NCBI GenBank assembly: GCA_030679035.1
Contig: JAUXTH010000180.1
Coordinates: 1-43,702, forward strand
Origin: Methylobacter sp.
Lineage (GTDB): Bacteria > Pseudomonadota > Gammaproteobacteria > Methylococcales > Methylomonadaceae
DNA length: 43,702 nucleotides
Direction of reading: 5' to 3'
A model generated the notes under the pieces. The model was not told the origin of the DNA, searched no databases, and was given only the letters and a program-made list of their open reading frames with translations. Shown piece after piece: positions 1 to 43,702 of the stretch (the stretch's first letter is position 1; each line of letters opens with the position of its first letter). The position numbers and the translations under genes are program-made.

Positions 1-161
1 AGATGAAAACACGCGGAAATCCATCAGGGCCAGAGGTAGTAAAGACCTCATTAACAGGCCGGATATATGGCAGCAACTGCGTTGACTGACCGTAGCGATC
101 AAAGAGAAAAAGCTTGCAAAACGGAGGAGTCCATATATGTGGTGAACCCAGTGAATCGCAT

Positions 162-202
162 CAATCGAGGAATGCGAACGGTGCGGTTCATTCCTCGGCA
201 AT
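162..202. repeat. Strong imperfect hairpin
   Basis: The core is GAGGAAT (167-173) and GAAC (176-179) pairing with GTTC (186-189) and ATTCCTC (190-196), with a two-base bulge and a six-base loop. Pairing can extend outward through CAAT/ATTG with a small bulge. No U-tract follows, so it is not an obvious intrinsic terminator. Role unknown. Confidence 0.5.
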
Positions 203-304
203 TGCTCTCGGCATTGCTGCTCTACCTCCAGCATCCATGCAGTCGTTACCGCACGCTACTGCACTGGATGGGGCATGTTGGCATTTTCAAAATACAACAT
301 GTGG

Positions 305-342
305 TGCAATACGGCTAAAGCCTATTGCAATCTACGGATTGC
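305..342. repeat. REP-like double hairpin
   Basis: TGCAATA (305-311) and GGC (313-315) pair with GCC (320-322) and TATTGCA (323-329) around a TAAA loop. An overlapping alternative, GCAATC (327-332) with GATTGC (337-342), forms a second hairpin. The TAAA loop matches the loops of the hairpin cluster at 43573-43636. This looks like a dispersed palindromic repeat. Confidence 0.45.
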
Positions 343-650
343 GCCTTACCGCGATCATCTAATTAGGAGCGGGCAGAAAATAGCTTTACTAATAGACATC
401 TTGTAAAGAACCATAAAACATTGCTGTTGCCTGCTCAAAATCCTTACCATTCATCACTGCGACTGCATCCGTTAACAGGCAAGTTGGCTGCTTTGCGTTC
501 GGCATTGATCTATATTAGTTATCGTATAACCCTGGAAATGATCATCACCGAACAGGAAATTATTGCGGTCAATGTGGGGGGAATCATGATGATTTGTATC
601 AAACATGAACTGTCATTTGGTAATGCGAAACATGGAGATCGAAACATGCC

Positions 651-1085
651 CTACTTTTCGTCTTTAAGCTCATTGTCTTCCGGGCAACCGTAATGTTTGG
701 CCGTGTAAGATAATATCAATATAGAACCGCTGAGTATGGCAATTGCGACTGTGATGCTAAGCAATAAATAAAGATGGAAGCTATCCGCTACTTTCTGTAC
801 ATCAATGACTAAATGGCGTGATAACGCAGTGATCGCGATATAAATCAGAAACTGTACAGGCAGTCGACGCGTTTTAAAATAAGTACCGACCATGGCGCCT
901 AATTCAAGATAAATAAACAGCAAAAGTATCTCTTCCAAACGGGCATGTCCTGATTTCATCATCTCGATATAATCATGAACAGCAGACCAGACTATCGTGG
1001 CGCCAATAACAAATAATGCAAGATAGTGAAAGGTATCGACCAGGATGTCGCCGATTTTATGAATTAGAACGGTTTTACTGTGCAT
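651..1085 (-). CDS. psiE: PsiE-family membrane protein
   Basis: A 144-residue protein with four predicted hydrophobic segments and the conserved central stretch with a membrane-embedded acidic residue (LEEILLLFIYLELGAM region). This matches the PsiE (phosphate-starvation-inducible) family, whose function is unknown. I chose the ATG at 1085 because GGAAAG lies seven bases upstream; a TTG at 1100 is an alternative that would add five residues and overlap that binding site. The protein ends in a charged cytoplasmic-type tail. It follows the cyd operon on the same strand, separated by a hairpin at 1119-1142, so it is probably a separate transcription unit or read-through gene. Family assignment is by pattern; no phosphate-box was identified. 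Confidence 0.75.
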   Translation of the reverse strand: MHSKTVLIHKIGDILVDTFHYLALFVIGATIVWSAVHDYIEMMKSGHARLEEILLLFIYLELGAMVGTYFKTRRLPVQFLIYIAITALSRHLVIDVQKVADSFHLYLLLSITVAIAILSGSILILSYTAKHYGCPEDNELKDEK

Positions 1086-1118
1086 GGATAATCTTTCCAA
1101 TGAGTTAACCTTAAATTG

Positions 1119-1142
1119 GGACGGGTTCTTATAAACCCGTCC
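1119..1142 (-). terminator. Hairpin between cyd operon and psiE
   Basis: A perfect nine-base stem, GGACGGGTT (1119-1127) with AACCCGTCC (1134-1142), encloses a six-base loop. In the minus-strand direction it lies 40 bases after the end of the CydX-GGDEF gene. The following tract is only weakly T-rich (CAATTTAA), so termination efficiency is uncertain. Confidence 0.5.
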
Positions 1143-1181
1143 GTGATGTTTGCTCCTACAGTCACATCGTTAGTCTGGGAT

Positions 1182-1751
1182 TTATAAGCCGCTCTTTGCC
1201 GTTGCAACTCTGATCAATTCATCCACTTCACTCGTCGTAGCAGAAAATTCTTCAGGGCGCGCGGAGTACTCGGCAACCCCAACAGCGGCCTCAACAACCA
1301 AGCCGGGCGCTTTAACGCGTTCTGAAATCTCGTTTTTAATCTGCGCCGCGATTTGCTCGGCTTTTTTCAATGGAGAACCCGGCATCGCAATAAGAAAATC
1401 CTGGTCATCCATTCTTGCCGCAATATCGACGCCCGCCCTGATGTCTTCTTTAACGCAATCGGCCACGCCACGTAATATGGCGTCCATTTCATGTTCAGGT
1501 AAATTATTATTCCTGGTTTTAAAACCCTTTAAGCTGATAAAAAGAATGGAAAAAGGAAAGCCGTTGCGTTTGGAGTTCTCGACTTTCTCCGTTAACCGGC
1601 CCAGCATCGTGTCTTTGGTCATTAACTGGGTTAGCGGGTCTAGGGGGATATGTTCTCTATCCCATGTTTCCTGCGCCTCCAGCCGCAGTACGTTGATAAT
1701 GCCTAACGAACAGGCCAACAATAATCCAAGTATCCAGGTGAAATACCACAT
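1182..1751 (-). CDS. cydX: CydX (bd-oxidase small subunit) fused to degenerate GGDEF domain
   Basis: Residues 1-25 (MWYFTWILGLLLACSLGIIN...) reproduce the hallmark of CydX/YbgT, the single-helix accessory subunit that stabilises cytochrome bd. CydX proteins normally end at 30-45 residues; this one continues to 189. Residues 38-189 form a GGDEF fold: a DPLTQL entry motif at 38-43, the usual beta/alpha pattern, and a C-terminal segment starting VEAAVGVAEY. The signature GGDEF is replaced by DDQDF (115-119), and the metal-binding aspartate region reads SLKGFK, so diguanylate cyclase activity is unlikely. The gene follows cydB by nine bases; its ribosome site (TTAGGAG) overlaps the cydB stop codon, implying translational coupling. 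I infer a regulatory or scaffolding domain tethered to the oxidase. A nucleotide-binding role remains possible. Confidence 0.85.
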   Translation of the reverse strand: MWYFTWILGLLLACSLGIINVLRLEAQETWDREHIPLDPLTQLMTKDTMLGRLTEKVENSKRNGFPFSILFISLKGFKTRNNNLPEHEMDAILRGVADCVKEDIRAGVDIAARMDDQDFLIAMPGSPLKKAEQIAAQIKNEISERVKAPGLVVEAAVGVAEYSARPEEFSATTSEVDELIRVATAKSGL

Positions 1752-1760
1752 AGCAATCTC

Positions 1761-2900
1761 CTAATAAGCCGTATGATCGTTGTGTTGAATATGTTCCAGC
1801 GTGATTTTGCCGCGTAACACACGGAACACCCAAGTAGTGTAAGCAACAACGATGGGTAAAAAAATCACCGTCACTACGAACATGATTTTTAAGGTGGTTA
1901 GGCTGGAGCTGGCGTCCCATACCGTCAATGAGCTGTTCAAAGCCGAACTTGACGGGATCAGGAACGGAAACATCGACACGCCCGCGGTTAAAATAACCGA
2001 AGCCAATACCAATGAGCTGGTTATAAATGCCAGACCTGTGCGGTCGATTTTTGACAGCACGATGGTCGCCGCTCCGGCAATAAAAGCCAGCGCCGGAATG
2101 ATCCACAACACCGGACAATGCGCATAGTTATCCAGCCATAATCCCGGTTCTTTGGACACTATTTTGGCTAACGGGTTGGATGGTGCGTTAGGGAGAATTT
2201 CACTGGTGATATGGTAACCGTCGATATTGGCGACCCAGATGCCGGCCAAGGCAAAAATAGCCAGCGTTATGATTGCAGAAACAGTGACCACTGTTTTACA
2301 GCGCCGGTTAATGTCGCCCTCAGTCTTGAGCTGTAAATAGACCGCACCATGCATAACCAGCATCGATAAGCTGAGCAGTCCTGCCGCCAATGCAAATGGG
2401 TTTAATAATGCCCAGAACGAGCCGGTATAAAAAATACGCATATCGTTATCGAAGTGGAACGGTACGCCTTGCAATAAGTTGCCGAATGCGACGCCGAAAA
2501 TCAACGCCGGTACGAATCCGCCGACAAACAACGCAATATCCCAGTTGCTGCGCCATGTTTGGCTGGGCAGTTTGCTGCGGTAATCAAAGCCTATCGGTCT
2601 TAAGAATAACGCAAACAAGGTCAGCAATAAGGCAAAATAAAATCCCGAAAATGCGACGGAATAGGCGATAGGCCAGGCAGCAAACAGCGCGCCGCCTGCG
2701 GTTACGAACCAAACCTGATTGCCTTCCCAGGTTGCGCCTATGGAATTGATAATCACGCGGCGTTCGCTATCGTTTTTGCCTAAAAAGGGTAATAAAACTG
2801 CCACGCCCAGGTCAAAGCCGTCGGTAATGGCAAAGCCGATCAATAAAGCGCCTAATAAAGCCCACCAGATCAGGCGCAGGGTTTCATAATCGAAAATCAT
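1761..2900 (-). CDS. cydB: Cytochrome bd ubiquinol oxidase subunit II
   Basis: A 379-residue, multi-spanning CydB. The N-terminus ([25 protein letters not shown]) and the block containing [26 protein letters not shown] are family signatures; the length equals that of E. coli CydB (379). CydB pairs with CydA in the inner membrane and supports the haem-bearing subunit in quinol oxidation and oxygen reduction. The start codon overlaps the end of cydA by four bases (ATGA), and the stop codon is shared with the ribosome site of the downstream CydX-GGDEF gene, so cydA-cydB-cydX is one operon. Confidence 0.95.
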
Positions 2901-4459
2901 AGTGATGCTCCTGTGGCGATTTCAAAATGGTAGCGGCCTTTGTGCAGGCTGCTGGGACCTAACTTGATGAATTTAAGCATCAAGAACATTTCGATGATCA
3001 AAAATACCGTATATAAGCCGATGTAGCCAGCCAAGCTCAGGTATATATCGAGTTCGGTCAGGGATGATGTGCTCAAGAAGGTCGGTAAAATTTCCGCAAT
3101 AGTCCACGGTTGACGACCGAACTCGGCCACAAACCAACCCAATTCAGAGGCAATCCAGGGCAACGGCATCATATAAAGGCTTGCACGTAACAGCCAGTCC
3201 TGTCTGCATTTACGAATTGAGCTGGCTATCACAGCAAAAATAAATATTCCCAGCATGATAAAGCCGCAAGCTACCATGATCCGGAAGGTCCAGAATAAAG
3301 GCACGACTCTGGGGATTGAGTATTGAGTTGCCAGTTCTATTTGTTGATCGGTCGCATCGACTACGTTTTCGGTATAGCGTTTAAGCAATAGACCATAGCC
3401 CAGATCCTGTTTGTAACGGTCAAACTCGGCACGGACATTGGCATCCTTGTTACCCGATCTTAAGGTTTGCAATAGTGCGTAAGCTTTCATGCCGCTACGA
3501 ATACGCAAGCGATTTTTTTCCAGAATCTCCGATAAACCGGTAATCGGCTCATCGATGGATCGCGTCCCTATCAAGCCCAATACCCAGGGGATTTTGATTG
3601 CGTAATGCGTTTCCATGGTTTCCTGGTTCGGTATGCCGATGGCGGTAAACGCTGCCGGTGCCGGTTCGGTGTGCCATTCGGCTTCAATAGCGGCCAGTTT
3701 GGTTTTTTGTACTTCGCCGGCGGTATAGCCGCTTTCATCACCCAACACAATGACCGACAGTATGGCTGCCAGTCCAAACCCTGCGGCGATGGTATAAGAG
3801 CGTTGCGCAAAGGCCGCATCACGGCCTTTCAGCATGTAATAAGCGCTGATGCCTAACACGAAAACAGACGCGGTGGTGTAACCGGCGGCGACGGTATGGA
3901 CAAATTTAACCTGAGCGGCCGGATTAAATAACAGATCGCCAAAGCTGGTGATCTCCATGCGCATGGTTTCATAATTAAACTCGGCTCCGGCAGGAAATTG
4001 CATCCAACCGTTGGCGACCAGAATCCACAACGCGGATAAGTTGGTGCCCAATGCAACCAGCCAGGTCACTAACAAATGTTGTCCCTTGCCTAGCTTGTCC
4101 CAGCCGAAGAAAAACAGGCCGACGAAGGTGGATTCCAGGAAAAACGCCATCAAGCCCTCAATGGCAAGCGGCGCACCGAAAATATCGCCGACATAATGCG
4201 AGAAATATGACCAGTTCATGCCGAATTGAAATTCCATGGTCAAGCCGGTGGTGACGCCCAGCGCGAAATTGATACCGAATAATTTCCCCCAGAACTGGGT
4301 CATATCCTTGTAAATTTCCTTGCCGGTCATGACATAAGTCGATTCCATAATTGCCAGTAAAAACGACAATCCCAATGTCAACGGAACAAACAAAAAATGG
4401 TATAGAGAGGTTGCCGCAAACTGCCAGCGCGATAAATCAACCACGGCCTCTGAAATCAT
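2897..4459 (-). CDS. cydA: Cytochrome bd ubiquinol oxidase subunit I
   Basis: A 520-residue CydA, close to E. coli CydA (522). His21 in the [15 protein letters not shown] block corresponds to the haem b595 ligand His19 of E. coli. The [12 protein letters not shown] signature ends at about residue 452. The insert between residues roughly 220 and 390, including [15 protein letters not shown] and [13 protein letters not shown], shows the long Q-loop (L) subfamily. The enzyme oxidises quinol and reduces oxygen with high affinity without pumping protons, and in E. coli is resistant to sulfide, which fits the divergent sqr gene. The ribosome site AGGAG lies seven bases before the ATG at 4459. No FNR-type TTGAT-N4-ATCAA site was found upstream. 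Confidence 0.96.
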
Positions 4460-4824
4460 AAATTTCTCCTATGGGTTGCAGTCCTGTAGACAGGACATTG
4501 AGATAAATGGGAATGGATAGCAAGATATACCAATACCCTTTGCGTTTAAACCAACTTACATTCAAAAGAAACTCTCGTCTGAGTTTTATTTTACTCTAAC
4601 AATTAGACTTGGATGCTAAGATAGAATCGTGTTACTGTCTATCTATATTCATGAATAGACTAATTTTTTTTTCGGTACTTTAATCTAAGTTGGTTACGGT
4701 TTAATGACTTTTCTTTTTCTCGGGGTCAGTATATCTACCAATTCACTTTAATGAGTTTTCCAATTAACCTTGGAGCAATTAAAAAAAACGGCACGTAATA
4801 ATAATTATTAATGAGGAGAATATC
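4460..4824. promoter_or_regulatory. Divergent cydA/sqr intergenic region
   Basis: This AT-rich stretch of 365 bases separates two divergent operons and must hold promoters for both. At 4637-4660, GTCTAT and ATAGAC form an inverted repeat containing the perfect 12-base palindrome TATTCATGAATA (4646-4657), followed by a run of nine T. It could be an operator or a weak terminator-like hairpin. I did not find a canonical FNR box, and no -35/-10 pair stands out enough to call. Confidence 0.45.
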
Positions 4825-6105
4825 ATGGCTCGAATTGTAATTTTAGGTGCAGGCATTGGCGGCGTGCCAATGGCTTACGAAATGAAGGAAACGGTAGGAA
4901 AAAATCATGATGTTATCGTGATTTCCGATAGCCCTACTTTTCATTTTGTTCCGTCAAATCCCTGGGTTCCACCCAAATGGCGAACACCTGAAGAGTTGAA
5001 GATTGAATTAGCCCCAATTTTTAAAAAAAAGGGCATAGAATTTATTCAAAAAGCCGCAGCAAAAGTTGACCCGGTTAATAATCAGGTGCTGCTGGACGAT
5101 GGTTCCGCCGTTGCGTACGACTTCCTGGTTATCGCCACAGGGCCGCGCCTGGCTTTCGATGAAGTTCCCGGTCTAGGGCCGGATGGTTATACCTCCTCGG
5201 TTTGTCATATTGATCATGCCGAAGTTGCTGTAAAAGATTGGGATAAGTTTATGGAAAATCCCGGTCCGATTGTTATCGGCGCGGTTCAGGGAGCCTCCTG
5301 CTACGGACCTGCTTATGAATATTTAATGATTCTTGAAGCGGAATTACGCAAAAAGAAAATTCGCGACAAAGTACCGATGACTTTTGTGACCGCAGAACCG
5401 TATATCGGGCATTTGGGGCTAGGCGGTGTCGGCGATACCAAAGGCCTGCTGGAAAGCGCCTTGCGTGACAAGACCATCAAATGGATAACTAACGCCAAAG
5501 TCGACAAAATCGAACCCGGCATGATGTATGTCACGGAAGTCGATGATGAGGGCAAGGACAAGAAAAAACATGAACTACCCTTTAAACACTCAATGATGTT
5601 ACCTGCCTTTACCGGCGTTGACGCCGTGCGCAATGTCGGCGTTGAAGGCTTGGTTAACCCGCGCGGCTTTGTTTTGGTGGATGAGCATCAGCGTAATCCT
5701 ACCTTTAAAAATATCTATTCCGTCGGCGTCTGCATTGCCATTCCGCCTGTTGAAAAGACACCGTTGCCGGTTGGCGCGCCGAAAACCGGCTATATGATCG
5801 AGTCGATGGTCACCGCCACCGCGCACAATATTGCCGATGAATTGGCCGGCAAAGAGCCGACACACAGAGCGACGTTGAATGCGTTATGTCTGGCCGATTT
5901 TGGCGATTTCGGGGTGGCATTTCTGGCCAAACCGCAAATTCCGCCGCGTAACGTGACCTGGTCGGCCGAAGGCAAATGGGTGCATTGGGCTAAAATCGGT
6001 TTCGAGAAATATTTCATGCGTAAAATCAGAAGAGGCATCAGCGAACCTTTTTATGAAAGGATGATGCTCAAATTAATAGGCGTAGTCCGGTTAAAAGGAA
6101 AGTAA
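4825..6105 (+). CDS. sqr: Sulfide:quinone oxidoreductase, type I
   Basis: This 426-residue flavoprotein oxidises sulfide to polysulfide or sulfane sulfur and passes electrons to quinone at the membrane. The FAD-binding GAGIGG motif is at 8-13. Cys127, Cys159 and Cys355 sit almost exactly where Rhodobacter capsulatus SQR (427 residues) has its three catalytic cysteines (127, 159, 353). KTGYMIES and the C-terminal block with LADFGD and PQIPPRN are type I features, and the basic, amphipathic tail (KYFMRKIRR) is the membrane anchor. The start is set by GAGGAG eight bases before the ATG. It is divergent from cydA and one base upstream of the DUF2892 gene. The family assignment is firm; the physiological role (detoxification rather than lithotrophy) is inferred. 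Confidence 0.93.
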
Positions 6106-6106
6106 A

Positions 6107-6307
6107 ATGACTATTGATCGCTTAGTTTTAGCCGTTGCAGGCAGTTTTATTTTGATTAGCTTATTATTGGCGCATTATCATTCTGAATTGTGGCTATGGT
6201 TCACCGCTTTTGTCGGCGCTAATTTGCTGCAATCGGCATTTACAGGGTTTTGCCCGATGGCAATCATACTTAAAAAATTGGGTGTTAAGCCGGGTAGTGC
6301 ATTCTGA
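6107..6307 (+). CDS. DUF2892 / YgaP-type inner-membrane protein
   Basis: A 66-residue protein with two hydrophobic helices and the central [14 protein letters not shown] segment followed by KKLGVKPG. This is the DUF2892 domain that, in YgaP, is joined to a rhodanese domain; here it stands alone. Its conserved cysteine (FCP) suggests a link to sulfane-sulfur chemistry. The ATG lies one base after the sqr stop codon, and AAAGGAAAG at the sqr 3' end serves as ribosome site, so the two genes are cotranscribed. Function beyond membrane association is not known. Confidence 0.85.
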
Positions 6308-6320
6308 TTAATTCATTCAG

Positions 6321-6419
6321 ATAGAACACGGATGACACAGATTAGACGGATTTAAGCGGATTTTTTTTATACATTTTTATCAGTGATTATCAGTCAAATC
6401 CGTGTCATCTGTGTTCTAT
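6321..6419. repeat. Long imperfect inverted repeat after the sqr operon
   Basis: ATAGAACACGGATGACACAGAT (6321-6342) is complementary, with two mismatches, to the segment at 6398-6419. A further GACGGATTTAAGCGGATTT stretch follows the left arm. Similar ACACGGATGACACAG sequences are common dispersed intergenic repeats in proteobacterial genomes (from memory). It may end the sqr transcript and could be a small non-autonomous element. Confidence 0.6.
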
Positions 6420-6422
6420 TGC

Positions 6423-6452
6423 CGCTCGTTCCCAAGCTCCAGCGAACGAGCG
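6423..6452. repeat. REP-like hairpin upstream of tolC-like gene
   Basis: CGCTCGTT (6423-6430) pairs perfectly with AACGAGCG (6445-6452) around a 14-base spacer. It resembles the palindromes at 7885-7981. Confidence 0.5.
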
Positions 6453-6489
6453 TAATGGGTATTGTTAAACCTGACACAGGTACGTGAAG

Positions 6490-7866
6490 ATGATGCTTAA
6501 AACAATAAAAAACAAACTGGCATTAAGTCTATTATCGTTACTCATGTTATCGAACTGGTTGGCAGTAGCTGATCAAGCCGCGCCGGAAAAAGCAACCGCC
6601 CAATCCTTTTCACTGGATCAGGCCATTGATTACGCATTATCCAATAACCCTGATCTGCAAATCGCCGCAGAACGCATCGGTCAGGCTGAAGCTCAGCTAG
6701 GTGTGGCGCTGTCTGCGTTTTATCCGCAAGTAACCGCAAAAGTTGGCTATGACCATTCCAACAATCCGGCGCAGGTCTTTTCGATGATCGTGGCGCAACG
6801 GGATTTCAATTCCAACTCTATCAATAACATTAACAATCCCGGTTACCGGCAAAACTTCCGTCCCGAAATCATAGGTAAGCTGTCCCTGTTCCGTGGCGGC
6901 CAGGATTATCACAACAGTAAAGCGGCGGAGCTGGGCATAGACGCGGCTGAATTTGAACGCTCAACCGTGCGCAATGCCTTGATTGAAGCTGTCACCGCTT
7001 CATATTATGCCTATTTGGCCGCTCACGAGGCGCATAAAGTCGCCCAGGATTCCATTGCCGCAATTTCCAGCGAGCTAAAGCAATCGAAACTGCGGTACGA
7101 AGCCGGAACCGTACTCAAATCCGATGTTTTATCGCTGGAAGTGAAACTGGCTGAGGCGCAGGAAGCCGAAATCAGGGCCGCCAACGGCATCGAACTATCC
7201 AAAACGAGTATCGCCACCTTGCTCGGTCTGGCAACGGATCATGCGTTTACGGTTTCGTCAGCATCTTCGAAGTTACCCGAACCCAAGATGACGGTATCGT
7301 TTAACGATTTACTCGAACTGGCGATGACGCAACGCCCGGAGGTTAAAGCGGCCGCCACCAAGGTAGAAATAGCGCAAGCCAAGTTAAAAAGCGAGCAGGG
7401 CGCTTATTTGCCAAAAGCCGATGCTTATGTGAGTTACGGTCAAAACAGCCAATCTCCCGGATTTTCCAGCAGCAAAGACAATGTCACCGCCGGAGTCAGC
7501 GTCGAAATGGATTTGTTTTCCGGTTTGGAGACCAAAAACCGCGTCAGCGCGGCGGAACGAAAAGCCGCCGAAGCTCGCGAAACGGAACGGAAAGCCAAGC
7601 TGGCTATCGAACAGGAAGTCAAAATTGCTTCCCTGAAGTTGGAGGAAGCTCTGGCTCGTATGCGCGTCACCGAAGCATCGGTGGCTGCCGCCGACGAAGC
7701 GTTAAGGCTGGTTAATGAACAACGGCGCGCGGAAACAGTGACGGTTACCCGTTATATCGAGGCTGAAGTAGCCAGAAATAAAGCCCATTCCAACACGATT
7801 GCAGCGCATTACGATGCCCTGAGTGCCGAAGCCGCATTGAAAAAAGCGGTCGGCGACTGGAAGTAG
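6490..7866 (+). CDS. TolC-family outer-membrane efflux protein
   Basis: About 458 residues. A signal peptide (hydrophobic LALSLLSLLMLSNWLAVADQA) is followed by two outer-membrane-efflux repeats. Each begins with the typical helix pattern: ALSNNPDLQIAAERIGQAEAQLG early on, and LAMTQRPEVKAAATKVEIAQAKL in the second half. Long alanine/glutamate-rich helices form the periplasmic tunnel. The start is uncertain: GTG at 6484, ATG at 6490 and ATG at 6493 are in frame; ACAGG at 6476-6480 is best spaced for 6490. It is the outer-membrane channel for the adaptor and RND pump that follow, separated from them by a REP-like cluster. Confidence 0.88.
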   Translation: MMLKTIKNKLALSLLSLLMLSNWLAVADQAAPEKATAQSFSLDQAIDYALSNNPDLQIAAERIGQAEAQLGVALSAFYPQVTAKVGYDHSNNPAQVFSMIVAQRDFNSNSINNINNPGYRQNFRPEIIGKLSLFRGGQDYHNSKAAELGIDAAEFERSTVRNALIEAVTASYYAYLAAHEAHKVAQDSIAAISSELKQSKLRYEAGTVLKSDVLSLEVKLAEAQEAEIRAANGIELSKTSIATLLGLATDHAFTVSSASSKLPEPKMTVSFNDLLELAMTQRPEVKAAATKVEIAQAKLKSEQGAYLPKADAYVSYGQNSQSPGFSSSKDNVTAGVSVEMDLFSGLETKNRVSAAERKAAEARETERKAKLAIEQEVKIASLKLEEALARMRVTEASVAAADEALRLVNEQRRAETVTVTRYIEAEVARNKAHSNTIAAHYDALSAEAALKKAVGDWK

Positions 7867-7884
7867 ATAATAAATAACTAATAG

Positions 7885-7981
7885 TTCCCACGCTCAGGCG
7901 TGGGAATTCAGTCTGCAACGTTCCAGCGTTGCGGGACGCTGGAGCGTCTACCACTGCGTTCCCACGCCGGAGCGTGGGAAC
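7885..7981. repeat. Cluster of four REP-like hairpins
   Basis: TTCCCACGC/GCGTGGGAA (7885-7906), GCAACG/CGTTGC (7915-7932), GACGCT/AGCGTC (about 7935-7948) and GTTCCCACGC/GCGTGGGAAC (7958-7981) are consecutive stems; the first and last are near-identical. GATAATTTTT follows the last stem. It lies between tolC-like and adaptor genes and may stabilise or attenuate the transcript. Confidence 0.7.
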
Positions 7982-8035
7982 GATAATTTTTCGTGTCTTT
8001 CGTGGACAAATGTTTTTTAAGACAAAGGAAACCTT

Positions 8036-9121
8036 ATGTCTCAAATCGAACCCAAAAACGTCAACAAAATCGTCGCTATTTCCGTTGCCGTTTTAGCCTT
8101 GATTTTGTTGCTACTTTATATGCAAGGCAGTTTTGTCAGCAAAGTGTCGCCCGGATCAAGCCCATTGCCCGGCGATGCAAACGCGCAGCAAAGCAACACG
8201 GCTGTTGTCGAAAAAAAGCAGGTTGAGGACATTCTCAGCTGGCCCGGCACGGTAAAGTCGAGAACTGTAGCCAATATCGCTCCTAGAATGACGGCTAGGA
8301 TTATCGAGATTAAGGTCAATGCGGGCGACAAAGTCAAAAAGGGCGACGTTATCGCCCGCCTGGATGAGCGCGACATTAAGGCTCAAGAAAATGCAGCCTT
8401 GGCCGCGCTTGCCGGAGCCAATGCCCAAGCCAATCGCGCCCAAGCTGACGAACAGCGCACCCGTAGCTTGTACAGCAAGGAGGCGGCGACCCGCGAAAAT
8501 TTTGATGCCGTAGTTGCCAGCGCAAAAGAGGCAAAAGCGGGCGCAAATCAGGCCGCAAGCGCTGTAACGGAAGTCCGGTCCCATCTGGCCGATACGCTGC
8601 TGCTTGCTCCTTTTGACGGCGTTGTTGTCAAACGTCTTCAAGAACCCGGCGACATGGGGCTGCCCGGCGTTCCCGTGGCGACTTTGCAGACACCGCAAGG
8701 ATTAAGGCTAGAGGTCGATGTGCCGAGCACCTGCGCCGGGCGTTACAGCATCGGCATGGATGTTACGGTGCGCATCGATACCTTGGGTCTAACCACCCGC
8801 GCGCAAATTGACGAGATCAGTCCCGAAGTCGACCCGCAAACCCGCACCCAACTGATCAAAACCGCACTGCCTGCTATCGAAGGCCTGCAACCGGGATATT
8901 TCGGCTGGCTGGAACAAGCCTGCGGTCAGCATGAAGCCTTGTTAATCCCTGTCACCGCTGTGCAACATATCGGCCAGCTGGAAGTGGTCAAGGTCGTATC
9001 GGAAGGCCGGCAGCTGATGCGTCATATCAGGACCGGTAAAACCTTCGGCGAGCAAATTGAAGTCATTTCCGGCTTACATGCCGGTGAAACCGTCATAACC
9101 CATCCTCAGCAGGCGCAATAA
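8036..9121 (+). CDS. RND efflux periplasmic adaptor (membrane fusion protein)
   Basis: 361 residues. One N-terminal membrane helix (about 12-31) anchors a periplasmic body. The lipoyl half-motif IIEIKVNAGDKVKKGDVIARLDE, an alanine-rich coiled-coil hairpin (about 118-185) and the second lipoyl half with LLAPFDGVVVKRLQEPGDM follow in the order expected of HlyD/AcrA-type adaptors, then a beta-barrel and membrane-proximal domain with HIGQLEVVKV. It bridges the RND pump and TolC-like channel. AAGGAAAC precedes the ATG. The stop TAA is directly followed by the ATG of the pump gene, so the two are translationally coupled. Substrate cannot be told from the sequence. Confidence 0.9.
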   Translation: MSQIEPKNVNKIVAISVAVLALILLLLYMQGSFVSKVSPGSSPLPGDANAQQSNTAVVEKKQVEDILSWPGTVKSRTVANIAPRMTARIIEIKVNAGDKVKKGDVIARLDERDIKAQENAALAALAGANAQANRAQADEQRTRSLYSKEAATRENFDAVVASAKEAKAGANQAASAVTEVRSHLADTLLLAPFDGVVVKRLQEPGDMGLPGVPVATLQTPQGLRLEVDVPSTCAGRYSIGMDVTVRIDTLGLTTRAQIDEISPEVDPQTRTQLIKTALPAIEGLQPGYFGWLEQACGQHEALLIPVTAVQHIGQLEVVKVVSEGRQLMRHIRTGKTFGEQIEVISGLHAGETVITHPQQAQ

Positions 9122-12100
9122 ATGGATAGCCTGCAAAATGAAAGCCCCAAGCGTGGCTTGACGACCAAGATTGTCGAGATTTTTACTACATCGCAGCTTT
9201 CGATACTGTTCCTGATTATTTCCCTGTTGGCCGGAGCTGCGGCGTTAATCTTGACGCCCCGCGAAGAAGACCCTCAGATTGTCGTGCCGGTTATGGATGT
9301 GTTGGTTGAATATCCGGGCGCTTCAAGCGAGGAAGTTGAAAAACTGGTTGCCACGCCGCTGGAGGTTTTGCTCAAACAGCTTGAAGGCGTGGAGTATGTG
9401 TATTCCATTTCCAGACCCGGCGCGGCGGTTGTTACTGTGCGTTATTTCGTCGGCCAATCGTTTGAAGACAGCCTGGTCAAGACCTGGGACAGGCTGATGT
9501 CCAACCAGAACCTTATTCCTCCTGGCGTCGCCCACTGGAAAGTGTCGCCGGTCGAAATCGATAACGTGCCTATCGTTTTGATGACGCTTTCCGCACAGAA
9601 CGATAATTACGATTCGATGGCCTTGCGCCGTATCGCCGATGAGCTGATTACTTCCTTGAGAAGTGTCGGCGATGTCGGCAAAAGCTGGGTTGTCGGCGGC
9701 GAGCAGCGGCGGGTATCGATTTATGCCAACCCTGCCGCATTGGCCGCGCACGGCGTAACCTTACTTGAAATCACCCAGGCGCTGGCTGATGCCAACGTGA
9801 ACCTGCAAGTCGGCAGCATCGAACGCGGCAACCGTGAAATCCTGCTCGAAGCCGGGCCGCATTTTGAGTCGTCGAACGAAGTGGGAGCGACCGTCATTAA
9901 GAGCGTTGCGGGACGGCCTGTTTACCTGCGCGATGTGGCGCGAATTGAAGACGGCCCGGCCGATGTCGATCATTACACCCGCATCGGCTTTGGCCCTGCG
10001 GTCGATGAGATGCCGACGATAGGCCATGCCACCGGCAACAAGCCGCAAGTCGGGCAGGAACGGCAGATGGTCACCATTGCTGTCGCCAAACGCAAGGGCA
10101 GCAATGCAGTCAACGTCGCCGAAGCCGTTATTGCCACGGCGGAAAAGCTGCACGGCACGCTGATTCCCGAGGATGTTTTAATGAGCATCAGCCGCGATTA
10201 CGGGGAAACAGCCAACCACAAAGTCAACGAGCTGGTTAAGCATTTGAGTTTTGCCATCGTGATTATCGTGGTGTTGCTGGCCTTTTCGCTGGGGCTGAAA
10301 GAATCGTTTATCGTATCGATCGCCGTGCCGATGACCTTGGCGTTGACCCTGTTGCTGGACTATATATCCGGTTACACGATCAACCGCGTCACCTTGTTTG
10401 CGTTGATCCTGTCGCTGGGCCTGCTGGTGGATGACCCGATCGTCGATGTCGAAAATATCCATAGGCACTATAAATTGCGCAAAGAATCGCCGCTACAAGC
10501 GCTGTTGACGGCGGTCGATGAAGTCAGGCCGCCGACTATCCTGGCGACTTTCACGGTGATCGTGTCATTCCTGCCGATGTTTTTCATCACCGGCATGATG
10601 GGGCCGTACATGGCGCCGATGGCGTTTAACGTGCCGATAGCGATGATTGTTTCGTTGATCGTCGCATTCACCGTGACGCCATGGGCGAGTTTCAAGCTGC
10701 TGCAAAGCGAATACCACAGCCATAGCGACGAAGTGCCGTTGGAGCTCAAACAGACGTTTATCTACCGGACTTACCGCTCCGCACTCGGGCCTTTGCTTGA
10801 GACTTCAAAACGCGCAAAGTTGTTCCTGCTGATCGTGCTGATAGCCTTCGTGGCCTCGACCCTGCTGGCCGTGACCCGCGCCGTGCCGCTCAAGTTATTG
10901 CCGTTCGACAATAAAAACGAGCTGCAAATCATGATCGATATGCCGCGCGGCTCGACTCTGGAGCAGACCGATGAAGTCGCGCGCGCCCTTGGCAGCTATC
11001 TTGCCACCGTCAACGAAGTCACCGATTATCAAACCTATACGGGGCTCGCCGCGCCGATGGACTTTAACGGCATGGTTCGTCACTATTATTTACGCAGCGG
11101 CGGCTATGTGGGCGAAGTCAGGATCAATTTACTGCCTAAAGACCGGCGTGAACAGCAATCGCACGAAATCGCCTTGCGCATGCGGCCTGAAATAGAGCAG
11201 ATCGGCAAGAAATACGGCGCAAATCTTAAAATCACGGAAATCCCGCCGGGCCCGCCGGTGCTTTCCGATCTGGTCGCCGAAGTTTACGGCCCGCCGGAAG
11301 CTAGTATTGACAGCCTGGTCGCCGTATCCAAGCGCGTCAGGGCCGATATGGAAAAAACCGAAGGCGTGGTCGATGTCGATGACTTTTCCGAAGCGCAACA
11401 TGACAAGGTCCATTTCCACCTGAATAGGGAGAAAGCCGCGTTGTCCGGCATCAGCGTCGAGCAAGTTGCCCAAACCCTTCGCATCGCCGCAGCAGGCCAG
11501 ACGGTCGGCATTGTGCATGTAGACAGCGAACGCCAGCCGCTGGAAATCACCCTGCAACTGCCCCGCGCGCTACGCTCGTCCGTTGCCGATTTATTGGCTT
11601 TGCACGTTAAAACCGGGCAGGGCGATCTGATACCGTTAAGTGAAATAGGCAGCGCCGACATAGAAAGCGAAGACCAGCCTATTTTCCATAAGAATCTGCA
11701 ACGAGTGAGTTATGTGATTGCCGGAATGGCGGGTCGCAGTCCGGTGGAAGCGGTTTTCGACCTGAATGACGTGATGGATGAACGCCCCTTGCCGGAAGGC
11801 TATACCGCCGAACTCGCAGGGGAAGGCGAATGGAAAATCACCGTTGATGTATTTCGTGATCTTGGCTTAGCCTTTGCTGCCGCGCTGGTGATGATCTATG
11901 TTTTGCTGGTCGGCCAAACCGGGTCGCTGAGCGTGCCGCTGGTGATGATGATAGCCATCCCGCTGACCGTCATCGGCATCATGCCGGGCTTCTGGCTGCT
12001 TAACTTGTTTACCACGCCTATCGCAGGTTATCCCAATCCGATTTATTTCACCGCCACCGCGATGATCGGCATGATTGCGTTGGCGGGTATCGTAGTGCGC

Positions 12101-12367
12101 AATTCGATTATCCTGATCGATTTTATCGAGCGCATTCGCGCCCGTGCCGATGTGACGCTTGCGGAAGCCTTGATTGAGGCTGGTGCGATACGCTTGCGGC
12201 CGATATTTTTGACTGCTGGAGCGGCCATGTTCGGTGCGTTTGTGATCATCCTGGACCCGATATTTTCAGGGCTGGCATGGAGCTTTATTTTCGGTATTTT
12301 TGCCTCGACCCTGTTTTCGCTGCTGGTGATTCCGGTGGTTTATTTTTTGATTAACAAGGACGAGTAA
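9122..12367 (+). CDS. RND efflux pump, inner-membrane permease
   Basis: 1081 residues, the normal size for a proton-driven RND permease. The first helix (about 27-45) is followed by a large periplasmic loop with the porter-domain start PQIVVPVMDVLVEYPGASSEEVE. TM4 carries the proton-relay pair in LLVDDPIVDVENIHRHYK (Asp437, Asp438). The second half repeats the layout: MIGMIALAGIVVRNSIILIDFIE and the C-terminal RLRPIFLTAGA block. It belongs to the AcrB/hydrophobe-amphiphile or related branch, not clearly the heavy-metal CzcA branch. The position after sqr suggests export of a sulfur-linked or toxic compound, but this is inference. Confidence 0.92.
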   Translation: MDSLQNESPKRGLTTKIVEIFTTSQLSILFLIISLLAGAAALILTPREEDPQIVVPVMDVLVEYPGASSEEVEKLVATPLEVLLKQLEGVEYVYSISRPGAAVVTVRYFVGQSFEDSLVKTWDRLMSNQNLIPPGVAHWKVSPVEIDNVPIVLMTLSAQNDNYDSMALRRIADELITSLRSVGDVGKSWVVGGEQRRVSIYANPAALAAHGVTLLEITQALADANVNLQVGSIERGNREILLEAGPHFESSNEVGATVIKSVAGRPVYLRDVARIEDGPADVDHYTRIGFGPAVDEMPTIGHATGNKPQVGQERQMVTIAVAKRKGSNAVNVAEAVIATAEKLHGTLIPEDVLMSISRDYGETANHKVNELVKHLSFAIVIIVVLLAFSLGLKESFIVSIAVPMTLALTLLLDYISGYTINRVTLFALILSLGLLVDDPIVDVENIHRHYKLRKESPLQALLTAVDEVRPPTILATFTVIVSFLPMFFITGMMGPYMAPMAFNVPIAMIVSLIVAFTVTPWASFKLLQSEYHSHSDEVPLELKQTFIYRTYRSALGPLLETSKRAKLFLLIVLIAFVASTLLAVTRAVPLKLLPFDNKNELQIMIDMPRGSTLEQTDEVARALGSYLATVNEVTDYQTYTGLAAPMDFNGMVRHYYLRSGGYVGEVRINLLPKDRREQQSHEIALRMRPEIEQIGKKYGANLKITEIPPGPPVLSDLVAEVYGPPEASIDSLVAVSKRVRADMEKTEGVVDVDDFSEAQHDKVHFHLNREKAALSGISVEQVAQTLRIAAAGQTVGIVHVDSERQPLEITLQLPRALRSSVADLLALHVKTGQGDLIPLSEIGSADIESEDQPIFHKNLQRVSYVIAGMAGRSPVEAVFDLNDVMDERPLPEGYTAELAGEGEWKITVDVFRDLGLAFAAALVMIYVLLVGQTGSLSVPLVMMIAIPLTVIGIMPGFWLLNLFTTPIAGYPNPIYFTATAMIGMIALAGIVVRNSIILIDFIERIRARADVTLAEALIEAGAIRLRPIFLTAGAAMFGAFVIILDPIFSGLAWSFIFGIFASTLFSLLVIPVVYFLINKDE

Positions 12368-12399
12368 CAGTTCTTAATAAAGTGAGGGGGCAAACCGGA

Positions 12400-12816
12400 T
12401 TATTTTCCACGCCTCTCAAGCCTGTGGTACAGGGCCATTCCAGACAGCATGGATGCAACAAATATCAATGCCTTGGGTTGACCGGCTGCTGCGCTTACCA
12501 CAGCGGGCCCTGGGCAAAATCCAGACATTCCCCAGCCGATTCCAAAAACCAGACTGCCTAATAGCAAGCGTGCATCCAGCTTGGTTGCAGAGGACAGCCG
12601 CATGGGCGCCCCCAACAAGCTGCGCTGACGTTTTTCAGCGATAGCGAAGGCGCCGGATCCAATCAGGATTGCGCCTCCCATCACGAATGCGAGAGATGGG
12701 TCCCACTCACCGGTCAAATCCAGGAAACCTATGACTTTCGAGGGGTTGGTCATGCCTGAGATGATGAGGCCCAGGCCAAACAATAATCCGGCGAGAAAAG
12801 CACTAAGATTCAACAT
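12400..12816 (-). CDS. YeeE/YedE-family half transporter, second subunit
   Basis: 138 residues with four hydrophobic segments. The pattern FGLGLIISGMTNPSKVIGFLDLTG...PSLAFVMGGA and the later GWGMSGFCPGPAV motif define the short YeeE/YedE (DUF6691, PmpB-like) proteins. The reading frame extends further upstream, but I chose the ATG at 12816 because it starts the conserved helix and lies two bases after the end of the partner gene. With that partner it would form one transporter for thiosulfate, sulfite or polysulfide-like species; the conserved cysteine in FCPG fits sulfur handling. It converges on the RND gene. Confidence 0.88.
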   Translation of the reverse strand: MLNLSAFLAGLLFGLGLIISGMTNPSKVIGFLDLTGEWDPSLAFVMGGAILIGSGAFAIAEKRQRSLLGAPMRLSSATKLDARLLLGSLVFGIGWGMSGFCPGPAVVSAAAGQPKALIFVASMLSGMALYHRLERRGK

Positions 12817-12818
12817 GG

Positions 12819-13256
12819 TTAGTTCCCTATCAAGTGGCGAGTCAGGTAGACGGTGATAAAACCCGCCATCATGAAAGTCAGCGTTGCGGCAATGGACCGG
12901 ATCGACCCGCGGGAAATGCCGCAGACGCCATGGCCGCTGGTGCATCCTGACGCGTAGCTGGTTCCCAGACCCACGAGCAGACCGGCAATGATCAATTGCG
13001 CCGTTCCCGCTTCGATAGTCACGGGAGGCAGATCGGAGGCAAGTTGATATATGAAAGGTGCTGCTGCCAAGCCGAGCACGAACATCAAACGCCAGATTTT
13101 GTCTCCCTTGCCGACCTGAATCAGACCGGCCAAAATGCCGCTGATGCCGGCAATTCGGCCATTCAATAACACAAACATGGCAGCGGCTATGCCGATCAAT
13201 AAGCCGCCCGAGAGGCTGGCAAGATAGGCGCTGTGGGTAAAGTCGGATAGATTCAT
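12819..13256 (-). CDS. YeeE/YedE-family half transporter, first subunit
   Basis: 145 residues, four hydrophobic helices. [24 protein letters not shown] and the cysteine motif [16 protein letters not shown] (two cysteines near 104 and 111) are signatures of the YeeE/YedE sulfur-transport family. In characterised members the cysteines relay sulfur-containing ions through the channel. It is the first of two adjacent half-genes. Its ATG overlaps the TGA of the upstream PIN toxin gene (ATGA), an unusual coupling of a toxin-antitoxin pair to a transporter operon. Confidence 0.9.
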
Positions 13257-13690
13257 ATTTTTCTCTTTTGGTTTCCGGTTAAGCCGGGTTGCAAAAACGG
13301 ATTAAGGATAATCATCCGTTCTTCAATAATCTGTCCGTGCTGCATATCTTCTGAATAAAGCGTTGAGCAATCAGCTTGCAATGCAGCGGCAATAATCAAA
13401 CTATCGTAATGTGAAAAGCCGTAACGTTCGGCTATGTCAAAGGCGTCGTTAAGCGTGGTTAAATTAATGGGATGCAGTACGCTGCATTCTTGACTGATAC
13501 GATTGATAACGGTGCGGATAGCGGTAATATCAAAGCCTAATTTACGCTTCATGATATTGGCGGTTTCACTCAATACCTGGACCGACATAACAGGATGTAT
13601 TGCCAGTATCGCTAATGCTTTGCTCTGCTTGTGTTCGTCTTGGCTGAAACTGTAAATAACAATATTGGTATCAACAAATTCACCTGGCAT
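13253..13690 (-). CDS. PIN-domain ribonuclease toxin (VapC-like)
   Basis: 145 residues from the ATG at 13690. The start EFVDTNIVIYSFSQDE has the first PIN-domain acidic residue in VDTN; the C-terminal part has HYDSLIIAAALQADCSTLYSEDMQHGQ with further PIN acidic positions. PIN toxins cleave RNA with divalent metal. Alternative in-frame starts (13696, 13708) would overlap the antitoxin more; GGGAAG six bases before 13690 favours that start. It overlaps the antitoxin gene by 11 bases, the usual antitoxin-first arrangement, and its stop overlaps the start of the YeeE/YedE gene. Confidence 0.85.
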   Translation of the reverse strand: MPGEFVDTNIVIYSFSQDEHKQSKALAILAIHPVMSVQVLSETANIMKRKLGFDITAIRTVINRISQECSVLHPINLTTLNDAFDIAERYGFSHYDSLIIAAALQADCSTLYSEDMQHGQIIEERMIILNPFLQPGLTGNQKRKI

Positions 13691-13892
13691 TAGCATCTTC
13701 CCGGTCAAAGCTAAAGCTGCTCATATCCTTTTGGAATGCCCTAAAAAAGTCTTTTAATTCACGTTGTTTGGTCAATTCATCGCTGTGTTTTTTTATCAGA
13801 AGCTCAATAAGTTCACTGCTGGAAACGTGCTCTTGTTCAGCCATGTCATGCAGTTTGGTCGCGGCTTGGTCGCTGATTTGTAAGTTTTGCAT
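13680..13892 (-). CDS. Antitoxin partner of the PIN toxin
   Basis: 70 residues from the ATG at 13892, with GGAG nine bases upstream; an in-frame GTG at 13907 is possible but contains that site. The first half (NLQISDQAATKLHDMAEQEHVSSSELIELLIKKH) looks like a ribbon-helix-helix DNA-binding fold. The second half is charged and ends in a phenylalanine-rich segment (FFRAFQKDMSSFSF) suited to wrapping the toxin. Such antitoxins usually repress their own operon. Assignment rests mainly on position and layout. Confidence 0.72.
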   Translation of the reverse strand: MQNLQISDQAATKLHDMAEQEHVSSSELIELLIKKHSDELTKQRELKDFFRAFQKDMSSFSFDREDANAR

Positions 13893-13921
13893 GGCGTTAG
13901 TCTCCACTCGTATTCAATAAA

Positions 13922-13936
13922 ATATGGGTACCGTAT
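13922..13936 (-). promoter_or_regulatory. Candidate operator of the toxin-antitoxin operon
   Basis: ATATGG-GTA-CCGTAT is an imperfect inverted repeat (five of six arm positions match) just upstream of the antitoxin start, where an autoregulating antitoxin would bind. The short 47-base gap after hemJ makes it the only promoter-proximal space. Confidence 0.3.
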
Positions 13937-13954
13937 TGTAAAGCATTTATCGCA

Positions 13955-14380
13955 TCAAAAAGGCTTAACAACCGCCAGGATTACGATACCGACCAGAAAT
14001 AAAACCGGCACTTCATTCATCCAGCGGTAAAAAACATGGCTGCGCCGGTTGCGGGCATGTTTAAAATCAAGCATCCATACATAGCAGAAATAGTGATAAA
14101 CCAGCGTCAGCGCCAGCAGCGCCAGCTTGGCATGCAGCCAACCGGCATTGGCATAAACAGCCCAGTCGTAAGCAACCAGCATCCAGATGCCGAATAGCAA
14201 GGTCGCTATCATGCCCGGCGTCATAATGCCGAAGAACAGTTTGCGCTCCATCACCTTGAAGCGGTCATTGCTGATCGCGTCATCGCTCATCGCGTGATAA
14301 ACATACAGGCGCGGCAGGTAAAACAGACCGGCAAACCAAGTGACCATAAAAATCAGGTGTAACGCTTTTAACCAGAGCAT
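13955..14380 (-). CDS. hemJ: Protoporphyrinogen IX oxidase HemJ
   Basis: 141 residues with four membrane helices. The opening MLWLKALHLIFMVTWFAGLFYLPRLYVYH is the HemJ (UPF0093) signature, including the conserved histidine in ALH. HemJ oxidises protoporphyrinogen IX to protoporphyrin IX in the membrane, the penultimate step of haem synthesis, which supplies haem for enzymes such as the nearby cytochrome bd. It starts three bases after the end of the TlpA-like lipoprotein gene, so the two are likely cotranscribed. Confidence 0.92.
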   Translation of the reverse strand: MLWLKALHLIFMVTWFAGLFYLPRLYVYHAMSDDAISNDRFKVMERKLFFGIMTPGMIATLLFGIWMLVAYDWAVYANAGWLHAKLALLALTLVYHYFCYVWMLDFKHARNRRSHVFYRWMNEVPVLFLVGIVILAVVKPF

Positions 14381-14383
14381 GGG

Positions 14384-14872
14384 CTAGCCTTTAAGTAGTG
14401 ATTCGATATTAGTTTTCATTTTTGCCAAGTCAAAAAGGCCGATTTCTTTTTTAACAACCGAGCCGTCCGGGGCAATCAAAAAGGTGCTGGGCGTAAACAT
14501 GACGCCGCCGAAAGCCTGGGCATGTTCCGAATTTAAATCCAGCGCCACAGGGTAAGGCAGTTGCGTGGCTTTAGTCATATCGACGACGTGATTCGGCGGG
14601 TCGTAATACATCGCAACGGCGATCATCTCAAGCCCCGATGCATGATACTGGGTGTAAAGATCGATTAAATCCGGGATTTCTTTGATGCAAGAAGGGCAAT
14701 CAGTCGCCCAGAACGTGATGATAACCGGCTTGCCGCGTAAATCTTTCAGCGCGATTTTTTCACCTGTGAGGGTAGTAAAACTTACGTCCGGCGCTGAAGT
14801 GATAGTCTTGCTACAGCCTAGTAAAATGAGCAGCAAAAGTAATAAACCGAACGGCCGATATTTTGTTTTCAT
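14384..14872 (-). CDS. TlpA/ResA-like thioredoxin-fold lipoprotein
   Basis: 162 residues from the ATG at 14872. The open frame runs further upstream, but the ATG at 14872 gives a proper lipoprotein signal: KTKYRPFG, a leucine run and LGCS, with the cysteine as lipidation site. The mature part is a thioredoxin fold with the redox motif ATDCPSCIKE and the later FTPSTFLIAPDGSV cis-proline loop. Such proteins reduce disulfides of periplasmic apocytochromes or metal sites. It is the first gene of a tlpA-hemJ pair. The ribosome site is weak. Confidence 0.87.
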   Translation of the reverse strand: MKTKYRPFGLLLLLLILLGCSKTITSAPDVSFTTLTGEKIALKDLRGKPVIITFWATDCPSCIKEIPDLIDLYTQYHASGLEMIAVAMYYDPPNHVVDMTKATQLPYPVALDLNSEHAQAFGGVMFTPSTFLIAPDGSVVKKEIGLFDLAKMKTNIESLLKG

Positions 14873-15230
14873 GGGTTTTGATGAGGTGGATGTGTTGGGA
14901 ATGGAGACAAAATAACATACCCAATTTAAAAAACCAGAATAACTCCGACTTGTGGGCGGATTCAAGATCAAAGTGCAACAGCCGATGATGGGTTGGTATA
15001 GCGGCATAATGCCCCGGAAATCAAGCATATGTCGCCCGTTAGGTATTTCTACTAATTGTACAAAAAATTTGTTTCCGATAATCTGGAGCCGTTTCTATCT
15101 TTCCAACTGAGTTTTTTAGGATAAAAGCAGCACTTCTGATTGAACCTTATTTAGTTAGATCACAGTCTAAACCCATGTAAGTTGATTAGTTGATGCGGCG
15201 AATTTTTTCATAATCCTTTAGGAGTTTACT
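14873..15230. promoter_or_regulatory. Divergent tlpA / exopolysaccharide promoter region
   Basis: 358 bases between divergent genes. It must contain the exopolysaccharide operon promoter. TAGGAG at 15218-15224 is the ribosome site of the first eps gene. I could not identify an ops/JUMPstart element (GGCGGTAG) or a convincing sigma-54 box. Confidence 0.4.
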
Positions 15231-16424
15231 ATGGAATTTATCAAGGCGGGTTCATTGCCTGTAAGCTCATTCGTACCTGCAAGCATTGACCAGTACTACC
15301 CAAAGAATGAAAGCTCGACATGGAATTTAAATTCTTTAAGTGATGTCATGGCTTTTGAGTCTAACAATAAAACTTTTTGGAAGAAAACCGTGCTTGGGTT
15401 ATTGCATCATCGACGGTCATTTTCTGAGAGCGGGGCGTCCAGAGCAGTCATTGTCGGATTTAGCGATTTAAGCCGCAAACTGACTTATCAGTTTAAGAAA
15501 AACCCGGTGCTGCGAGTGGACTGTGTGGGTTTTTTTGATGATCGTGGACCGGGGCGCTTTTCAGGAAAAAAGGAACGCCGATCCGAAGCACTGCTGGGCG
15601 ATATTACATCGGTGACTGAATTTGTTAAAACTCATAACGTTCAGCACATTTACATCGCTTTACCGATGTCTGCACAGCCGCGGATTCAGGCATTATTGGA
15701 TAACTTACGGCGCGATACCACTGCATCGATTTACTTTGTACCGGATATACTTTCGTTTGATTTAATTCAGGCCAACATCAGTATCATCAACGGCATTCCC
15801 GTCGTGGCAGTTTGCGAAAGTCCGTTTGTTGGTATCAACAGCAGGATTAAACGGATCAGTGATGTGGTGTTATCGCTTTCGATTTTGTCGTTGATCGCGC
15901 CATTGATGCTGTTGATCGGCATTGGCATAAAGTTTAGCTCATCAGGCCCGATGTTATTCAAACAGCGTCGTTACGGGGTCGATGGCAAGGAAATTGTGAT
16001 TTATAAGTTTCGTAGCATGACCGTGATGGAAGACGGCGAGAAGGTTGACCAGGCAACTCGAAATGATCCGAGAATTACCCGGTTTGGGGCGTTCTTACGA
16101 AAAACATCTCTGGATGAGTTGCCGCAATTTATCAATGTGCTGCAAGGTCACATGAGCATTGTTGGCCCGAGACCACATGCTATCAGCCATAACGAAATAT
16201 ACCGCAATATAATCAAAGACTATATGGTGCGGCATAAGGTAAAGCCCGGCATTACGGGGTGGGCGCAGGTTAACGGCTTTCGGGGTGAAACTGAAACTGA
16301 AGAAAAAATGCAGCGCCGGATCGATTACGATCTGGATTATCTGCGCAACTGGTCGTTGTTTCTCGACTTATTGATTATTTTTAAAACCATTGGCGTGGTG
16401 ATTAAGGATCAAAATGCGTACTAA
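15231..16424 (+). CDS. Polyprenyl-phosphate sugar-1-phosphate transferase (initiating enzyme), N-terminally short
   Basis: 397 residues. Residues about 70-200 form the nucleotide-binding-like domain (AVIVGFSDLSRKL... GDITSVTEFV...HIYIALP). Residues 205-397 are the bacterial-sugar-transferase domain: a membrane-dipping helix (about 210-233), FKQRRYGVDGK, YKFRSM, the catalytic region KTSLDELPQF with its Asp-Glu pair (295-296), and VGPRPH. It transfers a sugar-1-phosphate from a UDP-sugar to undecaprenyl phosphate, starting repeat-unit assembly. WcaJ-type relatives are about 465 residues and start with four membrane helices; these are absent here. The strong TAGGAG seven bases before the ATG supports this start. 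epsE overlaps its end by 11 bases. Confidence 0.88.
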   Translation: MEFIKAGSLPVSSFVPASIDQYYPKNESSTWNLNSLSDVMAFESNNKTFWKKTVLGLLHHRRSFSESGASRAVIVGFSDLSRKLTYQFKKNPVLRVDCVGFFDDRGPGRFSGKKERRSEALLGDITSVTEFVKTHNVQHIYIALPMSAQPRIQALLDNLRRDTTASIYFVPDILSFDLIQANISIINGIPVVAVCESPFVGINSRIKRISDVVLSLSILSLIAPLMLLIGIGIKFSSSGPMLFKQRRYGVDGKEIVIYKFRSMTVMEDGEKVDQATRNDPRITRFGAFLRKTSLDELPQFINVLQGHMSIVGPRPHAISHNEIYRNIIKDYMVRHKVKPGITGWAQVNGFRGETETEEKMQRRIDYDLDYLRNWSLFLDLLIIFKTIGVVIKDQNAY

Positions 16425-17226
16425 TAAAAGATTTAAATGGCTTGATAAACACTATTTCTTGTTGTTGGCTTTACTGCTGCTGTTGCCTATTCAGCAAGGT
16501 ATCGCTGCTTATAACATTGGTCCGGATGATGTCTTGCGCATCTCTGTGTTCGGTCATGACGATTTAAAAGCTGAAACCCGCGTTTCAGCCGATGGTCGGA
16601 TTAGCTTTCCGTTAATCGGTGACGTCACGGCAAGCGGGAAATCCAGTATGGAGTTGGAAGAAGCTATTGCCGTGCGTCTAATCAGCGGCGGCTTTATTCA
16701 GGAGGCTCAGGTCAGTGTCACGGTGGTGGATCGTGTCAGTCAACAGGTCTCTGTGTTGGGCTATGTTAATAAACCGGGGCGTTATCCCCTGGATTCCGAT
16801 AGTTCAATAGTCGATTTGATTGCCATGGCCGAAGGCATTGATGAGTTGGGTGGCACTAAGGCAGTGGTTACCCGTATTGTGGACGGCAAGCCGCAAAAGC
16901 AGGAGCTGAATTTGAGAGCTTATCTGGAAAACGGCCAAAATATCGCACCCTTTAAGATGCGCCAAGGTGATGTGGTGTATGTGCCCAAGGCATCCCTATT
17001 TTATATTTATGGTGAAGTTCAGCATCCTGGCGGTTATCCCCTTGAACCGGATATTTCGGTGGTAAAGGCCTTGCCGATCGGTGGTGGGCTGACATTGCGC
17101 GGTACTGAAAACGGCATAGTTGTTAAACGCAAGAACGGAAGCGGCGAACTACAGGAAGTTGATGTGGAGTTGGGTGATGCCGTGTTAAAAGATGATGTGA
17201 TTTATGTTGGTGAGCGTTGGTTTTAG
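16414..17226 (+). CDS. epsE: Polysaccharide export outer-membrane protein EpsE
   Basis: 270 residues. A signal sequence (LLLALLLLLPIQQGIAA) is followed by the polysaccharide-export domain beginning YNIGPDDVLRISVFGHDDL and two SLBB-type beta-grasp repeats (VLGYVNKPGRYPLD and IYGEVQHPGGYPLE). No lipobox cysteine is seen, as in many EpsE proteins and unlike Wza. It forms the periplasmic/outer-membrane export channel with EpsF. The start lies inside the preceding gene (11-base overlap). Confidence 0.92.
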   Translation: MRTNKRFKWLDKHYFLLLALLLLLPIQQGIAAYNIGPDDVLRISVFGHDDLKAETRVSADGRISFPLIGDVTASGKSSMELEEAIAVRLISGGFIQEAQVSVTVVDRVSQQVSVLGYVNKPGRYPLDSDSSIVDLIAMAEGIDELGGTKAVVTRIVDGKPQKQELNLRAYLENGQNIAPFKMRQGDVVYVPKASLFYIYGEVQHPGGYPLEPDISVVKALPIGGGLTLRGTENGIVVKRKNGSGELQEVDVELGDAVLKDDVIYVGERWF

Positions 17227-17304
17227 CCTATTGCAAATCAGGATGCGTTTTCGTGCCATCCTTATCGGATTACTTAGATTGAATCAATAAAATAAAGGAA
17301 CACC

Positions 17305-18735
17305 ATGAATTTTCAACAATTTATTAACATTCTTTGGTCACGCAAATCGGTTGTCCTGTGGGCATTGATGATGACGGCAATCACGACCTTGGTGGTGAGT
17401 CTGTTGTTGTCCAAACAATACCTAGCCACGACTTCAATAGTGGTTGATCAACGCAGTGTCGACCGGGTGACGGGCCTGGCTTTGCCGGTACAGCTGTTGC
17501 CAGGGTATATAGCGACACAGGTTGACGTGATTTCCAGTCATAAGGTGGCGCGTAAAGTGGTGGACAAACTAAAACTCCACGAGATGCCAAAAATGCAGGA
17601 AGACTTTGCAAAATCCGACGGCATTGGCGACATCAGGGACTGGGTTGCGGATTTGTTGCTGAAAAAACTGGAAATCAGGCCTTCACGCGAGAGCAGTGTG
17701 ATGCAGGTTGATTTTACTTTTAACGATCCACAACTTGCCGCGCTTATCGCCAACACCTTTGCCGATGTCTACATTCAAACCAGTACCGAATTGCAGGTTC
17801 AACCGGCCAAGATGAGTGCAGACTGGTTCGATTCGCAAATGGCTACCTTGCGAGAGCGTTTGGAACATGCGCAGTCGGTGTCGTCTACTTATCAACAAGA
17901 ACATGGTATCGTCGCGATTGATGATCGACTTGACCTGGAAAATTCCCGTCTGGCTGAACTATCAAAGCAGTTGGTGGAAGGTCAGGCGCGCACCAGCGAA
18001 TTGCAATCAAGAAAAGATTTGCTGACGAGCACCGTCAAGCAAGGCAGCTCACTTGAGTCGCTACAAGAAGTGTTGAGCAATCCGCTGATTCAATCGCTGA
18101 AGACGGAATTGGCACGAGCAGAAGCTGGTTTTGCCGAATTGTCCAAACGAGTTGATATAAATCATCCGCAATACAAGCAAGCAAAAGCGGAAGTGAACAA
18201 CCTGCAACAGAAAATGCACTCCGAAGTCAATATGGTGTTAAGCAGTATCGCCAGTGGAGCTGCTGCTTCCATACAACGTGACAAGATAGTGGCTAATGCC
18301 TTGGCTGAGCAAAAAGCCAAGGTGCTGGAGTTGAAAAAACAGCATGATGAAATAATGGTGTTTAATCGTGAGGTGGAAAATGCACAGCGGGTCTATGATG
18401 CCGCCATGCAGCGTGCGGTGCAAAGCCGCATGGAAAGCGAAATAAGCCAGACCAATATCGCTGTCCTCAATTACGCCATTCCTCCGCAAAAACCAGCCAA
18501 GCCCAAAGTGTTGTTAAACATGATTCTGTCGTTTTTTCTGGGCGGAATGTTAGGGGTGGGGGCGGCGTTATTGGCAGAATTGATGGATCGTCGAGTGCGC
18601 TCTGCTTTTGATATTTCGGAGGTATTGGATGTTCCTGTTTTTGCTATCGTTTCCGCATCCAAGCAAAAGCAAATACCTTGGCAGTTTAGTCTTGAAAATC
18701 TCCGTGATAAATATAATGAGCGAGGTACCGCATAA
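17305..18735 (+). CDS. epsF: Chain-length determinant protein EpsF (Wzz/GumC family)
   Basis: 476 residues. The N-terminal Wzz helix (about 15-37) is followed by a long periplasmic coiled coil (about 160-370, rich in Glu/Gln/Lys heptads) and a second helix (about 399-422) preceded by the proline-rich PPQKPAKPK motif typical of polysaccharide copolymerases. It sets chain length and links polymerase, kinase and export pore. AAAGGAACACC precedes the ATG. A small hairpin (17240-17262) lies in the gap after epsE. The stop codon is directly followed by the epsG ATG. Confidence 0.93.
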   Translation: MNFQQFINILWSRKSVVLWALMMTAITTLVVSLLLSKQYLATTSIVVDQRSVDRVTGLALPVQLLPGYIATQVDVISSHKVARKVVDKLKLHEMPKMQEDFAKSDGIGDIRDWVADLLLKKLEIRPSRESSVMQVDFTFNDPQLAALIANTFADVYIQTSTELQVQPAKMSADWFDSQMATLRERLEHAQSVSSTYQQEHGIVAIDDRLDLENSRLAELSKQLVEGQARTSELQSRKDLLTSTVKQGSSLESLQEVLSNPLIQSLKTELARAEAGFAELSKRVDINHPQYKQAKAEVNNLQQKMHSEVNMVLSSIASGAAASIQRDKIVANALAEQKAKVLELKKQHDEIMVFNREVENAQRVYDAAMQRAVQSRMESEISQTNIAVLNYAIPPQKPAKPKVLLNMILSFFLGGMLGVGAALLAELMDRRVRSAFDISEVLDVPVFAIVSASKQKQIPWQFSLENLRDKYNERGTA

Positions 18736-19632
18736 ATGCAAACGGCGAAAATTATTTTTAATAACAAAATGATCAACGAAATAACCAAAACAGAAAACAC
18801 TGCTTCCATAGGGACTTCCATGGGGGCTTTATTACTGGATGCGGGGAAAATCAATGCTAATGATGCCGAGCGCATTATCATCTTGCAAAAACAGAAAGGC
18901 ATGCAATTTGGCGATGCAGCGAAGGCGCTGGGGCTGATCAACGATGGCGACATACAAAAAGCCTTGTCGCATCAATTTGATTTTCCATTCCTGACGGCAA
19001 GCGAAGAGCATTTTAGTCGGGAATTGGTTGCAGCGTATCAGCCCTTTAGTGCGCAAGTGGAAGCGCTTCGAGCTGTACGCGGACAATTGATGCTGCGCTG
19101 GTTTATCGATGTCCATAAAACCTTGGCGGTGGTCAGCCCCAGTCGAGGAGAAGGGCGCAGTTATATGGCTGCTAATCTGGCGATTGTTTTTTCCCAGCTT
19201 GGTGAACGCACCCTGTTAATCGATGCTGATCTACGACATTCGCGGCAGCAAGCGTTATTCAAGTTACAAGGCGGCTATGGCTTGTCGGATGTATTGGCAG
19301 GACGCTCCGATCTAACGGCTGTTACACGAATTCCGGCCTTCCGGGATTTATCGATCTTGCCGGCGGGCACAGTGCCGCCTAATCCGGTCGAGTTGCTCAG
19401 TCGAGGTTTAAAAAACTGTCTGCAACAGTTGCAAACCCAATTTGACGTAATTCTGATCGATGCTCCGTCAGCAGAGGAGGGCATAGATGCGCAAATTATC
19501 GCCTCAAATTGTGGCGGTGCCCTGTTAGTGGCGCGGCAAGACAAAACTCGGTTGAATGATTTACAGCATTTAAAAGAAGCTTTGCAAGACACGGGCAGTC
19601 AATGCCTCGGCGTTGTATTAACGGATTTTTAA
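18736..19632 (+). CDS. epsG: EpsG, BY-kinase-like ATPase of the chain-length system
   Basis: 298 residues. Residues about 28-86 resemble the N-terminal domain of type II secretion ATPases (GALLLDAGKI...MQFGDAAKALGLI...HQFDFPFL). The P-loop region reads VVSPSRGEGRSYMAANLA (132-148): the usual GKS/T lysine is arginine, as I recall for the EpsG subgroup. Walker A' is LLIDADLR (160-167), and the second motif DVILIDAPS is present. There is no C-terminal tyrosine cluster. It should act with EpsF to control polymer length. It starts immediately after epsF; an ATG at 18772 is an alternative. Confidence 0.88.
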   Translation: MQTAKIIFNNKMINEITKTENTASIGTSMGALLLDAGKINANDAERIIILQKQKGMQFGDAAKALGLINDGDIQKALSHQFDFPFLTASEEHFSRELVAAYQPFSAQVEALRAVRGQLMLRWFIDVHKTLAVVSPSRGEGRSYMAANLAIVFSQLGERTLLIDADLRHSRQQALFKLQGGYGLSDVLAGRSDLTAVTRIPAFRDLSILPAGTVPPNPVELLSRGLKNCLQQLQTQFDVILIDAPSAEEGIDAQIIASNCGGALLVARQDKTRLNDLQHLKEALQDTGSQCLGVVLTDF

Positions 19633-19739
19633 ATATTAAAAATTAAAACTAAATTGCTTAATTACAGAAAACAAACTATATTAACATTTCATAATAACGT
19701 TATGTTTTTATTAAAGTTAATAGATTAAAGTCATTGCTT

Positions 19740-20978
19740 ATGAAATTTAGCAAAAATAATGCGACGAAAAACCGGTACTTATTGTCGTGTTTCCTGTTCC
19801 TTATAGGGGGGCTGCCAAGTAAAAGCTATGCCGTAGCATCGCCAGACGATACTATCAAGCCTTACGTTGCCTCCAGCTTGCTATACGACAGCAACTTTTT
19901 GCGATTATCTGACAGCGTCGATTCTGTTGCGGTTACCGGTAAAAGCGATAAAAGCGAATTTCTTAAACAAGTCGCAGCCGGGTTGGATATGGACTGGACA
20001 ATCAGCAGGCAGCATATTATCGTTAAAGCTAATGTTAACCAGAACTGGTTTCAAAACTTCAGCACTTTGGATTACACTGGCTGGGACACACAGGCCCAAT
20101 GGAACTGGCATGTCAGGAACGATCTGGATGGCGAAATCGGGTACACCAACACTCAAGTATTGGGTAGTTTTGTTCAGTTGAATAGTCTGGTAGGCAACTT
20201 GCAAAATAACCAACGTTCTTTTGCCAACGCCGGTTACCTGTTTCATCCTAACGGTAAAGTCAAGCTTGGCGTGTTTAGAGTAGAGAGACAGTTTGATGAA
20301 AATAGTCGGCAATTCAGCAACAACATTGAAGACAATGCCGAATTCAACTTGCAATACCTAAGCCCTACTGGCAGCATTTTTGGAGTGCGGGTGCTTGCAA
20401 CTGATGGTCAATATCCAAAACGCCAATTAACCGCTAACAGCACCCAGGATAACGCGTACACGCGAATGAATTATGCGGCGACTTGGGATTGGCAGGCCAG
20501 CAGTAAAACGCGTATTGATGGGCATGTCGGCTACACACAGCAAGACTATGCGAATTTCAGCGCCAGCAATTTTTCCGACATAATCGCACGTCTTAATCTA
20601 AAGTGGCAAGCCAGCGACAAAACATCGCTAGAGCTGTCCACAAGACGTGAAATCGCCCAAGCCGACAACCGGTTTGCCAGTTTTGTCCTAACCCAGGGGG
20701 TATGGTTTAGCCTCGCTTGGCAGTCCTCCCCCAAAATTGGCCTGACTTTGCCCATGTCCTACCAACAGCAACAATATTTGGGCGGCACTGGCAGCAATAC
20801 TGTTGGTTCTGAACAACAAAAAGACAATGTCGGCAGCATTGGCCTTAATGTGATGTACCACCCATTGGACAGCATCAGCATCGGCCCAGTGCTGAATTAC
20901 GAAAAGCGTGATTCCAATAACCCTGTTGCATCCTACGAAACCAAATCGGCTGGGGTTAATTTACAGGCGGCTTTTTGA
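19740..20978 (+). CDS. epsL: Exopolysaccharide operon barrel protein EpsL
   Basis: 412 residues. A signal peptide (LLSCFLFLIGGLPSKSYA) is followed by many amphipathic beta strands ending in the aromatic-terminal YETKSAGVNLQAAF, as expected for an outer-membrane beta barrel of the EpsL family found in methanolan-type operons. It probably helps export or modify the polymer at the outer membrane. ATG at 19740 is preferred; a TTG at 19734 is in frame. A 107-base AT-rich gap with a weak hairpin plus T-run (19690-19710) separates it from epsG, so it may be separately regulated. A degenerate second copy of its 3' end lies at 21690-21804. Confidence 0.85.
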   Translation: MKFSKNNATKNRYLLSCFLFLIGGLPSKSYAVASPDDTIKPYVASSLLYDSNFLRLSDSVDSVAVTGKSDKSEFLKQVAAGLDMDWTISRQHIIVKANVNQNWFQNFSTLDYTGWDTQAQWNWHVRNDLDGEIGYTNTQVLGSFVQLNSLVGNLQNNQRSFANAGYLFHPNGKVKLGVFRVERQFDENSRQFSNNIEDNAEFNLQYLSPTGSIFGVRVLATDGQYPKRQLTANSTQDNAYTRMNYAATWDWQASSKTRIDGHVGYTQQDYANFSASNFSDIIARLNLKWQASDKTSLELSTRREIAQADNRFASFVLTQGVWFSLAWQSSPKIGLTLPMSYQQQQYLGGTGSNTVGSEQQKDNVGSIGLNVMYHPLDSISIGPVLNYEKRDSNNPVASYETKSAGVNLQAAF

Positions 20979-20986
20979 ATAACGCT

Positions 20987-21017
20987 GCCTCGGAGCGCAT
21001 AAACACGCTCTGTAGGC
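20987..21017 (+). terminator. Hairpin downstream of epsL
   Basis: GCCT (20987-20990) with AGGC (21014-21017) and GAGCG (20993-20997) with CGCTC (21006-21010) form a two-part stem just after the epsL stop. An AT-rich tract follows but not a clean T-run, so it is a possible terminator only. Confidence 0.45.
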
Positions 21018-21062
21018 CGTTAATAAAAATATTATCAAAACAGAAAATCTTAAGGAAGAGAT

Positions 21063-21143
21063 ATGATCCGTAAAATACGTTTCAGCACCGTGTATTTCAA
21101 GGTTGGGAAGCCTAGAAAGTACAGAATTACTCCCTCTCACTAA
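21063..21143 (+). CDS. 26-codon open frame with strong ribosome site
   Basis: An ATG at 21063 is preceded by AAGGAAGAG (21052-21060). The peptide is basic (MIRKIRFSTVYFKVGKPRKY...) and ends at TAA 21141. It is either a small peptide or the surviving start of a truncated gene in this decayed region. I do not recognise it. Confidence 0.3.
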   Translation: MIRKIRFSTVYFKVGKPRKYRITPSH

Positions 21144-21302
21144 AAAGCAATCAAGTCTTGGTGCTGTAAGCCCGGCTAAATCACTAGATTTGATCGTTTT
21201 TTAATAATTAGACGTTTTCTCGCTTAGGTGAGACTAAAAGACGTAAATCATTTCTTCTTGCCAACTTATTCCTGCCTCCCCTTGATGAATAGGCTTATCA
21301 GG

Positions 21303-21584
21303 GCTTGATCCTGTCTTTGTGAGACAGAGGTCGAGGAGTCTCCTGAAGCAATAGTGCATGTATTTTACGAAGCATTTTTTGCGTAGTGAAAATGCAGGCA
21401 ATTTCCAAAATTGCGTCGAGTCATTGAGTATTCAGTTTTATGGCCTCTGTTGGCTATAAAATTAGGGAAGCGGGACTATTGGGGGCACCGTTGTCAGTAG
21501 TCTGTCGCATGATTTTTGCCGCTTGGGGCAGGGATGCTAAAAACAAGCTTTTACAAAAATATCGTCTCCCAAGAAATCACTTAG
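21303..21584. repeat. Degenerate long direct repeat, copy 1
   Basis: About 280 bases resemble 34141-34431 in the same orientation. Shared blocks include GAGACAGA-GTCGAG, ATAGTGC-TGT-TTTT-ACGAAGC, GAAAATGCAGGC, CGTCGAGTCATTG and CAAAAATA-CG-CTCCC, in the same order with similar spacing; by eye about two-thirds of bases match. No frame is conserved between copies, so it is probably non-coding. It lies between epsL and the epsL remnant. Confidence 0.7.
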
Positions 21585-21689
21585 AAAGAACCCAGTGATG
21601 CAAGGCATTTAGCTTAATAGCGAGGTCGCCTGATAGGTAATCGCACTTATTGATTGAAGAAATTAAATTCTCTATTCTAAAGCCACTTG

Positions 21690-21804
21690 ATATTACCTAT
21701 TACAGACAGTATCAGTCCTGATGAACTATGAAAAACGCGATTCTAACGACGGTTAAAGTCTTACGAAACTCAATCGGCTGGCGTTAATTTACAGGCGGCT
21801 TTTT
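21690..21804 (+). pseudogene. Remnant of a second epsL 3' end
   Basis: This stretch aligns with the last 125 or so bases of the intact epsL (ends at 20978). Shared parts are CAGACAGTATCAG/CAGCATCAGCAT, GAA-TA-GAAAA-CG-GATTC and the nearly identical end CAATCGGCTGG-GTTAATTTACAGGCGGCTTTTTGA. Small deletions break the frame. It is a decayed duplicate or the trace of recombination with another epsL-like gene. Confidence 0.75.
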
Positions 21805-21863
21805 GAATGAGTGATGGAAGTGAGCGGCATCATGTTCAAAACAAAAGAAGGGAAGAAGTGGAT

Positions 21864-22031
21864 ATGATTTTTTTAAACTCACAGCTAACTAGTAAATCTA
21901 ATCGCACCGCTCAGTTATTCGCTGTCATAGGCTTGACAGAGATGACGATGGATGGAGTCTTGTTTTGCACCGCAGGCATTTCGGCGGAGGTAAATGCTAC
22001 TCAATGCTTTCAAGTAAATTTAACCAGATAG
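21864..22031 (+). CDS. Short secreted-type open frame, possibly a gene fragment
   Basis: A 55-residue frame from the ATG at 21864 after GGAAGAAGTGG. It has a basic N-terminus (SKSNRTAQ) and a hydrophobic stretch ending in a signal-peptidase-like site (LFCTAGISAEVNA). It stops soon after. An overlapping frame from 22005 begins with a lipoprotein-like hydrophobic run rich in cysteine. Both look like the preserved signal sequences of lost genes. The rest of 21805-22266 shows nothing else I can name. Confidence 0.28.
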   Translation: MIFLNSQLTSKSNRTAQLFAVIGLTEMTMDGVLFCTAGISAEVNATQCFQVNLTR

Positions 22032-22266
22032 CTTTATTATGCTGTGGATGTTTAGTCTGTTCGGTGTCATCACCGGGATCGGAGGCTGATATGTCATTCA
22101 TTATCTCAATTTACAAAATATCCTGCTCGCAGGATCTACTAGACGTAAGGAGCTGGAAGTGGACAAACCAGACAGGAATATCCAGCTTATTTTATTCGTA
22201 TAGCTTGATAACGAGTTTTGTTATTAGCTTAAAAATTTTGCAACTACTATCATTTTTAAAGCTTGC

Positions 22267-23868
22267 ATGAAAACTACTTCTCCAGATATTACTAAGCAAA
22301 GCGTAAGTGCCGTAAAGTGGAGCGCACTTGGAAGCATAGCCCAATATGGTTTATCGTTAGGTGCGCAAATCGTGCTGGCTCGAATTTTGGGACCTGAGAA
22401 CTACGGATTGTTTGCTATGGGGACTATAGTACTTACGTTCAGTAATTTTTTTTCTAATTTTGGATTTGCTTGGGGATTAATTCAAGCACAGGACTTAGTT
22501 GAAGAGGATATTCGTTTTGTATTTACGTGGCAACTTATTGCTGGCGTTATGGTTGCGCTCGGACTCTATTTGCTCTCCCCCTTTGTTGCCAACTATTTTA
22601 AAGAGCCTCAAGTTGCTGCTATTGTTCGCTGGCTAAGCCTGGCGTGTATATTTAGTGCCATTACGGCACCTGCCAGCAATCTGCTCAGACGAAATCTCGA
22701 TTTCCGCTGGATTAATATCATTCAAATTACAAGTTATAGCATTGGCTATCTTGGCATTGGTATTCCGCTTGCTTATCAAGGTGCTGGCGTCTGGTCTCTT
22801 GTCGCAGCTTGGCTTACGCAGTCTTTTAGCATGATGGTAATGACCTTTAGTCGGCATCCCCATGCCATAAAGCCTTTATTTTGGTATAGCGGGTCTAAAG
22901 TCATGTCAGAGGTTGGTATAACGGTATTTGTAACAAATCTCTGCAATTGGTTACTCAATAATATGGATCGTATTTTTTTAGGCCGTTTTCTTGATTCTCA
23001 TGCAGTTGGGCTTTATACGGTAGGCTACAATCTTTCTAATACGCCAAATAATCTGTTTATTGGCGCATTGCAACCTGCCTTTCTTACTGCGGGTTCCCGT
23101 CTTCAATCGGAGCCAGATCGTTTGCGTCGAGCTTATCTTCCGGTCATTGCGTCGGTGTGGATACTTATTGCTCCTCTCTTTGTTTTTTTCGCAATGATTT
23201 CCCAGAATTTAGTTGGTTTTTTATATGGGCCGGCATGGGAGTCCTCGGCCAGGGTATTGGCTATTTTAGCCCTATCTATGCCCGCCTATATTACCTGGGC
23301 TATGTCTACGCCTGTTTTGTGGAATACCGGGAAGAAACATTTTGAGAGCTTATTGCAATTGCCGATCTTGGCAATAGCTGGGTATGCCTTCTACAGCTTT
23401 GCGGGCAAGGGAATTGTGATTGTTACGTTAATAGCCGCTGGCCTCCTTTTCACCAGATCTATTGTGATCACTACCGCAGCCTGCCGGCAGGTAAATGTTT
23501 CCGCTCTAGACTTATTGCCTTTTGCTGTTCGCGGGATTGTCATGATGGGACTTGCCGCAGCCGGTACTTTTAGTGGTATTAAACTGGGTGTGCTAGTTAA
23601 TATTTATATCGACACTAAATTTAATATGATTGCGCCTACTTTTGCCGGCATCAATATTAACTTTATCCCTGTCACTCCCTATTTACTTCCACTTCTTGGA
23701 GGTGTTTTTTTTGGAGGCATTATTTTATTAGCGGCCATATTTGTTTCCCCCCGTTTGCTTGGTGATGAGGTGATAGATATGTTGGGTCGGTTTAGTCCGA
23801 GATTACATCAAGCACTAAGTGAGAACACCAAATCCGGCTCAAAACAATTAGCGGCGGTAGGGAAATGA
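22267..23868 (+). CDS. wzx: Wzx-type polysaccharide flippase
   Basis: 533 residues with about twelve to fourteen hydrophobic helices. The N-terminal block SAVKWSALGSIAQYGLSLGAQIVLARILGPENYGLFAMG is typical of the WzxC-like polysaccharide transporters of the MOP superfamily, which flip undecaprenyl-diphosphate-linked repeat units across the inner membrane. The middle loop NNMDRIFLGRFLDSHAVGLYTVGYNL is also conserved. It overlaps the following polymerase gene by four bases. Codon usage and AT content are higher than in the sqr-RND region, which is common for polysaccharide clusters. Confidence 0.9.
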   Translation: MKTTSPDITKQSVSAVKWSALGSIAQYGLSLGAQIVLARILGPENYGLFAMGTIVLTFSNFFSNFGFAWGLIQAQDLVEEDIRFVFTWQLIAGVMVALGLYLLSPFVANYFKEPQVAAIVRWLSLACIFSAITAPASNLLRRNLDFRWINIIQITSYSIGYLGIGIPLAYQGAGVWSLVAAWLTQSFSMMVMTFSRHPHAIKPLFWYSGSKVMSEVGITVFVTNLCNWLLNNMDRIFLGRFLDSHAVGLYTVGYNLSNTPNNLFIGALQPAFLTAGSRLQSEPDRLRRAYLPVIASVWILIAPLFVFFAMISQNLVGFLYGPAWESSARVLAILALSMPAYITWAMSTPVLWNTGKKHFESLLQLPILAIAGYAFYSFAGKGIVIVTLIAAGLLFTRSIVITTAACRQVNVSALDLLPFAVRGIVMMGLAAAGTFSGIKLGVLVNIYIDTKFNMIAPTFAGININFIPVTPYLLPLLGGVFFGGIILLAAIFVSPRLLGDEVIDMLGRFSPRLHQALSENTKSGSKQLAAVGK

Positions 23869-25313
23869 TTGAATTTTTGATAGCTCCAGTATTGTTCTTA
23901 GCAGCATTTTTGGCTGCCATTGGTGCAACATTCTGTTTGATGGGACTTATGCGTGTGTTTCGTAGCAAGGAAGGATTCTTGCCGTACATTTTTTATACAT
24001 CGACTTTTATAAATACACTGATGATAATAAATCAAGGGCGGAATCTGTTTGTTTTAACCGAGCCTGAGGATATCAGTTTAGAACCTTCATCCTATGTTAT
24101 ATGGATCGCTCGAATCAACACGGCGCTTGTTCTTTTTTCAGCCTGTCAGCGTATAGCCAAACGATTAACACATTACGGGAGCACACCCAAGACACCAACC
24201 TTACTGATTATCGCGTTCTTATTTTTCTTCTTTACCAACGTGTTCACCGCCGCATTTTTTAGTGCTCATCCGTCGTTTGAACACGAATACGTATATTTAG
24301 TCTTAGTGGGTACGGCCTCTCTATTGTTCGTTCAAGGGGAAGAAGAAACAGCTATCAGTATGGCTCGTAACGCCTACTTTATTTTTCTGGTAATCAGTGC
24401 AGGGTTTATATTTTGGAAACCTGAACTAGTAATTGACAACGATTATCTTGAGGGACTTATTCCAGGATTAACTTACCGTTATGCTGGATTGACTTCTCAT
24501 CCTAACTCTTTAGGTCTAATTACCACTTTATTTTTATTATGCTTGTGGAATAAACCATTTTCCAGTCGATGGATCAATGTTTTGGCTTGGACAATCGGCT
24601 ATTCGAGCCTAGTGTTAGCCCAATCAAAAACTTGCTGGATTAGTTTTATGGTGTGCATGTCCTGTTTAGGATATTTCAAATATGGTGCCCTTTTAAAACA
24701 GCGCTTTTTCGATTTTAAGAGTCCTATTTTACCGGCGATTTGTATCCTTATGGCAATGATAACAGGCATCATTATGTCGGGTGTGGCTATGCTTGGCGAT
24801 ATAGGGGATAAAGTTAATTCGTTTTTTTCTACACGTGTAGGCGCCGATCTAATGACAATGACAGGTCGAACCATGATCTGGGAAATTGCGTTAAATGAAT
24901 GGCACAACAGCCCCCTTTTTGGATATGGATTAACCATTTGGGATGCAGCGCATCGAGCAAAGATTGGCATGGGTTTCGCAGTTAGTGCGCATAGTCAGTT
25001 TTATCAAACGCTTGCTAGTGCGGGGATTGTGGGTGTAACGGGCTTATTAATCTATGTGACGACGTTATTCTGGTTCACTTTGAAAACTGCCAGATCGAGT
25101 CAAGGATTAACGATTGCCATTTTCTTGATGCTTTTCTTTCGATCAATTAGTGAAGTTTCGATAGACGTCACTGGTTATTTTAATCTTGAGGGACTCGCCC
25201 ATGTGCTGCTCTTGATGATTGTTGCCGCTCAATTCAAATCCGATAGTATAAGAAAACCTAAGGATTCACCAATGAAACACCACGTATTTGTTTCCTTTAG
25301 AGGTATTAACTGA
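23865..25313 (+). CDS. Wzy-type polymerase / O-antigen-ligase-family protein
   Basis: 482 residues with roughly ten to twelve membrane helices. The Wzy_C segment is visible: MTGRTMIWEIALNEWHNSPLFGYGL, followed by AHSQFYQTLASAGIVGVTGLL. In Wzx/Wzy systems this protein polymerises lipid-linked repeat units in the periplasm. Its ATG overlaps the wzx stop (ATGA), and its stop overlaps the next start (TGATG). Polymerase rather than ligase is favoured because an exopolysaccharide system with Wzx, EpsE and EpsF surrounds it. Confidence 0.85.
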   Translation: MIEFLIAPVLFLAAFLAAIGATFCLMGLMRVFRSKEGFLPYIFYTSTFINTLMIINQGRNLFVLTEPEDISLEPSSYVIWIARINTALVLFSACQRIAKRLTHYGSTPKTPTLLIIAFLFFFFTNVFTAAFFSAHPSFEHEYVYLVLVGTASLLFVQGEEETAISMARNAYFIFLVISAGFIFWKPELVIDNDYLEGLIPGLTYRYAGLTSHPNSLGLITTLFLLCLWNKPFSSRWINVLAWTIGYSSLVLAQSKTCWISFMVCMSCLGYFKYGALLKQRFFDFKSPILPAICILMAMITGIIMSGVAMLGDIGDKVNSFFSTRVGADLMTMTGRTMIWEIALNEWHNSPLFGYGLTIWDAAHRAKIGMGFAVSAHSQFYQTLASAGIVGVTGLLIYVTTLFWFTLKTARSSQGLTIAIFLMLFFRSISEVSIDVTGYFNLEGLAHVLLLMIVAAQFKSDSIRKPKDSPMKHHVFVSFRGIN

Positions 25314-26257
25314 TGCTTTGCTCAATAATTATTCCCTTGTACAACAATGCAGGTTTTATTACCACAGCCATTCAATCCGTACGCAACCAAAGTCATCAGA
25401 ATTTCGAAGTGATAGTTGTTGACGATGGATCTATTGATGATGGCGCTTCCCAAGTCCGAGCCATTCATGATCACCGTATTAAGCTGATTCAACAACCCAA
25501 CAGAGGCGTTTCGTGTGCGAGAAATCAGGGTATTGAGCTAGCAAAAGGGGATGTCGTATGTTTTCTGGATGCGGATGACTGGTACTTGCCCACGTACCTT
25601 GAAACAATAGTTTCAATGGCAGTGCGTTATCCAGAAATAGAATTTTTTGCCACCTCCTTTAAAAGCGTTAGCAACCTGAATAAATCAAACATGTCCTGGG
25701 ATCCAGGCGATACCAGTACTGTCGAGTTAGTTGACGATCTTTTTTACCGTTGGCGATTTGCCCCATTCTTTTTTACTGGTTCAGTCGCTATTAGACGGTC
25801 GCATTTGACTCAATTCAAACCTTATTTCCCGCCAGGTGAGCAATTGGGGGAAGATCAGGATCTATGGTTTAGATTAGCTGAGAAGTCTTGTCTTGCATAC
25901 TGTCCAGCGCAGCTCGTAGGTTATAGAAAGGATGTGGATAGTAGTCTTTGTACAAACTATGATCCACGTTTATTAATGCCGGCCTATATCCGCCTTGAAC
26001 AACGAGTGCTTGATCGACAATTGCCGGACAATCTTCGAAGTTCCGCCCTTAGATTAGTTAACGAGAATAAGATTTCGATAGTGCGTACTACATTAATGGA
26101 TGGACGACGATACGCGGCTATTAAACAACTACTAAATACATGGCGTGGAATGGTCTCAAAAAGGTGGTGGATTAGTTTAATGATGTGCCTGGCTTGTTCT
26201 TCAGCTGTTGTAAGTCGTTGGGAACATTGGCGGCGGCAACGCATTCGGACTTGGTGA
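25313..26257 (+). CDS. Glycosyltransferase family 2
   Basis: 314 residues with a GT-A fold at the N-terminus: CSIIIPLYNNAGFI, VIVVDDGSIDDG (about 33-44), NRGVSCARNQGIELAKGDVVCFLDADDW with the DxD-like metal motif (about 84-86), and GEDQDLWFRL as candidate catalytic-base region. It transfers a sugar from a nucleotide donor onto the lipid-linked repeat unit in the cytoplasm. It overlaps the polymerase gene by one base. After its stop, a 185-base AT-rich gap may carry an internal promoter for the next gene. Confidence 0.88.
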   Translation: MLCSIIIPLYNNAGFITTAIQSVRNQSHQNFEVIVVDDGSIDDGASQVRAIHDHRIKLIQQPNRGVSCARNQGIELAKGDVVCFLDADDWYLPTYLETIVSMAVRYPEIEFFATSFKSVSNLNKSNMSWDPGDTSTVELVDDLFYRWRFAPFFFTGSVAIRRSHLTQFKPYFPPGEQLGEDQDLWFRLAEKSCLAYCPAQLVGYRKDVDSSLCTNYDPRLLMPAYIRLEQRVLDRQLPDNLRSSALRLVNENKISIVRTTLMDGRRYAAIKQLLNTWRGMVSKRWWISLMMCLACSSAVVSRWEHWRRQRIRTW

Positions 26258-26442
26258 AACTTCTATCTGCGAATCACTTAGGTTATTTCGGTTAAAACGT
26301 CCCAAGCATGGATCAAAGAATATTATGGTATTTTTGAATAAATAATCGTTTTATATTTATTAATAATAGTATTTTAATATAAACGAATGTTAGTTATTTG
26401 GCATTATTATGCTTTAAGGTTGAATTAATAGGGGGTTACATT

Positions 26443-27459
26443 ATGATTTATGACACCTTTAAACCACGTCTATCTATTATTATCAAGGCTCTCAACGAAG
26501 AGCGGCATATTGCTGCCTGTCTTGATGCTGCCGTCCCTGAAGCTCAAGCTCTTGGAGGAGAAGTAATACTGGTTGATTCTCTGTCAACGGATAATACAGT
26601 GGCTATTGCGCGGCAATATCCGATTCGGATAATACAGTTTGAACAAATTGAAGATAGAGGATGCGGTGCAGCTGTTCAACTGGGCTACCAATATGCACGA
26701 GGTGACTTTATATATGTGCTTGACGCCGACATGGAGTTGCAGCCGGGGTTTATTGCACATGCGATTGAATATTTGGAGGCCAACAAGTTGGTTGCGGGTG
26801 TCGGCGGGTTGATTATCGATACCCGCGAAATTACACCTGATGACAAGCGCCGCGCAGAGTACTACTCGTCAATAAGTGACGCTGTGTTTGTGGATCATCT
26901 TGGGGGTGGAGGGTTGTTCCGACGTGATGCGATAGCCTCCGTTGATTATCTTGCCAACCGTTGGCTGAAAGACTGCGAAGAGTACGATTTGGGTATACGT
27001 TTGATATCTGTGGGATGGCAATTGGTTCGACTGCCATTGCCGGCTGTTAAGCATACTGGGCACAATGAATCGAGAATGGGGATGCTTCGTCGTTTATGGC
27101 GTAATGAACGCATGCGGGCGCATGGCATACTCCTGCGTAGTGCGTTGGGTCGACCTTGGTGGTGGGCAAGTGTTAGCTACGCTTGGTTCGTTTTTGCAGC
27201 ACCTACACTTGATCTTTTGGCTGTTCTTTTTTCATGGTTGCTGGCAAGTGCTGGCGTTGAGCCGTATAGAGCGATACTAACTTCAGTCCCGTTGTTTTGG
27301 AGTCTGGTGTTTCTAGTATTGTGGAAGAAAAAACGTGACCTTACAGATGCGTTGTTTGCTATTGTCGCTTGGCATTTTTACGCTGTCGCTGCCGTTTCTG
27401 GTTTTATTAAGAAAGCCACAGATCCTCATCAGCTCATTTCAGCATGTGAAATAAAATAA
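26443..27459 (+). CDS. Glycosyltransferase family 2 with C-terminal membrane helices
   Basis: 338 residues from the ATG at 26443, chosen because AGGGGG lies about ten bases upstream; the open frame begins 45 bases earlier without such a site. The GT-A domain shows LSIIIKALNEERHIAACLDAAV, VILVDSLSTDNTV and YVLDADMELQPGF. Two or three hydrophobic helices follow residue 240, so it is anchored in the inner membrane. Acceptor and sugar are unknown. Confidence 0.87.
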   Translation: MIYDTFKPRLSIIIKALNEERHIAACLDAAVPEAQALGGEVILVDSLSTDNTVAIARQYPIRIIQFEQIEDRGCGAAVQLGYQYARGDFIYVLDADMELQPGFIAHAIEYLEANKLVAGVGGLIIDTREITPDDKRRAEYYSSISDAVFVDHLGGGGLFRRDAIASVDYLANRWLKDCEEYDLGIRLISVGWQLVRLPLPAVKHTGHNESRMGMLRRLWRNERMRAHGILLRSALGRPWWWASVSYAWFVFAAPTLDLLAVLFSWLLASAGVEPYRAILTSVPLFWSLVFLVLWKKKRDLTDALFAIVAWHFYAVAAVSGFIKKATDPHQLISACEIK

Positions 27460-27578
27460 TATATAGGCGGTCTGCCCGACTTTCCCAATTTAACCCGGAT
27501 AAGGTAGTTTAATATACTAAATTAAATAGAATAAACCTTGCCAGTCGTGAATTTTTAATCTCTAACCTGGAGTAACTT

Positions 27579-27671
27579 ATGAACTTATTCAATTCGACGA
27601 TTATATTTTATCAGAATACGAGTTTTCAGCGATATTACGAGCATCAAACTCTTGTTATGGGAGTAGCATAA
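27579..27671 (+). CDS. 30-codon leader-type open frame
   Basis: An ATG at 27579 follows CTGGAG at a good distance. The peptide (MNLFNSTIIFYQNTSFQRYY...) ends at TAA 27669-27671, one base before the next start codon, and its last codons include the GGGAG ribosome site of that gene. It could couple translation of the methyltransferase gene. No homologue recognised. Confidence 0.35.
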   Translation: MNLFNSTIIFYQNTSFQRYYEHQTLVMGVA

Positions 27672-27672
27672 T

Positions 27673-29019
27673 ATGGCGAATCTTACTAACTTGGCGAAGT
27701 CCTCTCTCCAAATATTTCCTGATAATGGGTATTTCATCAAAAAAATGGTTCGGGAGACTCTAGTTAAGAAAGAAATTTTAATTAGTGACTTAAGTAATCG
27801 CTTACGGGGGACAACCTTAGCCAGTCCTTATACAGTTTATTGGATAGACCCTGCCCGAATTGAGTTTCATACAAATTACAAGCGAGATTCTCTTGATTGG
27901 GAAGACTTAGTATTTGATCAGAGTAAACCAGTCGCTAAGATTCAAGACGGTGACTGGGATATCCCAGAGCATCGCGTTTCTGATATGCGAGCATTCCGAG
28001 CAATTCATGATCGCATTCATCATGGCAATGCCTGGCAAACTACGGAATATTATCAGTGCGCTGTAAGGCAGATTGAAGGTGGACGGGAGTTATGGGGGTG
28101 TTCAAGTCGTGCAGACTTCGATAAGCGTTGCGACGAAATTGATAATTTGATTGAATCAATAAAAACCCATGGCTACCTTGAGAGGTCCGCAGATAAAATT
28201 AATCCAGTTAGTCCTGGATACGGGGAAATTATTATTAATATTAGTCGGGACGGTTTGTGCCTATTTCAGGATGGCAGGCATCGGTTAGCTATTGCACTCG
28301 CACTTGGGCTTAAACAGGTTCCCGTACAGGTTCTAGTAAGGCATTCAGGATGGGTATCGTTTCGTGAGTTTTTGAAGCGAATGGCGACACGTGATGATGG
28401 GGGTTATTCACCACTAGGAACTCTTTATCAAAGTCCACTCCACTTTGATCTTGTCGATATTCCTAGTATTCACTCTTGTGAGGATCGATGGGACGCTATT
28501 AAAAGTCATATTGCTATTCCGGCATCGGGTGTTGCGCTCGATATTGGCTGTAATCTAGGCTTTTTTTGTCATAAATTGGAAGAAGTTGGCTATTCCAGTG
28601 TTGGTGTTGAATATTTACCGGAGTGTGCTTATGTTGCAAAAAAAATAGCCACTGCTGAGAACCGAAAGTTTAAGGTGTTAACAGGCGATATCTTAACGTT
28701 AGAAGAGTTTCAGCCACATAACGCCCCGGTTTTTGATGTCGTGTTAGCGCTGAATATTTTTCATCATTTTATCAAAACCCAAGATGGGTATGAGAAGCTT
28801 CGTCAATTCATGAATAATGTTCGGATTGGGACGCTATTTTTTGAGGCGCATCTTCCAGGCGAGGCGCAAATGCAAGAGGTTTTTTTCAATCCGGCACCGG
28901 ATGAATTTGCGCAACTATTAAAAGATTGGGGGCGCTTTGAAAGGGCTGTGCCAATTTACACGGCGGATGATGGCAGAACAATGTTCAAGTTGGATCAACA
29001 GCGCATAAGTCCCAAATAG
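27673..29019 (+). CDS. ParB-like domain fused to SAM-dependent methyltransferase
   Basis: 448 residues. The first 140 residues are not recognised. Residues about 150-225 have a ParB/sulfiredoxin-like core with IDNLIESIKTHGYLE and DGRHRLAIALALGLKQVPVQVLVRH. Residues about 275-440 are a Rossmann methyltransferase: motif I ALDIGCNLGFF (288-298), acidic GVEYLPECA, TGDILTLEE, and LALNIFHHF. It probably methylates a sugar or other part of the polymer; the ParB-like part may bind nucleotide or a partner rather than DNA. It sits between glycosyltransferase genes with its own small leader frame. Confidence 0.78.
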   Translation: MANLTNLAKSSLQIFPDNGYFIKKMVRETLVKKEILISDLSNRLRGTTLASPYTVYWIDPARIEFHTNYKRDSLDWEDLVFDQSKPVAKIQDGDWDIPEHRVSDMRAFRAIHDRIHHGNAWQTTEYYQCAVRQIEGGRELWGCSSRADFDKRCDEIDNLIESIKTHGYLERSADKINPVSPGYGEIIINISRDGLCLFQDGRHRLAIALALGLKQVPVQVLVRHSGWVSFREFLKRMATRDDGGYSPLGTLYQSPLHFDLVDIPSIHSCEDRWDAIKSHIAIPASGVALDIGCNLGFFCHKLEEVGYSSVGVEYLPECAYVAKKIATAENRKFKVLTGDILTLEEFQPHNAPVFDVVLALNIFHHFIKTQDGYEKLRQFMNNVRIGTLFFEAHLPGEAQMQEVFFNPAPDEFAQLLKDWGRFERAVPIYTADDGRTMFKLDQQRISPK

Positions 29020-29585
29020 GACACGCAGCCAATATTTGTCGGGTGCTATATGACGTTTTTATGGCTAATTTGGGGTAGTTAAAGTCAATTTTACCCGGCA
29101 ATAATTAAATTGACAGAGTAAGGTGTTTGTCGATTTTAAAGCGATGGTGGTAATTTCTGCGGAACTTTCCATGGGAAATTCGTTAATTTGTGATGTCGGT
29201 TATTGATTATTTAAAAGAGCTTAAACAATTTCATTATGCAAGCATTGCTATGAGATGCCTTTACTTTGCGCTTAGAGGTTGTTAATACAGACAAAAGATA
29301 ATTATTTGGGTCAAATTTGAACTTTGAAACTCGAGTTAATTATCTGTTCGAACACCCTTGAGTGGATTGGTATCATGGGTTTTTAATGTATTTTTCCGCA
29401 TAATCAGGTGATTACGATGCTTTAATCAAATGTCGACTATCCTATGGTACTGCCGTTTTATTGGATGCAGGCAATTGTTGAATTGATGGTTGGGTTAATT
29501 GCCTCAGTCAAAATAACAATTATTTTTTATAAATTGGCGGAATTACCATGCCATCAATTGAGTTAATCAATAATTAAGAGATGGA
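29020..29585. other. Non-coding AT-rich gap within the eps cluster
   Basis: 566 bases with no supported gene. GTCAATTT (29084-29091) and AAATTGAC (29107-29114) form a hairpin without a T-run. The remainder is AT-rich and may hold a promoter for the two glycosyltransferase genes that follow, which also differ in base composition from the genes before the gap. Confidence 0.45.
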
Positions 29586-30704
29586 ATGACAATGATTGCA
29601 ATAGTTAACCCTCAATTCTATGGCGTCCACGGGATTGCCCGATACCTGGACTCTTTTCTTTCCAATCTGCCGACAGACCACCCGCCTGTTTACTTGATTA
29701 CCAGTGACGAGCATCGGGATGGACGACATTATCCGGGCGTGGAAATTATCCATTTTCCATGCAATCAGAGTCGATTCAGTCTTTTTTTCTGGAGTTTGAG
29801 CGCACGCAACAAGCTGATAAGTCTCTATGATGAAGGCAAGATTCAATGGGTTAACCTGCATTCTCCGCCACTGATTCCCGGTCTGTTTCTGCCTCGGCAT
29901 ATTCCAGTCGTGCTGACGGTACATTCAACCTATCTTGGTTTCTCCGGTGATTTTTATCAAGAAAAGCTTTATGACAGCGATATTAACTGGCTCATTTTAA
30001 AAATAAAGATGTGGATGGAGTCGCGAATCTATGAAAACTCCTCAATGGCCATTACCTTGACTGAGTTTGGCCGTGAACAGGTTCTTGCATATGGATACGA
30101 CAAGCCGATCAATATCATTCCTAATGGCGTTGATTTAAACCAGTTCAAATTTTCCTCGGACGACACCAAAGACATTGATGTTTTGTTCTGCGGAAGGATA
30201 GAACATCTTAAAGGCAGTAAGGGAATGGTGAAGGTTTGCCGCCAATTGGTGGAGAAGAAAAAAGATATTTTGATTTACATTGTCGGGTATGGCGATGAAG
30301 AAAACTGGGTTCGGCAGCAGCTGGGCGATCTCGCCGGGAACGTCATCATGACGGGTCAGGTTCCTTTTGCTGAAATGATGAGTTACTACAGCCGTAGTCG
30401 GGTATATGTCTCAACGTCCTATTACGAAGGGTTGCCGGGAACCTGTTTGGAGGCGTTGGCGATGCAGTTGCCTGCCGTCGTTTGGGATTTTCTGTTTTAT
30501 CGGGGGTTGGTGGTCGAGGGACGGACAGGTTCACTGGTGAAGCCCAACGATTTTCCGGGGATGACAGGCAAGGTGCTGGATCTTTTGGCTAAGCCTAAAC
30601 TGGCGGCTGAAATGGGCAGGAATGGCCGCGCACTGCTCGAATCGGATTACAACTGGGTGAATTTGGCTCGTGATGTATTGGCTGTTTTTGCCAAGGCAGG
30701 ATAA
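29586..30704 (+). CDS. Glycosyltransferase family 4
   Basis: 372 residues, two Rossmann domains (GT-B). The N-terminal loop PQFYGVHGIARYLDSFL and the C-terminal donor-site elements IPNGVDLNQF, DVLFCGRIEHLKG and the E-x7-E motif in YYEGLPGTCLEALAMQLP identify the GT4 retaining family. It adds a sugar to the lipid-linked repeat unit at the inner face of the membrane. It ends two bases before the next GT4 gene, so the two form a unit. Confidence 0.88.
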   Translation: MTMIAIVNPQFYGVHGIARYLDSFLSNLPTDHPPVYLITSDEHRDGRHYPGVEIIHFPCNQSRFSLFFWSLSARNKLISLYDEGKIQWVNLHSPPLIPGLFLPRHIPVVLTVHSTYLGFSGDFYQEKLYDSDINWLILKIKMWMESRIYENSSMAITLTEFGREQVLAYGYDKPINIIPNGVDLNQFKFSSDDTKDIDVLFCGRIEHLKGSKGMVKVCRQLVEKKKDILIYIVGYGDEENWVRQQLGDLAGNVIMTGQVPFAEMMSYYSRSRVYVSTSYYEGLPGTCLEALAMQLPAVVWDFLFYRGLVVEGRTGSLVKPNDFPGMTGKVLDLLAKPKLAAEMGRNGRALLESDYNWVNLARDVLAVFAKAG

Positions 30705-30706
30705 AA

Positions 30707-31828
30707 ATGAATCGGCCAATCCGCGTGATGATGTTGGGCTTGCGTAGTTTCCCCGGAGTGCAGGGGGGGGTGGAAACGCATGCAGAGAATTTATGCCCGT
30801 TACTGGTAAAGATGGGCTGCGATGTGACCGTGCTGGTTCGTTCGCCGTATCACCCGTCCGGGGGGGCGGAGGAATGGAAGGATGTAAAGTTTGTGAGGCT
30901 TTGGGCGCCTAAATTCAAAGGGCTGGAAGCTATAGTTCACAGCTTTGTGGCTGTGCTCTATGCGGGCTTTAAACGCCCGGATATTTTGCACATCCAGGCT
31001 ATCGGCCCTGCCACTATGACACTGCTTGCCAGGTTGATGGGGCTGCGGGTGGTGGTGACGCATCACGGACCGGACTACGACCGGCAAAAATGGGGGCGCT
31101 TTGCCCGCTTCATTCTTCAGCTGGGCGAGCGCGTGGGGATGCGGAGATCGAATGGGCGCATTGTAATTTCGAAGGTTATCGCTGATTTGGTTCGTGACAA
31201 ACATGGTATGGAGTCGGCGCTGATTCCTAATGGTGTGGTTTTGCCGCCGTTACCGAATTCGATCGTGACGCTTGATGCATTCGGTCTGACACGTGGCCGT
31301 TATGTGTTGCTGGTTAGTCGGCTGGTGCCGGAAAAACGCCACTTGGATTTGATCGCGGCATTCAAGCAGGCCAACTTGGCAGATTGGAAGCTGGTGCTAG
31401 TGGGGGGGGCAGATCATCCTGACGCTTATCAACGTGAAGTGATGCAAAAGGCAGCCGAAGCGGGTGTTGTTATGACAGGCTTCCAGCATGGCTTGGCATT
31501 GCAAGAGCTTTATGCGAATGCGGGGCTTTTTGTGTTGCCCTCATCGCACGAGGGCTTACCCATCGCATTGTTGGAGGCATTGAGTTATGGGTTGCCGGTG
31601 TTGGCAAGCGATATTCCGGCAAATCTGGAGGTAGGTCTGTTAGCGGAACATTATTTCCCGCTGGGTAGCATCGACGTGCTTGCAGATAAAATCAGGCTAC
31701 AGTCGATTAAAGATTTAACCACTGTTGCACGCGAAAGCACTCGGGTATGGGTTACTCAGCGTTATGACTGGCGCGATATAGCCGAGAAAACAGTTAGGCT
31801 TTACGACAGCTGTCTCGGTGCAAACTGA
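30707..31828 (+). CDS. Glycosyltransferase family 4 with poly-G tracts
   Basis: 373 residues, GT-B fold. LGLRSFPGVQGGVETHAENL, VVTHHGPDYDR, IPNGVVLP, LLVSRLVPEKRH and SSHEGLPIALLEALSYGLPVLASD (E-x7-E) are in order and complete, so the gene is intact as read. Three homopolymer tracts occur in frame: eight G at 30763-30770, seven G at 30860-30866 and eight G at 31402-31409, each encoding a glycine pair in conserved loops. Such tracts could slip and switch the gene off. The start follows the previous gene by two bases. Confidence 0.9.
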   Translation: MNRPIRVMMLGLRSFPGVQGGVETHAENLCPLLVKMGCDVTVLVRSPYHPSGGAEEWKDVKFVRLWAPKFKGLEAIVHSFVAVLYAGFKRPDILHIQAIGPATMTLLARLMGLRVVVTHHGPDYDRQKWGRFARFILQLGERVGMRRSNGRIVISKVIADLVRDKHGMESALIPNGVVLPPLPNSIVTLDAFGLTRGRYVLLVSRLVPEKRHLDLIAAFKQANLADWKLVLVGGADHPDAYQREVMQKAAEAGVVMTGFQHGLALQELYANAGLFVLPSSHEGLPIALLEALSYGLPVLASDIPANLEVGLLAEHYFPLGSIDVLADKIRLQSIKDLTTVARESTRVWVTQRYDWRDIAEKTVRLYDSCLGAN

Positions 31829-31911
31829 TCACGACCCTGTTAAAAAAGGCTCGAGCTAAGACAGGATACTGGAATTATATATGTCATTAATCAGGAAAAG
31901 AGGATTTGCCA

Positions 31912-32817
31912 ATGCGTAATTTATGTTCAAATTATTTTTATTTTGTTGCAGGCATAATTTTTCTGCTTCTTGCTAAGGTTAAGCATAGCCTGGAAGGTTA
32001 CAAGACGCCTAAACCATTCGGAGTATCTGAGGTGGATCGGTGTGTTGAGTATGACATCAGAACGGTTAACGAATGGATTGAGTCTTTAGACGCTTATGTG
32101 GGCTTGCCAGGGACCCTAGTAGGGAAAAATGTATTAGAACTTGGTCCAGGATCAGATCTTGGCAGCGGGCTTACAATACTTTCGCATGGGGCTCAAAGTT
32201 ATAGTGCAATTGATGTGAATAACCTGATCGAAAGCGTACCCATGCAATTTTATGAGTGTTTATTCGACAGGTTGCAAAAGGAGAATCCTGATCTTGACGC
32301 GAATGTATTGAAGAACGAGCTCATGGCGCAGCGACAAGGTGTATCAGATCGACTGAAGTTTCACTGTAGACCGGATTTCAATATTCTTGATGCAGTGGGG
32401 GAGGGCAAGGTGGATGTTGTGTTTAGTCAAGCCGCATTTGAACATTTTGACGACGTTCAGCGTACAATCCAGGACTTGAGCGCAGGGTGTTCGAGTAATG
32501 CTGTAGCGGTAATAAGCGTTGACCTTCAAACCCATTCCAGATGGATACGTGATAAGGATCCAAACAATATTTACCGTTACCCTGACTGGCTGTATAACAA
32601 GTTTTATTTTAAAGGGACACCCAATCGAATAAGGCCTTACGAGTATAAGGAGCTGTTTGAAAAATTTGGCTGGCAGGATGTCACCATGCGTACACTAACC
32701 AAACTTGATTGCTCCCGTGTCGAGAAAGAAGCTCCCTATCTTGCGGATGCTTTCCGGGCTGATAAATCTGAGATGGGATCTTTAAGCGTTCTTATTTGCG
32801 CTCGGCGGTCAAGTTGA
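31912..32817 (+). CDS. SAM-dependent methyltransferase
   Basis: 301 residues from the ATG at 31912, with AGAGG eight bases upstream; a TTG at 31906 is in frame. After a hydrophobic N-terminal segment (YFYFVAGIIFLLLA) comes a class I methyltransferase core: NVLELGPGSDLGSGL (motif I), an acidic strand end in YSAIDVNN, and VDVVFSQAAFEHFDDV, the pattern of Methyltransf_11 proteins. The N-terminal hydrophobic stretch may anchor it to the membrane. It is the last plus-strand gene of the cluster and faces galE. Confidence 0.8.
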   Translation: MRNLCSNYFYFVAGIIFLLLAKVKHSLEGYKTPKPFGVSEVDRCVEYDIRTVNEWIESLDAYVGLPGTLVGKNVLELGPGSDLGSGLTILSHGAQSYSAIDVNNLIESVPMQFYECLFDRLQKENPDLDANVLKNELMAQRQGVSDRLKFHCRPDFNILDAVGEGKVDVVFSQAAFEHFDDVQRTIQDLSAGCSSNAVAVISVDLQTHSRWIRDKDPNNIYRYPDWLYNKFYFKGTPNRIRPYEYKELFEKFGWQDVTMRTLTKLDCSRVEKEAPYLADAFRADKSEMGSLSVLICARRSS

Positions 32818-32956
32818 CGGCTGCTCATATGTACTGAGGTTTACTCAGTCGAGGCAGGCTATTTAAACCTATACAACTATATTGAACGCTTACAGCAGCG
32901 ACGCTGCAAGTGTTCGGCAGACAATTATCCTGATCTGGTATCGCTTTGAGAGGAAG

Positions 32957-32984
32957 GGCGCTGCTACAGCAAACAAGCAGCGCC
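32957..32984. terminator. Strong hairpin between convergent genes
   Basis: GGCGCTGC (32957-32964) pairs perfectly with GCAGCGCC (32977-32984); one more AAG/CTT triplet extends the stem with a bulged G. It sits between the convergent methyltransferase and galE genes. No T-run follows, so it may act as a transcript-end stabiliser or factor-dependent stop. Confidence 0.5.
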
Positions 32985-33093
32985 TTGGATCAGTCGAGTT
33001 CTTGTTCTTGTAAAATAGTGAGAAATGGGGATCTATGACCTTTTGATGTGACTGCCAAAGATGCGCTTTCTCGTTGAAGGACGGACATAAATG

Positions 33094-34104
33094 TTATGCA
33101 ACACCCCTCGCGCAAAACTGTTGCCAGCGCCACAAGTCGGCACACATCTCATCCAGGCCGCGTATTGACTCCCAGCCGAGCTCTGCCTTGGCCAATGCAG
33201 TATTAGCATAGCAAGTTGCAATGTCGCCCGCTCGCCTGTCCACCATGCGATAAGGTACGGGTTGCCCTGTCACCCGTTCAAAGGCCGTAACCATTTCCAG
33301 CACACTGTAGCCGTGGCCGGTGCCAAGATTGTAGGTATAAACGCCAGGCATCAGTTTGATTTTTTCCAAGGCTTTTTTATGGCCATTGGCCAGGTCAGAT
33401 ACATGAATGTAATCCCGCACACCTGTGCCATCTGGTGTTGGCCAGTCATTGCCATACACCGAAAGCACGCTTAGTTTGCCCGCTGCCACTTGCGACAGAT
33501 ACGGCATCAGGTTATTGGGAACGCCGTTCGGATCCTCGCCGATCATGCCGCTTTCGTGCCCACCCACCGGGTTGAAATAGCGCAGCAGTGCGATATGCCA
33601 ACGTGCATCGGACACAAACAGATCGCGTAGGATCTCTTCATTCATCAGCTTCGACCTGCCGTAAGGATTGGTCACCTTAAGCGGGAAATCTTCGCTGATC
33701 GGTACGCTTGCCGGATCGCCATAAACTGTGGCGGATGAGCTGAATACCAGCTGGAATACGCCAAATTCAGCCATCACCCGGCATAAGGCCAAGGTGCTGC
33801 CGATATTGTTATCGTAATACTGTAAGGGCTGCTGGATCGATTCGCCTACCGCCTTGAGGCCTGCAAAGTGTATCACCGCGTCGATCTTGTGTTCTGAAAA
33901 AATGCCACGCAACGCCGACTGATCGCACACGTCTGCTTGTACCAGCCTGGGCTGCTTGCCCGTAATGGCCGCTACCCGATCCACCACACTGGCTTTGCTG
34001 TTGAGTAGGTTATCAATAATCACCACCTCATAGCCTGAGTTTAACAATTCCACACAAGTATGGCTGCCGATAAAACCCGCGCCGCCTGTCACCAAAATTT
34101 TCAT
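33094..34104 (-). CDS. galE: UDP-glucose 4-epimerase
   Basis: 336 residues, the usual GalE length. NAD-binding TGGAGFIGSH at 7-16, the catalytic SSSATVYG serine/threonine region and the YGRSK (YxxxK) motif, RYFNPVGGHESG and the YNLGTGHGYSV block are all present. It interconverts UDP-glucose and UDP-galactose, supplying the polymer. The frame continues upstream, but the ATG at 34104 preceded by GGGAGG and starting the Rossmann strand is clearly right. It is transcribed against the eps genes. Confidence 0.96.
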   Translation of the reverse strand: MKILVTGGAGFIGSHTCVELLNSGYEVVIIDNLLNSKASVVDRVAAITGKQPRLVQADVCDQSALRGIFSEHKIDAVIHFAGLKAVGESIQQPLQYYDNNIGSTLALCRVMAEFGVFQLVFSSSATVYGDPASVPISEDFPLKVTNPYGRSKLMNEEILRDLFVSDARWHIALLRYFNPVGGHESGMIGEDPNGVPNNLMPYLSQVAAGKLSVLSVYGNDWPTPDGTGVRDYIHVSDLANGHKKALEKIKLMPGVYTYNLGTGHGYSVLEMVTAFERVTGQPVPYRMVDRRAGDIATCYANTALAKAELGWESIRGLDEMCADLWRWQQFCARGVA

Positions 34105-34140
34105 GCTATGCCTCCCATCGTACTTGTTAAAGATTTTTTT

Positions 34141-34431
34141 CTTGAACCAATGCACCTGCTGAGAGACAGAAGTCGAGTAGTCCTCAGAGGTGATAGTGCG
34201 TGTGTTTTCACGAAGCGTTTTTGAGTAATGAAAATGCAGGCTTTCCGACATCACGTCGAGTCATTGCATGTTTAAGTTGTTACCCTTATATTGGGCACAA
34301 AGCTAAGGGAGCAGATGACGGCTGGGGTGGTCTCAGTCATTAGCGATTGCGTGGTTTTTGCAGCTTGTTGGGCGCTGGGATGCCCATAAAAGTTTTCGCA
34401 AAAATAGCGACTCCCCGGAAAGCTTGCTTAG
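34141..34431. repeat. Degenerate long direct repeat, copy 2
   Basis: This is the partner of 21303-21584, in the same orientation, just upstream of galE. The order of shared blocks is the same. The remaining 34432-34725 shows nothing I can assign; a short frame (34347-34532) runs through it without support. The galE promoter must lie in or next to this copy. Confidence 0.7.
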
Positions 34432-34725
34432 TTAATTTTCTTGGCGTTAGGGGATCAACTCCTTTCCTTAGCTTCGGAAGTTTCGAATTGAACACATGTC
34501 TACTGATGATTCATACTAAGTCAAATGACTAGGTTTTTGTATATCGCAAAATACCTAGATAATGATGAATTATTCTTACGGATAAACTCCGCCGCTTTGT
34601 CGCAAAAAAAAGAGTGGAACATCAAAATATATTGCTGCTCTTGATGTTAATCATTGCGCAGCAAAACAGGGGGAGGGGATGTTTATATTGAAAAGTGTCG
34701 CTACCACGGTTGCCCAATGGCATGT

Positions 34726-36129
34726 CTATGTTTGTTGTGTTTTAAGCCATCCAATGGGGTTTTTCTTATCGGCTTGCAAAGACGGTTTATCTACTCTGGC
34801 CGCGACCTCGAAGCGACGATTTAGAAATTGATCAATATAAAAGGCTCCAACGAGAAAATAAAACGGTTCACAGGGCAATCTATACCGTGCAAGCCCCATT
34901 GGGCCGCCGGGGACTGTGAAAAACGCAATACTTACAACGAATAAAGAAAAAATTGCCCATTGGTGGCGCCTTATCAAGACATAAGCACCTAATAAGAACA
35001 TTGAATAATTCATCAAGAGCCAACCCAATACGATCAACCCCGCCGCAATCTCAGGTAAGCTCTTCGTTTTAAAGAAAAGCGAGATAAGCTTGAACCCTTT
35101 CTCATTAACGAAGGCGTCCGGCGGCAGTTCCGTACGCGTAAATCCTAACTTATTGGCGATATCGGCAGTGCCCAGATTAGTATAGGTGTTAATCATACCG
35201 TTGATCCAGCGTGATGCGAAAACGAGTGTGTGCGTCTTGATATACTGAACCGCAAGCTTCTGCGCAATGGCTTCGTTCGCAAAAGGATTGCTACTTTCTG
35301 AGTAGCCCAAAGCCTGGGCTTGTGACTTGAATTCGGTGGCAACTGTCTTACGGGGCTGATGCGTCTCCCAGCCTCGGATATATCCAACCTGCCAGAAAAG
35401 GAGAGTCTCCCCCTGAACCGAAGAGAGCTTTATTGTATCGTAGAGGGTGTAATTTCTATATAACCATGGACTGATTGTGATTGTAAAGGCAAGAGCGTAT
35501 AGAAGCCCCCATTTTAGCCTAGTCACCAAATTTCTTGTCGGCCATAAGAGGGCGAAAAAAAATAAAATTAAAAAATAATACTGAGCGACTGGTCTGACTA
35601 AGGTAGCAATCGCCAGCAGCCCCCCTGCAATTAGAAAACTCCGCCCTTCACCTAACTTCAGGCCACGCAAATAGAAGTATAGGCAAGCCGAAAGGAATGT
35701 AACAAATAGACTGTCGCTGTAAAGACTAGTGGTCTGAAATATCGAATTTGGATTGATGGCGAGGAACGTCGCGGCAATAATGCCGACTCGCCTAGAGAAG
35801 ATCATTTCGCCAATTTTCAATACGTAATATATCGTTACCAGATCGGCAAGAATCTGCGCGAACAAAACTACCCAGGGCTTAGCGCCAAAAAATGCATAGA
35901 AAATAGCGATGAAGAATGGATAACCCGGAGTTCTGAAGGTGTCGCCGCAGAAGGTGAAATAACTGGCAATACACTCCGCTAGCGTGTGATATCCAGGAGC
36001 GTCGCCAACGAAGATGCTTTCTGTCTGAACTTGGATGTCCCATGGTCGAAAAAGCAAGAAAACAGTTAAGCGAAGGACAAAAGCCACAAGAAATATTAGA
36101 AGTGTTTTTTCTTTTTTGATGGTGTTCAC
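34726..36129 (-). CDS. GT-C glycosyltransferase (GT39/ArnT-like)
   Basis: 467 residues from a GTG at 36129, chosen because GGAGAGG lies five bases upstream and the first helix follows. About ten to eleven membrane helices. The first periplasmic loop holds SIFVGDAPGYHTLAE with an acidic residue where these enzymes bind lipid-phosphate sugar, and the block TFRTPGYPFFIAIFYAFFG is typical of the PMT_2 family. It should transfer a sugar from a polyprenyl-phosphate carrier to an acceptor on the periplasmic side. The neighbouring GT2 and SMR genes could supply such a donor. Confidence 0.78.
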   Translation of the reverse strand: MNTIKKEKTLLIFLVAFVLRLTVFLLFRPWDIQVQTESIFVGDAPGYHTLAECIASYFTFCGDTFRTPGYPFFIAIFYAFFGAKPWVVLFAQILADLVTIYYVLKIGEMIFSRRVGIIAATFLAINPNSIFQTTSLYSDSLFVTFLSACLYFYLRGLKLGEGRSFLIAGGLLAIATLVRPVAQYYFLILFFFALLWPTRNLVTRLKWGLLYALAFTITISPWLYRNYTLYDTIKLSSVQGETLLFWQVGYIRGWETHQPRKTVATEFKSQAQALGYSESSNPFANEAIAQKLAVQYIKTHTLVFASRWINGMINTYTNLGTADIANKLGFTRTELPPDAFVNEKGFKLISLFFKTKSLPEIAAGLIVLGWLLMNYSMFLLGAYVLIRRHQWAIFSLFVVSIAFFTVPGGPMGLARYRLPCEPFYFLVGAFYIDQFLNRRFEVAARVDKPSLQADKKNPIGWLKTQQT

Positions 36130-36336
36130 GATTACCTCTCCATGCTCAAGCATGACTAAATTTATAGACACTGTTAATAGCGAAATTGCACAAGATGATG
36201 ACGGTCGCCAACATTTGCGCATAAAGGTATGTGATTTCCCCCTTCTCGCTGTTAGACGCCAGAAGAATGCAGTATTAAATCTCATCCTATTGATTTTATT
36301 CGCAATTATATGTCTTATCTGTGTTTGATTATAAAA

Positions 36337-37194
36337 TCAGCCCTGCTGAGTAGTTACCTCATTTCTTATAATTGGATTTTCTGCTGGAGGGTTATATCCT
36401 CCGAAGCAAGCCCGAAAAAGCACCTGCAACACCGATAAATTTCCCTTGATACTATTAATCTTTGTCGGCACTTCCCCTTTGGGATATTTCCGAATAGTCG
36501 GCAACTCAAGGCAGCGATAGCCAAGCTTAGGCACGCGATAGGAAAGATATGCAAGCAATTCGTAGGCCATGAATATCTTACGGAACAGAGCTATCTTGGG
36601 GTCAAGCAGCATCTTCCTACTATAAGCGCGGAAGCCTTGCGTGGTGTCAGTCCACCTAAAGCCGGAAAACAGACTCAACATGGGCGCATGTATGAAACGG
36701 ATGGCAAAGTCTCGTGCCTTAGGTGTGTTCTCTGCCATCCCCCCTGCGATGAAACGGGAAGCCTGCACAAAATCCACACCTTGTTTTAATGCTTCAATGA
36801 AGCGAGGTATCGCTTCAGGATCATCCTTGTCGTTACCGTCAATGGTAACGATTCCTTCATAGCCTTGATCAAGCGCAAAAGCATAGGCGCAACGAAGCTG
36901 GGCGCTCAATTTACCCGGCTCCGTCTTGACCAGCACTCCGCGCACACCTTTCTGTTGCAGCGACTCCAGCTCCAGCGATCCATCGGAACTACCGCCATCC
37001 ACAATGATGATGTCGGCGCTGTCGTCGATTTTGAGAGTTGCCATTCTGGAAAGCAGGCTTTTGATTCTTTCGCCTTCATTAATAACCGGAATGACAACGC
37101 ACCATGGCTGCTGTCGTCCAAGCCATAGAGGTGTCTCAAAGGTGGGTACTTGCCAACTGGCGCGGGCTTCTGGAGCAATATCAGGGTAATTCAT
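36337..37194 (-). CDS. Glycosyltransferase family 2, dolichyl-phosphate-mannose-synthase-like
   Basis: 285 residues, soluble GT-A fold. CVVIPVINEGERIKSLLSRM, DIIIVDGGSSDGSLEL, GIVTIDGNDKDDPEAIPRF (metal-binding acidic cluster) and FRWTDTTQGFRAYSRKMLL are in the order of DPM1-like enzymes that load a sugar onto a polyprenyl phosphate. There is no C-terminal membrane pair. It is the last gene of the minus-strand operon, 18 bases after the SMR gene, supporting a lipid-linked-sugar role. Confidence 0.85.
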   Translation of the reverse strand: MNYPDIAPEARASWQVPTFETPLWLGRQQPWCVVIPVINEGERIKSLLSRMATLKIDDSADIIIVDGGSSDGSLELESLQQKGVRGVLVKTEPGKLSAQLRCAYAFALDQGYEGIVTIDGNDKDDPEAIPRFIEALKQGVDFVQASRFIAGGMAENTPKARDFAIRFIHAPMLSLFSGFRWTDTTQGFRAYSRKMLLDPKIALFRKIFMAYELLAYLSYRVPKLGYRCLELPTIRKYPKGEVPTKINSIKGNLSVLQVLFRACFGGYNPPAENPIIRNEVTTQQG

Positions 37195-37212
37195 CTTCTA
37201 TTTTCTCTGTTG

Positions 37213-37572
37213 TTAGGATACTCGAACCGTGATCAGTCCCACACCGACAACTATCAGCAGAATGCCTGCGATGGTTGTCCAGTGGAAAGATTCACGAAAG
37301 ATCAGCAAGGAACACAATGCTACGGCGGCTATGGCCCCGGATGTGAGCACAGGGTGCGCCACATTCAGTGGTAAGCGGGCCAAGGCGGCAGCGTAAAGCA
37401 GGAATGCTATGCCATAAAGTCCCAGACCCAGCCAGAATGGCCAGTTGCTGATAACCGACCTTATTGAATCGTCTAAAGCAGGGAATTTACGAGGAGGGAG
37501 CATAGCCATCTTGACCAGGACGCTGGCTGAGGCATTTGAGGTAATACCGAGAATCAGGATGAGCCACTTCAT
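37213..37572 (-). CDS. SMR/EmrE-like small membrane protein, candidate sugar-lipid flippase subunit
   Basis: 119 residues with four helices. WLILILGITSNASASVLVKMA at the start and LARLPLNVAHPVLTSGAIAAVALCSLLIFRESFHWTTIAGILLIVVGV show the small-multidrug-resistance/DMT fold. The E. coli relatives ArnE and ArnF flip an undecaprenyl-phosphate sugar. The start overlaps the preceding isomerase stop (ATGA) and a DPM-like transferase follows, which favours flippase over drug efflux. Confidence 0.82.
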   Translation of the reverse strand: MKWLILILGITSNASASVLVKMAMLPPRKFPALDDSIRSVISNWPFWLGLGLYGIAFLLYAAALARLPLNVAHPVLTSGAIAAVALCSLLIFRESFHWTTIAGILLIVVGVGLITVRVS

Positions 37573-38405
37573 ATGCTAGCCTCAACGTTATTATTGCGGT
37601 AATGCCGAATCGCCACATTCAGTGCGCGCTCTATCGATACTTCATGCGGCTCATTCTTGGTCGTCAGCATCTCAATGGAAACCACATAATTAGGTAGATG
37701 CTGTTCCAAGGCTGCAACCACCTTGCAGTGGTCGACTCCACCGTCTCCCAAAGGAAGCAAATCGGGCTCACTGGCATGGATATGTCCAATGAGAGGTGCA
37801 TAGCGTTGAAGCACGGCAGCAGGATCTTCGCCATTGATGGCGGCAGCACCTGTGTCCAATTGCATCCAAACAGCTGGATGGGCACTCTGATCCACCACCA
37901 GTGCCGTCTCTGCGCTGGTGGTCATGAAGTTGGCGCCATAACAGGTTGGATTGGGCTCAAGGCAGATCACCACGCCATGATTTTGGGCTATGTCCCCAAG
38001 GCGTCTAAAAAAAGAGACTGCCATATCCATCGATACCTGATCGCTCAAGCCGCTGCGATCTCGATTCTTTGGCGAGCCAAACACCAGCCGCTTGGCACCC
38101 AAGGCTCTACCGATACGGCACACCGCAGTGAGATGTTGCAGCATCGCGTCCTGAACCTCTGGTAGGCCAAAGACATTCAAGCCGGTTGTGCCAAACAATA
38201 GTGCCTGCATGCCGGTGATTTCGATACCACGTCCAGACCACCAGTTCTTGATACGGGCGATATCTTCGTCTGTTGCCTTGGTCGGTTCAGGGAAATACTT
38301 ACCTGGCGCGACATCAATTGCATCAACACCAAAACGATGAAGTAGTCTGGCTATTGCTTCATCTTCAACGGTATCCCAGGCAATGTTTGAAATAGCTAGT
38401 CTCAT
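37569..38405 (-). CDS. Sugar phosphate isomerase/epimerase, TIM barrel
   Basis: 278 residues of the xylose-isomerase-like TIM-barrel superfamily. ISNIAWDTVEDEAIARLLHRFGVDAIDVAPGKYF is strand 1-2; later strands carry candidate metal ligands: ICLEPNPTCYGANF, WMQLDTGAAAINGEDP, IGHIHASEPD and SIEML. It likely isomerises or epimerises a sugar or related polyol. It overlaps the upstream epimerase gene and the downstream SMR gene by four bases each, so it belongs firmly to this operon. Confidence 0.82.
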   Translation of the reverse strand: MRLAISNIAWDTVEDEAIARLLHRFGVDAIDVAPGKYFPEPTKATDEDIARIKNWWSGRGIEITGMQALLFGTTGLNVFGLPEVQDAMLQHLTAVCRIGRALGAKRLVFGSPKNRDRSGLSDQVSMDMAVSFFRRLGDIAQNHGVVICLEPNPTCYGANFMTTSAETALVVDQSAHPAVWMQLDTGAAAINGEDPAAVLQRYAPLIGHIHASEPDLLPLGDGGVDHCKVVAALEQHLPNYVVSIEMLTTKNEPHEVSIERALNVAIRHYRNNNVEASI

Positions 38406-39196
38406 GTTTTCATCCCCGCGTCGGATTTGAGCGCGGGCGGCTCGGACTGTGCATAAGTTCTAACAGCTTGAATGGTTTCGCGTGCGCTGTACGGGTAATA
38501 CCCAGAGGCACCAAAAATTTGAGCATGACGGGTTCGCATGTCATAGATGGCTGGACTATTGGTCAAAACGTGATCGAACGATTTGCCAAAACCATACTTT
38601 GAAACATCCGCCACGCTGATCGGTTCTGCGGTCAGGTGTACCAACTGCAAACCGGCGTTGAGCGCAGTTTGAATGTCGTACCAGAGGTGAACCATCGGGT
38701 AGAACTGGAAAATACCTCGGCTGTCAATCGCGTGGAGATTGTTGTCATTCAAGAAGTCGAAGATAACGTTCTTACGCAGTCCAGGCCCGACCAATCCAGG
38801 AAGCCGAACAATCAGATAGTTGGGAAAATGGCTTTCGACAAATTGTTCCAGCAGTCGACGGTGCAAACCGTAAGCGTGAAGTCCTGATTCATCGACACGC
38901 GTGGCTTCATTAACCCCTAATGGACTTTTGAATACATCGACAGTGCTGATTAAAACAAAGGTCTTGCATCGCACCGATTTCAGGTGTGAGATTAGTTTTT
39001 TAATATTATGCAGATCCGCTTCTGGCTCGCTATTTGCGATCCATTTTTGCGCCGGCGCGCCGGCGCATACCACGGTATCGAAGGATTGCCCATCGATATC
39101 GCTAATGTTTATTGAGCGATAAGTTGCTCCAAAAACGGCTTGCTTCTTTAACGAGGTCCCAACAAACCCAGTTTCTCCTATCAATGCACTTATCAT
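38402..39196 (-). CDS. NAD-dependent epimerase/dehydratase-like protein
   Basis: 264 residues. A short Rossmann start (ALIGETGFVGTSL) resembles the extended-SDR GxxGxxG motif. LISTVDVFKSP and the HAYGLHRRLLEQFV segment are at the usual catalytic Ser/Thr and YxxxK positions, but the motif reads YGLHR, with arginine or a shifted lysine substitute. NYLIVRLPGLVGPGL is the typical later strand. It may have altered or lost catalysis, or bind a nucleotide sugar. It precedes the TIM-barrel gene with a four-base overlap. Confidence 0.75.
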   Translation of the reverse strand: MISALIGETGFVGTSLKKQAVFGATYRSINISDIDGQSFDTVVCAGAPAQKWIANSEPEADLHNIKKLISHLKSVRCKTFVLISTVDVFKSPLGVNEATRVDESGLHAYGLHRRLLEQFVESHFPNYLIVRLPGLVGPGLRKNVIFDFLNDNNLHAIDSRGIFQFYPMVHLWYDIQTALNAGLQLVHLTAEPISVADVSKYGFGKSFDHVLTNSPAIYDMRTRHAQIFGASGYYPYSARETIQAVRTYAQSEPPALKSDAGMKT

Positions 39197-39230
39197 ATTT
39201 GATCAGTCCTCATCTGTTTTTTTAGCAATA

Positions 39231-40700
39231 CTACACGCGGTCATAATTTCGGTTTTTATCTTCTTGAAAGCGCGATATATAAGGGATTAGTTGAGGGAAA
39301 AACCGAAAACTTGAGCGAGCGAAGTCTATTTCATCAACAATAAGCAGCATGCCAAATGGCACATAAAGCAAATACCATAGAACGTAATTTAGAGTGTAAT
39401 GAATATAAGAGTGACCTTTAGCCAAAAAAAACCATGACAGTGGGGCTAAAAATGACAGCAACAGACCTGCCGAAAGGGAATCCATTCGCTTATAAGCTAC
39501 TCGAAAAACATAAATATTGAACAATATAAATCCCAAGATGGAGGCGGTATAACATACTAAAAAAAGTGCACCCTGAAAGCTGGTTCTAGAAATTGCTGAT
39601 TGAATTGATTCGAGCGTTAATTTATCGTTGACTAACATTTTGATAGCGTCTTTATCGGAAGAATTCCAGGTTGCATAGTCAACCCAAGGAATAAAGTGCG
39701 GCATAACAAAGTATTTTGCAGTTACAAGATATGGATTGCTGATCAAAGACTGTTTAACTAGATCTTGACATTCCTCTGGGTTATCTTCGTTTTTACATGC
39801 TTCCTTCAATGCAAATTCCAACGAATCAGCATGTTGAGTTGCGAGTCGTTTCTTTGCAATGAGGACAATATCATTGAACGGAGTGTCTGATCCCGTACTC
39901 AATACGCGAGCATGGAGACTCACGGCAATCAAAAAGGCTAGAAACAGACTAATGCCGCAGATGATTGGCTGTAAAAGGCCACGTTTTACTCCAACTCGAT
40001 ATTTCACTGTGTAAGTGACAAGTGGAACGCATGCTGATAAAGCAATTGTAGTCAAGTACTCATAGCCGCAGAGAAGTTTTATGAGGAATGCTACGAATAA
40101 CATTCCTCCCATTCTTAGAGCCCCATTAACTGATGAGAGGGAACTTTTGCCAAAAAAGAATGTGATGACAGTGGGTAAAAACCATGTTGCTTCAACCCAA
40201 TAAAGATTCTTTGCAAAAATCACAATCCAAGGACTAAGAATTAAGGGTACACAGAAAAAAACTGCATGACTTAGGGAGAATTCTCGGCTGATTGCAACAA
40301 AAAACAAAGCAACTATAAGGCTCATCATCAGTGCTGAAAAAGACTGAAGAAAGCCTATATCTAAATGGGAAAATTTTGATAAAAAGTTGAATAAGTATAA
40401 TTGAAGGCCAAATTGTGATTTATAATAAAAAAACTCTCCGTCTTTGTTCTTGTCTACATATAATTGATGAGCTAAAACATACCGGTCATTGATTTCTGGA
40501 CGGGAATAACGCCCCAACCTTAGGTTACTATTGTCATCAAGACCATGTAAAATCCCATCAAGAACAAGTTGCTCAGAATATAACCCATGTTCCACGAATA
40601 ATTTATCAGCAGTAACTAGAAAAAAATTGTTGTTGTATGAAAGAAATGCTGCCAAAGCAATCAGCGTAGGAACAAATAAGTTTCTCATCGATTTAAACAA
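39231..40700 (-). CDS. Multi-spanning membrane protein, GT-C-like
   Basis: 489 residues, about ten to twelve hydrophobic helices. The first extracytoplasmic loop (about 30-95) contains EHGLYSEQLVLDGIL and GEFFYYKSQFGLQLYLFNFL; acidic residues there and the repeated helix layout suggest a GT-C glycosyltransferase, but I do not recognise a named family. A second loop (about 275-345) is rich in charged residues and two cysteines. The TTG at 40700 is well spaced from GGGGA; an ATG at 40688 is the alternative. It overlaps the FAD-oxidoreductase gene by eight bases. Confidence 0.65.
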   Translation of the reverse strand: MFKSMRNLFVPTLIALAAFLSYNNNFFLVTADKLFVEHGLYSEQLVLDGILHGLDDNSNLRLGRYSRPEINDRYVLAHQLYVDKNKDGEFFYYKSQFGLQLYLFNFLSKFSHLDIGFLQSFSALMMSLIVALFFVAISREFSLSHAVFFCVPLILSPWIVIFAKNLYWVEATWFLPTVITFFFGKSSLSSVNGALRMGGMLFVAFLIKLLCGYEYLTTIALSACVPLVTYTVKYRVGVKRGLLQPIICGISLFLAFLIAVSLHARVLSTGSDTPFNDIVLIAKKRLATQHADSLEFALKEACKNEDNPEECQDLVKQSLISNPYLVTAKYFVMPHFIPWVDYATWNSSDKDAIKMLVNDKLTLESIQSAISRTSFQGALFLVCYTASILGFILFNIYVFRVAYKRMDSLSAGLLLSFLAPLSWFFLAKGHSYIHYTLNYVLWYLLYVPFGMLLIVDEIDFARSSFRFFPQLIPYISRFQEDKNRNYDRV

Positions 40701-41820
40701 AGCATTCCCCTTCCAGTTTTTCTAATACATCATATATATTGTCGATTTTTCCACCCAATATGGAGTAGCAACCTGGCAACTCAGGGTGTTTCTCAAAAAG
40801 AATAGGCCTTCCATCGTCACTCTCGTTCTTCACAAGAACAGTTTTGACTTCAAAGAGCGAATCGACATATTTCGCATCCAGTACGGCGGGCAGATACCGG
40901 CCGACGTCCCTCACCATACGGTCAACACGAGTCGCTCTTTCGTATTGAGTGAGCTTTTGGTAAGGGTCGATGCCTTGCTTGTCGTTCCAGTGCAGATGCG
41001 GGGTATAGCGGACATGAGAAAGCGTATGCAGCCCGCGGGCAGGAAACGGCATCATGGAAAAAAAGGGACCGTCCATTACAGTGATACCCAAGCCATGGAG
41101 TGCAGGCGATACTTGCATTAGTGCCATTTCAGTTATTTCCTGTTTGAGACCGGTTCTGGTGCCGGGAAAATCTCCTTGGAATTGATTGAGCCCGCTATAG
41201 GTACAGTTGAATACGTAGCGACCGGAGATCAGTTCTTCAATACCATGATCTGGTTGCAGGGCAACGCGCAATGTCCCATTCGGCTCGTTTGAAATGGCAG
41301 TCACTTGCGTTTCGAAACAGATTTGCACGCCACATTCTTCCAGTTCACGTTCAGCCCAGCTTGCCAGCTTTGTGGCGTCGAAAACATATTCCTCGACCAA
41401 AAACACATCCTCAATCAGGCGCGGTTCAAATAATGTTCTCAACGCCTGATCCGCAGGTTGAATTTTGGCGCCGATGTCCCGACAGAAGCGTACAAACTGT
41501 TTGGACGTAACCTTGGAATTGCGACGTGCAATGGCGTATAACTTGGTGAAATCCTGCTTTACCGCATCGGGCCAGTCGCGCACGAAATTCGGTAGATTGA
41601 CCCGACTTCGATACGCTGTCGTAAAGCTGCGTGGATAATGATAGCCGTTGTGAACGCGGGCCTGATTGTTATAGGAAGCACGCGTGAGCAGTGCTTGCTC
41701 ACGCTCTATAAGGACGATGCGCTTGAGACCACGTTCTTTGGCAAGGTAAATGGCAATAGCCGCGCCATAGAATCCGCCACCGATAATGATCGCATCTTGA
41801 TTTATATCGGGGACCGACAT
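40693..41820 (-). CDS. FAD-dependent oxidoreductase (DAO family)
   Basis: 375 residues. AIIIGGGFYGAAIAIYLAKE is the dinucleotide-binding GxGxxG segment; IVLIEREQALLTRASYNNQARVHNGYHYPRS follows as in D-amino-acid-oxidase/glycerol-3-phosphate-dehydrogenase-like enzymes. The C-terminus ILGGKIDNIYDVLE closes the FAD site. It probably oxidises an amine or alcohol group on a sugar or small molecule. Its ATG is coupled to the stop of the GtrB-like gene (TGATG), and its stop overlaps the next gene. Confidence 0.83.
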   Translation of the reverse strand: MSVPDINQDAIIIGGGFYGAAIAIYLAKERGLKRIVLIEREQALLTRASYNNQARVHNGYHYPRSFTTAYRSRVNLPNFVRDWPDAVKQDFTKLYAIARRNSKVTSKQFVRFCRDIGAKIQPADQALRTLFEPRLIEDVFLVEEYVFDATKLASWAERELEECGVQICFETQVTAISNEPNGTLRVALQPDHGIEELISGRYVFNCTYSGLNQFQGDFPGTRTGLKQEITEMALMQVSPALHGLGITVMDGPFFSMMPFPARGLHTLSHVRYTPHLHWNDKQGIDPYQKLTQYERATRVDRMVRDVGRYLPAVLDAKYVDSLFEVKTVLVKNESDDGRPILFEKHPELPGCYSILGGKIDNIYDVLEKLEGECFV

Positions 41821-42844
41821 CAGGCAGCTCGCTTAGGGTAAGCGCTTGGCGTCGGTACCGGTTTTAACGCCACTTCCTCGATATTGAGTTTCTCGCGCCT
41901 TGTAATCCTCGAACTGGTGAACTCTTGCCCTACGTGATAAAGCGGGCCTTCATTTTGAAGATAGACCATGTTCAGGATGTACTCGGCTAGCACTAGCAAC
42001 ACCAATGAGATCAAGAAAAACATTCCGGATTGCTGTAGGGATAAGCTGATCCAGCCGGGCGCCACATCTGTCTTCAGAAAACCGACGATTACAACGTAGA
42101 AGGAATACACAAGGTTGGAGAAAGCTCCAAACAAAGAGAGCGAGGTGACGAGTCGCATCGGCGCTCGGGTTGTTGAAACCAGCAGCCGTATACCACGGTC
42201 AAAGCAGTCTCTCAATCGCTTGGTGTATGAAACCCTTGGCGTTGCACTGTAGTTAAGATTGGTTCGCGTAAATCCCCCCGTCGCCGGAAGATGGCGATAG
42301 GCTATGGCAGGCTGAGGATGCTGAAGAATGAAGTTGACGACTTGTTTGCTCAGGACGCGGAACTGCGGCGCCTCCTTGGTTAGATTGATGCCGTTGGAAC
42401 CCTTGTAGAGTCCATTAAAAACAGCGTATGCAATCCGATAGGCAAGGCTCTGAGAAGGCTTTTCTGATTGTAGGCGAACACTACATCGGCACCGCTGACC
42501 GCCTTGTCGAGCATTTCCGGCAGAAAGCCGATGTCGTCTATCAACGGATTAATGACGGCGACAAAGTCACCCAATGCGTTTTCCAAACCAACCCATGACG
42601 CCGTATCGTTATCCACTTCTTTGGTTAGTGCATACACCTGCAAATTGGGTTGTCCATCCTCTCCCGTTAAGTTTTTTAGGACAGAAACACTGTTGTCATT
42701 CGAAGCGTTGTCTACGATGATTAGTTCATAATCGCTGACCAAGGGAGAAATATTGATAGCAGCGTCTGATAGTATTGTTTCAATATGGTCTGACTGGTTG
42801 TGTACGACGAATACAACAGACAGAAAAACAGGAAAAAATGTCAT
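41820..42844 (-). pseudogene. GtrB-like glycosyltransferase family 2 broken by one frameshift
   Basis: The reading starts at ATG 42844 (GGGAGG six bases upstream): FLSVVFVVHNQSDHIETIL and YELIIVDNASNDNSVSVL are GT2 motifs, and VINPLIDDIGFLPEML takes the DxD region. Near 42441-42445 the frame is lost and would stop at 42380. In the next frame the protein continues seamlessly (YRIAYAVFNGLYKGSNGINLTKEAPQF..., joining RDCFDRGIRLLVSTTRAP and two C-terminal helices). One missing base in the GGCAA segment explains it. The repaired protein would have about 341 residues, normal for bactoprenol-phosphate glycosyltransferases. It heads the operon. A sequencing error is a simple alternative. Confidence 0.85.
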
Positions 42845-43211
42845 TACAAGCCTCCCAAACGCTAACGACAGGGTTAGCAATTTAATGTATTAAAAAACTC
42901 ATGGAATTTTAGTAACTACCCCAGGTCTCTCTTAGAGTTCTAAAAAATCCATATCGACTAATACATTGAAAATAACGAACAAACATGATCTTAAGGCGTT
43001 ATTAAAAATAAAAGGGTTATGAAAATAGACGCCACTGCCATGGAATGAATTCGATTTTATATTCCTGAGCAGTACAAAAAGGGGGCTTTTGCAAAAAAAC
43101 CGCCTATATACAGGCACGACACGCTAAAAATGCCTCGATTGCCTTTATGGTTATTTTTCCTTTTTAGCCCCACCATTACAATTAGTACAAATACTTAATG
43201 GGAGTTGCGCA
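42845..43211. other. Non-coding stretch with possible insertion-sequence debris
   Basis: No intact gene. On the minus strand near 43150-43200 a short frame reads SICTNCNGGAKKEK, then continues in another frame (NNHKGNRG...SC). This is reminiscent of the zinc-finger start of IS1-type InsA, but the match is short and interrupted. The promoter of the minus-strand operon headed by the broken glycosyltransferase should lie just above 42844. Confidence 0.35.
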
Positions 43212-43479
43212 TTAACGGACAATGTAAAACATGAAGATACAGACGTTCTGTAAAAAACGAGCGTGTAAAACAGCGTGGAAAAATGGGATTCTTTCCGGCG
43301 CTTTGCTGGCCTTGAGTTCTTGATATTGGATGGCAAAGGCAAGTTGTTTTTCAACATCTGCTTTTGCCCGGAATGGTTTTGGTTTTTTATAGCCAAACCC
43401 GACTCGGTTCAAGAGCTGACTCATGCCGCTTTCACTATAAGATATTTGCCAGATTTGCTTGGCGTAATGGGCAAATAAT
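43212..43479 (-). pseudogene. IS630-family transposase remnant
   Basis: A continuous frame reads IWQISYSESG, then MSQLLNRVGFGYKKPKPFRA, KADVEKQLAFAIQYQELKAS, and PERIPFF. This matches the end of the helix-turn-helix and the linker into the DDE domain of IS630-type transposases (YS.SG...LL.RLGF.YKKPK...KA..E.Q..F). The expected aspartate strand (FMDAVHP) is already garbled (HAVLHARF) and the frame ends, so only a fragment of about 80 codons survives. Confidence 0.75.
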
Positions 43480-43572
43480 GTGGAATGATGGTTCTCGCTG
43501 AGTTTTATAGGTCTACGTATGAATGCCTATTGCATTGATATTTAAGTTAATTTTAAGTAGCATACTGAACAA

Positions 43573-43636
43573 CCACCAGCTAAAGCTGGTGGGTTCGTAT
43601 AATGGACTAAAGTCCGGATACGGGTCATAAGACCCG
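43573..43636. repeat. Three consecutive hairpins with TAAA/ATAA loops
   Basis: CCACCAGC-TAAA-GCTGGTGG (43573-43592), GGAC-TAAA-GTCC (43604-43615) and CGGGTC-ATAA-GACCCG (43621-43636) follow one another. Such subterminal hairpins are characteristic of IS200/IS605-type element ends and of related REP units. They lie directly after the stop of a frame entering from the right edge. Confidence 0.65.
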
Positions 43637-43638
43637 TT

Positions 43639-43702
43639 CATGATTCTGTCCTAAAATTATCATCACCTTTGGGTTCAAAATGATGTTCCAGATAATTTTT
43701 TA
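43639..43702 (-). CDS. 3' end of an open frame entering from the right edge (partial)
   Basis: The minus strand is open from the window edge to TGA at 43641-43639; the last residues read KNYLEHHFEPKGDDNFRTES. I do not recognise the peptide with certainty. Its position next to the triple hairpin suggests a transposase gene of the element whose end this is. Confidence 0.4.

Follow-up and report, generated by a model that had tools for sequence, protein, structure and literature searches.

This locus of Methylobacter sp. raises the question of what a GGDEF domain would do on CydX, the small subunit of cytochrome bd, to which mainly a structural role is ascribed (PMC8951039). Papers are cited here by PMC number, each for excerpts of its text. 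The window, meaning the whole stretch of 43,702 nucleotides that was analysed, carries the following features at and around the gene in question.

651..1100, minus strand: PsiE-like membrane protein gene, downstream of the fusion gene on the same strand (PF06146, 2.8e-19)
1182..1751, minus strand: cydX-GGDEF fusion gene, 189 codons plus stop (reading frame, Pfam, NCBIfam, full-length relatives)
1203..1643, minus strand: degenerate GGDEF domain, residues 37-183 (PF00990)
1395..1409, minus strand: DDQDF, residues 115-119, at the place of GG(D/E)EF (alignment)
1425..1439, minus strand: R105-A-G-V-D109, aligned with the RxxD inhibitory site but one residue longer (R105 and D109 do not vary)
1533..1535, minus strand: S73, aligned with the first metal-binding Asp (57/57 fused sequences have Ser or Asn here)
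1644..1670, minus strand: linker, residues 28-36 (AlphaFold2 model)
1671..1751, minus strand: CydX part, residues 1-27, membrane helix (PF08173, 9.7e-15, whole profile)
1758..1762, minus strand: AGGAG, likely ribosome binding site of the fusion gene (sequence)
1761..2900, minus strand: cydB (PF02322, 1.7e-102; TIGR00203)
2897..4459, minus strand: cydA, long-Q-loop form, 520 amino acids (PF01654, 2.2e-168; alignment with 6rko_A)

The fusion gene is one uninterrupted frame for 189 amino acids, opened by an ATG at 1751 and closed by a stop codon whose last base is at 1182. A sequence-only reading of the window had given the span 1182..1751, which stands once it is specified that the gene lies on the minus strand and that the coordinates include the stop codon. 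Residues 1-27 match the CydX profiles of Pfam (PF08173; 54.8 bits against a cut-off of 26.2, E = 9.7e-15) and of NCBIfam (TIGR02106; 50.6 bits against an equivalog cut-off of 31.6), and the CydX signature previously read at the N-terminus is thereby confirmed. CydX has been reported only for a subset of long-Q-loop oxidases (PMC13189123), and a long-Q-loop cydAB lies directly 5' of the fusion gene, with 9 nt between the end of cydB (1761) and the ATG; the place after cydB had also been named correctly. CydA of the window can be aligned with 6rko_A through the Q-loop, and D239, Y243 and R298 are conserved in it at the aligned positions. The fusion is the sole CydX match in the source genome. 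A second cydA, at the end of contig C49, encodes 447 residues as against 520 in the window, and we take it for that of a short-Q-loop oxidase.

Other genes of the window were surveyed in passing. A gene read by eye as sulfide:quinone-oxidoreductase-like (4825-6105, plus strand) is divergent from cydA, and relatives of it, some weakly similar, occur near cydAB in 45 loci. An RND-type efflux set (OEP, HlyD, ACR_tran; 6484-12367, plus strand) and polysaccharide-type genes (Bac_transf, Wzz, Polysacc_synt; ~15231-23868, plus strand) look ordinary.

The remainder of the protein is accounted for by PF00990, which matches residues 37-183 with 64.2 bits (cut-off 23.8) and an E-value of 1.6e-17. Both profile searches proposed earlier for the 189 residues are therefore significant, and the claim of some 150 extra residues with a GGDEF fold is upheld by the profile, by an AlphaFold2 model and by structural alignment. 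In the model, the helix is unbroken from residue 2 to residue 34, passing through the linker, and the whole model aligns with stalk-GGDEF structures over residues 1-189. A relative, L101, predicted without an alignment, gave a weak model (pLDDT 61) in which the order of helices and strands is nearly that of the window model. The protein is CydX by profile and place, and GGDEF by fold. The degenerate GGDEF domain on CydX would hence be tethered to cytochrome bd. The architecture is solid; in favour of the CydX with a pseudo-cyclase that had been proposed stand the matches to curated profiles, the order of the genes, its conservation in dozens of genomes, the selection on it and the structure model.

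The likeness to CydX and AppX of E. coli (bd-I and bd-II; 6rko chain X) lies in the profile match, in the type of the first 27 residues and in the place after cydB, whereas E. coli CydX has 37 residues and the fusion adds about 150 with a GGDEF fold. A survey of CydX describes variable C-terminal regions of up to 44 residues (PMC4325964), and the words "fusion" and "fused" are absent from its main text. The stalk-GGDEF cyclases DosC, WspR, PleD, DgcB and SiaD share the fold, and several of them the layout of stalk plus domain; unlike them, the fusion has neither GG(D/E)EF nor the first metal Asp nor an RxxD of exact spacing, and its stalk is an oxidase subunit. An ammonium transporter with GGDEF (8qj3, 8qj4, 8qpf) is a further metabolic membrane protein whose C-terminal residues 468-602 match the same profile; this likeness is one of profile match alone, and the protein is a transporter, unlike the respiratory enzyme considered here. 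The earlier remark that no described example was known agrees with our literature search, in which titles and the beginnings of abstracts, with few subscription papers covered, pointed to no protein of this kind.

In order to compare motifs, 57 distinct fused domains (L080, cut by a contig end, was left out) were aligned with 29 other GGDEF domains of the source genome. These controls represent 29 of 30 GGDEF loci, and 12 of the 42 domains of the genome, the fused one among them, are without a locus. The positions at GG(D/E)EF and at the first metal Asp are those to which we assign the catalytic roles of diguanylate cyclases. The first metal Asp is kept in 0/57 fused domains, all of which have Ser or Asn instead, as against 29/29 controls, in agreement with the loss of the metal-binding region that had been claimed. 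The second Gly of GG(D/E)EF is likewise found in 0/57 and 29/29, and the motif itself in 0/57 and 27/29; the controls were chosen by a GGDEF-like pattern, and their GGDEF count is partly given by construction, unlike their RxxD count. The letters DDQDF had been read correctly at the active site, but they vary among fused relatives and do not form a fixed motif; what is common is the loss of GG(D/E)EF. The entropy of nine positions of the former active site averages 1.82 bits, while the median of the domain is 1.39; this is not extreme, in that 8% of random sets drawn from the 151 positions 36-186 are as variable, and the tested positions were picked after the alignment had been seen. From these alignments, the fused domain is very probably devoid of cyclase activity.

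Absent from the sequence-only reading is the point that the inhibitory site retains its Arg and Asp although the active site is lost. R105 and D109 are invariant in 57/57 fused domains, and 0.4% of random position pairs are as conserved (positions 36-186; the pair was chosen after the alignment had been seen). The spacing is RxxxD in 57/57 fused domains and RxxD in 29/29 controls, and only L167 among the fused has an RxxD register as well. In profile alignments, R105 and D109 are paired with the RxxD of 5m3c, DosC, 6et7 and SiaD across a one-residue insertion; GcbC, the fifth structure, is aligned in this region without a gap. PelD and PopA belong to the degenerate GGDEF domains whose inhibitory site binds c-di-GMP. 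The fusion resembles them in that its active site is dead and the Arg and Asp of its inhibitory site remain, and differs in that it has RxxxD in place of the RxxD of such a receptor, in that its partner is a terminal oxidase, and in that binding is only putative. The altered spacing speaks against c-di-GMP, as does the near-invariance of R and D in ordinary GGDEF domains too, because of which R105 and D109 may be structural. We class the fusion neither among the diguanylate cyclases nor among the proven c-di-GMP receptors.

How such a domain might act on the oxidase is suggested by E. coli. The C-terminal part of E. coli CydX faces the cytoplasm in the cryo-EM structure (PMC6853902), and because of this the fused domain would lie on the cytoplasmic side. 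Earlier papers placed this C-terminus in the periplasm (PMC4325964, PMC5322542); the older topology was set aside for the cryo-EM statement, and we count it as evidence against the explanation preferred below. The dimer of E. coli bd-I rests on CydX-CydX contacts made by Met1-Trp2 and a leucine zipper, it is more active than the monomer, and Trp2 rotates on dimerisation and anchors part of the Q-loop (PMC13189123). Since these contacts form the dimer, the fused domain would hang beneath its two-fold axis, a place from which a dimerising module could govern the oligomeric state. The dimer residues of AppX are 1, 4, 5, 8, 11, 12, 15, 16 and 19 (PMC8585947). Distinct fused N-termini have M1, W2, L8, L11 and L12 in 37/37 and L16 in 34/37. 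At position 11, 33/37 short CydX of the order carry G or S, the 37 including the broken fused copy L170, and short CydX from other groups have F16 in 25/27.

We hypothesize that the fused domain is a sensor or a dimerisation module rather than an enzyme. Its ligand, of which we are less sure, may be c-di-GMP, held at the altered inhibitory site by R105 and D109; the bound ligand would join or lock two pseudo-GGDEF domains, and the locked domains would push the oxidase toward its more active dimer, or away from it. That the domain is a cytoplasmic regulatory module of the oxidase is probable by analogy with E. coli. Control of the oxidase by the domain, which the sequence-only reading had suggested, is inferred on reasonable and well-founded grounds, and that reading is supported in part. 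The whole chain, from a cytoplasmic pseudo-GGDEF domain on CydX that senses c-di-GMP to control of the oxidase via the dimer, is possible with a likelihood somewhat short of even. That the domain is a c-di-GMP sensor acting through the dimer is put forward slightly more tentatively, and that c-di-GMP, or another nucleotide, on the pseudo-GGDEF domain would set the monomer-dimer balance of bd, and hence turnover, is open to a little more doubt again.

The domain might also work with no ligand, for dimerisation, assembly or docking, and hold bd dimers together or recruit a cytosolic partner. The variable former active-site positions and the changed RxxD spacing would fit this, as would a dimer-forming CydX (PMC13189123) and the invariant residues that the family has outside the known sites (P66, F67, S68, G125 and A131). 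The invariance of R105 and D109 in all 57 domains is hard to explain on these terms unless the two residues are structural, and we regard a ligand-free module as rather unlikely.

A signal running in the reverse direction is less likely by a wide step: the oxidase would be the sensor, and its redox or quinol state would pass through the helix to the pseudo-GGDEF domain, which would then act on some partner, such as a cyclase or a phosphodiesterase. The GGDEF domain of cyclases receives its signals through a helical stalk, and the alignment of our model with stalk-GGDEF structures over its full length is in keeping with such a route. The movement of Trp2 in E. coli CydX upon dimerisation (PMC13189123) can be counted on the same side. 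Against this direction, no conserved partner gene was found; relatives of the PsiE-like neighbour occur in 38 loci (phmmer, redundant set), after fused and short CydX alike.

Slightly more improbable is a sensor of guanine nucleotides (GTP or ppGpp) that uses the old active-site pocket. N82 (36/57) and D90 (46/57), which align with two residues that contact guanine, are kept in part. Structures of PleD with ppGpp and pppGpp exist (9g85, 9g86), whereas in the fused family the first metal Asp is lost in 57/57 and the residues of the loop are variable.

The fused domain is kept by purifying selection. Its median dN/dS was 0.158 (range 0.02-0.39) in 112 fused-gene pairs, these being the pairs with a usable synonymous distance out of 114 at 80-98.5% protein identity, and residues 1-27 had no amino-acid change in 10 of 11 pairs with the window. 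A tolerated passenger, that is, a functionless C-terminal extension in decay, is disfavoured by these values, by the invariant residues of the domain and by a single frame kept down to ~40% identity, and we consider it very improbable even though broken copies occur and E. coli CydX tolerates altered or tagged C-termini (PMC4325964, PMC6005532), a C-terminal tag leaving it unimpaired (PMC6005532). Broken copies were found in two genomes. In G088 (L102 / L170), the fused frame stops after 75 residues and the remaining domain matches twice nearby; in G092 (L178:1133-1678), the CydX part is missing, and a fragment of cydB leads directly to the pseudo-GGDEF domain, of which the middle and end are left. 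The domain can therefore be lost, which weighs against our preferred explanation, as does the fact that many related genomes have a short CydX or none.

A sequencing or assembly artefact that joins two genes, or a frameshift as once allowed for, is rejected as next to impossible, with the same gene in one open frame in independent genomes, those of the isolates Methylobacter tundripaludum SV96 (L078) and OWC-G53F (L063) included; in the family, 48 of 151 genomes have it (source included, 40-100% identity). A fusion was counted when a match to the 189-residue query extended from residue 1 to at least residue 164. CydX was matched in 102/151 family genomes, exactly once in each of the 48 with a fusion; in the others, CydX is either short (32-51 residues in the ones read) or without a match. 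The fusion-bearing records are named Methylobacter, Methylomonas, uncultured Methylococcaceae or Methylococcales, with two otherwise named, and the fusion also occurs in at least one genome (G308) from a different family of the order. Among the best 80 of 476 confirmed relatives, full-length fusions carry Methylococcales names except L097, titled Gammaproteobacteria, and L094, titled Epsilonproteobacteria. L094 is a 3 kb contig whose fusion is close to those of Methylococcales, and we suspect a binning error. The single-contig genome G226 has two fusion copies (L168, L169), each beside its own cydA match. Beyond the order, a fusion profile was run against samples of 369 class and 398 phylum genomes (E <= 1e-17, at most 8 candidates scored per genome), and no fusion besides that of the window was among the matches listed; the others listed began after residue 1, along ordinary GGDEF domains. 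Long CydX frames (~150-189 codons) in the genus g12 were rejected as further fusions, since in the seven read the frame is only open for some way upstream of an ordinary CydX that has 46-51 residues.

Phylogenetic trees of CydB were built without rows that had a CydB under 360 residues, no CydX or an identical CydB; for a careful tree, we also removed the broken L102 and L170 and six rows on long branches, and then thinned the remainder by about half. In the quick tree (138 rows), the fused rows and one short-CydX row, L133, form a single supported group, and in the careful tree (68 rows) L133 lies inside the fused rows with L167, L040 and L101 (97/88). On the careful tree the fused label has to change twice, and of 200 bootstrap trees only 2% make do with one change; constraining the fused rows to one clade is not rejected (p-AU 0.085). 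In the trees, L133 falls within or next to the fused rows, and the fusion is therefore old within one bd lineage, with either one origin and a loss or two origins. L133 is a Thiotrichaceae MAG; its short CydX (L133:5608-5721) has a tail that resembles those of the fused proteins (LEAQ), and no GGDEF gene was seen by eye downstream of it among the ORFs listed.

Regulation by dimerisation is a hypothesis of PMC13189123, in the excerpts of which no regulator is named; with the conserved fusion of a signalling domain to CydX itself, nature provides an experiment on it. The bd oxidase of methanotrophs has been discussed as a means to cope with changing oxygen (PMC6222125). If the c-di-GMP reading is true, these bacteria would have a direct post-translational link from a c-di-GMP-type module to a terminal oxidase, which would carry a built-in second-messenger receptor and couple a lifestyle signal directly to respiration. 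The fusion suggests that in many methane-eating bacteria respiration is directly wired to intracellular signalling.
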